Assembly (NCBI GenBank): GCA_947561715.1
Contig: OX387198.1
Coordinates: 19,781,645-19,845,644, forward strand
Reading direction: 5' to 3'
DNA from: Ascidia mentula
Lineage: Eukaryota; Chordata; Ascidiacea; Phlebobranchia; Ascidiidae
DNA: 64,000 nucleotides
Made by a program: the position numbers and the translations under genes. This document shows positions 1 to 64,000 of this stretch, piece by piece. The notes under the pieces are model-generated. The model ran no database searches. It was given only the letters and a program-made list of their open reading frames with translations, and was not told the DNA's origin. Every line of letters begins with the position of its first letter. Positions within the stretch are counted from its first letter, which is position 1.

Positions 1-19
1 AATACCAAGTGTTGTAGTC
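1..19 (+). rRNA. 5S rRNA, partial at window edge
   Basis: The window opens inside a 5S gene: the first 19 bases equal nt 100-118 of the repeat consensus, ending GTTGTAGTC, and the usual spacer follows. The array therefore continues to the left of the window. Confidence 0.95.
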
Positions 20-55
20 ATTTTTCTATTTACCCAAAGTATGCTTTGAATTGCC

Positions 56-62
56 CATAAAT
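56..62 (+). promoter_or_regulatory. CATAAAT element at -30 of a 5S gene (representative)
   Basis: CATAAAT lies exactly 30 bp before the 5S start at 86. It recurs at the same distance in most units, with variants CATAAAG, CATGAAT, CATATAT and TGTAAAT. A TATA-like element near -30 is known to help polymerase III start on 5S genes in several invertebrates and fungi. The role here is inferred from position and recurrence. Confidence 0.55.
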
Positions 63-85
63 GTCGTCAAAACAGACTAACAAAC

Positions 86-203
86 ATCTACGGCCATACC
101 AGGTTGAAAGCACCCGATCTCGTTCGATCTCGGCAGTTAAGCAACCTCGGGCTTGGTTAGTACTTGGATGGGTGACCGCCTAGGAATACCAAGTGTTGTA
201 GTC
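86..203 (+). rRNA. 5S rRNA, first complete copy (representative)
   Basis: This 118-nt copy is of the commonest type, though it starts ATCTACGG where the consensus has GTCTACGG. It ends GTTGTAGTC and is followed by A and TTTT. Helix I can form between nt 1-9 and 110-118, but with a U-U opposition at nt 2/117, because the 3' end is GTAGTC rather than the GTAGGC of most animals. The A box has GCAG where most animal 5S genes have GAAG. Confidence 0.95.
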
Positions 204-204
204 A

Positions 205-208
205 TTTT
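205..208 (+). terminator. Pol III terminator T-run of a 5S gene (representative)
   Basis: TTTT begins two bases after the end of the 5S copy at 86-203. Runs of four or more T on the coding strand stop RNA polymerase III. Nearly every unit has T4 to T7 here. The copies ending near 1,490 and 8,487 read GTCAGTTTGC and have only T3. Confidence 0.8.
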
Positions 209-453
209 GCTATTTGCACAAAGTATGCTTTGAATTGCTCATAAATGTCGTCAAAACAGACTAACAAACATCTACGGCCATACCAGGTTGAAAGCACCCG
301 ATCTCGTTCGATCTCGGCAGTTAAGCAACCTCGGGCTTGGTTAGTACTTGGATGGGTGACCGCCTAGGAATACCAAGTGTTGTAGTCATTTTACTATTTG
401 CACAAAGTATGCTTTGAATTGCCCATGAATGTCGTCAAAACAGACTAACAAAC

Positions 454-571
454 GTCTACGGCCATACCAGGTTGAAAGCACCCGATCTCGTTCGATCTCG
501 GAAGTTAAGCAACCTCGGGCTTGGTTAGTACTTGGATGGGTGACCGCCTAGGAATACCAAGTGTTGTAGTC
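454..571 (+). rRNA. 5S rRNA copy with the conserved GAAG A-box form
   Basis: This copy reads CTCGGAAGTTAAGC, matching the conserved animal 5S A box, whereas most of the array has GCAG. The same type recurs near 2,848, 7,451, 9,845, 12,058, 26,499 and 28,526. These are reasonable candidates for the most conserved copies, but expression cannot be read from the sequence. Confidence 0.9.
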
Positions 572-3500
572 ATTTTTCTGTTTACCCAAAGTTATGCTTT
601 GAATTGCGCATAAATGTCGTCAAAACAGTCTAACAAACGTCTACGGCCATACCAGGTTGAAAGCACCCGATCTCGTTTGATCTCGGCAGTTAAGCAAACT
701 CGGGCTTGGTTAGTACTTGGATGGGTGTCCTCTTAGGTTACCAAGTGTTGTAGTCATTTTTCTATTTACCCAAAGTATGCTTTGAATTGCCCATATATGT
801 CGTCAAAACAGACTAACAAACGTCTACGGCCATACCAGGTTGAAAGCACCCGATCTCGTTCGATATCGGCAGTTAAGCAACCTCGGGCTTGGTTAGTACT
901 TGGATGGGTGACCGCCTAGGAATACCAAGTGTTGTAGACAATTTTCTATTTACACAAAGTATGCTTTGAATTGCGCATAAAGATCGTCATAACAGACCAA
1001 CAATCGTCTACGGCCATACCAGGTTGAAAGCACCCGATCTCGTTCGATCTCGGATGTTTAACAACCTCGGGCTTGGTTAGTACTTGGATGGGTGACCTCC
1101 TAGGAATACCAAGTGTTGTAGTCATTTTTCTGTTTACCCAAAGTATGCTTTGAATTGCGCATAAATGTCGTCAAAACAGACTAACAAACGTCTAAGGCCA
1201 TACCAGGTTGAAAGCACCCGATCTCGTTCGATCTCGGCAGTTAAGCAACCTCGGGCTTGGTTAGTACTTGGATGGGTGACCGCCTAGGAATACCAAGTGT
1301 TGTAGTCATTTTGCTATTTGCACAAAGTATGCTTTGAATTGCTCATAAATGTCGTCAAAACAGACTAACAAACGTCTACGGCCATACCAGGTTGAAAGCA
1401 CCCGATCTCGTTCGATCTCGGCAGTTAAGCAACCTCGGGCTTGGTTAGTACTTGGATGGGTGACCGCCTAGGAATACCAAGTGTTGTAGTCAGTTTGCTA
1501 TTTGCACAAAGTATGCTTTGAATTGCTCATAAATGTCGTCAAAACAGACTAAGAAACGTCTACGGCCATACCAGGTTGAAAGCACCCGATCTCGTTCGAT
1601 CTCGGCAGTTAAGCAACCTCGGGCTTGGTTAGTACTTGGATGGGTGACCACCTAGGAATACCAAGTGTTGTAGTCATTTTACTATTTGCACAAAGTATGC
1701 TTTGAATTGCCCATAAATGTCGTTAAAACAGACTAACAAACGTCTACGGCCATACCAGGTTGAAAGCACCCTATCTCGTTCGATCTCGGCAGTTAAGCAA
1801 CCTCGGGCTTGGTTAGTGCTTGGATGGGTGACCGCCTAGGAATACCAAGTGTTGTAGTCATTTTACTATTTGCACAAAGTATGCTTTGAATTGCCCATAA
1901 ATGTCGTCAAAACAGACTAACAAACGTCTACGGCCATACCAGGTTGAAAGCACCCGATCTCGTTCGATCTCGGCAGTTAAGCAACCTCGGGCTTGGTTAG
2001 TACTTGGATGGGTGACCGCCTAGGAATACCAAGTGTTGTAGTCATTATTTTCTATTTGCACAAAGTATGCTTTGAATTGCTCATAAATGTCGTCAAAACA
2101 GACTAACAAACGTCTACGGCCATACCAGGTTGAAAGCACCCGATCTCGTTCGATCTCGGCAGTTAAGCAACCTCGGGCTTGGTTAGTACTTGGATGGGTG
2201 ACCGCCTAGGAATACCAAGTGTTGTAGTCATTTTACTATTTGCACAAAGTATGCTTTGAATTTCACATAAATGTCGTCAAAACAGACTAACAAACGTCTA
2301 CGGTCATACCAGGTTGAAAGCACCCGATCTCGTTCGATCTCGGCAGTTAAGCAACCTCGGGCTTGGTTAGTACTTGGATGGGTGACCGCCTAGGAATACC
2401 AAGTGTTGTAGTCATTTTGCTATTTGCACAAAGTATGCTTTGAATTGCCCATAAATGTCGTCAAAACAGACTAACAAACGTCTACGGCCATACCAGGTTG
2501 AACGCACCCGATCTCGTTCGATCTCGGCAGTTAAGCAACCTCGGGCTTGGTTAGTACTTGGATGGGTGAACGCCTAGGAATACCAAGTGTTGTAGTCATT
2601 TTGCTATTTGCACAAAGTATGCTTTGAATTGCTCATAAATGTCGTCAAAACAGACTAACAAACGTCTACGGCCATACCAGGTTGAAAGCACCCGATCTCG
2701 TTCGATCTCGGCAGTTAAGCAACCTCGGGCTTGGTTAGTACTTGGATGGGTGACCGCCTAGGAATACCAAGTGTTGTAGTCATTTTACTATTTGCACAAA
2801 GTATGCTTTGAATTGCCCATGAATGTCGTCAAAACAGACTAACAAACGTCTACGGCCATACCAGGTTGAAAGCACCCGATCTCGTTCGATCTCGGAAGTT
2901 AAGCAACCTCGGGCTTGGTTAGTACTTGGATGGGTGACCGCCTAGGAATACCAAGTGTTGTAGTCATTTTTCTGTTTACCCAAAGTTATGCTTTGAATTG
3001 CGCATAAATGTCGTCAAAACAGTCTAACAAACGTCTACGGCCATACCAGGTTGAAAGCACCCGATCTCGTTTGATCTCGGCAGTTAAGCAAACTCGGGCT
3101 TGGTTAGTACTTGGATGGGTGTCCTCTTAGGTTACCAAGTGTTGTAGTCATTTTTCTATTTACCCAAAGTATGCTTTGAATTGCCCATATATGTCGTCAA
3201 AACAGACTAACAAACGTCTACGGCCATACCAGGTTGAAAGCACCCGATCTCGTTCGATATCGGCAGTTAAGCAACCTCTGGCTTGGTTAGTACTTGGATG
3301 GGTGACCGCCTAGGAATACCAAGTGTTGTAGACAATTTTCTATTTACACAAAGTATGCTTTGAATTGCGCATAAAGATCGTCATAACAGACTAACAATCG
3401 TCTACGGCCATACCAGGTTGAAAGCACCCGATCTCGTTCGATCTCGGATGTTTAGCAACCTCGGGCTTGGTTAGTACTTGGATGGGTGACCTCCTAGGAA

Positions 3501-6500
3501 TACCAAGTGTTGTAGTCATTTTTCTGTTTACCCAAAGTATGCTTTGAATTGCGCATAAATGTCGTCAAAACAGACTAACAAACGTCTAAGGCCATACCAG
3601 GTTGAAAGCACCCGATCTCGTTCGATCTCGGCAGTTAAGCAACCTCGGGCTTGGTTAGTACTTGGATGGGTGACCGCCTAGGAATACCAAGTGTTGTAGT
3701 CATTTTGCTATTTGCACAAAGTATGCTTTGAATTGCTCATAAATGTCGTCAAAACAGACTAACAAACGTCTACGGCCATACCAGGTTGAAAGCACCCGAT
3801 CTCGTTCGATCTCGGCAGTTAAGCAACCTCGGGCTTGGTTAGTACTTGGATGGGTGACCGCCTAGGAATACCAAGTGTTGTAGTCATTTTGCTATTTGCA
3901 CAAAGTATGCTTTGAATTGCTCATAAATGTCGTAAAAACAGACTAACAAACGTCTACGGCCATACCAGGTTGAAAGCACCCTATCTCGTTCGATCTCGGC
4001 AGTTAAGCAACCTCTGGCTTGGTTAGTACTTGGATGGGTGACCGCCTAGGAATACCAAGTGTTGTAGACAATTTTCTATTTACACAAAGTATGCTTTGAA
4101 TTGCGCATAAAGATCGTCATAACAGACTAACAATCGTCTACGGCCATACCAGGTTGAAAGCACCCGATCTCGTTCGATCTCGGATGTTTAGCAACCTCGG
4201 GCTTGGTTAGTACTTGGATGGGTGACCTCCTAGGAATACCAAGTGTTGTAGTCATTTTTCTGTTTACCCAAAGTATGCTTTGAATTGCGCATAAATGTCG
4301 TCAAAACAGACTAACAAACGTCTAAGGCCATACCAGGTTGAAAGCACCCGATCTCGTTCGATCTCGGCAGTTAAGCAACCTCGGGCTTGGTTAGTACTTG
4401 GATGGGTGACCGCCTAGGAATACCAAGTGTTGTAGTCATTTTGCTATTTGCACAAAGTATGCTTTGAATTGCTCATAAATGTCGTCAAAACAGACTAACA
4501 AACGTCTACGGCCATACCAGGTTGAAAGCACCCGATCTCGTTCGATCTCGGCAGTTAAGCAACCTCGGGCTTGGTTAGTACTTGGATGGGTGACCGCCTA
4601 GGAATACCAAGTGTTGTAGTCATTTTGCTATTTGCACAAAGTATGCTTTGAATTGCTCATAAATGTCGTAAAAACAGACTAACAAACGTCTACGGCCATA
4701 CCAGGTTGAAAGCACCCTATCTCGTTCGATCTCGGCAGTTAAGCAACCTCGGGTTTGGTTAGTGCTTGGATGGGTGACCGCCTAGGAATACCAAGTGTTG
4801 TAGTCATTTTACTATTTGCACAAAGTATGCTTTGAATTGCCCATAAATGTCGTCAAAACAGACTAACAAACGTCTACGGCCATACCAGGTTGAAAGCACC
4901 CGATCTCGTTCGATCTCGGCAGTTAAGCAACCTCGGGCTTGGTTAGTACTTGGATGGGTGACCGCCTAGGAATACCAAGTGTTGTAGTCATTATTTTCTA
5001 TTTGCACAAAGTATGCTTTGAATTGCTCATAAATGTCGTCAAAACAGACTAACAAACATCTACGGCCATACCAGGTTGAAAGCACCCTATCTCGTTCGAT
5101 CTCGGCAGTTAAGCAACCTCGGGCTTGGTTAGTACTTGGATGGGTGACCGCCTAGGAATACCAAGTGTTGTAGTCATTTTACTATTTGCACAAAGTATGC
5201 TTTGAATTTCACATAAATGTCGTCAAAACAGACTAAGAAACGTCTACGGCCATACCAGGTTGAAAGCACCCGATCTCGTTCGATCTCGGATGTTTAGCAA
5301 CCTCGGGCTTGGTTAGTACTTGGATGGGTGACCTCCTAGGAATACCAAGTGTTGTAGTCATTTTTCTGTTTACCCAAAGTATGCTTTGAATTGCGCATAA
5401 ATGTCGTCAAAACAGACTAACAAACGTCTAAGGCCATACCAGGTTGAAAGCACCCGATCTCGTTCGATCTCGGCAGTTAAGCAACCTCGGGCTTGGTTAG
5501 TACTTGGATGGGTGACCGCCTAGGAATACCAAGTGTTGTAGTCATTTTGCTATTTGCACAAAGTATGCTTTGAATTGCTCATAAATGTCGTCAAAACAGA
5601 CTAACAAACGTCTACGGCCATACCAGGTTGAAAGCACCCGATCTCGTTCGATCTCGGCAGTTAAGCAACCTCGGGCTTGGTTAGTACTTGGATGGGTGAC
5701 CGCCTAGGAATACCAAGTGTTGTAGTCATTTTCCTATTTATACAAAGTATGCTTTGAATTGCCCATAAAGATCGTCATAACAGACTAACAAACGTCTACG
5801 GCCATACCAGGTTGAAAGCACCCGATCTCGTTCGATCTCGGCAGTTAAGCAACCTCGGGCTTGGTTAGTACTTGGATGGGTGACCGCCCAGGAATACCAA
5901 GTGTTGTAGTCATTTTACTATTTGCGCAAAGTATGCTTTGAATTGCCCATAAATGTCGTTAAAACAGACTAACAAACGTCTACGGCCATACCAGGTTGAA
6001 AGCACCCGATCTCGTTCGATCTCGGCAGTTAAGCAACCTCGGGCTTGGTTAGTACTTGGATGGGTGACCGCCTAGGAATACCAAGTGTTGTAGTCATTTT
6101 ACTATTTGCACAAAGTATGCTTTGAATTGCCCATATATGTCGTTAAAACAGACTAACAAACGTCTACGGCCATACCAGGTTGAAAGCACCCGATCTCGTT
6201 CGATCTCGGCAGTTAAGCAACCTCGGGCTTGGTTAGTACTTGGATGGGTGACCGCCTAGGAATACCAAGTGTTGTATTCATTTTACTATTTGCACAAAGT
6301 ATGCTTTGAATTGCCCATAAATGTCGTCAAAACAGACTAAAAAACGTCTACGGCCATACCAGGTTGAAAGCACCCGATCTCGATCGATCTCGGAAGTTAA
6401 GCAACCTCGGGTTTGGTTAGTACTTGGATGGGTGACCGCCTAGGAATACCAAGTGTTGTAGACATTTTTCTGTTTACCCAAAGTTATGCTTTGAATTGCC

Positions 6501-9500
6501 CATAAATGTCGTCAAAACAGTCTAACAAACGTCTACGGCCATACCAGGTTGAAAGCACCCGATCTCGTTCGATCTCGGCAGTTAAGCAAACTCGGGCTTG
6601 GTTAGTACTTGGATGGGTGTCCTCTTAGGTATACCAAGTGTTGTAGTCATTTTTATATTTACCCAAAGTATGCTTTGAATTGCCCATAAATGTCGTCAAA
6701 ACAGACTAACAAACGTCTACGGCCATACCAGGTTGAAAGCACCCGATCTCGTTCGATCTCGGCAGTTAAGCAACCTCGGGCTTGGTTAGTACTTGGATGG
6801 GTGACCGCCTAGGAATACCAAGTGTTGTAGACAATTTTCTATTTACACAAAGTACGCTTTTAATTGCGCATAAAGATCGTCATAACAGACTAACAATCGT
6901 CTACGGCCATACCAGGTTGAAAGCACCCGATCTCGTTCGATCTCGGATGTTTAGCAACCTCGGGCTTGGATAGTACTTGGATGGGTGACCTCCTAGGAAT
7001 ACCAAGTGTTGTAGTCATTTTTCTATTTACCCAAAGTATGCTTTGAATTGCCCATAAATGTCGTCAAAACAGACTAACAAACGTCTACGGCCATACCAGG
7101 TTGAAAGCACCCGATCTCGTTCGATCTCGGCAGTTAAGCAACCTCGGGCTTGGTTAGTACTTGGATGGGTGACCGCCTAGGAATACCAAGTGTTGTAGTC
7201 ATTTTGCTATTTGCACAAAGTATGCTTTGAATTGCTCATAAATGTCGTCAAAACAGACTAACAAACATCTACGGCCATACCAGGTTGAAAGCACCCGATC
7301 TCGTTCGATCTCGGCAGTTAAGCAACCTCGGGCTTGGTTAGTACTTGGATGGGTGACCGCCTAGGAATACCAAGTGTTGTAGTCATTTTACTATTTGCAC
7401 AAAGTATGCTTTGAATTGCCCATGAATGTCGTCAAAACAGACTAACAAACGTCTACGGCCATACCAGGTTGAAAGCACCCGATCTCGTTCGATCTCGGAA
7501 GTTAAGCAACCTCGGGCTTGGTTAGTACTTGGATGGGTGACCGCCTAGGAATACCAAGTGTTGTAGTCATTTTTCTGTTTACCCAAAGTTATGCTTTGAA
7601 TTGCGCATAAATGTCGTCAAAACAGTCTAACAAACGTCTACGGCCATACCAGGTTGAAAGCACCCGATCTCGTTTGATCTCGGCAGTTAAGCAAACTCGG
7701 GCTTGGTTAGTACTTGGATGGGTGTCCTCTTAGGTTACCAAGTGTTGTAGTCATTTTTCTATTTACCCAAAGTATGCTTTGAATTGCCCATATATGTCGT
7801 CAAAACAGACTAACAAACGTCTACGGCCATACCAGGTTGAAAGCACCCGATCTCGTTCGATATCGGCAGTTAAGCAACCTCGGGCTTGGTTAGTACTTTA
7901 ATGGGTGACCGCCTAGGAATACCAAGTGTTGTAGACAATTTTCTATTTACACAAAGTATGCTTTGAATTGCGCATAAAGATCGTCATAACAGACCAACAA
8001 TCGTCTACGGCCATACCAGGTTGAAAGCACCCGATCTCGTTCGATCTCGGATGTTTAGCAACCTCGGGCTTGGTTAGTACTTGGATGGGTGACCTCCTAG
8101 GAATACCAAGTGTTGTAGTCATTTTTCTGTTTACCCAAAGTATGCTTTGAATTGCGCATAAATGTCGTCAAAACAGACTAACAAACGTCTAAGGCCATAC
8201 CAGGTTGAAAGCACCCGATCTCGTTCGATCTCGGCAGTTAAGCAACCTCGGGCTTGGTTAGTACTTGGATGGGTGACCGCCTAGGAATACCAAGTGTTGT
8301 AGTCATTTTGCTATTTGCACAAAGTATGCTTTGAATTGCTCATAAATGTCGTCAAAACAGACTAACAAACGTCTACGGCCATACCAGGTTGAAAGCACCC
8401 GATCTCGTTCGATCTCGGCAGTTAAGCAACCTCGGGCTTGGTTAGTACTTGGATGGGTGACCGCCTAGGAATACCAAGTGTTGTAGTCAGTTTGCTATTT
8501 GCACAAAGTATGCTTTGAATTGCTCATAAATGTCGTCAAAACAGACTAAGAAACGTCTACGGCCATACCAGGTTGAAAGCACCCGATCTCGTTCGATCTC
8601 GGCAGTTAAGCAACCTCGGGCTTGGTTAGTACTTGGATGGGTGACCACCTAGGAATACCAAGTGTTGTAGTCATTTTACTATTTGCACAAAGTATGCTTT
8701 GAATTGCCCATAAATGTCGTTAAAACAGACTAACAAACGTCTACGGCCATACCAGGTTGAAAGCACCCTATCTCGTTCGATCTCGGCAGTTAAGCAACCT
8801 CGGGCTTGGTTAGTGCTTGGATGGGTGACCGCCTAGGAATACCAAGTGTTGTAGTCATTTTACTATTTGCACAAAGTATGCTTTGAATTGCCCATAAATG
8901 TCGTCAAAACAGACTAACAAACGTCTACGGCCATACCAGGTTGAAAGCACCCGATCTCGTTCGATCTCGGCAGTTAAGCAACCTCGGGCTTGGTTAGTAC
9001 TTGGATGGGTGACCGCCTAGGAATACCAAGTGTTGTAGTCATTATTTTCTATTTGCACAAAGTATGCTTTGAATTGCTCATAAATGTCGTCAAAACAGAC
9101 TAACAAACGTCTACGGCCATACCAGGTTGAAAGCACCCGATCTCGTTCGATCTCGGCAGTTAAGCAACCTCGGGCTTGGTTAGTACTTGGATGGGTGACC
9201 GCCTAGGAATACCAAGTGTTGTAGTCATTTTACTATTTGCACAAAGTATGCTTTGAATTTCACATAAATGTCGTCAAAACAGACTAACAAACGTCTACGG
9301 TCATACCAGGTTGAAAGCACCCGATCTCGTTCGATCTCGGCAGTTAAGCAACCTCGGGCTTGGTTAGTACTTGGATGGGTGACCGCCTAGGAATACCAAG
9401 TGTTGTAGTCATTTTGCTATTTGCACAAAGTATGCTTTGAATTGCCCATAAATGTCGTCAAAACAGACTAACAAACGTCTACGGCCATACCAGGTTGAAA

Positions 9501-12500
9501 GCACCCGATCTCGTTCGATCTCGGCAGTTAAGCAACCTCGGGCTTGGTTAGTACTTGGATGGGTGACCGCCTAGGAATACCAAGTGTTGTAGTCATTTTG
9601 CTATTTGCACAAAGTATGCTTTGAATTGCTCATAAATGTCGTCAAAACAGACTAACAAACGTCTACGGCCATACCAGGTTGAAAGCACCCGATCTCGTTC
9701 GATCTCGGCAGTTAAGCAACCTCGGGCTTGGTTAGTACTTGGATGGGTGACCGCCTAGGAATACCAAGTGTTGTAGTCATTTTACTATTTGCACAAAGTA
9801 TGCTTTGAATTGCCCATGAATGTCGTCAAAACAGACTAACAAACGTCTACGGCCATACCAGGTTGAAAGCACCCGATCTCGTTCGATCTCGGAAGTTAAG
9901 CAACCTCGGGCTTGGTTAGTACTTGGATGGGTGACCGCCTAGGAATACCAAGTGTTGTAGTCATTTTTCTGTTTACCCAAAGTTATGCTTTGAATTGCGC
10001 ATAAATGTCGTCAAAACAGTCTAACAAACGTCTACGGCCATACCAGGTTGAAAGCACCCGATCTCGTTTGATCTCGGCAGTTAAGCAAACTCGGGCTTGG
10101 TTAGTACTTGGATGGGTGTCCTCTTAGGTTACCAAGTGTTGTAGTCATTTTTCTATTTACCCAAAGTATGCTTTGAATTGCCCATATATGTCGTCAAAAC
10201 AGACTAACAAACGTCTACGGCCATACCAGGTTGAAAGCACCCGATCTCGTTCGATATCGGCAGTTAAGCAACCTCTGGCTTGGTTAGTACTTGGATGGGT
10301 GACCGCCTAGGAATACCAAGTGTTGTAGACAATTTTCTATTTACACAAAGTATGCTTTGAATTGCGCATAAAGATCGTCATAACAGACTAACAATCGTCT
10401 ACGGCCATACCAGGTTGAAAGCACCCGATCTCGTTCGATCTCGGATGTTTAGCAACCTCGGGCTTGGTTAGTACTTGGATGGGTGACCTCCTAGGAATAC
10501 CAAGTGTTGTAGTCATTTTTCTGTTTACCCAAAGTATGCTTTGAATTGCGCATAAATGTCGTCAAAACAGACTAACAAACGTCTAAGGCCATACCAGGTT
10601 GAAAGCACCCGATCTCGTTCGATCTCGGCAGTTAAGCAACCTCGGGCTTGGTTAGTACTTGGATGGGTGACCGCCTAGGAATACCAAGTGTTGTAGTCAT
10701 TTTGCTATTTGCACAAAGTATGCTTTGAATTGCTCATAAATGTCGTCAAAACAGACTAACAAACGTCTACGGCCATACCAGGTTGAAAGCACCCGATCTC
10801 GTTCGATCTCGGCAGTTAAGCAACCTCGGGCTTGGTTAGTACTTGGATGGGTGACCGCCTAGGAATACCAAGTGTTGTAGTCATTTTGCTATTTGCACAA
10901 AGTATGCTTTGAATTGCTCATAAATGTCGTAAAAACAGACTAACAAACGTCTACGGCCATACCAGGTTGAAAGCACCCTATCTCGTTCGATCTCGGCAGT
11001 TAAGCAACCTCGGGTTTGGTTAGTGCTTGGATGGGTGACCGCCTAGGAATACCAAGTGTTGTAGTCATTTTACTATTTGCACAAAGTATGCTTTGAATTG
11101 CCCATAAATGTCGTCAAAACAGACTAACAAACGTCTACGGCCATACCAGGTTGAAAGCACCCGATCTCGTTCGATCTCGGCAGTTAAGCAACCTCGGGCT
11201 TGGTTAGTACTTGGATGGGTGACCGCCTAGGAATACCAAGTGTTGTAGTCATTTTACTATTTGCACAAAGTATGCTTTGAATTGCCCATAAATGTCGTCA
11301 AAACAGACTAACAAACGTCTACGGCCATACCAGGTTGAAAGCACCCGATCTCGTTCGATCTCGGCAGTTAAGCAACCTCGGGCTTGGTTAGTACTTGGAT
11401 GGGTGACCGCCTAGGAATACCAAGTGTTGTAGTCATTATTTTCTATTTGCACAAAGTATGCTTTGAATTGCTCATAAATGTCGTCAAAACAGACTAACAA
11501 ACATCTACGGCCATACCAGGTTGAAAGCACCCGATCTCGTTCGATCTCGGCAGTTAAGCAACCTCGGGCTTGGTTAGTACTTGGATGGGTGACCGCCTAG
11601 GAATACCAAGTGTTGTAGTCATTTTACTATTTGCACAAAGTATGCTTTGAATTTCACATGAATGTCGTCAAAACAGACTAACAAACGTCTACGGTCATAC
11701 CAGGTTGAAAGCACCCGATCTCGTTCGATCTCGGCAGTTAAGCAACCTCGGGCTTGGTTAGTACTTGGATGGGTGACCGCCTAGGAATACCAAGTGTTGT
11801 AGTCATTTTGCTATTTGCACAAAGTATGCTTTGAATTGCTCATAAATATCGTCAAAACAGACTAACAAACGTCTACGGCCATACCAGGTTGAAAGCACCC
11901 GATCTCGTTCGATCTCGGCAGTTAAGCAACCTCGGGCTTGGTTAGTACTTGGATGGGTGACCGCCTAGGAATACCAAGTGTTGTAGTCATTTTTCTATTT
12001 ATACAAAGTATGCTTTGAATTGCGCATGAAGATCGTCATAACCGACTAACAAACGTCTACGGCCATACCAGGTTGAAAGCACCCGATCTCGTTCGATCTC
12101 GGAAGTTAAGCAACCTCGGGCTTGGTTAGTACTTGGATGGGTGACCGCCTAGGAATACCAAGTGTTGTAGTCATTTTTCTGTTTACCCAAAGTTATGCTT
12201 TGAATTGCGCATGAATGTCGTCAAAACAGTCTAACAAACGTCTACGGCCATACCAGGTTGAAAGCACCCGATCTCGTTCGATCTCGGCAGTTAAGCAAAC
12301 TCGGGCTTGGTTAGTACTTGGATGGGTGTCCTCTTAGGTTACCAAGTGTTGTAGTCATTTTTCTATTTACCCAAAGTATGCTTTGAATTGCCCATAAATG
12401 TCGTCAAAACAGACTAACAAACGTCTACGGCCATACCAGGTTGAAAGCACCCGATCTCGTTCGATATCGGCAGTTAAGCAACCTCGGGCTTGGTTAGTAC

Positions 12501-13709
12501 TTGGATGGGTGACCGCCTAGGAATACCAAGTGTTGTAGACAATTTTCTATTTACACAAAGTATGCTTTGAATTGCGCATAAAGATCGTCATAACAGACTA
12601 ACAATCGTCTACGGCCATACCAGGTTGAAAGCACCCGATCTCGTTCGATCTCGGATGTTTAGCAACCTCGGGCTTGGTTAGTACTTGGATGGGTGACATC
12701 CTAGGAATACCAAGTGTTGTAGTCATTTTTCTATTTACACAAAGTATGCTTTGAATTGCGCATAAATGTCGTCAAAACAGACTAACAAACGTCTACGGCC
12801 ATACCAGGTTGAAAGCACCCGATCTCGTTCGATCTCGGCAGTTAAGCAACCTCGGGCTTGGTTAGTACTTGGATGGGTGACCGCCTAGGAATACCAAGTG
12901 TTGTAGTCATTTTGCTATTTGCACAAAGTATGCTTTGAATTGCTCATAAATGTCGTCAAAACAGACTAACAAACGTCTACGGCCATACCAGGTTGAAAGC
13001 ACCCGATCTCGTTCGATCTCGGCAGTTAAGCAACCTCGGGATTGGTTAGTACTTGGATGGGTGACCGCCTAGGAATACCAAGTGTTGTAGTCATTTTACT
13101 ATTTGCACAAAGTATGCTTTGAATTGCCCATAAATGTCGTCAAAACAGACTAACAAACGTCTACGGCCATACCAGGTTGAAAGCACCCGATCTCGTTCGA
13201 TCTCGGCAGTTAAGCAACCTCGGGCTTGGTTAGTACTTGGATGGGTGACCGCCTAGGAATACCAAGTGTTGTAGTCATTTTTCTGTTTACCCAAAGTATG
13301 CTTTGAATTGCGCATAAAGATCGTCATAACAGACTAACAAACGTCTACGGCCATACCAGGTTGAAAGCACCCGATCTCGTTCGAACTCGGCAGTTAAGCA
13401 ACCTCGGGCTTGGTTAGTATTTGGTTGGGTGATCGCCTAGGAATACCAGGTGTTGTAGTCATTTTTCTATTTAAACAAAGTATGCATTGATTTGCCCATA
13501 AAGATCCTCATAACAGACTAACAAACGTCTGAGGCCATACCAGGTTGAAAGCACCGATCTCGTTCGATCTCGGCAGTTAAGCAACCTCGGGCTTGGTTAG
13601 TATTTGGTTGGGTGATCGCCTAGGAATACCAGGTGTTGTAGTCATTTTTCTATTTGCACAAAGTATGCAATGAATTGCGCATATAGATCGTCATAACAGA
13701 CTGACAAAC

Positions 13710-13817
13710 GTCTACGGCCACACCAGGTTGAAAGCACCCGATCTCGGCAGTTAAGCAACCTCGGGCTTGGTTAGTACTTGGATGGGTGACCGCCTAGGAA
13801 TACCAAATGTTGTAGTC
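13710..13817 (+). pseudogene. 5S rRNA copy with a 10-nt deletion
   Basis: This 108-nt copy reads CACCCGATCTCGGCAG. Ten bases are lost between the repeated words GATCTCG, which flank the normal GTTC. This removes one side of the helix III/loop C region. Copies at 30,180 and 43,515 have the same deletion. It is probably non-functional as 5S rRNA. Confidence 0.8.
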
Positions 13818-14066
13818 ATTTTTCTATTTATACAAAGTATGCTTTGAATTGCGCATAAAGATCGTCACAACAGACTAAGAAACGTCCACGGCCATACCAG
13901 GTTGAAAGCACCCGATCTCGTTCGATCTCGGCAGTCAAGCAACCTCGGGCTTGGTTAGTACTTGGATGGGTGACCGCCTAGGAATACCAAGTGTTGTAGT
14001 CATTTTTCTATTTGCACAAAGTATGCTTTGATTGCCTGTAAATGTCGTCTAAACAGACTAACAAAC

Positions 14067-14173
14067 GTCTACGGCCATACCAGGTTGAAAGCACCCGATC
14101 TCGTTCGATTTCGGCAGTTAAACAACCTCAGGCTTGGATGGATGACCGCCTAGGAATACCAGGTGTTGTAGTC
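14067..14173 (+). pseudogene. 5S rRNA copy with the 11-nt deletion (type example)
   Basis: This 107-nt copy reads CTCAGGCTTGGATGG where the full copy has CTTGGTTAGTACTTGG. The deletion joins two CTTGG repeats and removes the segment between the intermediate element and the C box, which is also part of loop E and helix IV. About 28 copies across both arrays share it. TFIIIA binding and 5S folding should suffer, so I call these pseudogenes by inference. Confidence 0.8.
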
Positions 14174-16530
14174 ATTTTTCTATTTACACAAAGTATGCTT
14201 TGAATTACGCATAAAGATCGTCAAAACAGACTAACAATCGTCTACGGCCATACCAGGTTGAAAGCACCCGATCTCGTTCGATCTCGGCAGTTAAGCAACC
14301 TCGGGCTTGCTTAGTACTTGGATGGGTGACCGCCTAGGAATACCAAGTGTTGTAGTCATTTTTCTTTTTACACAAAGTATGCTTTGAATTGCGCATAAAG
14401 ATCGTCAAAACAGACTTACAAACGTCTACGGGCGTACCACGTTGGAAGCACCCGATCTCGTTCGATCTCGGCAGTTAAGCAACCTCGGGCTTGGTTAGTA
14501 CTTGGATGGGTGATTGCCTAGGAATACCAAGTGTTGTAGTCATTTTACTGTTTGCACAAAGTATGCTTTGAGTTGCCTGTAAATGTCGTCTAAACAGACT
14601 AACAAACGTCTACGGCCATACCAGGTTGAAAGCACCCGATCTCGTTCGATTTCGGCAGTTAAACAACATCAGGCTTGGATGGGTGACCGCCTAGGAATAC
14701 CAAGTGTTGTAGTCATTTTACTATTTGCACAAAGTATGCTTTGAATTGCCCATAAATGTCGTCAAAACAGACTAACAAACGTCTACGGCCATATCAGGTT
14801 GAAAGCACCCGATCTCGTTCGATCTCGGCAGTTAAGCAACCTCGGGCTTGGTTAGCACTTGGATGGATGACCGCCTAGGAATACCAAGTGTTGTAGTCAT
14901 TTTTCTATTTAAACAAAGTATGCATTGAATTGCGCATAAAGATCGTCATAACAGACTAAAAAACGTCTAAGGCCATACCAGGTTGAAAGCACCGTTCTCG
15001 TTCGAACTCGGCAGTTAAGCAACCTCGGGCTTGGTTAGTATTTGTTTGGGTGATCGCCAAGGAATACCAGGTGTTGTGGTCATTTTTCTATTTACACAAA
15101 GTATGCTTTGAATTACGCATAAAGATCGTCAAAACAGACTAACAAACGTCTACGGCCATACCAGGTTGAAAGCACCCGATCTCGTTCGATCTCGGCAGTT
15201 AAGCAAACTCGGGCTTGCTTAGTACTTGGATGGGTGACCGCCTAGGAATACCAAGTGTTGTAGTCATTTTTTTATTTACACAAAGTATGCTTTGAATTGC
15301 GCATAAAGATCGTCAAAACAGACTTACAAACGTCTACGGCCGTACCACGTTGGAAGCACCCGATCTCGTTCGATCTCGGCAGTTAAGCAACCTCGGGCTT
15401 GGTTAGTACTTGGATGGGTGATTGCCTAGGAATACCAAGTGTTGTAGTCATTTTTCTATTTGCACAAAGTATGCTTTGAATTGCTCATAAATGTCGTCAA
15501 AACAGACTAACAAACGTCTACGGCCATTCCAGTTTGAAAGCACCCGATCTCGTTCGATCTCGGCAGTTAAGCAACCTCAGGCTTGGATGGGTGACCGCCT
15601 AGGAATACCAAGTGTTGTAGTCATTTTACTGTTTGCACAAAGTATGCATTGAATTGCGAATATAGATCGTCATAACAGACTAACAAACGTCTAAGGCTAT
15701 ACCAGGTTAAAAGCACCGATTTCGTTCGATCTCGGCAGTTAAACAACCTCGGGCTTGGTAAGTATTTGGTTGGGTGATTGCCTAGGAATACCAAGTGTTG
15801 TAGTCATTTTACTGTTTGCACAAAGTATGCTTTGAATTGCCTGTAAATGTCGTCAAAACAGACTAACAAACGTCTACGGCCATACCAGGTTGAAAGCACC
15901 CGATCTCGTTCGATTTCGGCAGTTAAACAACCTCAGGCTTGGATGGGTGACCGCCTAGGAATACCAAGTGTTGTAATCATTTTACTGTTTGCACAAAGTA
16001 TGCTTTGAGTTGCCTGTAAATGTCGTCTAAACAGACTAACAAACGTCTACGGCCATACCAGGTTGAAAGCACCCGATCTCGTTCGATTTCGGCAGTTAAA
16101 CAACCTCAGGCTTGGATGGGTGACCGCCTAGGAATACCAAGTGTTGTAGTCATTTTACTATTTGCACAAAGTATGCTTTGAATTGCCCATAAATGTCGTC
16201 AAAACAGACTAACAAACGTCTACGGCCATATCAGGTTGAAAGCACCCGATCTCGTTCGATCTCGGCAGTTAAGCAACCTCGGGCTTGGTTAGTACTTGGA
16301 TGGATGACCGCCTAGGAATACCAAGCGTTGTAGTCATTTTTCTATTTAAACAAAGTATGCATTGAATTGCGCATAAAGATCGTCATAACAGACTAAAAAA
16401 CGTCTAAGGCCATACCAGGTTGAAAGCACCGTTCTCGTTCGAACTCGGCAGTTAAGCAACCTCGGGCTTGGTTAGTATTTGTTTGGGTGATCGCCAAGGA
16501 ATACCAGGTGTTGTAGTCATTTTTCTATTT

Positions 16531-16542
16531 ACACAAAGTATG
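16531..16542 (+). repeat. Target-site duplication, left copy
   Basis: ACACAAAGTATG in the 5S spacer directly precedes the retroelement cluster and is repeated at 25,709-25,720 just after it. The last three bases (ATG) could also belong to the element, so the duplication is 9-12 bp. Uninterrupted versions of the same spacer stand at about 33,000, 36,242 and 39,484 and confirm the boundaries. Confidence 0.93.
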
Positions 16543-16680
16543 TGATTAGTAAATCAAATCTGGATCCAAAAAAAAAACCAAAGGCCCCTGGCAGGCTGTC
16601 GATCGCACACCGTATCAATAATAATAATGTATTAAAATCCAAACACAGCGATCTTCAAACAGCTCAGATCGATTTATTTA

Positions 16681-16722
16681 GAGAAAAATATATTTCGCCT
16701 AAAACGGCATCATCAGTTTCTC
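16681..16722 (-). ncRNA. Hammerhead-ribozyme-like motif, PLE copy 1
   Basis: Minus-strand copy of the motif described at 22,107-22,148: GAGAAA, CTGATGA, a GCC/GGC hairpin, GAAA, then TTTCTC. It is identical to the other two intact copies. Confidence 0.65.
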
Positions 16723-17182
16723 CATTTACCAAAACTGCCAAAAAGGAAAAACAGAAAGAAAAAAGTCAAGAATCTAACGCAAAAAGGTTACGCAAGCTAA
16801 AAATAAATAAAAATTAATAAAAACTATAAAAATATTCAGGTTTCAAGCATTAACTAAAAAATAATAAAAGTATGAATTAACTGCATGTGGTCAGACCTGT
16901 CTGTACTACTTTGCTTTCAAAAAACCACTGGCGCTGACACCGAGTGAGCACACAAACATACAGAAGCAACTGAATGTAAAAACAGAACAAAAGTGGAAGG
17001 GGAATGGACGTCACGAACTGCAGACAGGTAGGCCTGTGGGCGAACAGGTGTGACCGATAAGACTCGGTGAATGATAAGACGATAAAAACAGGTTAACAAC
17101 ACAGGAAAAGTCATCAACCCGTTACAGCGAAAACAAGCGCAAACAAAAACATAGTCCTACGGGCGGGGAATAGCAAAACAAA

Positions 17183-19519
17183 CTATTTGCATGATGGTGT
17201 TACCATGGTTTGCACATTTATTTGTGCCCGTATTCTGTGCAACCATAAGTCCTCATATAGATCCAAACTCCCTGCAGGTGGTTTTTGCACGAACGTCACG
17301 TCATAGCAACTTGGCAATATGGGTCTTTGCTGGAATGTCTCGCTATGCTTCTTCAGGTAGTGGTTACCCAGCGCCGTAGCATCGCTATCTAGCGAGCACT
17401 CGAAGTGGTACCAAGTAGACCTGTGAGCATTCCAGCGAGTGGAGAACTTGTTTTTCGTCTGCCCAACATACTGGGCTCCGCAGGTTTTGCACGAGGCCAC
17501 ATATATCCCATAGTCGCGACATGTTAGTCGCTGACGCAACATTATTCTGCCTTTGGGGGTACACAGGAAGGTAGTTGTGGGCACCATGGGCTCGTGGTTA
17601 CCATGGTGCCCGCACAGCGCACAGTGGCCGCAAGGGGCCGATTGGCCAGTGTCCCGAGGCTCGGTGTGATGGGCAAGCTGCTTGTAGTGGCATAGTTTGT
17701 TAAACATCGTTGGTCCTCTCCGATAAACGATGGAAGCATTTGCCTGGAGGCTCAATTCCTTGGGCGAAAGACGCAGTATATGAGGGAATGCTGTTGCCCA
17801 GATAAGTTTGTGCAGGCTTGGAAGCGAGTCTACCGACTTGTTGTGGAAGAATCTAGACTTCCAAGCGCTGGCTGTTGCTAACACATCGCATGTCATCCTC
17901 ACCGGGAAATTGGATTTCACAGCTTTATCTTTGAGCCACAATAGGGCCTTTTTGTAGTCGCTTTCATTCTCGTTTAAGCGCCGCATCCGTATGGCTTCGG
18001 AAAACACAATTGATTTAAACACATGGATTGGGTGGTGGGAACGCCCATTAAGAAAACAACGGTCAAGTGCTGTGGGCTTAGTGTGATTGGTGGTTTTGAA
18101 GCCCGCCAGTGACATGGGGTCGATAATGTGGCACACATCAAGAAATTCAACTCCAGTGCATGGCTTTGCCGTTGTGGCTTGGCGGAAAGTTAGTTCCAAG
18201 CCTGCGTTACGAAAGCATTCCACCAACTTCTGTTGTATGACATTGGTTGTTTTAACCCCAAGCGACACCCATATAATGTCATCAATGAACCTCTTAAATA
18301 TGTACGCCTTGTTTATTGCTGTGGCAGCTTTGCAAACAATGAAGTGAACAGCAATGTTAGCCACCGATACTGAGTTATTGTCACCTGTGACAATGCCTTC
18401 TTTTTGGCAATAAAAAGAATCTGCATTCCTCAATATGGCGTTGTCAATGCAAAACATTGTCAATTCGATGATGGTGTTTCTTGCCTGCGCGGTGAATGTT
18501 GAGTGACCATTCAAAGCCGCCTTCAAAGCCTGGCGTATGATGGATCTGGGAAGGTTGGGATATAATGATTTTACATCTCCTGCCACAATGCATAGTTCCT
18601 GGCGCCGCATTTTCTTGGAGAGGTGTTGCGCATTTTCCATTTTCCACTTGTGGAGTTCTTCTAAATAATCTTTACTGTCCCGGCAATATTCATTTACGTT
18701 TGCCTTGCAGTAGAGTACACTGATCGGCTGCAAAATGCTTTCCAGGAAAATCGTAGTTCGGGACGTCGTGGTGTTTCCAGATGCTTGCACCAGTCTCACT
18801 GGCATCTCTCCAATACTGCAATGCAGCAGCTCTTCAGGTGCGAGCTTGTGGGTTTTGAACAACGGATACGCATATCCGGGTTCGTTGCACGCAAAGAATT
18901 TTGCTGTAGGACCAGAGATATGTCGATAGGTGCAGCCATGGAGTTTGATGCCAGCCGTGTTATATAGGATGGTATCGCTTACGACTCCAAACTTGTGCAG
19001 CTTAATGAGCTTATCATCACAGGTGTCTTTAATCTTTTGCATCTCCGAACCTACTGTGGAACGCGTCAAGGGTAATTGGTGATACGCGGAGAATTGTTTT
19101 AACATTGTGGTGTTGTAGTCTTGTAAGTTCAGAATGATGATTTTCCCATCCTTGTCCGCCCTGCATATTACTATTTGTTTCTCCCTGGTCAATTTCGTTA
19201 ATCTGTGCAAACTCTCTCTGAGATTTGAAGTCAGATTATTCCGATTAACGAATAGGCGTCTGGCGGATGTCTCCATATTCCTGACTTTGGCAAAAACCAT
19301 TTCTGTGTAGGCTAGAACTTCTGCGCTTAGTTCACTTTTGTTAGGCCTGTTAAGCTTCGGTATTTTAAGCTTTTCAGGGATCGGCTCTTTGATCTCGTCT
19401 TCTTCACCATAGAGACTCTGCCATTCTACACGGCGAACATGTCTAATGGCGTTAACCCATTCTGAATGTTGTGTTGTTTCATTCCACTGCGGCGTTGGCA
19501 CAAAATTCAGGCCATACAT
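17183..19519 (-). CDS. PLE reverse transcriptase/GIY-YIG ORF, N-terminally truncated copy
   Basis: Open frame of 778 codons from an internal Met. It equals residues 166-943 of the full 943-aa protein at 22,315-25,146, including the whole RT core (SLYPN, FIDD) and the GIY-YIG domain. The leader and the first 150 or so residues are missing because the copy is 5'-truncated, so it has no known start signal or leader of its own. It probably does not act by itself, although the catalytic domains are complete. Confidence 0.9.
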   Translation of the reverse strand: MYGLNFVPTPQWNETTQHSEWVNAIRHVRRVEWQSLYGEEDEIKEPIPEKLKIPKLNRPNKSELSAEVLAYTEMVFAKVRNMETSARRLFVNRNNLTSNLRESLHRLTKLTREKQIVICRADKDGKIIILNLQDYNTTMLKQFSAYHQLPLTRSTVGSEMQKIKDTCDDKLIKLHKFGVVSDTILYNTAGIKLHGCTYRHISGPTAKFFACNEPGYAYPLFKTHKLAPEELLHCSIGEMPVRLVQASGNTTTSRTTIFLESILQPISVLYCKANVNEYCRDSKDYLEELHKWKMENAQHLSKKMRRQELCIVAGDVKSLYPNLPRSIIRQALKAALNGHSTFTAQARNTIIELTMFCIDNAILRNADSFYCQKEGIVTGDNNSVSVANIAVHFIVCKAATAINKAYIFKRFIDDIIWVSLGVKTTNVIQQKLVECFRNAGLELTFRQATTAKPCTGVEFLDVCHIIDPMSLAGFKTTNHTKPTALDRCFLNGRSHHPIHVFKSIVFSEAIRMRRLNENESDYKKALLWLKDKAVKSNFPVRMTCDVLATASAWKSRFFHNKSVDSLPSLHKLIWATAFPHILRLSPKELSLQANASIVYRRGPTMFNKLCHYKQLAHHTEPRDTGQSAPCGHCALCGHHGNHEPMVPTTTFLCTPKGRIMLRQRLTCRDYGIYVASCKTCGAQYVGQTKNKFSTRWNAHRSTWYHFECSLDSDATALGNHYLKKHSETFQQRPILPSCYDVTFVQKPPAGSLDLYEDLWLHRIRAQINVQTMVTPSCK

Positions 19520-19618
19520 TAAGAGAATTTTATCGTCTGAATTGAGAACGTAGTCTGATTTTCCGCCAGACGCCTATTCGTTAATCGGAATAATCTGACT
19601 TCAAATCTCAGAGAGAGT

Positions 19619-21646
19619 TTGCACAGATTAACGAAATTGACCAGGGAGAAACAAATAGTAATATGCAGGGCGGACAAGGATGGGAAAATCATCATTCTGA
19701 ACTTACAAGACTACAACACCACAATGTTAAAACAATTCTCCGCGTATCACCAATTACCCTTGACGCGTTCCACAGTAGGTTCGGAGATGCAAAAGATTAA
19801 AGACACCTGTGATGATAAGCTCATTAAGCTGCACAAGTTTGGAGTCGTAAGCGATACCATCCTATATAACACGGCTGGCATCAAACTCCATGGCTGCACC
19901 TATCGACATATCTCTGGTCCTACAGCAAAATTCTTTGCGTGCAACGAACCCGGATATGCGTATCCGTTGTTCAAAACCCACAAGCTCGCACCTGAAGAGC
20001 TGCTGCATTGCAGTATTGGAGAGATGCCAGTGAGACTGGTGCAAGCATCTGGAAACACCACGACGTCCCGAACTACGATTTTCCTGGAAAGCATTTTGCA
20101 GCCGATCAGTGTACTCTACTGCAAGGCAAACGTAAATGAATATTGCCGGGACAGTAAAGATTATTTAGAAGAACTCCACAAGTGGAAAATGGAAAATGCG
20201 CAACACCTCTCCAAGAAAATGCGGCGCCAGGAACTATGCATTGTGGCAGGAGATGTAAAATCATTATATCCCAACCTTCCCAGATCCATCATACGCCAGG
20301 CTTTGAAGGCGGCTTTGAATGGTCACTCAACATTCACCGCGCAGGCAAGAAACACCATCATCGAATTGACAATGTTTTGCATTGACAACGCCATATTGAG
20401 GAATGCAGATTCTTTTTATTGCCAAAAAGAAGGCATTGTCACAGGTGACAATAACTCAGTATCGGTGGCTAACATTGCTGTTCACTTCATTGTTTGCAAA
20501 GCTGCCACAGCAATAAACAAGGCGTACATATTTAAGAGGTTCATTGATGACATTATATGGGTGTCGCTTGGGGTTAAAACAACCAATGTCATACAACAGA
20601 AGTTGGTGGAATGCTTTCGTAACGCAGGCTTGGAACTAACTTTCCGCCAAGCCACAACGGCAAAGCCATGCACTGGAGTTGAATTTCTTGATGTGTGCCA
20701 CATTATCGACCCCATGTCACTGGCGGGCTTCAAAACCACCAATCACACTAAGCCCACAGCACTTGACCGTTGTTTTCTTAATGGGCGTTCCCACCACCCA
20801 ATCCATGTGTTTAAATCAATTGTGTTTTCCGAAGCCATACGGATGCGGCGCTTAAACGAGAATGAAAGCGACTACAAAAAGGCCCTATTGTGGCTCAAAG
20901 ATAAAGCTGTGAAATCCAATTTCCCGGTGAGGATGACATGCGATGTGTTAGCAACAGCCAGCGCTTGGAAGTCTAGATTCTTCCACAACAAGTCGGTAGA
21001 CTCGCTTCCAAGCCTGCACAAACTTATCTGGGCAACAGCATTCCCTCATATACTGCGTCTTTCGCCCAAGGAATTGAGCCTCCAGGCAAATGCTTCCATC
21101 GTTTATCGGAGAGGACCAACGATGTTTAACAAACTATGCCACTACAAGCAGCTTGCCCATCACACCGAGCCTCGGGACACTGGCCAATCGGCCCCTTGCG
21201 GCCACTGTGCGCTGTGCGGGCACCATGGTAACCACGAGCCCATGGTGCCCACAACTACCTTCCTGTGTACCCCCAAAGGCAGAATAATGTTGCGTCAGCG
21301 ACTAACATGTCGCGACTATGGGATATATGTGGCCTCGTGCAAAACCTGCGGAGCCCAGTATGTTGGGCAGACGAAAAACAAGTTCTCCACTCGCTGGAAT
21401 GCTCACAGGTCTACTTGGTACCACTTCGAGTGCTCGCTAGATAGCGATGCTACGGCGCTGGGTAACCACTACCTGAAGAAGCATAGCGAGACATTCCAGC
21501 AAAGACCCATATTGCCAAGTTGCTATGACGTGACGTTCGTGCAAAAACCACCTGCAGGGAGTTTGGATCTATATGAGGACTTATGGTTGCACAGAATACG
21601 GGCACAAATAAATGTGCAAACCATGGTAACACCATCATGCAAATAG
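19619..21646 (+). CDS. PLE reverse transcriptase/GIY-YIG ORF, truncated copy 2
   Basis: Open to the stop at 21,646. From about residue 250 of the full protein onward it is identical to copies 1 and 3. The first Met-like codon of the open stretch is a TTG within the RT finger region, not a natural start. The RT palm and endonuclease domains are both complete. It is a truncated insertion product and unlikely to be translated from its own leader. Confidence 0.85.
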   Translation: MHRLTKLTREKQIVICRADKDGKIIILNLQDYNTTMLKQFSAYHQLPLTRSTVGSEMQKIKDTCDDKLIKLHKFGVVSDTILYNTAGIKLHGCTYRHISGPTAKFFACNEPGYAYPLFKTHKLAPEELLHCSIGEMPVRLVQASGNTTTSRTTIFLESILQPISVLYCKANVNEYCRDSKDYLEELHKWKMENAQHLSKKMRRQELCIVAGDVKSLYPNLPRSIIRQALKAALNGHSTFTAQARNTIIELTMFCIDNAILRNADSFYCQKEGIVTGDNNSVSVANIAVHFIVCKAATAINKAYIFKRFIDDIIWVSLGVKTTNVIQQKLVECFRNAGLELTFRQATTAKPCTGVEFLDVCHIIDPMSLAGFKTTNHTKPTALDRCFLNGRSHHPIHVFKSIVFSEAIRMRRLNENESDYKKALLWLKDKAVKSNFPVRMTCDVLATASAWKSRFFHNKSVDSLPSLHKLIWATAFPHILRLSPKELSLQANASIVYRRGPTMFNKLCHYKQLAHHTEPRDTGQSAPCGHCALCGHHGNHEPMVPTTTFLCTPKGRIMLRQRLTCRDYGIYVASCKTCGAQYVGQTKNKFSTRWNAHRSTWYHFECSLDSDATALGNHYLKKHSETFQQRPILPSCYDVTFVQKPPAGSLDLYEDLWLHRIRAQINVQTMVTPSCK

Positions 21647-22106
21647 TTTGTTTTGCTATTCCCCGCCCGTAGGACTATGTTTTTGTTTGCGCTTGTTTTC
21701 GCTGTAACGGGTTGATGACTTTTCCTGTGTTGTTAACCTGTTTTTATCGTCTTATCATTCACCGAGTCTTATCGGTCACACCTGTTCGCCCACAGGCCTA
21801 CCTGTCTGCAGTTCGTGACGTCCATTCCCCTTCCACTTTTGTTCTGTTTTTACATTCAGTTGCTTCTGTATGTTTGTGTGCTCACTCGGTGTCAGCGCCA
21901 GTGGTTTTTTGAAAGCAAAGTAGTACAGACAGGTCTGACCACATGCAGTTAATTCATACTTTTATTATTTTTTAGTTAATGCTTGAAACCTGAATATTTT
22001 TATAGTTTTTATTAATTTTTATTTATTTTTAGCTTGCGTAACCTTTTTGCGTTAGATTCTTGACTTTTTTCTTTCTGTTTTTCCTTTTTGGCAGTTTTGG
22101 TAAATG

Positions 22107-22148
22107 GAGAAACTGATGATGCCGTTTTAGGCGAAATATATTTTTCTC
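22107..22148 (+). ncRNA. Hammerhead-ribozyme-like motif, junction of PLE copies 2 and 3
   Basis: The order is GAGAAA (22,107-22,112), CTGATGA (22,113-22,119), hairpin GCC-loop-GGC, GAAA (22,133-22,136), a very short self-complementary ATATAT, then TTTCTC (22,143-22,148), which pairs with GAGAAA as stem I. Hammerhead motifs with tiny stem III are known from Penelope-like elements, where the palindromic stem III is thought to form between two RNAs. One extra U follows CTGATGA compared with the textbook core, so cleavage is likely but not certain. A relic at 45,723-45,764 keeps stem I through a paired change. Confidence 0.68.
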
Positions 22149-22314
22149 TAAATAAATCGATCTGAGCTGTTTGAAGATCGCTGTGTTTGGATTTTAATAC
22201 ATTATTATTATTGATACGGTGTGCGATCGACAGCCTGCCAGGGGCCTTTGGTTTTTTTTTTTGGATCCAGATTTGATTTACTAATCACATTGGAAAGATA
22301 CGGCCTGGATCACC

Positions 22315-25146
22315 ATGGACCCGGCAATTGAAAACTACCAAAAAGATGTGTACATGGAAGCCAAGGTTAAGTTTTTAAGGCGAAGCTTGCGATGCCATCT
22401 GCTGCTTCCCTCTAACTACCGCAAAGGCATTGATTTGGACCTACTTTTGATCCAACAATCACGCAAGATTAACAAACAGTTATGTCTGCATAATAAACGG
22501 TGTAACAATCTACTTCACAATTGGTTGGCATTACCTGAAGCCTCTCGATGTTATCTACTTAAATACAAACGAATGGTTACGTCCAAATTCATTGAACGAT
22601 ACAATTGGCTTGCGGCAAAACAAGTAACGAGGTATAGCACCGCACCCAGAAGTACTTTGAAGCCTTCGACATCGAGGAACAGGAAAAGCAAAATGCGGTA
22701 CAATTTGCGAACACAAAAACGTTTGGACGAACAACTTTTGGATCGAGCGGAACACATGATATTAAATAAATCAGACTACGTTCTCAATTCAGACGATAAA
22801 ATTCTCTTAATGTATGGCCTGAATTTTGTGCCAACGCCGCAGTGGAATGAAACAACACAACATTCAGAATGGGTTAACGCCATTAGACATGTTCGCCGTG
22901 TAGAATGGCAGAGTCTCTATGGTGAAGAAGACGAGATCAAAGAGCCGATCCCTGAAAAGCTTAAAATACCGAAGCTTAACAGGCCTAACAAAAGTGAACT
23001 AAGCGCAGAAGTTCTAGCCTACACAGAAATGGTTTTTGCCAAAGTCAGGAATATGGAGACATCCGCCAGACGCCTATTCGTTAATCGGAATAATCTGACT
23101 TCAAATCTCAGAGAGAGTTTGCACAGATTAACGAAATTGACCAGGGAGAAACAAATAGTAATATGCAGGGCGGACAAGGATGGGAAAATCATCATTCTGA
23201 ACTTACAAGACTACAACACCACAATGTTAAAACAATTCTCCGCGTATCACCAATTACCCTTGACGCGTTCCACAGTAGGTTCGGAGATGCAAAAGATTAA
23301 AGACACCTGTGATGATAAGCTCATTAAGCTGCACAAGTTTGGAGTCGTAAGCGATACCATCCTATATAACACGGCTGGCATCAAACTCCATGGCTGCACC
23401 TATCGACATATCTCTGGTCCTACAGCAAAATTCTTTGCGTGCAACGAACCCGGATATGCGTATCCGTTGTTCAAAACCCACAAGCTCGCACCTGAAGAGC
23501 TGCTGCATTGCAGTATTGGAGAGATGCCAGTGAGACTGGTGCAAGCATCTGGAAACACCACGACGTCCCGAACTACGATTTTCCTGGAAAGCATTTTGCA
23601 GCCGATCAGTGTACTCTACTGCAAGGCAAACGTAAATGAATATTGCCGGGACAGTAAAGATTATTTAGAAGAACTCCACAAGTGGAAAATGGAAAATGCG
23701 CAACACCTCTCCAAGAAAATGCGGCGCCAGGAACTATGCATTGTGGCAGGAGATGTAAAATCATTATATCCCAACCTTCCCAGATCCATCATACGCCAGG
23801 CTTTGAAGGCGGCTTTGAATGGTCACTCAACATTCACCGCGCAGGCAAGAAACACCATCATCGAATTGACAATGTTTTGCATTGACAACGCCATATTGAG
23901 GAATGCAGATTCTTTTTATTGCCAAAAAGAAGGCATTGTCACAGGTGACAATAACTCAGTATCGGTGGCTAACATTGCTGTTCACTTCATTGTTTGCAAA
24001 GCTGCCACAGCAATAAACAAGGCGTACATATTTAAGAGGTTCATTGATGACATTATATGGGTGTCGCTTGGGGTTAAAACAACCAATGTCATACAACAGA
24101 AGTTGGTGGAATGCTTTCGTAACGCAGGCTTGGAACTAACTTTCCGCCAAGCCACAACGGCAAAGCCATGCACTGGAGTTGAATTTCTTGATGTGTGCCA
24201 CATTATCGACCCCATGTCACTGGCGGGCTTCAAAACCACCAATCACACTAAGCCCACAGCACTTGACCGTTGTTTTCTTAATGGGCGTTCCCACCACCCA
24301 ATCCATGTGTTTAAATCAATTGTGTTTTCCGAAGCCATACGGATGCGGCGCTTAAACGAGAATGAAAGCGACTACAAAAAGGCCCTATTGTGGCTCAAAG
24401 ATAAAGCTGTGAAATCCAATTTCCCGGTGAGGATGACATGCGATGTGTTAGCAACAGCCAGCGCTTGGAAGTCTAGATTCTTCCACAACAAGTCGGTAGA
24501 CTCGCTTCCAAGCCTGCACAAACTTATCTGGGCAACAGCATTCCCTCATATACTGCGTCTTTCGCCCAAGGAATTGAGCCTCCAGGCAAATGCTTCCATC
24601 GTTTATCGGAGAGGACCAACGATGTTTAACAAACTATGCCACTACAAGCAGCTTGCCCATCACACCGAGCCTCGGGACACTGGCCAATCGGCCCCTTGCG
24701 GCCACTGTGCGCTGTGCGGGCACCATGGTAACCACGAGCCCATGGTGCCCACAACTACCTTCCTGTGTACCCCCAAAGGCAGAATAATGTTGCGTCAGCG
24801 ACTAACATGTCGCGACTATGGGATATATGTGGCCTCGTGCAAAACCTGCGGAGCCCAGTATGTTGGGCAGACGAAAAACAAGTTCTCCACTCGCTGGAAT
24901 GCTCACAGGTCTACTTGGTACCACTTCGAGTGCTCGCTAGATAGCGATGCTACGGCGCTGGGTAACCACTACCTGAAGAAGCATAGCGAGACATTCCAGC
25001 AAAGACCCATATTGCCAAGTTGCTATGACGTGACGTTCGTGCAAAAACCACCTGCAGGGAGTTTGGATCTATATGAGGACTTATGGTTGCACAGAATACG
25101 GGCACAAATAAATGTGCAAACCATGGTAACACCATCATGCAAATAG
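22315..25146 (+). CDS. Penelope-like reverse transcriptase with GIY-YIG endonuclease, intact
   Basis: 943 aa starting at ATG in a good context (ATCACCATGG). The N-terminal 250 residues are basic with no recognised domain. The RT core follows: YPLFKTHK at 383-390 (typical of this family), motif A with GDVKSLYPN at 479-487 (Asp480), motif B with EGIVTGDNNS at 539-548, and motif C RFIDDIIW at 575-582 (Asp578, Asp579). After a linker there is a Cys cluster (C795, C798, C801). The GIY-YIG nuclease comes last, with GIY at 836-838, YVGQT at 849-853, Arg860, His864, and Glu921 in LYEDLW. RT linked to a C-terminal GIY-YIG domain is the hallmark of endonuclease-bearing PLEs, which nick DNA and copy their RNA into it. 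No break is seen, so the element could be active. The exact clade (Penelope/Poseidon or Neptune-like) is not settled. Confidence 0.95.
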   Translation: MDPAIENYQKDVYMEAKVKFLRRSLRCHLLLPSNYRKGIDLDLLLIQQSRKINKQLCLHNKRCNNLLHNWLALPEASRCYLLKYKRMVTSKFIERYNWLAAKQVTRYSTAPRSTLKPSTSRNRKSKMRYNLRTQKRLDEQLLDRAEHMILNKSDYVLNSDDKILLMYGLNFVPTPQWNETTQHSEWVNAIRHVRRVEWQSLYGEEDEIKEPIPEKLKIPKLNRPNKSELSAEVLAYTEMVFAKVRNMETSARRLFVNRNNLTSNLRESLHRLTKLTREKQIVICRADKDGKIIILNLQDYNTTMLKQFSAYHQLPLTRSTVGSEMQKIKDTCDDKLIKLHKFGVVSDTILYNTAGIKLHGCTYRHISGPTAKFFACNEPGYAYPLFKTHKLAPEELLHCSIGEMPVRLVQASGNTTTSRTTIFLESILQPISVLYCKANVNEYCRDSKDYLEELHKWKMENAQHLSKKMRRQELCIVAGDVKSLYPNLPRSIIRQALKAALNGHSTFTAQARNTIIELTMFCIDNAILRNADSFYCQKEGIVTGDNNSVSVANIAVHFIVCKAATAINKAYIFKRFIDDIIWVSLGVKTTNVIQQKLVECFRNAGLELTFRQATTAKPCTGVEFLDVCHIIDPMSLAGFKTTNHTKPTALDRCFLNGRSHHPIHVFKSIVFSEAIRMRRLNENESDYKKALLWLKDKAVKSNFPVRMTCDVLATASAWKSRFFHNKSVDSLPSLHKLIWATAFPHILRLSPKELSLQANASIVYRRGPTMFNKLCHYKQLAHHTEPRDTGQSAPCGHCALCGHHGNHEPMVPTTTFLCTPKGRIMLRQRLTCRDYGIYVASCKTCGAQYVGQTKNKFSTRWNAHRSTWYHFECSLDSDATALGNHYLKKHSETFQQRPILPSCYDVTFVQKPPAGSLDLYEDLWLHRIRAQINVQTMVTPSCK

Positions 25147-25606
25147 TTTGTTTTGCTATTCCCCGCCCGTAGGACTATGTTTTTGTTTGCGCTTGTTTTC
25201 GCTGTAACGGGTTGATGACTTTTCCTGTGTTGTTAACCTGTTTTTATCGTCTTATCATTCACCGAGTCTTATCGGTCACACCTGTTCGCCCACAGGCCTA
25301 CCTGTCTGCAGTTCGTGACGTCCATTCCCCTTCCACTTTTGTTCTGTTTTTACATTCAGTTGCTTCTGTATGTTTGTGTGCTCACTCGGTGTCAGCGCCA
25401 GTGGTTTTTTGAAAGCAAAGTAGTACAGACAGGTCTGACCACATGCAGTTAATTCATACTTTTATTATTTTTTAGTTAATGCTTGAAACCTGAATATTTT
25501 TATAGTTTTTATTAATTTTTATTTATTTTTAGCTTGCGTAACCTTTTTGCGTTAGATTCTTGACTTTTTTCTTTCTGTTTTTCCTTTTTGGCAGTTTTGG
25601 TAAATG

Positions 25607-25648
25607 GAGAAACTGATGATGCCGTTTTAGGCGAAATATATTTTTCTC
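25607..25648 (+). ncRNA. Hammerhead-ribozyme-like motif, 3' region of PLE copy 3
   Basis: Same sequence as at 22,107-22,148, exactly 3,500 bp downstream and about 60 bp before the element's 3' end. Two such motifs flank the full ORF, so self-cleavage would release a unit-length RNA. Confidence 0.66.
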
Positions 25649-25708
25649 TAAATAAATCGATCTGAGCTGTTTGAAGATCGCTGTGTTTGGATTTTAATAC
25701 ATTATTAT

Positions 25709-25720
25709 ACACAAAGTATG
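25709..25720 (+). repeat. Target-site duplication, right copy
   Basis: ACACAAAGTATG directly after the element end, continuing into the normal 5S spacer (CTTTGAATTACGC). It pairs with 16,531-16,542. Confidence 0.93.
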
Positions 25721-28700
25721 CTTTGAATTACGCATAAAGATCGTCAAAACAGACTAACAAACGTCTACGGCCATACCAGGTTGAAAGCACCCGATCTCGT
25801 TCGATCTCGGCAGTTAAGCAACCTCGGGCTTGCTTAGTACTTGGATGGGTGACCGCCTAGGAATACCAAGTGTTGTAGTCATTTTTTTATTTACACGAAG
25901 TATGCTTTGAATTGCGCATAAAGATCGTCAAAACAGACTTACTAACGTCTACGGCCGTACCACGTTGGAAGCACCCGATCTCGTTCGATCTCGGCAGTTA
26001 AGCAACCTCGTGCTTGGTTAGTACTTGGATGGGTGATTGCCTAGGAATACCAAGTGTTGTAGTCATTTTGCTATTTGCACAAAGTATGCTTTGAATTGCC
26101 CATAAATGTCGTCAAAACAGACTAACAAACGTCTACGGCCATACCAGGTTGAAAGCACCCGATCTCGTTCGATCTCGGCAGTTAAGCAACCTCGGGCTTG
26201 GTTAGTACTTGGATGGGTGACCGCCTAGGAATACCAAGTGTTGTAGTCATTTTGCTATTTGCACAAAGTATGCTTTGAATTGCTCATAAATGTCGTCAAA
26301 ACAGACTAACAAACGTCTACGGCCATACCAGGTTGAAAGCACCCGATCTCGTTCGATCTCGGCAGTTAAGCAACCTCGGGCTTGGTTAGTACTTGGATGG
26401 GTGACCGCCTAGGAATACCAAGTGTTGTAGTCATTTTACTATTTGCACAAAGTATGCTTTGAATTGCCCATGAATGTCGTCAAAACAGACTAACAAACGT
26501 CTACGGCCATACCAGGTTGAAAGCACCCGATCTCGTTCGATCTCGGAAGTTAAGCAACCTCGGGCTTGGTTAGTACTTGGATGGGTGACCGCCTAGGAAT
26601 ACCAAGTGTTGTAGTCATTTTTCTGTTTACCCAAAGTTATGCTTTGAATTGCGCATAAATGTCGTCAAAACAGTCTAACAAACGTCTACGGCCATACCAG
26701 GTTGAAAGCACCCGATCTCGTTTGATCTCGGCAGTTAAGCAAACTCGGGCTTGGTTAGTACTTGGATGGGTGTCCTCTTAGGTTACCAAGTGTTGTAGTC
26801 ATTTTTCTATTTACCCAAAGTATGCTTTGAATTGCCCATATATGTCGTCAAAACTGACTAACAAACGTCTACGGCCATACCAGGTTGAAAGCACCCGATC
26901 TCGTTCGATATCGGCAGTTAAGCAACCTCTGGCTTGGTTAGTACTTGGATGGGTGACCGCCTAGGAATACCAAGTGTTGTAGACAATTTTCTATTTACAC
27001 AAAGTATGCTTTGAATTGCGCATAAAGATCGTCATAACAGACTAACAATCGTCTACGGCCATACCAGGTTGAAAGCACCCGATCTCGTTCGATCTCGGAT
27101 GTTTAGCAACCTCGGGCTTGGTTAGTACTTGGATGGGTGACCTCCTAGGAATACCAAGTGTTGTAGTCATTTTTCTGTTTACCCAAAGTATGCTTTGAAT
27201 TGCGCATAAATGTCGTCAAAACAGACTAACAAACGTCTAAGGCCATACCAGGTTGAAAGCACCCGATCTCGTTCGATCTCGGCAGTTAAGCAACCTCGGG
27301 CTTGGTTAGTACTTGGATGGGTGACCGCCTAGGAATACCAAGTGTTGTAGTCATTTTGCTATTTGCACAAAGTATGCTTTGAATTGCTCATAAATGTCGT
27401 CAAAACAGACTAACAAACGTCTACGGCCATACCAGGTTGAAAGCACCCGATCTCGTTCGATCTCGGCAGTTAAGCAACCTCGGGCTTGGTTAGTACTTGG
27501 ATGGGTGACCGCCTAGGAATACCAAGTGTTGTAGTCATTTTGCTATTTGCACAAAGTATGCTTTGAATTGCTCATAAATGTCGTAAAAACAGACTAACAA
27601 ACGTCTACGGCCATACCAGGTTGAAAGCACCCTATCTCGTTCGATCTCGGCAGTTAAGCAACCTCGGGTTTGGTTAGTGCTTGGATGGGTGACCGCCTAG
27701 GAATACCAAGTGTTGTAGTCATTTTACTATTTGCACAAAGTATGCTTTGAATTGCCCATAAATGTCGTCAAAACAGACTAACAAACGTCTACGGCCATAC
27801 CAGGTTGAAAGCACCCGATCTCGTTCGATCTCGGCAGTTAAGCAACCTCGGGCTTGGTTAGTACTTGGATGGGTGACCGCCTAGGAATACCAAGTGTTGT
27901 AGTCATTATTTTCTATTTGCACAAAGTATGCTTTGAATTGCTCATAAATGTCGTCAAAACAGACTAACAAACATCTACGGCCATACCAGGTTGAAAGCAC
28001 CCGATCTCGTTCGATCTCGGCAGTTAAGCAACCTCGGGCTTGGTTAGTACTTGGATGGGTGACCGCCTAGGAATACCAAGTGTTGTAGTCATTTTACTAT
28101 TTGCACAAAGTATGCTTTGAATTTCACATAAATGTCGTCAAAACAGACTAACAAACGTCTACGGTCATACCAGGTTGAAAGCACCCGATCTCGTTCGATC
28201 TCGGCAGTTAAGCAACCTCGGGCTTGGTTAGTACTTGGATGGGTGACCGCCTAGGAATACCAAGTGTTGTAGTCATTTTGCTATTTGCACAAAGTATGCT
28301 TTGAATTGCTCATAAATATCGTCAAAACAGACTAACAAACGTCTACGGCCATACCAGGTTGAAAGCACCCGATCTCGTTCGATCTCGGCAGTTAAGCAAC
28401 CTCGGGCTTGGTTAGTACTTGGATGGGTGACCGCCTAGGAATACCAAGTGTTGTAGTCATTTTTCTATTTATACAAAGTATGCTTTGAATTGCGCATGAA
28501 GATCGTCATAACCGACTAACAAACGTCTACGGCCATACCAGGTTGAAAGCACCCGATCTCGTTCGATCTCGGAAGTTAAGCAACCTCGGGCTTGGTTAGT
28601 ACTTGGATGGGTGACCGCCTAGGAATACCAAGTGTTGTAGTCATTTTTCTGTTTACCCAAAGTTATGCTTTGAATTGCGCATGAATGTCGTCAAAACAGT

Positions 28701-31700
28701 CTAACAAACGTCTACGGCCATACCAGGTTGAAAGCACCCGATCTCGTTCGATCTCGGCAGTTAAGCAAACTCGGGCTTGGTTAGTACTTAGATGGGTGTC
28801 CTCTTAGGTTACCAAGTGTTGTGGTCATTTTTCTATTTACCCAAAGTATGCTTTGAATTGCCCATAAATGTCGTCAAAACAGACTAACAAACGTCTACGG
28901 CCATACCAGGTTGAAAGCACCCGATCTCGTTCGATATCGGCAGTTAAGCAACCTCGGGCTTGGTTAGTACTTGGATGGGTGACCGCCTAGGAATACCAAG
29001 TGTTGTAGACAATTTTCTATTTACACAAAGTATGCTTTGAATTGCGCATAAAGATCGTCATAACAGACTAACAATCGTCTACGGCCATACCAGGTTGAAA
29101 GCACCCGATCTCGTTCGATCTCGGATGTTTAGCAACCTCGGGCTTGGTTAGTACTTGGATGGGTGACATCCTAGGAATACCAAGTGTTGTAGTCATTTTT
29201 CTATTTACACAAAGTATGCTTTGAATTGCGCATAAATGTCGTCAAAACAGACTAACAAACGTCTACGGCCATACCAGGTTGAAAGCACCCGATCTCGTTC
29301 GATCTCGGCAGTTAAGCAACCTCGGGCTTGGTTAGTACTTGGATGGGTGACCGCCTAGGAATACCAAGTGTTGTAGTCATTTTGCTATTTGCACAAAGTA
29401 TGCTTTGAATTGCTCATAAATGTCGTCAAAACAGACTAACAAACGTCTACGGCCATACCAGGTTGAAAGCACCCGATCTCGTTCGATCTCGGCAGTTAAG
29501 CAACCTCGGGATTGGTTAGTACTTGGATGGGTGACCGCCTAGGAATACCAAGTGTTGTAGTCATTTTACTATTTGCACAAAGTATGCTTTGAATTGCCCA
29601 TAAATGTCGTCAAAACAGACTAACAAACGTCTACGGCCATACCAGGTTGAAAGCACCCGATCTCGTTCGATCTCGGCAGTTAAGCAACCTCGGGCTTGGT
29701 TAGTACTTGGATGGGTGACCGCCTAGGAATACCAAGTGTTGTAGTCATTTTTCTGTTTACCCAAAGTATGCTTTGAATTGCGCATAAAGATCGTCATAAC
29801 AGACTAACAAACGTCTACGGCCATACCAGGTTGAAAGCACCCGATCTCGTTCGAACTCGGCAGTTAAGCAACCTCGGGCTTGGTTAGTATTTGGTTGGGT
29901 GATCGCCTAGGAATACCAGGTGTTGTAGTCATTTTTCTATTTAAACAAAGTATGCATTGATTTGCCCATAAAGATCCTCATAACAGACTAACAAACGTCT
30001 GAGGCCATACCAGGTTGAAAGCACCGATCTCGTTCGATCTCGGCAGTTAAGCAACCTCGGGCTTGGTTAGTATTTGGTTGGGTGATCGCCTAGGAATACC
30101 AGGTGTTGTAGTCATTTTTCTATTTGCACAAAGTATGCAATGAATTGCGCATATAGATCGTCATAACAGACTGACAAACGTCTACGGCCACACCAGGTTG
30201 AAAGCACCCGATCTCGGCAGTTAAGCAACCTCGGGCTTGGTTAGTACTTGGATGGGTGACCGCCTAGGAATACCAAATGTTGTAGTCATTTTTCTATTTA
30301 TACAAAGTATGCTTTGAATTGCGCATAAAGATCGTCACAACAGACTAAGAAACGTCCACGGCCATACCAGGTTGAAAGCACCCGATCTCGTTCGATCTCG
30401 GCAGTCAAGCAACCTCGGGCTTGGATAGTGCTTGGATGGGTGACCGCCTAGGAATACCAAGTGTTGTAGTCATTTTTCTATTTGCACAAAGTATGCTTTG
30501 ATTGCCTGCAAATGTCGTCTAAACAGACTAACAAACGTCTACGGCCATACCAGGTTGAAAGCACCCGATCTCGTTCGATTTCGGCAGTTAAACAACCTCA
30601 GGCTTGGATGGATGACCGCCTAGGAATACCAGGTGTTGTAGTCATTTTTCTATTTACACAAAGTATGCTTTGAATTACGCATAAAGATCGTCAAAACAGA
30701 CTAACAATCGTCTACGGCCATACCAGGTTGAAAGCACCCGATCTCGTTCGATCTCGGCAGTTAAGCAACCTCGGGCTTGCTTAGTACTTGGATGGGTGAC
30801 CGCCTAGGAATACCAAGTGTTGTAGTCATTTTTCTTTTTACACAAAGTATGCTTTGAATTGCGCATAAAGATCGTCAAAACAGACTTACAAACGTCTACG
30901 GCCGTACCACGTTGGAAGCACCCGATCTCGTTCGATCTCGGCAGTTAAGCAACCTCGGGCTTGGTTAGTACTTGGATGGGTGATTGCCTAGGAATACCAA
31001 GTGTTGTAGTCATTTTACTGTTTGCACAAAGTATGCTTTGAGTTGCCTGTAAATGTCGTCTAAACAGACTAACAAACGTCTACGGCCATACCAGGTTGAA
31101 AGCACCCGATCTCGTTCGATTTCGGCAGTTAAACAACATCAGGCTTGGATGGGTGACCGCCTAGGAATACCAAGTGTTGTAGTCATTTTACTATTTGCAC
31201 AAAGTATGCTTTGAATTGCCCATAAATGTCGTCAAAACAGACTAACAAACGTCTACGGCCATATCAGGTTGAAAGCACCCGATCTCGTTCGATCTCGGCA
31301 GTTAAGCAACCTCGGGCTTGGTTAGCACTTGGATGGATGACCGCCTAGGAATACCAAGTGTTGTAGTCATTTTTCTATTTAAACAAAGTATGCATTGAAT
31401 TGCGCATAAAGATCGTCATAACAGACTAAAAAACGTCTAAGGCCATACCAGGTTGAAAGCACCGTTCTCGTTCGAACTCGGCAGTTAAGCAACCTCGGGC
31501 TTGGTTAGTATTTGTTTGGGTGATCGCCAAGGAATACCAGGTGTTGTAGTCATTTTTCTATTTACACAAAGTATGCTTTGAATTACGCATAAAGATCGTC
31601 AAAACAGACTAACAAACGTCTACGGCCATACCAGGTTGAAAGCACCCGATCTCGTTCGATCTCGGCAGTTAAGCAACCTCGGGCTTGCTTAGTACTTGGA

Positions 31701-33054
31701 TGGGTGACCGCCTAGGAATACCAAGTGTTGTAGTCATTTTTTTATTTACACAAAGTATGCTTTGAATTGCGCATAAAGATCGTCAAAACAGACTTACAAA
31801 CGTCTACGGCCGTACCAAGTTGGAAGCACCCGATCTCGTTCGATCTCGGCAGTTAAGCAACCTCGGGCTTGGTTAGTACTTGGATGGGTGATTGCCTAGG
31901 AATACCAAGTGTTGTAGTCATTTTTCTATTTGCACAAAGTATGCTTTGAATTGCTCATAAATGTCGTCAAAACAGACTAACAAACGTCTACGGCCATTCC
32001 AGTTTGAAAGCACCCGATCTCGTTCGATCTCGGCAGTTAAGCAACCTCAGGCTTGGATGGGTGACCGCCTAGGAATACCAAGTGTTGTAGTCATTTTACT
32101 GTTTGCACAAAGTATGCATTGAATTGCGAATATAGATCGTCATAACAGACTAACAAACGTCTAAGGCTATACCAGGTTAAAAGCACCGATTTCGTTCGAT
32201 CTCGGCAGTTAAACAACCTCGGGCTTGGTTAGTATTTGGTTGGGTGATTGCCTAGGAATACCAAGTGTTGTAGTCATTTTACTGTTTGCACAAAGTATGC
32301 TTTGAATTGCCTGTAAATGTCGTCAAAACAGACTAACAAACGTCTACGGCCATACCAGGTTGAAAGCACCCGATCTCGTTCGATTTCGGCAGTTAAACAA
32401 CCTCAGGCTTGGATGGGTGACCGCCTAGGAATACCAAGTGTTGTAGTCATTTTACTGTTTGCACAAAGTATGCTTTGAGTTGCCTGTAAATGTCGTCTAA
32501 ACAGACTAACAAACGTCTACGGCCATACCAGGTTGAAAGCACCCGATCTCGTTCGATTTCGGCAGTTAAACAACCTCAGGCTTGGATGGGTGACCGCCTA
32601 GGAATACCAAGTGTTGTAGTCATTTTACTATTTGCACAAAGTATGCTTTGAATTGCCCATAAATGTCGTCAAAACAGACTAACAAACGTCTACGGCCATA
32701 TCAGGTTGAAAGCACCCGATCTCGTTCGATCTCGGCAGTTAAGCAACCTCGGGCTTGGTTAGTACTTGGATGGATGACCGCCTAGGAATACCAAGTGTTG
32801 TAGTCATTTTTCTATTTAAACAAAGTATGCATTGAATTGCGCATAAAGATCGTCATAACAGACTAAAAAACGTCTAAGGCCATACCAGGTTGAAAGCACC
32901 GTTCTCGTTCGAACTCGGCAGTTAAGCAACCTCGGGCTTGGTTAGTATTTGTTTGGGTGATCGCCAAGGAATACCAGGTGTTGTAGTCATTTTTCTATTT
33001 ACACAAAGTATGCTTTGAATTACGCATAAAGATCGTCAAAACAGACTAACAAAC
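25721..33054 (+). rRNA. 5S rRNA tandem array, right part, block shared with the left array
   Basis: Forty 5S copies, from 25,763 to the copy at 32,872. The first 22 steps (25,763 to 29,813) average 184 bp. The following block (29,813-32,872) matches the left block at 13,343-16,402 at a constant offset of 16,470 bp. Copies at 30,537, 31,078, 31,986, 32,342 and 32,515 have the 11-nt deletion, and 30,180 the 10-nt one. The first two units resemble those at 33,055 and 33,239 (CTTGCTTAG, then ACTTACTAACG with CTCGTGCTTGG), which shows that the order block-then-these-two-units occurs twice. Confidence 0.95.
25763..25880 (+). rRNA. 5S rRNA, first copy after the retroelement
   Basis: Complete 118-nt copy reading CTTGCTTAG in the middle. 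Its -30 element (variant CATAAAG) is kept, but the sequence upstream of about -54 is now the retroelement. If upstream spacer sequence matters for expression, this copy would be affected. Confidence 0.92.
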
Positions 33055-36000
33055 GTCTACGGCCATACCAGGTTGAAAGCACCCGATCTCGTTCGATCTC
33101 GGCAGTTAAGCAACCTCGGGCTTGCTTAGTACTTGGATGGGTGACCGCCTAGGAATACCAAGTGTTGTAGTCATTTTTTTATTTACACAAAGTATGCTTT
33201 GAATTGCGCATAAAGATCGTCAAAACAGACTTACTAACGTCTACGGCCGTACCACGTTGGAAGCACCCGATCTCGTTCGATCTCGGCAGTTAAGCAACCT
33301 CGTGCTTGGTTAGTACTTGGATGGGTGATTGCCTAGGAATACCAAGTGTTGTAGTCATTTTTCTATTTGCACAAAGTATGCTTTGAATTGCTCATAAATG
33401 TCGTCAAAACAGACTAACAAACGTCTACGGCCATTCCAGTTTGAAAGCACCCGATCTCGTTCGATCTCGGCAGTTAAGCAACCTCAGGCTTGGATGGGTG
33501 ACCGCCTAGGAATACCAAGTGTTGTAGTCATTTTACTGTTTGCACAAAGTATGCATTGAATTGCGAATATAGATCGTCATAACAGACTAACAAACGTCTA
33601 AGGCTATACCAGGTTAAAAGCACCAATTTCGTTCGATCTCGGCAGTTAAACAACCTCGGGCTTGGTTAGTATTTGGTTGGGTGATTGCCTAGGAATACCA
33701 AGTGTTGTAGTCATTTTACTGTTTGCACAAAGTATGCTTTGAATTGCCTGTAAATGTCGTCAAAACAGACTAACAAACGTCTACGGCCATACCAGGTTGA
33801 AAGCACCCGATCTCCTTCGATCTCGGCAGTTAAGCAACCTTGGGCTTGGTTAGTATTTGTTTGGGTGATCGCCAAGGAATACCAGGTGTTGTAGTCATTT
33901 TTCTATTTACACAAAGTATGCTTTGAATTACGCATAAAGATCGTCAAAACAGACTAACAAACGTCTACGGCCATACCAGGTTGAAAGCACCCGATCTCGT
34001 TCGATCTCGGCAGTTAAGCAACCTCGGGCTTGCTTAGTACTTGGATGGGTGACCGCCTAGGAATACCAAGTGTTGTAGTCATTTTTCTATTTACACAAAG
34101 TATGCTTTGAATTGCGCATAAAGATCGTCAAAACAGACTTACAAACGTCTACGGCCGTACCACGTTGGAAGCACCCGATCTCGTTCGATCTCGGCAGTTA
34201 AGCAACCTCGGGCTTGGTTAGTACTTGGATGGGTGATTGCCTAGGAATACCAAGTGTTGTAGTCATTTTTCTATTTGCACAAAGTATGCTTTGAATTGCT
34301 CATAAATGTCGTCAAAACAGACTAACAAACGTCTACGGCCATTCCAGTTTGAAAGCACCCGATCTCGTTCGATCTCGGCAGTTAAGCAACCTCAGGCTTG
34401 GATGGGTGACCGCCTAGGAATACCAAGTGTTGTAGTCATTTTACTGTTTGCACAAAGTATGCTTTGAATTGCCTGTAAATGTCGTCAAAACAGACTAACA
34501 AACGTCTACGGCCATACCAGGTTGAAAGCACCCGATCTCCTTCGATCTCGGCAGTTAAGCAACCTTGGGCTTGGTTAGTAATTGGATGAGTGACCTCCTA
34601 GGAATACCAAGTGTTGTAGTCATTTTTCTATTTAAACAAAGTATGCATTGAATTGCGAATAAAGATCGTCATAACAGACTAACAAACGTCTAAGGCTATA
34701 CCAGGTTAAAAGCACCGATCTCGTTCGATCTCGGCAGTTAAGCAACCTCAGGCTTGGATGGGTTACCGCCTAGGAATACCAAGTGTTGTAGTCATTTTAC
34801 TGTTTGCACAAAGTATGCATTGAATTGCGCATAAAGATCGTCATAACAGACTAACAAACGTCTAAGTCTATACCAGGTTAAAAGCACCGATCTCGTTCGA
34901 TCTCGGCAGTTAAACAACATCGGGCTTGGTTAGTATTTGGTTGGGTGATTGCCTAGGAATACCAAGTGTTGTAGTCATTTTACTGTTTGCACAAAGTAAG
35001 CTTTGAATTGCCTGTAAATGTCGTCAAAACAGACTAACAAACGTCTACGGCCATACCAGGTTGAAAGCACCCGATCTCGTTCGATCTCGGCAGTTAAGCA
35101 ACCTCGGGCTTGCTTAGTACTTGGATGGGTGACCGCCTAGGAATACCAAGTGTTGTAGTCATTTTTCTATTTACACAAAGTATGCTTTGAATTGCGCATA
35201 AAGATCGTCAAAACAGACTTACAAACGTCTACGGCCGTACCACGTTGGAAGCACCCGATCTCGTTCGATCTCGGCAGTTAAGCAACCTCGGGCTTGGTTA
35301 GTACTTGGATGGGTGATTGCCTAGGAATACCAAGTGTTGTAGTCATTTTTCTATTTGCACAAAGTATGCTTTGAATTGCTCATAAATGTCGTCAAAACAG
35401 ACTAACAAACGTCTACGGCCATTCCAGTTTGAAAGCACCCGATCTCGTTCGATCTCGGCAGTTAAGCAACCTCAGGCTTGGATGGGTGACCGCCTAGGAA
35501 TACCACGTGTTGTAGTCATTTTACTGTTTGCACAAAGTATGCTTTGAATTGCCTGTAAATGTCGTCAAAACAGACTAACAAACGTCTACGGCCATACCAG
35601 GTTGAAAGCACCCGATCTCGTTCGATTTCGGCAGTTAAACAACCTCAGGCTTGGATGGGTGACCGCCTAGGAATACCAAGTGTTGTAGTCATTTTACTGT
35701 TTGCACAAAGTATGCTTTGAGTTGCCTGTAAATGTCGTCTAAACAGACTAACAAACGTCTACGGCCATACCAGGTTGAAAGCACCCGATCTCGTTCGATT
35801 TCGGCAGTTAAACAACACCAGGCTTGGATGGGTGACCGCCTAGGAATACCAAGTGTTGTAGTCATTTTACTATTTGCACAAAGTATGCTTTGAATTGCCC
35901 ATAAATGTCGTCAAAACAGACTAACAAACGTCTACGGCCATATCAGGTTGAAAGCACCCGATCTCGTTCGATCTCGGCAGTTAAGCAACCTCGGGCTTGG

Positions 36001-36296
36001 TTAGTACTTGGATGGATGACCGCCTAGGAATACCAAGTGTTGTAGTCATTTTTCTATTTAAACAAAGTATGCATTGAATTGCGCATAAAGATCGTCATAA
36101 CAGACTAAAAAACGTCTAAGGCCATACCAGGTTGAAAGCACCGTTCTCGTTCGAACTCGGCAGTTAAGCAACCTCGGGCTTGGTTAGTATTTGTTTGGGT
36201 GATCGCCAAGGAATACCAGGTGTTGTAGTCATTTTTCTATTTACACAAAGTATGCTTTGAATTACGCATAAAGATCGTCAAAACAGACTAACAAAC
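33055..36296 (+). rRNA. 5S array, 18-unit higher-order repeat, copy A
   Basis: Starts: 33055, 33239, 33423, 33596, 33779, 33963, 34147, 34331, 34504, 34688, 34860, 35043, 35227, 35411, 35584, 35757, 35930, 36114. The block is 3,242 bp and repeats twice more. Six copies have the 11-nt deletion: 33423, 34331, 34688, 35411, 35584 and 35757. Confidence 0.94.
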
Positions 36297-39200
36297 GTCT
36301 ACGGCCATACCAGGTTGAAAGCACCCGATCTCGTTCGATCTCGGCAGTTAAGCAACCTCGGGCTTGCTTAGTACTTGGATGGGTGACCGCCTAGGAATAC
36401 CAAGTGTTGTAGTCATTTTTTTATTTACACAAAGTATGCTTTGAATTGCGCATAAAGATCGTCAAAACAGACTTACTAACGTCTACGGCCGTACCACGTT
36501 GGAAGCACCCGATCTCGTTCGATCTCGGCAGTTAAGCAACCTCGTGCTTGGTTAGTACTTGGATGGGTGATTGCCTAGGAATACCAAGTGTTGTAGTCAT
36601 TTTTCTATTTGCACAAAGTATGCTTTGAATTGCTCATAAATGTCGTCAAAACAGACTAACAAACGTCTACGGCCATTCCAGTTTGAAAGCACCCGATCTC
36701 GTTCGATCTCGGCAGTTAAGCAACCTCAGGCTTGGATGGGTGACCGCCTAGGAATACCAAGTGTTGTAGTCATTTTACTGTTTGCACAAAGTATGCATTG
36801 AATTGCGAATATAGATCGTCATAACAGACTAACAAACGTCTAAGGCTATACCAGGTTAAAAGCACCGATTTCGTTCGATCTCGGCAGTTAAACAACCTCG
36901 GGCTTGGTTAGTATTTGGTTGGGTGATTGCCTAGGAATACCAAGTGTTGTAGTCATTTTACTGTTTGCACAAAGTATGCTTTGAATTGCCTGTAAATGTC
37001 GTCAAAACAGACTAACAAACGTCTACGGCCATACCAGGTTGAAAGCACCCGATCTCCTTCGATCTCGGCAGTTAAGCAACCTTGGGCTTGGTTAGTATTT
37101 GTTTGGGTGATCGCCAAGGAATACCAGGTGTTGTAGTCATTTTTCTATTTACACAAAGTATGCTTTGAATTACGCATAAAGATCGTCAAAACAGACTAAC
37201 AAACGTCTACGGCCATACCAGGTTGAAAGCACCCGATCTCGTTCGATCTCGGCAGTTAAGCAACCTCGGGCTTGCTTAGTACTTGGATGGGTGACCGCCT
37301 AGGAATACCAAGTGTTGTAGTCATTTTTCTATTTACACAAAGTATGCTTTGAATTGCGCATAAAGATCGTCAAAACAGACTTACAAACGTCTACGGCCGT
37401 ACCACGTTGGAAGCACCCGATCTCGTTCGATCTCGGCAGTTAAGCAACCTCGGGCTTGGTTAGTACTTGGATGGGTGATTGCCTAGGAATACCAAGTGTT
37501 GTAGTCATTTTTCTATTTGCACAAAGTATGCTTTGAATTGCTCATAAATGTCGTCAAAACAGACTAACAAACGTCTACGGCCATTCCAGTTTGAAAGCAC
37601 CCGATCTCGTTCGATCTCGGCAGTTAAGCAACCTCAGGCTTGGATGGGTGACCGCCTAGGAATACCAAGTGTTGTAGTCATTTTACTGTTTGCACAAAGT
37701 ATGCTTTGAATTGCCTGTAAATGTCGTCAAAACAGACTAACAAACGTCTACGGCCATACCAGGTTGAAAGCACCCGATCTCCTTCGATCTCGGCAGTTAA
37801 GCAACCTTGGGCTTGGTTAGTAATTGGATGAGTGACCTCCTAGGAATACCAAGTGTTGTAGTCATTTTTCTATTTAAACAAAGTATGCATTGAATTGCGA
37901 ATAAAGATCGTCATAACAGACTAACAAACGTCTAAGGCTATACCAGGTTAAAAGCACCGATCTCGTTCGATCTCGGCAGTTAAGCAACCTCAGGCTTGGA
38001 TGGGTTACCGCCTAGGAATACCAAGTGTTGTAGTCATTTTACTGTTTGCACAAAGTATGCATTGAATTGCGCATAAAGATCGTCATAACAGACTAACAAA
38101 CGTCTAAGTCTATACCAGGTTAAAAGCACCGATCTCGTTCGATCTCGGCAGTTAAACAACATCGGGCTTGGTTAATATTTGGTTGGGTGATTGCCTAGGA
38201 ATACCAAGTGTTGTAGTCATTTTACTGTTTGCACAAAGTAAGCTTTGAATTGCCTGTAAATGTCGTCAAAACAGACTAACAAACGTCTACGGCCATACCA
38301 GGTTGAAAGCACCCGATCTCGTTCGATCTCGGCAGTTAAGCAACCTCGGGCTTGCTTAGTACTTGGATGGGTGACCGCCTAGGAATACCAAGTGTTGTAG
38401 TCATTTTTCTATTTACACAAAGTATGCTTTGAATTGCGCATAAAGATCGTCAAAACAGACTTACAAACGTCTACGGCCGTACCACGTTGGAAGCACCCGA
38501 TCTCGTTCGATCTCGGCAGTTAAGCAACCTCGGGCTTGGTTAGTACTTGGATGGGTGATTGCCTAGGAATACCAAGTGTTGTAGTCATTTTTCTATTTGC
38601 ACAAAGTATGCTTTGAATTGCTCATAAATGTCGTCAAAACAGACTAACAAACGTCTACGGCCATTCCAGTTTGAAAGCACCCGATCTCGTTCGATCTCGG
38701 CAGTTAAGCAACCTCAGGCTTGGATGGGTGACCGCCTAGGAATACCACGTGTTGTAGTCATTTTACTGTTTGCACAAAGTATGCTTTGAATTGCCTGTAA
38801 ATGTCGTCAAAACAGACTAACAAACGTCTACGGCCATACCAGGTTGAAAGCACCCGATCTCGTTCGATTTCGGCAGTTAAACAACCTCAGGCTTGGATGG
38901 GTGACCGCCTAGGAATACCAAGTGTTGTAGTCATTTTACTGTTTGCACAAAGTATGCTTTGAGTTGCCTGTAAATGTCGTCTAAACAGACTAACAAACGT
39001 CTACGGCCATACCAGGTTGAAAGCACCCGATCTCGTTCGATTTCGGCAGTTAAACAACCCCAGGCTTGGATGGGTGACCGCCTAGGAATACCAAGTGTTG
39101 TAGTCATTTTACGATTTGCACAAAGTATGCTTTGAATTGCCCATAAATGTCGTCAAAACAGACTAACAAACGTCTACGGCCATATCAGGTTGAAAGCACC

Positions 39201-39538
39201 CGATCTCGTTCGATCTCGGCAGTTAAGCAACCTCGGGCTTGGTTAGTACTTGGATGGATGACCGCCTAGGAATACCAAGTGTTGTAGTCATTTTTCTATT
39301 TAAACAAAGTATGCATTGAATTGCGCATAAAGATCGTCATAACAGACTAAAAAACGTCTAAGGCCATACCAGGTTGAAAGCACCGTTCTCGTTCGAACTC
39401 GGCAGTTAAGCAACCTCGGGCTTGGTTAGTATTTGTTTGGGTGATCGCCAAGGAATACCAGGTGTTGTAGTCATTTTTCTATTTACACAAAGTATGCTTT
39501 GAATTACGCATAAAGATCGTCAAAACAGACTAACAAAC
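36297..39538 (+). rRNA. 5S array, 18-unit higher-order repeat, copy B
   Basis: Same 18 variants in the same order as copy A, each exactly 3,242 bp further on: 36297, 36481, 36665, 36838, 37021, 37205, 37389, 37573, 37746, 37930, 38102, 38285, 38469, 38653, 38826, 38999, 39172, 39356. Only scattered single-base differences from copy A were seen, so the duplication is recent. Confidence 0.94.
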
Positions 39539-42067
39539 GTCTACGGCCATACCAGGTTGAAAGCACCCGATCTCGTTCGATCTCGGCAGTTAAGCAACCT
39601 CGGGCTTGCTTAGTACTTGGATGGGTGACCGCCTAGGAATACCAAGTGTTGTAGTCATTTTTTTATTTACACAAAGTATGCTTTGAATTGCGCATAAAGA
39701 TCGTCAAAACAGACTTACTAACGTCTACGGCCGTACCACGTTGGAAGCACCCGATCTCGTTCGATCTCGGCAGTTAAGCAACCTCGTGCTTGGTTAGTAC
39801 TTGGATGGGTGATTGCCTAGGAATACCAAGTGTTGTAGTCATTTTTCTATTTGCACAAAGTATGCTTTGAATTGCTCATAAATGTCGTCAAAACAGACTA
39901 ACAAACGTCTACGGCCATTCCAGTTTGAAAGCACCCGATCTCGTTCGATCTCGGCAGTTAAGCAACCTCAGGCTTGGATGGGTGACCGCCTAGGAATACC
40001 AAGTGTTGTAGTCATTTTACTGTTTGCACAAAGTATGCATTGAATTGCGAATATAGATCGTCATAACAGACTAACAAACGTCTAAGGCTATACCAGGTTA
40101 AAAGCACCGATTTCGTTCGATCTCGGCAGTTAAACAACCTCGGGCTTGGTTAGTATTTGGTTGGGTGATTGCCTAGGAATACCAAGTGTTGTAGTCATTT
40201 TACTGTTTGCACAAAGTATGCTTTGAATTGCCTGTAAATGTCGTCAAAACAGACTAACAAACGTCTACGGCCATACCAGGTTGAAAGCACCCGATCTCCT
40301 TCGATCTCGGCAGTTAAGCAACCTTGGGCTTGGTTAGTATTTGTTTGGGTGATCGCCAAGGAATACCAGGTGTTGTAGTCATTTTTCTATTTACACAAAG
40401 TATGCTTTGAATTACGCATAAAGATCGTCAAAACAGACTAACAAACGTCTACGGCCATACCAGGTTGAAAGCACCCGATCTCGTTCGATCTCGGCAGTTA
40501 AGCAACCTCGGGCTTGCTTAGTACTTGGATGGGTGACCGCCTAGGAATACCAAGTGTTGTAGTCATTTTTCTATTTACACAAAGTATGCTTTGAATTGCG
40601 CATAAAGATCGTCAAAACAGACTTACAAACGTCTACGGCCGTACCACGTTGGAAGCACCCGATCTCGTTCGATCTCGGCAGTTAAGCAACCTCGGGCTTG
40701 GTTAGTACTTGGATGGGTGATTGCCTAGGAATACCAAGTGTTGTAGTCATTTTTCTATTTGCACAAAGTATGCTTTGAATTGCTCATAAATGTCGTCAAA
40801 ACAGACTAACAAACGTCTACGGCCATTCCAGTTTGAAAGCACCCGATCTCGTTCGATCTCGGCAGTTAAGCAACCTCAGGCTTGGATGGGTGACCGCCTA
40901 GGAATACCAAGTGTTGTAGTCATTTTACTGTTTGCACAAAGTATGCTTTGAATTGCCTGTAAATGTCGTCAAAACAGACTAACAAACGTCTACGGCCATA
41001 CCAGGTTGAAAGCACCCGATCTCCTTCGATCTCGGCAGTTAAGCAACCTTGGGCTTGGTTAGTAATTGGATGAGTGACCTCCTAGGAATACCAAGTGTTG
41101 TAGTCATTTTTCTATTTAAACAAAGTATGCATTGAATTGCGAATAAAGATCGTCATAACAGACTAACAAACGTCTAAGGCTATACCAGGTTAAAAGCACC
41201 GATCTCGTTCGATCTCGGCAGTTAAGCAACCTCAGGCTTGGATGGGTTACCGCCTAGGAATACCAAGTGTTGTAGTCATTTTACTGTTTGCACAAAGTAT
41301 GCATTGAATTGCGCATAAAGATCGTCATAACAGACTAACAAACGTCTAAGTCTATACCAGGTTATAAGCACCGATCTCGTTCGATCTCGGCAGTTAAACA
41401 ACATCGGGCTTGGTTAGTATTTGGTTGGGTGATTGCCTAGGAATACCAAGTGTTGTAGTCATTTTACTGTTTGCACAAAGTAAGCTTTGAATTGCCTGTA
41501 AATGTCGTCAAAACAGACTAACAAACGTCTACGGCCATACCAGGTTGAAAGCACCCGATCTCGTTCGATCTCGGCAGTTAAGCAACCTCGGGCTTGCTTA
41601 GTACTTGGATGGGTGACCGCCTAGGAATACCAAGTGTTGTAGTCATTTTTCTATTTACACAAAGTATGCTTTGAATTGCGCATAAAGATCGTCAAAACAG
41701 ACTTACAAACGTCTACGGCCGTACCACGTTGGAAGCACCCGATCTCGTTCGATCTCGGCAGTTAAGCAACCTCGGGCTTGGTTAGTACTTGGATGGGTGA
41801 TTGCCTAGGAACACCAAGTGTTGTAGTCATTTTTCTATTTGCACAAAGTATGCTTTGAATTGCTCATAAATGTCGTCAAAACAGACTAACAAACGTCTAC
41901 GGCCATTCCAGTTTGAAAGCACCCGATCTCGTTCGATCTCGGCAGTTAAGCAACCTCAGGCTTGGATGGGTGACCGCCTAGGAATACCACGTGTTGTAGT
42001 CATTTTACTGTTTGCACAAAGTATGCTTTGAATTGCCTGTAAATGTCGTCAAAACAGACTAACAAAC
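39539..42067 (+). rRNA. 5S array, higher-order repeat, copy C (first 14 units)
   Basis: Units 39539, 39723, 39907, 40080, 40263, 40447, 40631, 40815, 40988, 41172, 41344, 41527, 41711 and 41895 follow copy B at +3,242 bp. The order then departs from the pattern. Confidence 0.93.
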
Positions 42068-43688
42068 GTCTACGGCCATACCAGGTTGAAAGCACCCGAT
42101 CTCGTTCGATCTCGGCAGTTAAGCAACCTCGGGCTTGCTTAGTACTTGGATGGGTGACCGCCTAGGAATACCAAGTGTTGTAGTCATTTTTCTATTTACA
42201 CAAAGTATGCTTTGAATTGCGCATAAAGATCGTCAAAACAGACTTACAAACGTCTACGGCCGTACCACGTTGGAAGCACCCGATCTCGTTCGATCTCGGC
42301 AGTTAAGCAACCTCGGGCTTGGTTAGTACTTGGATGGGTGATTGCCTAGGAACACCAAGTGTTGTAGTCATTTTTCTATTTGCACAAAGTATGCTTTGAA
42401 TTGCTCATAAATGTCGTCAAAACAGACTAACAAACGTCTACGGCCATTCCAGTTTGAAAGCACCCGATCTCGTTCGATCTCGGCAGTTAAGCAACCTCAG
42501 GCTTGGATGGGTGACCGCCTAGGAATACCACGTGTTGTAGTCATTTTACTGTTTGCACAAAGTATGCTTTGAATTGCCTGTAAATGTCGTCAAAACAGAC
42601 TAACAAACGTCTACGGCCATACCAGGTTGAAAGCACCCGATCTCCTTCGATCTCGGCAGTTAAGCAACCTTGGGCTTGGTTAGTAATTGGATGAGTGACC
42701 TCCTAGGAATACCAAGTGTTGTAGTCATTTTTCTATTTAAACAAAGTATGCATTGAATTGCGAATAAAGATCGTCATAACAGACTAACAAACGTCTAAGG
42801 CTATACCAGGTTAAAAGCACCGATCTCGTTCGATCTCGGCAGTTAAGCAACCTCAGGCTTGGATGGGTTACCGCCTAGGAATACCAAGTGTTGTAGTCAT
42901 TTTACTGTTTGCACAAAGTATGCATTGAATTGCGCATGAAGATCGTCATAACAGACTAACAAACGTCTAAGTCTATACCAGGTTAAAAGCACCGATCTCG
43001 TTCGATCTCGGCAGTTAAACAACATCGGGCTTGGTTAGTATTTGGTTGGGTGATTGCCTAGGAATACCAAGTGTTGTAGTCATTTTACTGTTTGCACAAA
43101 GTATGCTTTGAATTGCCTGTAAATGTCGTCAAAACAGACTAACAAACGTCTACGGCCATACCAGGTTGAAAGCACCCGATCTCGTTCGATCTGGGCAGTT
43201 AAGCAACCTTGGGCTTGGTTAGTACTTGGATGGGTGACCTCCTAGGAATACCAAGTGTTGTAGTCATTTTTCTATTTAAACAAAGTATGCATTGAATTGC
43301 GAATAAAGATCTTCATAACAGACTAACAAACGTCTACGGCCATACCAGGTTAACAGCACCGATCTCGTTCGATCTCGGCAGTTAAGCAACCTCGGGCTTG
43401 GTTAGTACTTGGATGGGTGACCGCCTAGGAATACCAAGTGTTGTAGTCATTTTTCTGTTTACCCAAATTATGCTTTGAATTGCGCATAAATGTCGTCAAA
43501 ACAGACTAATAAACGTCTACGGCCATACCAGATTGAAAGCACCCGATCTCGGCAGTTAAGCAACCTCGGGCTTGGTTAGTACTTGGATGGGTGTCCGCCT
43601 TGGAATACCAAGTGTTGCATTCATTTTTCTATTTACGCAAAGTATGGTTTGTATTGCGCATAAAGATCGTCATAACAGACTAACAAAC
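42068..43688 (+). rRNA. 5S array, right edge
   Basis: Starts: 42068, 42252, 42436, 42609, 42793, 42965, 43148, 43332, 43515. The first three repeat 41527-41895 at a 541-bp offset, including the rare AACACCAAG variant. The next three resemble 40988-41344. The last ones are more diverged, and 43,515-43,622 carries the 10-nt deletion plus other changes. Edge copies of tandem arrays are commonly the most diverged because they exchange less. Confidence 0.92.
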
Positions 43689-43701
43689 GTCTACGGCCGT
43701 A
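43689..43701 (+). pseudogene. 5S rRNA fragment at the array end
   Basis: The first 13 bases of a 5S copy of the GTCTACGGCCGTA type, then unrelated sequence (GGGAAACATG). This is the right end of the array. A gap of 180 bp separates it from the stop codon of the ankyrin gene. Confidence 0.85.
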
Positions 43702-43824
43702 GGGAAACATGCGTGTTGCTACAATGGTTCCTGGTAATTCCCCTTACTAAATTTGTCAACATGTTGAAATCAACGCAATTTAAAAAATATTTCCCAACTA
43801 CACCAAAAAATAAAATACACCGAT

Positions 43825-43830
43825 TTTATT
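43825..43830 (-). terminator. Poly(A) signal of the ankyrin-repeat gene
   Basis: AATAAA on the - strand, 51 bp past the stop codon of the gene at 43,881-44,596. It is the only canonical signal on this strand between the gene and the 5S array. Confidence 0.6.
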
Positions 43831-43880
43831 CCAGGAACACTTAGTTCTGTTATGTTAATTTTGCATTGAATTTGGTTGTT

Positions 43881-44596
43881 TCAAATATCGGATGAGGGTA
43901 GAAATCTTCCTCCGGATCTTCTCCCTTTCCTCGTATGATCATCATCCCCAGATTTCCTCCTCCTTCTTTGTTCCTCATCCCACGATGGAATTTTCTTCGT
44001 ATCCGAGTTCGTTGTAGCGAGTAGCCAATCGTAAGGTCGCTTGCGCAGGCTGCAACGAGACTATTATTTTCACATTTTTTTCACAAAGCGAAAGCACTCA
44101 CGTGATTTTGTCACGCAAAGCTGCGGAAATGACGTCGGCACATTCCATGTGACCGTAAAGTCTCGCCAATGTCATCGGCGTGTCTTCATAACTACGACAG
44201 AAACATGCAAATGATATGTTTGACTTAATTCATTGACTTACTTGTCGATTGCTGTTTCGTCACCTCCGTTTTCTATCAAAATTCTGAGAATATCGTTTCT
44301 ACCACTTTCGGCAGCAAAGTGCGCGGCTGTTTTGCCTTCATCGTTACGCATGGTTGGGTTTGCTCCAGCCTGAAATAATAAGGAAATTTATTTCTTTGAA
44401 ACGAATCACGTCACCAGCAAACCAAAAGTAAGAGTTTGACGGATCTGACGTTTCCGGAAATGACGCCACACATCAGTGGAGTTCGACCCCCCCAATCTTC
44501 GTCTCTTTCGTCTTTGTTAAATTTTTGCTGATCAAGTAAGTCTTCCAACCGCTCATTGTCACCAGAGGCAGCGCATTCGTGTAACACAGACATCAT
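43881..44596 (-). CDS. Small ankyrin-repeat protein, four exons
   Basis: Exons on the - strand: 44596-44423, 44369-44242, 44191-44102 and 44049-43881. All junctions are GT-AG and in phase, giving 186 aa. It starts at the first ATG of MMSVLHECAASG. Three ankyrin repeats are readable: GGRTPLMCGVISGN with KLLLLAGANP, EGKTAAHFAAESGRNDILRI, then EDTPMTLARLYGHMECADVI. After these comes a basic, acidic-patched tail (RKRPYDWLL, then an EEQRRRRKSGDDD stretch). Ankyrin repeats bind other proteins, so no catalytic role is implied. The DW-G-TPL and AHFAAE wording recalls vertebrate ANKRD66, but I am not sure of that match. The gene is very close to the 5S array and points toward it. It has no CRE octamer. 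Confidence 0.82.
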
Positions 44597-44599
44597 CAC

Positions 44600-45540
44600 G
44601 TTCTTTTACTTTTCATTGATGATAATAACGGCCGGACCTTACACTAAAACTTTGTGAGCGAAACTTCAGTTTCGCAAAACCTAGTGATTTTAACAACTTT
44701 TCAATAAAATTGGAAGGGCAACATCACATCAAGACTGAACAAAACAAGAACATTTAAGTATAGTTTGAACATTGTTCTTGAGCTGCACCAAAAGCGAGTC
44801 GAAAAGTCCATACATTGCGCATTTGTTCCGTGGTTGGCTTCTGTGACACCTTTGTGTGCATAAACGAACAAACAGACTTGAAACCAAAGCGTTCAATATG
44901 AAGCCAACATAGAATTCACACTAAAGTTTTATACAAACTGACCCGTATTTAAAAAGTTATTTATATCCCATACTCACTTTGCTTCTAGTTGTTAAAAGTA
45001 CCCATGTTTGGTGGAACTCAAAAAAGTTGAGGCACTCTCTTTAAAAAAGTTACCTTCCTAACCATGGGTTATATCTGTATTCAATTCATATTTCGTATAC
45101 TCTTGTTTTAAACCTGTTATTTGAAGCCAACTCTGAGAATTAAAACAGATTCTGGCATTTAACAAAACAAAACCTTTTGAAACAGGGGCTTTATTACACA
45201 ACAAAGCAGACTTTCGTGGAACAATGGAAATGAGAAATCAACACCAATAACTGTTGTTTCCTTTTCCTCTGTCTTTCCAATGAAAGAAATCTTCGACCTT
45301 CTTGCCTGTGTTGCTCATCCTTCAACGAAAAACGAATGGGAACGCATCGATAAATTAAAGGTAATATTATCATCAAAAATTGTTAACTAGAAGCTCGGTT
45401 AGTGTTTACATAAAACCACAATATTCAACTTTGTCCGAAATTCTGTATTGTACTATTTAAAACTATACATATAGGCCACAAAGTTGAGTTTTACATTTTT
45501 TAGAAAGAATTCAAACTGATGCGCTCGCTTTTGCATTTCT
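44600..45540. other. Intergenic, no gene seen
   Basis: Upstream of the ankyrin gene. No spliceable coding stretch with recognisable protein similarity on either strand. The open frame at about 45,194-45,376 (-) has no motif I know and looks accidental. Confidence 0.5.
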
Positions 45541-45689
45541 ATGTTACTCGATTAAGAAAATAAAACAAATATTTGATCGAAATAACATTAAGTGGAACTT
45601 GACGTTCTGTGGTGACCACCAAGTTTTGCGTGGCCACATAAAGGTTGGGAAACAGTGTACTGGACTACGTGTCAACTTACCTGTTTGTG

Positions 45690-46030
45690 TTGCTTTGGTG
45701 GCTTTTATTGAAACTACGCTGACAGAAACTGATGATGCGTATTTAGGCAAAATATATTTTTCTGACATAAAACATCCATAAAGCATCGACATTTCTGGCT
45801 TTACGCATAAACTTAATACCGCACATTTTTTTATCGTTGTTGGTTCAACAAAAATCACCAGATTAAATAATTTCCGCATGACTGCGTCTGACCTGTAGTA
45901 CCCTCTTCAGGCTTGTAGTAGCGCACGAGTGACCTTGCTGTTGTTTAAGAAAGATGCCGGCTTGTGTTGGGGCGAAAATGTACTTTGCTCTATAAATAAA
46001 GCCTTCTTCAGCAGTTGTGATTGAGCGAAG
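45690..46030 (+). mobile_element. Decayed Penelope-like 3' region (two pieces)
   Basis: At 45,723-45,764 the order CAGAAA, CTGATGA, TGC-loop-GGC, AAAATATAT, TTTCTG follows the hammerhead-like motif of the PLE cluster, with G to A in the GAAA box. At about 45,948-46,010 a second stretch (AAGAAAGATGCCGG, GGGGCGAAAATGTA, GCTCTATAAATAAAG) resembles the same motif and its downstream CTCTAAATAAATC, with part of the core missing. Both are on the + strand, about 230 bp apart. They look like an old, unrelated insertion of the same superfamily. No ORF remnant was recognised. Confidence 0.5.
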
Positions 46031-46039
46031 GTGACATTC

Positions 46040-46780
46040 CCACTTTACTTTGTCACCAAAGGCGTCAGAATATTGCATAGTATAAATATGCCAGTGTTGC
46101 TTGAAGTTTAAACTTTTCAACAATTTTAGATATTTTCCTGGTGTTTAACCATCAGGTTGTCTTTATTTGAAAACCTGTGGGTACTTTTTAGTGTATATGG
46201 TTGGTAATAATTACATTGTTGTCTGTTTGGATAATCAAAGGCGAGTTTAGGTGCTGCTACTGCGTCTGGTTTTTCATTCATAAAATCTCTATCTAGCCCA
46301 TAATATCAGTCTTCAGTACGCCTATTGTTTTCAATATGTTTTTTTTATAGTAGGAACGAAATTATAGTAGAATGGTAGATAAAAATTTAGACAGTGGAAC
46401 ATCTGGTCAGCATTGAAACAGGAAAACTTGGTTTATATCAGAATACTTTTGACTAATTTTCAGAAAAAACCTTTTGTCAGTAACAAGTTTGCTTCCACTA
46501 ATATAATTCTCCTGCTCCTTGTAGATATTGCAGAAAAAATCAACTTTATAATTTGCATACCAAGTGTTAACTTTTTGTAGGAAATATATCAAAAATTAAA
46601 ACATGAAAATGGCAAAAAGTTGGCCTGTGATTTTACGTAAAGTATTACTTACAATATCAATAATTAACAACAATTTTTACTTGGAAAAAATTTTTGATAC
46701 GTGTTACATTGAAATAGTTTTTGGCAGTTTTTGGAGTCTTGGTAGTTTTTCAGCACCATAAAGATTGTTGTAGATTTAAC
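46040..46780. other. Intergenic, AT-rich, no gene seen
   Basis: No coding or repeat structure recognised. It ends in a pyrimidine-rich stretch (TTTGTTTTCTCTGTAG, ending at 46,798) just before the putative first exon of the transporter gene. This could be a splice acceptor for a leader exon or a trans-spliced leader. Confidence 0.4.
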
Positions 46781-46887
46781 TATTTGTTTTCTCTGTAGTT
46801 TAGTGAAATCAAAGAAAGAATAATTTAGTGATTAAAAAAGTTGGTGTTAAGTGTAAAAAGGTGCATAGTTTTTCCACTGAAATCAGC

Positions 46888-49800
46888 ATGTCTTCTGCCA
46901 CTGTTGCTCCAAACAGAAATAGTGATGACAACAGCAGTGATGGAAGTTCTAATGGAGTAGATGGAAGTCAAAGAGGTTGGGAATTTCTTCTTCTCTCTAA
47001 ACTGGGATTAAATGTTTCTTGACAAATTACCACGGTGTAAAACAATTGGCTTCAAATGTTACTCCTGGCTGCTTTGGTTTAGTATGTACATATTTTAATT
47101 ATAATCAAGTTCAAAGCTATTCCATGCCATTATACTTCTAGTCATAAAAATAGTTGTGCTTTTATAACTTGCTGGTAGGGAGTGTACACAGAACACAGTT
47201 ATTCATTGTAGTTGAATATTGTGAAATGCACATGATCCCAATCAGACTTTGTGGTCTGTCTTACATCATGTTGGCATTCAAGTCAAACATAGGAGTGTTA
47301 TTGACACCATGCGACCAAAGTCCACAAAGATTAAACCTCTTATCATTACAATATTATCGGGAAAAACAAATTGTGAAATTGGAAAAGTTTTTTAATGTGA
47401 CTAATTTTCATGCATCAAATTGTTGTCATGGAGACAAATACTCATTAGTTTTTATGTCACTTGATGCAATGTAAGTCTTAATCAGAATGTGTGGTTTTGT
47501 CATAAAAGTCTTAATGCATGCATGGGTGGTTATGAATGGCCTGAAGGCAGCTTGATTAAGTCGCCTGATAACTCACAAAACCACTGATAATACATCAAGT
47601 GCAAGGAACTGCAGTTGTGATTTTTGATCACAGCAAAATTAAATTTGTTTACAATTGGTTACTTTGAATATATTTGACCCTAAACTGCTCTTGTTACATT
47701 GCCATGTATAGCAGCACCGCTAAATACAAGTCAGTTAAAATCAACCAACTATGCTTGGTCCAGGAAGCTGCATACTTCACTATTGGACATTTTATATTAC
47801 TTTGGGGGTTGTTTCTGTTACCCTTAGTGACGTCATATGTGTGTTTATGACTAATCTATGTTAAGTTTTTGCGATTATTCAACTTTGACATACAATGTTG
47901 TTCTATTAGTTTCTGTGTCTTGTTCCTAAATCACAGATAAAACTTTTTACACTAAAATAACGTTCAGAAGGTAAAGGAATAAATAAGAACCCGCGCCATT
48001 CCAAACCGTTTCGTCGAACCACCTTGTGACCCAAGGTAACCTCGACCAGAAGTAACCCGAGGCTATTCAGGCGTCGTCAGGGGGAAGTCCCATTCATTTA
48101 ACCGCATCGGATGGTTGAATGGCGGCGTTGATATCAATGCTGTTTTATTTTTGCAATATTCGTTTTAAACACATTTTATTTAGTGTGTTAAAATATAAAT
48201 ACATGTGTTGGAAGCCAAAGTTGTCAAATAATCCATTCGCGTGACCTCTAACTTGACCTCCAGTGACCCTAATAACACGTAACAATCAACCTCATATGGA
48301 GCCTTCTAGTTGTCACCACGCTTTCCTGCTTTAGAAAATAAATCACTTTAAATATACGTAATTTGAAACTCGATATTAAGTAAGTTGTGTAAAGGTGGTT
48401 TTTTCTCATCTAAATATTCGTCCTGCTGTTTCAGCTTTGCTTCCGCACGAAATCAAACCGCGTCATCCATCCCAGAAACAGGAAATGACGAAAAACCTCA
48501 CAAAAGAAGATGGCGGGGAAGAGATTTCACTGCGGAGAAAATATTTCACTGTTGGAATCCTCTTCACTATCAACTTGTTGAACTACATGGACAGATATAC
48601 AATAGCAGGTCGGACACCACTCTGTAAACTGTGAAACCTGAATGAATGTTTATTTATAAAACAATCAACAATTGCATGTAAATTTAACACTTTCTGTGTT
48701 AAGATTTGTTAAAAGAAAATCTTTAGTATATTCCTGTGTTATAATGCACAGAAAGCACTAGCTTATAACAACAAGATCAGCCTGGCTGTTGTTAGGAATA
48801 TGTATTTCCCATCATCAGTTCCTTCATGTAAGCACAATAATGTGATAAGGGCAGGCAATACACTGTGTTGCAAGCAGTGCATGAGAAGGCACGAGAATTG
48901 CCTGCTCAGCTCAAAGGCAGTATCGACCGCGTGAACATTGCAATCCGCAAATGTTCGGTTGATTTGCAAACATTGATTTGTGCTGAGTTAAGCTATGTTG
49001 TCGTCACCTTTATCAATGGTAAAACTGCTCTGTGACCGCGTGGCATATATATTCCATAATTATTGGCAAGTAAACTTTTGTTGGATTTTTTTTGTGTTGG
49101 TTGGGAGGGACTTATATGCAAGACATTGCTGGAACAAACCACTGCGAACAGTAGTTGGAACAAACCACTGCGAACAGTAGTAGTGATCGTCTGAGAGTGC
49201 AATTTGTTTGTAGTTTGATGAGCAAAGTGGAGCCAATAATATGAATTTTGTAAGCTGTCTGTACAGGTCAGAACACTGGCCATTTGTTTGCTGCTTACGC
49301 AGTGTTTGTAGTTTGTTAATATGCAAGATAGTGTCGGTGGTCTTTTATAGACAAGCATGGCACCTTGCTTAAGTGTTCTTTTTCTGAGAACTTGGCCTTG
49401 GAAACCAGGTCGCCTACATAGTCTGATTGCTTCACCCTATGCAATCGCCCTATAGACGGATAAAGGGTGGTGTGAGGCGCCGTGGCGAAACTTCCGGTGT
49501 GCTCCTGTTGCTTTTGTGAAGTCTTTTATAACAAACCTGAATGGATGGTCTGTGCTTGTAACATGCTTCACGTCCAAGAACTCCAATTCTTCGCAGTGCA
49601 AATGGTGCGGAAAGTTAATTTTAAATTATGTTTGGCCGGCGCTCGCTTGTTTTTTGTACGAACAACATAAATTACCGTCGCTGGAAAATATTTCTTTGCA
49701 TATCCGCTAAAAAAAGCAATTGCAAAAGATTTGAAGTAATTTAGTTGAAGACATTTATTATCAAAAAATCACCCAACTATCTTCTGAGATTTTAACTGCT

Positions 49801-52800
49801 CGAAGGTTTTTGTAAAAAAATATTTTGCAGTCGATAATACCAGGGGAGTTGACTTTGTTTTGAGTGGAGTGATTTTAATGCAGTTGTGTTGGCTTGAAAC
49901 CGAGAGCATTCAGGATGCTTTACAGGGAACTTCCTGGTTTATTAGAGGGTGACCTAAAGTAACCTTAATCAGAAAGGTTACTTTAGTTACACAAAATCTC
50001 AATCCCGTTAAAACGTTGCGTTTTCTTTATTGTTTAAATACAGCTAATTCCCCGCCACGTTTTTACAGCTCTGCATTGTCACCTACACACCTAGTAATAT
50101 AGCGCCCCAAGTGTTGTTGTTCCTTTATGTACTGCATACACGTGGTGGCGCGCTGGAGGGGTTAACATGCGAATCTTGTCTTCTTTCCCACGTTCTTGTC
50201 AGCTTTCCTGATTGGTTTAACCATCGGCTAATCAGGAAGCGGCACAAGGTCAAAGAGGTTGCTAGGTTAATTTCGTGTGAATAGTTAAAGTATTTTCGCA
50301 CAAGCAGCCTGATGAATATGTCGGATGGTCTGTAGGTCTATAGTCTAGACGTTGTTGATGTAATTTCGATAAAAGTTAATGTTCCAATTTCAACTCCCAA
50401 TCTTTCCCATGCTTTCTTATCATTTTCACGGGAGGCACAGGGTTGGTATTCGACGCTTGCCAGATTATGCGACTTGGTTGCACCAATCCACCGACGCAAA
50501 TAATCAACAAGTCTGCCCACAAGCGATTAAACACATGCCTCGTATTATTTGTTTGATGTAACAAATTGGAAGAATATCAGCAATTACAAATGTTCCATTG
50601 TAACCACCAACGTCGTCATATCGAAATTTGAGAAGCAACACAATAACATTTGTTTTTCAATTTTGTTTTTGATATCACACTTGTTACTAATCCAATTTAT
50701 CCGCAGGTGTTTTGCTGCAAATTCAAAACTTTTTTGAAATCAACAACGCATCAGCTGGATTTATACAAACCGTTTTCATCGTCAGTTACATGGTATTTGC
50801 TCCGCTGTTTGGTTATCTGGGCGACAGATTCAACAGGAAGATTGTGATGTTGGTTGGAATGCTGGTGTGGTCGGGATGTACTTTACTCGCTTCATTCATT
50901 TACAATAGACAAGTGAGTCATTCTCGTTTCACCCCCAATTATGACGTCACACTGTCACAAGACTGCCGGGTTCCAGTGACGTCACTCTTCAAGTCATCAC
51001 ACGTTTAGGATTTTTTGTATTCAGCGTAAACTTATTGGATGCACTTAACACTTGACCTTGACCCTAATTTTGCGGCCCGCGATTTTTATGTTAATTTATT
51101 TTGAAAGTTTGACCACAAACATGTGACATGTTTCACTACTTCCATTGTTGCATTATAATGATCATTATTCCCATTGTCTATACAATGACATCACATCGAT
51201 GATCCTTATTTACCTCAAGCAAATTTGAATATTTTCCAACACCCGCTTCAAGTAAAGTTCAAGTTCATTCGTCACGTGGTCTAAGCGTGGAAGTGACCTT
51301 GATTTAATCCGGTTTTATTTATTTGACCGGGCTGTGATAAACTTTACACAAAATATTACTTCAAACACCTTTCAAGTAGGGAACGCTCTTTGCCGCTTCG
51401 TGATTTCTTGGTTTTAGCGCTTCCGTGTTAGTTGTTACGTCATAATGCGTAACAGTCGGTTGTTAAAGGGGATTGAGCGCAATAAATATTGCGCAGTTAT
51501 TTCGTGTCTCTATTTCTCTTGTTGTTTATAATGTTGCCATTCTAAATTGAAAACTTCGTATAATAACCGTGCATGAATATTTGCCACAAGTTGCAAGGAC
51601 TGAAAAAACCCGCTGTGACGTCACGCTGTTCAGATAAAGTACTTTCCACAATGCATCACACTGATTCATGCTGTGCACTCAATATTAGGGGCGTGACGTC
51701 ATAGTAAAGATTGTTAGTTGTAACGCAACGCAAGGTAACAACGACTTTTCCTTGCAGCACTTCTATCTGTTCTTGTTACTAAGAGGATTCGTTGGGATTG
51801 GAGAGGCATCGTATTCAACCGTCGCCCCCACAATAATAGCCGATCTCTTTGTTAAAACTCAAAGAACTCGAATGCTTTCAGTGTTTTTCTTCGCCATTCC
51901 CGTTGGAAGGTAAGTTGTCGATATATGGGTCAAATACTTCCTCGTTCTCAAATCGCTCCCTGCGGCGTCCGCATACCACACATATTTCACGCTTCGCTAA
52001 CCACAGTCACGTGGTTTGTTGGGTGTGGCTTCGCATCTAAGTTTGTTTGTCGAGAAATAAGTGTTTTTGTGACGTAAAGTCGACTGACCAAGCTTTGTTC
52101 GAGAATATAGCTGCGTTAACAATGAATAATTGATTGTGACGTCACAAAATCTTGCTGTTGTAAGTTTTTTCACTGCCAGCAAATTTCGAATCAATTAAAT
52201 GCGTCTGGGCGCGTGACTTGCATTGTTACGTCGATCCTGCATAAAGTCCATTTTGACGTCATATTCCCGGAAGAGAATGCTTTCGAACGATTTGGAGCTG
52301 TTTCAATCGAACAGTGCGTTCTCTTGAGATACAGTTTTTCAGTGGTTCGTTTCAACTTTGTTAAAGTAGACGGAGCCAAATAGCTTTCCAATTAATTGTA
52401 TGTTGTTCCTTATTTGAAAGGTAACTGGAATAAGTTTAAAGTTGTAAATGTATTTGCTGCGTGTTTGATCTTATTGCATTTTTACGAAGTAACTTTTTAG
52501 TTAATTATCGACTGACAAGTTTGACATGGGACAGGTTGTGGTACCAGGCACTGGTAATATTTACAAGCTGATCAAACACTGGTGTCTTGTTACACATTTA
52601 CTTCGTGACAGCGCGTTCCGTTGATAAGGTCATTTGCTCAACAGCTACTGGTGGCGGTAATTTAGATTTTTACCGAATTTAGTTGACGTCACTGTGACGT
52701 GTAGTCAATAATCTAATATCGGTTTTTGTGAGACCAAAAAATGGTTGCGCGAGTTTATGTGCAATAAAAGAATGTATTTTTCACCACAAAAGTCGACCTG

Positions 52801-55800
52801 CGGTTCCATGCCTAGTTGACCGGTTCCGCTTGGATGCGTTCTCTCGTTTTTTTTTTTCTTTCGTCTCTCATAATATTTTCCACGTGATAGTCTGGGCCGT
52901 TCAGCAATTTAAGAAGTTTTCGTTTGAGAGTTCCAGCGGACGGTTTGCCGGGAAGTTTCTGCTTATCAGAGGTTTACGAATATTTGGTTAAACTTCCTTT
53001 GTGTTGGTAGCTGGGTTTTAATATTCACGAAATCTTTCAAGCTTGGAAGTTGTTCGTTTTGATGGTTTGAAACTTTAAGAAAGGTGGGGTTTTTCTGTTC
53101 TTATCCTTGTTTTTTGAAAGTTTTAGAGAAAACCTTGGTTATTTTCTATAGTTTTGACTCATTCTACGTCACAAAGAGTTAAAAAGTGAGTTTGAATAGT
53201 TGTGAGTGTAAAGTGACCTGGAAAGTACCTATTTTCTCTGTGGTTAATTGAAACCCAGTGATTTCTATGTCACAACGTGCTTGCAGGAAAAGGCGGGAAG
53301 GAACCACGTGGTGTAAAAACATAGAAACCATAATAAGTATTTTTCATATAATGGAGTTTTGTCATCAAATCTCAAGAGGTTTCTGTCAAACATGGACCGG
53401 CACTTTGCAAATTAACCCACTCTCCCCAAAAAACTTGTGTGACAAGCTGGACGTGACGTGCAATCATTGTGTGATGTCATAATAGGTCTGTCGTAATGTG
53501 CAACCTGTGTGATGTCATAATAGGTCTGTCGTAATGTTCAACCTGTGTGATGTCATAATATGCCAGTCGTAATGTGCAACCTGTGTGATAACATAATAGG
53601 TCTGTCGTAATGTGCAACCTGTGTGATGTCATAATAGGTCTGTCGTAATGTGCAACCTGTGTGATGTCATAATAGGCCAGTCGTAATGTGCAAAGCCCAA
53701 TCATGTCTAAACCAACACAATGTAGACGTATTGGATGTTGCACAAAACGGCTGACACCCTTCGAAGGGGTTGATGGCCAAATTGCTGCATCGTGCGTTCC
53801 CAACAATATTTAATGATGTTCAAATTTCAAATATCCATAGTAAATATATTGGTAAGAAACAAGAGTAAGGTTGAATTGATCCAAAGTGAGTTCAGACCGA
53901 GTAACGTTAAAGTGAGTGAACGCAGTGTTACAGCAATCATTAAACACCGCGTATTGTCCGGGAGGATACTCGAGCCAAGCACAGAGTTGTGGGTCTGGGT
54001 AGTTAATGTATGGCAGGCGACTGGTGCTGCTTGGAGAGGACGGCGCTTACATCACGCTAATGGAATGTTCCTGTTTGCCTTTTGGCAAAACGCTACTTCC
54101 AGCTAAAGCTTTGAGTGTGGGTCGTTGGAAACTCTTTATTGTGTTTGCAACGCTCTTCGACGCTTTGTTTCTGTTGATTGTGACGTCACTATTGTAACAG
54201 AACGCGCTAAGTGTTATCTAAGTTTGTGCAAAAAAAAAACAATTCACTGATTTTTTTCGTCGCAATCAAAAGCATTATTTAAACGCACTTGACGAATAAC
54301 TTAAATCCCCGCTTAAACTGCCTCATGCATCTGCATTAAGTGCAACATGCCTTTGCATAAAGTACCACATGCCTCTTGCATAAAGTGCCACATGCCTCTG
54401 CATTAAGTGCCACATGCCTCTGTATTATGTACAACATGCCTCTACTTAAAGTGCCACATGCCTGTGCATAAAGTGCCACATGCCTCTGCATTAAGTGTCA
54501 AATGCCTCTGCATGAAGTGCCACATACGTCTGCTTATATTTACCAAGTATCGTATTTTAGTGGACTTGGATACATCGTTGGATCTGGAGCAGCACAAGGA
54601 CTTGGATCATGGCACTGGGCACTCAGGGTTAGAACACATTTAAATAGGAACAACAACTAATTATTTCCTCATCTTAAAAATAATTTTATTCTGATTCGTC
54701 AAATTAGATTGAACATATTTCCTGTATGTTGTCGATAAAAACACCAAATTTAATTAAATTTTTTATTACTGTACCTTATTTCTTATGGTAGTTCACGCCG
54801 GTTTTGGGATTGGTGACAATGATTGTGATGATGATCGTGGTGCCCAACCCGCAACGTGGCGCTGTGGAGGCGAAGGACAAGAAATGCATCGAAACGAATG
54901 AAAACCAGAGAAATTATTTCCGCGACTTGAAACACATTCTGACCAAGTAAGTTCGCCGTAGAACCAATGAAATGAACCCCCTAAGTATTATGACGTCACA
55001 AGATAGCACCATGGCAACTTGATTCAACAAACATTTATTTTGACAGTAAAAGTTTTGTGCTGTTGACGATCGCTTTCACCTTCATGGCGTTTGTTGTTGG
55101 ATCCTTGACAATCTGGGGCCCAATTTACGTTGCTTACAGCCAGGTCGTCACAGGACAACTCGCACCATGCACTGATGACGCATGCGAATATGGAGAGTAT
55201 GTGATTGTGACGTCACACTGTGGTATTTTGTATTAGAACAGTGATTGTTTTTAGTGTTTCGTTTATATTCGGTCTTGTGACGTGCGTGGCCGGATTCCTG
55301 GGAGTTGTCATCGGTGCCGAAAGTGCCAAATTGTGGAAGGACAAAGGAAGGAAGAATGCGGACCCACTCGTTTGCGCCATCGGTATGATGACGTCATACT
55401 CTCTAGTGTACTGACGTAAGAATATTGTTTGCCGTTGCAGGTTTGTTAGCGGCGGGTCCTTCACTTTTGCTCGGGTTTCAACTGACGACTGTCAACCTTC
55501 CAGCTGCCTGGGTAAATCCATTGTGACGTAACAATTAAAACAGATTATTGAGAATTTGTTGGCGAATACTTACTGTTTACAGGTTTGTATTTTTCTTGCG
55601 GATATGGGGATGTGTCTAACTTGGACACTAGTGGGCGATATGACTATGGTATGATATCTATGTTTTGATTCTTTACCCATTGTTTTACTAACAATCGTTG
55701 TTTTAGTACGTAACAATGCCCAGTAGACGGTCGACCGCGAATGCTGTTCAAATCCTTACCATGCATTTATTCGGTGACGCCGGGAGTCCATATCTTCTAG

Positions 55801-56651
55801 GCGTGGTAAGTACAACTCACGGGCTCCCTCTCCCGACCTTAAAATCATTAAATTTCCCGTCACTGGAGGAAAGGAGCTAATCTGAGCCATACTTTATTAC
55901 CAGCTTTCCGACAGTCTGATCTCGTCAATGCCGGACACTTACTTCTCCAAATACATCGGTCTACAGCGCGCTATGTACATAACCTTGTTCGCTGCCGTTG
56001 TAAGCGGGGCTTCCTTCCTAGTAGCTGCACTTTTCATTGTAAAGGATAAACAAAAAGTTGACGACTGCCTCGCGGGTAAGGCTCATTCCGCTAGATGTCG
56101 TTAGAGTTCGGTAAATATGTGGATTCTGTGTTAGGTCGGTTGCCAGGCAACAAGGAACAAATCGAACTCGTCGACCGTGAATCTGTGATTTGAGCTTCTT
56201 TAAATTTGTCTGCGTTTAAACACTGTGAATAAATTATGTTGTTCATTATTACGTCTGATTGGAGCGACTGAGGTGATTGTGACGTGTGCAGTGCTGACGT
56301 AGAGCATGATTTTGTCGATGGAATCGTTGCAGTGGGGCTCCATGTCATGCCCAACCAATTTAAATGGTTTTATTCACAGGGAAGTCTTCAGTGACTGCCA
56401 GCACGACTTCAGACGAACTCACTCCGTTGTCCACGGATGCTGAGAGCGGTTCTAACACGCCTCTGACGTATCCAAACGAAGATGACGTCACTGCGATTCA
56501 ACCAAGTAGCGTTGACATCACCGTGCAACAACTACAACGCGACAATCAAGTCGAATTCGAACAATATGACAATTACCTGACTGTTGAACCACCGCGTGTT
56601 GGAACTGATGACGTCAGTCTATTAACGCCCGGGAAAGAAAGTGACGTATGA
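46888..56651 (+). CDS. spns1: Spinster-type MFS transporter (SPNS family), 13 coding exons on the long form
   Basis: Exons: 46888-46975, 48435-48608, 50707-50912, 51758-51909, 54561-54627, 54792-54946, 55047-55196, 55255-55382, 55441-55511, 55583-55648, 55707-55805, 55904-56075 and 56380-56651. All are GT-AG and phase-consistent, giving 599 aa. A shorter form uses the exon at 56135 and gives 528 aa. The order of motifs follows animal SPNS1: [13 protein letters not shown] (TM1), [10 protein letters not shown] (MFS motif A after TM2), [12 protein letters not shown] (TM4), [27 protein letters not shown] and [16 protein letters not shown]1 is a lysosomal proton-linked lysophospholipid exporter, and SPNS2 relatives export sphingosine-1-phosphate. 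SPNS1 fits best here. Exon 1 (Ser/Asp-rich) is inferred from phase and a good acceptor. An internal ATG at 48,485 is the alternative start. Confidence 0.9.
46976..48434 (+). other. Intron 1 of the SPNS gene (putative)
   Basis: Donor G|GTTGGG is weak, while acceptor CTGTTTCAG is good. It contains one TGACGTCA (47,828). No other gene is recognised inside. If the upstream exon is wrong, this stretch is simply the upstream region. Confidence 0.45.
48609..50706 (+). other. Intron 2 of the SPNS gene
   Basis: 2.1 kb between the TM1 exon and the TM2-3 exon. Donor GTCGGA is unusual, acceptor TTATCCGCAG is good. It contains a perfect 26-bp tandem duplication at 49,130-49,181. No gene is seen inside. 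Confidence 0.75.
49130..49181 (+). repeat. 26-bp tandem duplication
   Basis: Two adjacent identical 26-bp copies beginning TGGAACAAACCACTG, within intron 2 of the SPNS gene. The exact identity suggests a recent slippage or duplication. Confidence 0.85.
53468..53692 (+). repeat. Minisatellite, 38-bp unit, about 6 copies
   Basis: Unit reads GTGTGATGTCATAATAGG, then TCTGTCGTAATGTGCAACCT. Six copies with a few substitutions (TCTG or CCAG variants, one GATAACATA). Each unit contains TGATGTCA, one base from the TGACGTCA octamer that is common in this locus. Confidence 0.9.
54318..54536 (+). repeat. Minisatellite, 22-bp unit, about 10 copies
   Basis: Unit close to GCCACATGCCTCTGCATTAA then GT, with variants and one-base length changes. 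It ends 25 bp before the 67-bp exon at 54,561, so it lies where the branch point and pyrimidine tract would be expected nearby. Confidence 0.88.
56135..56193 (+). CDS. spns1: Alternative last exon of the SPNS gene (short C-terminus)
   Basis: After acceptor TGTGTTAG the frame continues from the exon ending at 56,075 as [19 protein letters not shown] and a stop at 56,191-56,193. The phase fits exactly, and an AATAAA follows 34 bp later. The resulting protein would be 528 aa, the length of human SPNS1, and it ends in a hydrophobic -SVI like vertebrate forms. The long form skips this exon and uses 56,380-56,651. Inference from sequence only. Confidence 0.72.
56228..56233 (+). terminator. Poly(A) signal after the short last exon
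   Basis: AATAAA in GTGAATAAATTATG, 34 bp after the stop of the alternative last exon and before the next acceptor at 56,379. This supports a transcript that ends here. The long last exon has no canonical AATAAA within about 200 bp, only AATAAT near 56,823. Confidence 0.65.
56380..56651 (+). CDS. spns1: Alternative last exon of the SPNS gene (long C-terminus)
   Basis: Acceptor TTTATTCACAG. It continues the frame from 56,075 as [17 protein letters not shown] and runs 90 aa to a TGA at 56,649-56,651. The tail is rich in Ser, Thr, Asp and Glu with no membrane segment, so it is likely cytosolic. It ends KESDV, a sequence of the C-terminal PDZ-ligand type (S-x-V). Two TGACGTCA octamers lie inside the coding part, at 56,483 and 56,609. 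Confidence 0.7.
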
Positions 56652-56659
56652 TGACGTCA

Positions 56660-57449
56660 TTTTGGTTCATATTTATTCTTCGTCGTCACAATCACACACA
56701 CCGTATAACGTCACTGTTATGACGTAAAAATACACAAATGGTGCAAAGCTGTTAATGACGTCATCGTGCTTGTACAAAATAATTTGGTTCCCCGATTTGA
56801 ACTGTGCGTTTTAATATACATGAATAATACGGAATCCTGTGGTTATTAAGCTGCCATTATTTAGCCAAAAATCCAATTGTTTTCTGCCCATCTCGGTATT
56901 TCTGTGAAGGACGCATATTGGTATTTCCATGAAAATAAGTTTTGGTGCTGGGAAATGCCCACCGTGTGGACCTATGTCGCAATAGACATTCATGCATCAC
57001 CAAGCAAAGCAGTGATGCATTTAAGTTAAATTTACGGTCGAATGAGCGCACATGTGCGTGCTGTTGTCATGGCGAATTTTAGGGTGTTTGGGGCAGTTTT
57101 AGTGGGGGTTTTGGGTTATTTCAATTAGGTAGTTACTTGATGGTGTGTGTTGCTGAAAATTATGTTGAAAATGGAGCAAAAAATTCAGGCTGTATTTGTG
57201 GAAAAATGAATGGTTAAAGTGTCCAATCATTCGTGATTTTTTGAAGGATCCATCCCATATCTACAAATTTTGATCAAAATTAGTCTCCGAAAAAATGGTT
57301 TAGCCACCCCCCTAGAGCCATTTGCCCCCCTGGTTACTCAGTATTTTGGTAAAATGAGCAACAAAAAATTGAATTGGATTTTGCAAAAAAATGAATCGTT
57401 TAACTACCCACTCATTTGCATTTTTTGTAAGTTCCAACTCTTCTCTATG
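56660..57449. other. Intergenic, fragments of an old repeat
   Basis: No gene. Stretches such as GAAATGCCCACC (near 56,950) and GATTTTTTG have relatives at 59,520 and 57,925. G/C-homopolymer patches (CCCCCC) recur. It is probably a decayed, unclassified repeat family. Confidence 0.5.
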
Positions 57450-57700
57450 CAATGGCATCAAATTTAGTTGCTGAAAAAGTGTCAAAGCCCTCCCCCAAGG
57501 GCTGGGTATACCCCCCTGTTCCTTGCTCTGTACAGTCTCATCCAGGAGCAAAAATTTTTTTTTTCAACTTTGTAGAATTTTAGGTCCCTATATGTAAGTC
57601 ACAAGACCCATCAACGGTCATTGGGAAACAAGCGGAACAGTCGCTAGATGCATTACAGCTGAGGGCCTTGAAAACAGGATTTTTCCAATTTAATACCCAT
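57450..57700 (+). repeat. Old direct repeat, copy 1
   Basis: Shares with 59,609-59,880 the words CCTTGCTCTGTACAGTCTCATCCA, CCCATCAACGGTCA, GGAAACAAGCGG, CGCTAGATGCATTA and GGGCCTTGAAAACAGGATTT, in the same order and spacing. It is roughly 80% identical by eye. Family unknown. Confidence 0.8.
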
Positions 57701-57951
57701 AAAGGTTCTAAAAGAGAGTTGCGTAAGAAAAATTTCTGTTTAAGAGAGTTTGCGTGAGGAAAATTATATGTAACAATGCAATGGGTGTTGCATGGGCGCA
57801 GACGCTAGACGGGGAGATTTCCAGCGCGTTTTGGGCATTTTTATTGTGGTTTGCAGGGATTGAGTCGGGAAATTGGGCTGGTTGTTGTTGAAAATTGAAA
57901 GATAAGAAATTTCCCTATCCGTGATTTTTTGTTTATCAAACCACTTACACA

Positions 57952-59232
57952 AACCCTGTTTACATGGCCAAGTCGACTTGAGCATCAAGTCGACTCGTGA
58001 CCGGGTCACGTGATTTTCAAATTCGACGCGCGAAAACGACGAATTTACATGGGGCTTTTTAGTCAGCTTAAGTTAAACTGTCTCGGGCTGACAGGCTGTA
58101 AATTCAGACCCTGTACTAAATAAATTATCAATATTTCTAATCTAAGCATGCAGAGAAAAGTTATTGGCAGTTAGTTTACGCAAATGCTTGCTGTAAATTG
58201 GTCCTTGATTATAATGTGAGTTTACTTTACCAGATATAATAGATGATTTAACTAGAAAGTCTGCTGCAACCCATATTTTTTTAATTTCTGATTAAACTAA
58301 AAGGCTGCATTTTCCTGGAATGTGTTCACAACTACACCATGGTAAGAGTATTCAAGTGAAAATTTCATGTTTAGTAGTATTAATTATCTCTGTCCTTCTT
58401 TACTCTCCTTTTCAGAAGCTGTCTAATCCTGTAATCCCATGTACAATTGAGTGTCAGAAAAGACTGAATGGAATGTTTCATACCAGCCCAATGTTAATTA
58501 ATTTGAAACAAATATACAGAAGATGTGATAGTTACATAACATAAACTTGTGTCATGGCATTCTTGTCATATTTGTTTTTTTTTTGACAAAAAGAAAAGGT
58601 TTACATAAGCCTGCTTTTGTATTTTATGGTTGATTGTTGTTCACATAATCCTTGCATAAATAAGATGCAGTGGCCTAAATATGAATAAACAACCAGTTTG
58701 CATTATTGTTATATTATAGCACATCCAGCAGCAACACAAGTGCATTCTTCTTTCAAGCAAGTGTCGGCATTCCTGCAATGCATTTGTTTCCTTCAGGTCT
58801 CCAAAATGCAACTTAGGTCCTCAAAACGAATGTTGCTTTTTGTATCTTGATGCTTGTACAATTCATTTAACACTTGCGCAGTATTTATCAAAATTAACTC
58901 GAGTAAGCACATCCTTCTCGCCCCTGCAGCATAGAGCATACTCACGTAGTTGTACTAGAACTAGTTTATTACTTTTAAGGTTTATTGTAAACAGCAAACC
59001 CTCAACGCACAACCTCATAAACAAATTACCTAATCCGAACTTCTTCGCGGCACTTGTCGCAACTGGGTTTAAGCTGACTTAATCGCTTAAGCTGTCCCGT
59101 AAACCACTCTCCGCGTTAGATCGAAGGCCGAGACGGCTTAAGACGCTTGCCTTTTTCTCTTTGCCGAAAACGAGAGAGTCGGATCGGCGAGTCAGCTTCG
59201 AAGCCGTCTTAAACCGTCATGTAAACGGGGTT
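57952..59232 (+). mobile_element. Candidate terminal-inverted-repeat DNA element, 1.28 kb
   Basis: Left end AACCCTGTTTACATG and right end CATGTAAACGGGGTT are inverted repeats matching at 14 of 15 bases. Just inside the left end are two perfect hairpins (57,971-57,995 and 57,996-58,010). The right end has AGCTGACTT and GTCAGCTT words in both orientations. No transposase frame is seen inside, so it would be non-autonomous. I could not find a convincing target-site duplication, so the exact ends are uncertain. Confidence 0.5.
57971..58010 (+). repeat. Two adjacent perfect hairpins
   Basis: AGTCGACTTGA, 3-nt gap, TCAAGTCGACT (57,971-57,995); directly after it CGTGAC, 3-nt gap, GTCACG (57,996-58,010). 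Subterminal hairpins of this kind are common in non-autonomous DNA transposons. Confidence 0.85.
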
Positions 59233-59608
59233 ACTGACTCCGGTCAAAATTAATTGCGAAAAAACTACCTTAAACGCTCCCTCAGGGGCATCCCCCCTGT
59301 TGGACATTACTTGGCTAAAAACGCAGAAAAAATTTAGGTTTATTTTGTGACCAAATAAATCGCAAACGTAACTCCATTTGCAATTAAATGCAGTCTTGAA
59401 TTCTCTGCACAATGCATTGAGAATTATAAAAGTGCTTTTGCAATCCCATAAACATTTTCGGTTTGCGAAACCTCGCTGAGTGCATCCTCGAGGACTTTCG
59501 ATTAAAATAAGTTTCGCCGGTGGAAAATGCCCACCTTGTGTTTAATCCTCTGTCACAAATGAACATGAAGTTCTTTTGTGGTTTTATGCAAAGCCTATCT
59601 CTCCTCCG

Positions 59609-59880
59609 CACAATATCACCAAAGTTAGTTACTAAAAAAGTGCCGAAGCGCCCCCCCTGTTTAAACCCCTTTGTTGGCCATAAGATCTTCCAGGAGGCTC
59701 CACAAGTCCTTGCTCTGTACAGTCTCATCCAAGAGCAAAATTGTTTGTTTTTTTACGTTAAATAGTATTAGGCCCCTATGCAAGCACCCAGGCCCATCAA
59801 CGGTCACTAGGAAACAAGCGGGACAATCGCTAGATGCATTATTGCAGAGGGCCTTGAAAACAGGATTTCTCAGGTACTCA
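59609..59880 (+). repeat. Old direct repeat, copy 2
   Basis: Second copy of the repeat at 57,450-57,700, about 2.2 kb downstream, with the candidate TIR element between them. Open frames over it on both strands are judged accidental. Confidence 0.8.
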
Positions 59881-60198
59881 TTTTTTCTGTAGATCAACAG
59901 TTGGTCTAATCCCCCTTCATCAGTCACAAAGACTCAGGAATTGTTTTTAGCAAACAAGCGAAACCGCCGCTAGATGTTGAGACTATTTTTGAATCATTCA
60001 GCCCTAAACCAGTGGTGGGATTGAGCTGATTCGAACCGAAATTTGACAGTCCAATCGAACCGGTTGTTAACAAGCGTATGAATAGGTCTATGTTTTAATT
60101 CGAGCGCTGTATTCGCACTGTTGCTATGGCATGCTGCTTCCTCACCAGCAAACAGTTTAGTATCAGGCTGTGGGAATAAATCCAAAGACGGCAAATAG

Positions 60199-60206
60199 CT
60201 TGTAGA
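60199..60206 (+). repeat. 8-bp target-site duplication, left (hAT MITE)
   Basis: CTTGTAGA directly before the element, and repeated at 60,657-60,664 directly after it. Confidence 0.92.
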
Positions 60207-60656
60207 TAGGGATGCACCGAAAGTTCGGTTTGCCGAATTTATTCGGCCGAAACTAAGGTTTTCGCAATTGTTCGGTTTCGGCCGAATATTTCTGCAAAAT
60301 TCGGCCGAAACCGAAACTTTTTTACTGCATAAAACGCTGATACGCAAAGTTTAGAAAAGGTTAGAATCCTTGTTTAAACTGTAGGATTGTGTTCGTTTCA
60401 TTTGTTTATTTTCACAGAAATGATAAAAATCAAGTTATAGCAGTTGGAACAAGTCGAGGTTATTCTTTAAGCGCCAAAAAGGCTGTATGATAGGATTAGA
60501 TCCAATCCAGTACATCATGTTTTGTTTAAATTTATTGCGTTGAAAGAGATGGATACCAAAATTAGTTTCGGTTTATTCGGCCGAATTAATTCGGCAACTT
60601 TTGCCGAATATTCGGTTTCGGCCGAATATAAAAATAGCTGTTTCGGTGCATCACTG
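60207..60656 (+). mobile_element. hAT-type MITE, 450 bp
   Basis: Begins TAGGGATGCACCGAAA and ends TTTCGGTGCATCACTG, which are inverted repeats with two mismatches near the tip. Flanked by the 8-bp duplication CTTGTAGA, the length made by hAT transposases. Many TTCGGCCGAA palindromes lie inside both ends. No transposase is encoded, so it depends on an autonomous relative elsewhere. Target duplications are identical, consistent with a fairly recent insertion. Confidence 0.93.
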
Positions 60657-60664
60657 CTTGTAGA

Positions 60665-61265
60665 GTCTCAGTGATAATAAAGTAGTGTCTTGTCACCGAA
60701 TAGAAGATCAAAAATAGAACGACGATTCCGAATACAATAGAGTAGATTCGAACCGAATGCATAGAACCCACTTAACAGGCGCACATGACGTCAGTCAGTC
60801 AGTTTCCGCGAATCGAAATAAATAAATAATGGACATATTTTGTGTACACAGGAAAATCCTTTACCAACCGCCAGCACTACTGATTTCTGGGAAGCAGCTA
60901 GATGTTACAGTAGTGTTTCAGAAAGAAAACACACAATGATTGCAAAAGTGCTGAGGCACAGAAAAAAAATACAACAAAGAGTGTTGGTGGACTTGATTGA
61001 CACGCATAAATTTGTCATTAAAAATTAAAAATTGAGTTGAAATATTTAAAGGCAAACATTGAAATTTCTACGATGTGGATTTTTTTGAGAGACAATATGT
61101 CGAGTTGGTGAAACAAGGGCCCAAGATATGCTCTGTAAGGTTGTTTGACATTGTTTTTATGATTCGATTTTGTTGGGATGAAACTGGTTGTAAGTATGTG
61201 GAGGGAGCAAAACTTCAAATTATCAGTCTGTAAAGCAAATGAGGATGAACTAAACTGTAATAAAC
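60665..61265. other. Intergenic, unassigned open frame
   Basis: A stretch at about 60,840-61,027 (+) reads ENPLPTASTTDFWEAARCY and onward to a stop. A CAG precedes it, so it could be a lone exon or a decayed transposase piece. No certain family. One TGACGTCA at 60,786. Confidence 0.3.
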
Positions 61266-61269
61266 TGTA

Positions 61270-62072
61270 CGGGGCGTTCACATATTTTGTTCAGCTTTTT
61301 TCATAGCACCTGCAGACTGTGCCAACTTTTTTTGTATGGTGTTGCCATGTTAGATTATTATCTATTGTTATACCAAGACACTGCACATTGGAAACTTGTG
61401 TGAGAGGACTCCCATTTACCAGCACCTGAACAGTTGACCAGTTATAATTCTTGTTTTTTGTGAAAATCATGAACTTAGGTTTTTGTACAGCTTAATGATA
61501 ATTTATTAGCACAAAGCCATTGGTGTATGCGGTTCATTTGTAACTTAGCTTCTTGCCCTAATTTACCTGGGTCTGAGTTTGATAACCAAAGACAGGTGTC
61601 ATCAGCGAATATGGTTGAGTGCATGGAGGTGACGTCCGGTATTTCATTTATGCAAAGAGTGAAAAGCAATGGTCCCAGGATGCTGCCTTGAGGAATTCCA
61701 TACAATACATCTTCATATGTAGATTGCTCCGAGTTTACATTGGTGCATTAATCACTGCGGCCCTGCAGGTAGTTTTTAAAGAAACGAAACACCTTACCTC
61801 GAAAACCATAGTTTTGCATTTTTAATAACAGTTTTGCGTGATCTACAGTGTCGAATGCCTGGGCAAGGTCTATAAAAACTGCCAGGAAACGCGCTGCCGT
61901 TGATCCAGTGCTGAAGTGATGTGATTGTGAAACTCTGTCAATGCTGTTATTGTTGAATGTTTTGATCGGAATCCATGGTTGCAATGATATTGGCCTGTAG
62001 TTATTAATTTTATCCTTATTTCCACCTTTATGAAGTGGTATAACTTTGGATATTTTTAGGCATATACATGGA
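61270..62072 (-). mobile_element. LINE fragment with reverse-transcriptase domain, broken
   Basis: On the - strand, in order: SKVIPLHKGGNKDKINNYRP, FIDLAQAFDTVDHAKLL with YGFRGKVFRFF, then (after an in-frame stop and a frame change) YGIPQGSILGPLLF, IFADDTCLW and KFMIFTK with LGITIDNNLTW. These are successive RT motifs of a non-LTR retrotransposon of the CR1/L2/jockey group. The part between NNYRPISL and FSTGSTAARF is shortened. No endonuclease domain or 3' tail was recognised. It is a dead, 5'-truncated copy. Confidence 0.9.
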
Positions 62073-62079
62073 CTATTGG

Positions 62080-62912
62080 AAGCTTATTGGTTGGTTTAGT
62101 CACATACCGTGTTGTACACCACTTGGGTTAATATAATACAAGAACATAGGTGTGGTGTGACATAAGCATAGGAGAACATTTTATGTGTTGAACAGGATGT
62201 TAAATGAATCACTTTATTCGAGAACATTCGATGGACAAATCATTAGGGTCACATTATGGGGTTAACACTTGGATCGGAAATTGCGAATTATCCAATGTCT
62301 AGTAGCGGGCTTGCAAATGCTTGTGCGATACTGCAAACGAAATGAATTGTGCAACACTTGTGCAATGCTGCCCACAAGACATTACGCAATATAAGCACTG
62401 GTTTATGTGACGTATGTTACAGTCCCAAACCAATATTTCCGTGCAAGATTTTATTTCCATGCAAGACACAAGGTTTTACTCTAATTTTGTAACAACTCTT
62501 TGTGTCGCTATAAAAAATAGCTTGCGCCGGGATAATGCAGCGGGCGGGGATTTACTCCGGTCAAAAGGGAAAAAATGCCTAAAATTTTCTTGATTAAAAT
62601 AGAAGTTTCGTACAGCAGTACATGACAACGAACCAATTGTTATATCGTCAACCCCTGTGCAATCATCGCGAAATTTTGTGAAACTATGGCAACCCTTGCA
62701 CGAAAAACTGTTGGAAAAGCGAAAACGTTTTAAATAGTCCAGTTATTTTTATGTGTGTCTGGCATATCAATGAAGAAATTAAATAAAATATTACTATAAC
62801 GGCACAGTTAAAGTACGTACGACGCGCACGTTGTCGAATCTCCGGCGTGGTTTCTTTGTAACAATTTGTGATTAGGTAATTTTGCTTCGAATTGTTTACA
62901 TACGAATTAAAA
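62080..62912. other. Upstream region of the C1QBP gene, no gene seen
   Basis: No coding similarity. The word ACTCCGGTCAAAA (near 62,556) also occurs at 59,237 and may mark another piece of the local repeat family. The promoter of the gene at 62,913 must lie in its right half, but no clear TATA box or initiator stands out. Confidence 0.4.
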
Positions 62913-63947
62913 ATGTCTTCAGCATTTGCAAGAAGTTTTACACAGTACGTTAGATCGTTTAAAATTTTCACAAAACCGACAACCAGGCAAGTTTTTTTTT
63001 ATAATTGGCCAATTGAAATAAAATGAAAGTGGTAGTGTTGTTGCTTTGCTTGATGTTTTTGTTCCATATTGATGGTAGTTAATGCAACTATTTAATTGTT
63101 GAACATAAATTAGATAACTGTTTGTGCACCTGTCTGTAGTTCTCATTGATCAATATATTTGTGCCAGTAAATTTGTTTTTTTAGACCTGAGCACATTTCT
63201 TCACTGTTGACCTCACACATTTTGTCTGTGAAAAGTTGTGCGCTATCTGGTCACAGTCGATCTTTGTGGTATCTTGCTCCAAGTTGGTCGCGCTCCTTTA
63301 ACGGAAAAAGCTCTGTTCCATCCCTGACCTGTAGTTGTGGTGGGTTCCACACAGAAAGTGAGTTTGACTTTTTATCACAATTTACTGCAAAATCAATGTA
63401 ATGTTTGGGATACAGGTGACAAAAAGTTCACAGAGCTGCTAAAAAGTGAAGTTTCAAATGAGAAAACAACCATGCTTGAAATTCCACAATTGTCAGATGA
63501 TTGGAAGGTTTCAATCAATGGAGCAGATTGTTCCCTTGAGAAGCAAATCAAAGGGGACAAGTAAGATCAACTTTTGTTATGTGGAAATTTTCTGCTAATT
63601 TTGCTGACATTCTGTGTTTTACTTTTTAACCTTTTAATGTGTTTGGTGGTAGATTGCTATTCTATAAACTGTTCCAAGAGCCAAATTACTGAAAAATGTC
63701 TATTTAGTGAATAAAAATTGTTGTTCTAGAATTAAAATTTTGTTCAACGTGAACCAGTCTGTACCCCCAGCTGGCGAGGATGACCCTGATGCTAATGAGG
63801 TATTTCCATAATACATTTTTTCTATTTTATGTCTTCTGTAAGATTGTGAATTACAATAAGCATTATCATTTATAGGTGACAAGTAATGGTGTTCTTGAAC
63901 ACCTTCCCGGGGTAGTAGATTCAAGACTACACGAGCTCAGCATATGA
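62913..63947 (+). CDS. c1qbp: C1QBP/p32 (MAM33 family) mitochondrial matrix protein, 5' part
   Basis: Exons: 62913-62986, 63185-63357, 63416-63560, 63730-63799 and 63876 onward, all in phase. The first intron uses a GC donor (CAG|GCAAGT). The start is MSSAFARSFTQYVRSF, basic and Ser-rich with no acid, as expected of a mitochondrial targeting sequence. Recognisable p32 core: DKKFTELLKSEVSNEK, then DDWKVSINGADCSLEKQ and KILFNVNQSVPPAGEDDPDA, matching the human order of the first helix, beta strands and acidic loop. p32 forms an acidic ring trimer in the matrix and supports mitochondrial translation. The frame from 63,876 meets TGA at 63,947, too early for this family (about 280 aa), so the last exon probably splices near ACA|AGTAAT at 63,882 to exons outside the window. 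Confidence 0.87.
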
Positions 63948-64000
63948 AATGCTGTCAATTTAATTTATATGTATTATCAGAGTACCACTTTGCATTAAAA

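Follow-up and report, generated by a model that had tools for sequence, protein, structure and literature searches.

A recent Penelope-like element insertion in a 5S rRNA gene spacer of Ascidia mentula and the single tails of its dispersed family

Insertion within the 5S rRNA gene array

The window analyzed, a 64,000 nt stretch of the Ascidia mentula genome (C2:19781645-19845644; the genome comprises 195.8 Mb in 79 contigs), starts within an array of 5S rRNA genes with units of ~184 bp. One spacer of this array is interrupted by an insertion of 9,166 bp (16543-25708), and the 12-bp target site duplication, ACACAAAGTATG, is present on both sides, at 16531-16542 and 25709-25720 on the plus strand, as the initial annotation had reported for a Penelope-like element (PLE) inside a 5S spacer. 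The upstream 5S rRNA gene (16402-16519, plus strand) is diverged, with an Rfam score of 77.3 bits, and the downstream 5S rRNA gene (25763-25881, plus strand) scores 106 bits. Both genes are uncut. The insertion point is 23 bp past the end of the upstream gene at 16519, beyond the T-run, and 54 bp of upstream spacer are retained before the downstream gene, which confirms the location first given, between a 5S T-run and the next gene. As a part of the 5S spacer, the 12-mer ACACAAAGTATG has 36 occurrences in the window, and the duplication is therefore judged by its position beside the element rather than by its rarity. At the right joint 1 nt (T), and at the left joint up to 3 nt (ATG, as the final 3 nt of the left copy also fit the element end), are compatible with both target and element, so that the exact cut points are uncertain by 1 nt and by up to 3 nt, respectively; the single-base precision that had been claimed for both ends does not hold.

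Hits to 5S rRNA in Rfam extend on C2 from 19,402,854 to position 43,623 of the window, a span of ~422 kb that corresponds to 0.22% of the genome; the outer bound was drawn from the best 47 of 6,964 candidates scored, so that the array may differ from this span in extent and may not be continuous. Among the same best 47 candidates there are two lone 5S hits outside C2, one on C1 and one on C70. Within the window the array (1-43698) contains higher-order repeats, with a 3,242-bp period at 33001, 36243 and 39485, and longer blocks offset by about 7.0 and 7.3 kb.

Comparison of flanks identified empty paralogous sites at 33001-33012 (plus strand) and likewise at 36243 and 39485. When the insertion flanks were compared, ungapped and over 368 bp per side, with 38 other spacer sites, each of these three differed at 1 of 368 positions on the left and 2 of 368 on the right. 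Site 31564 had 2 and 5 differences and site 15094 had 3 and 5, and the medians over the 38 sites were 152 and 23.5, values raised by sites with other unit lengths. When joined, the flanks (1.2 kb) are 97.7% identical to 32413-33600, with 17 mismatches and one gap. To the left of 33001 the alignment holds for 3,000 bp with 10 differences, and to the right the ungapped register is lost between 368 and 736 bp. The uninterrupted spacers pointed out initially as an empty-site control are real, with matching flanks at all three positions, and we infer from these alignments that the insertion postdates the higher-order duplication of this part of the array.

Structure of the insertion

The insertion contains three copies of a 3,500-bp unit. 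Copy C (22209-25708, plus strand) is the full unit; copy B (19562-22208, plus strand) is direct, 5′-truncated (unit positions 854-3500) and in partial tandem with copy C; and copy A (16621-19561, minus strand) is inverted and also 5′-truncated (unit positions 560-3500). Neither truncated copy departs from copy C in the aligned part: identity is 100% over 2,941 bp for A and over 2,647 bp for B. The outer end of copy A carries a tail (16543-16620, minus strand), ~80 bp that match the first 82 bp of the unit. The stretch that includes this tail has one gap relative to copy C, and copy A plus tail has its outer start at either 16540 or 16543, given the overlap with the left duplication. The element is assigned below to the PLEs, a class in which a target duplication accompanies partial tandem and inverted copies.

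Tandem 5S repeats and a near-perfect 2.7-kb inverted repeat are both hard to assemble, and the element might have been misplaced in the array, or the three-piece structure generated from a simpler copy. Such an artefact is, however, very improbable, given the clean target duplication, an empty site that matches the flanks on both sides, and the reappearance at unrelated loci of an inverted arm, a direct arm, one tail and a duplication. Slightly less probable again is an origin by several successive, nested insertions, which could account for the presence of three copies but not readily for just one outer duplication, for the complete identity of A, B and C over their aligned parts, or for comparable layouts at other loci. 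From its sequence organization, the insertion is best read as a single event that would have delivered three near-identical PLE pieces, rather than as several insertions. The initial description of a young PLE cluster thus holds for the young PLE; what had been taken for a cluster of several insertions is one insertion with a single outer duplication.

Coding capacity

Copy C has an open frame of 943 aa from the first ATG (22315-25146, plus strand), predicted to encode a reverse transcriptase with a C-terminal GIY-YIG domain. A FIDD motif is apparent by eye in this frame, and the Pfam RVT_1 match has an E value of 1.8e-06 at 28.3 bits, with scores of 28.3 to 29.3 bits overall, just under the cut-off of 29.6. 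With Pfam, GIY-YIG (PF01541) was not listed for the frames of copies A and C at an E value of 0.001; it scored 19.9 bits on copy B and 22.7 bits on a cut-out C-terminal fragment, which passes the cut-off of 22.6 by 0.1, and a YGIY..YVGQT motif is visible by eye in the C-terminal part. Searches against solved protein structures gave no match to the whole frame at an E value of 0.001 and unrelated weak matches alone to the endonuclease part (best E 0.21). In a set of four family copies that span the whole frame, three are without an internal stop or gap and one has a one-base gap and 29 stops. With a single long frame that includes a reverse transcriptase and a C-terminal GIY-YIG domain, the element is, as judged from its predicted protein, an endonuclease-bearing PLE.

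Other features are present in the window outside the insertion. Fragments of a LINE-like reverse transcriptase lie on the minus strand at 61475-62083, with PQGSILGPLLF and FADD recognizable by eye, and exon-like frames on the plus strand at 48380-55236 resemble a spinster-type transporter. There are also small tandem arrays at 53468-53693 (38 bp x 5.9) and 54314-54533 (22 bp x 10).

A hammerhead-like motif near the 3′-end

In its 3′-untranslated part, copy C contains a hammerhead-ribozyme-like motif (25606-25648, plus strand; core CTGATGA at 25613), with the sequence GGAGAAA CTGATGA T GCC GTTTTA GGC GAAA TATATT TTTCTC, and identical sequences are present in copies A and B. By a hand-written descriptor, the motif forms stems I and II plus a tiny stem III. 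This descriptor, devised once the motif was known and permitting the 1-nt bulge that the motif needs, matched none of 2,000 first-order Markov resamples of the unit. An Rfam search of 16525-25740 recognized no ribozyme, and the three RybB matches that it returned (E 0.34) were dismissed as chance. We regard the motif as a likely candidate for a minimal type I hammerhead. Copies with 76-85% identity across the final 140 bp largely retain it. In L065 and in one arm of L036 the core has changed to CTGATAA, and there are other changes in L035 and L046; function is therefore disfavoured in these copies.

At 45724-45763 the window contains a 40-bp sequence that is 90% identical to the motif, in which inspection by eye shows stem I still paired after a C-G swap and the GAAA core altered. 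This is probably the relic of a related element. The short insertions L070 to L076, of ~300 bp, are near-palindromic inverted pseudo-LTR pairs, and 4 of their 14 arms have unit position 3385 as their exact start, immediately ahead of the hammerhead-like motif; this position may mark an RNA 5′-end.

Distribution of the family and the 5S target

At least 100 aligned family pieces, grouped by hand, fall at 39 places on nine contigs, this insertion included; the alignment scored the best 39 of 649 candidates, and full copies may be more numerous. At up to two mismatches the 3′-end pattern has 282 matches in the genome, with 11 for the reversed-pattern control, and the tail pattern has 224, with 27 for its control, numbers that count ends rather than insertions. 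Among the matches listed, six family 3′-ends spaced ~3.49 kb apart, three per orientation, are present at C52:9243190-9260424; they seem to belong to an extended tandem of full units, arranged head to head, with a single exact outer tail. These six ends are absent among the pieces obtained from the best 39 of 649 candidates.

It had been suggested that the spacer would be a safe site if such insertions were repeated, and that many independent joins of the 3′-end at one spacer position would indicate a target preference. The exact 5S joint, ACATTATTATACACAAAGTATG, occurs only once in an exact-match search of the genome, and family members were found outside 5S DNA at unrelated sites, the outcome that the initial annotation had named as refuting it. 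Among the exact 3′-end matches listed for C2, only this insertion is inside the 5S array; the exact matches on C2 are taken as complete, as matches were ordered by contig, exact ones first, and reached past C2. None of the 76 flanks of the 38 other loci resembles the 5S unit (E up to 0.1). The same 76 flanks contain no tRNA genes, and a preference for tRNA genes was rejected on this ground. All 16 other two-ended insertions compared, a set that leaves out the two-ended loci L062 and L065, have unrelated direct repeats of 12-17 bp. Insertion sites tend to be AT-rich: at the 38 loci the GC content is 31.4% within 30 bp versus 37.9% over 800 bp, and in the 5S unit it is 32.3% in the spacer versus 52.1% in the gene.

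By our own arithmetic, the 282 end matches correspond to an estimated ~150 family insertions and, with the array making up 0.22% of the genome, ~0.3 would therefore be expected in the array by chance, against which the single insertion found is unremarkable. Older, diverged family members may be present elsewhere in the array. A 5S-targeting element would be recognized by independent insertions recurring at one fixed 5S position; these were not found, and a 5S target preference was rejected given the single exact joint, the dispersal of the family and the lack of 5S sequence in all 76 flanks. That 5S spacers are nonetheless a preferred, safe site and the copies elsewhere are escapes is the least probable of the alternatives, as the full-length open-frame copy held by the array, identical to its two neighbours, is outweighed by the finding of one insertion in an array whose 5S hits span ~422 kb, by the lack of any other exact joint to this spacer and by the absence of 5S DNA from all 76 flanks. 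The PLE in this spacer looks like one chance landing and represents no new kind of element. No description of a PLE in a 5S spacer was found in the open-licence literature searched, and one may exist in print. As a 5S story the insertion is ordinary, a dispersed element of which one copy landed in an AT-rich spacer with neither gene broken; its value is as a clean, recent example of PLE integration with an empty-site control.

One tail per insertion and a proposed model for integration

Outer ends were evaluated at 46 loci: the 38 others, the insertion in the window and seven short loci. In all 26 insertions with both outer ends readable, 19 from the 38 loci and the window plus the seven short loci, one end is a plain 3′-end and the other, and only that one, carries a tail. 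The remaining 20 loci were dropped for truncation or lack of recognition at one outer end or at both; eight of these (L034, L035 and L038 to L043) have common flanks and are likely segmental duplicates. A stray 51-bp match in L062 and a 28-bp match in L064 were excluded before the ends were classed. By BLAST extent the tail is ~72-88 bp long, and in 4 of the 26 insertions (L050, L057, L059 and L065) the tail end consists of the tail alone. The script identified no clear target duplication in L062 and L065; by eye, ATTGTTGTTACG is present in both flanks of L065, and the direct repeats at the seven short loci were also seen by eye. The short loci were drawn from 11 further inverted groups among the 3′-end matches listed, and the other four groups each have one exact tail at their outer ends, where an inexact second tail would be invisible. 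If each end independently had a tail with a probability of one-half, 26 of 26 would, by our arithmetic, occur by chance with a probability of ~1.5e-8. Tails at one end are already known; what is new is the count without exception, a rule that may hold for this PLE family alone or more widely.

We consider it highly probable (about 0.9) that the locus records one recent insertion by an endonuclease-bearing PLE that is ordinary and dispersed in the genome. In the proposed sequence of events, the element protein would cut both strands of an AT-rich stretch of the 5S spacer, ~12 bp apart, and each cut end would prime reverse transcription of the element RNA. On one strand the start site would be the one that yields ...ATTATTAT; on the other it would lie ~80 nt beyond that point and so generate the tail. 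The two first-strand products would then meet head to head, placing inverted copy A against the tandem of B and C. The AT-richness of the spacer and the size of the array would account for the hit, rather than any targeting of 5S genes by the element. One tail per insertion is what two-strand target priming would produce if the two strands used different starts. A stricter version, which we put forward tentatively and hold to be somewhat doubtful, is that two-strand integration in this family is obligately asymmetric, with one strand always primed at the tail start and the other always ~80 nt upstream, as though each half of a dimer were tied to an initiation site of its own. Through the one-tail regularity, the insertion set of this family can be used to test models of two-strand priming.

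Comparison with known elements

Mutsu is a non-LTR element. In zebrafish it inserts in 5S rRNA genes, and the present insertion is also in 5S DNA, but Mutsu is described as targeting 5S genes, whereas the Ascidia PLE family does not (PMC3706591).

A closer counterpart is PAc, the Poseidon PLE of Anolis carolinensis, which likewise encodes a reverse transcriptase and GIY-YIG in a single frame, forms tandem copies with pseudo-LTRs and has a tail delimited by two reverse transcription start sites, AT-rich targets and a hammerhead motif, the last corresponding here to the putative hammerhead-like sequence (PMC11167929). The two elements differ in the length of the tail, ~72-88 bp in the Ascidia PLE and 30-40 bp in PAc; in the position of its end, which is before the start codon in Ascidia (unit position ~80-92, ATG at 107) and inside the frame in PAc; and in the hammerhead core, 96 bp before the 3′-end of the Ascidia unit and around the start codon in PAc (PMC11167929). 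The purified Anolis protein cleaves AT-rich DNA on both strands and extends both, and the tail is delimited by two internal sites from which reverse transcription starts, with no apparent difference in start site between the strands in pooled reads obtained in vitro; the tail is presented there as an optional extension in a fraction of copies, yet seen in most inserted copies (PMC11167929).

The anatomy of the insertion is also that of Penelope families of Adineta vaga (Pen2a_Av and others), which have an inverted pseudo-LTR with direct copies, partial tandems, a tail on one inverted end and target duplications, there of 8-10 bp (PMC3846280). The A. vaga tail, of 31 bp, is described as optional (PMC3846280), whereas in the Ascidia family a tail is present at exactly one end in every two-ended insertion of the 26.
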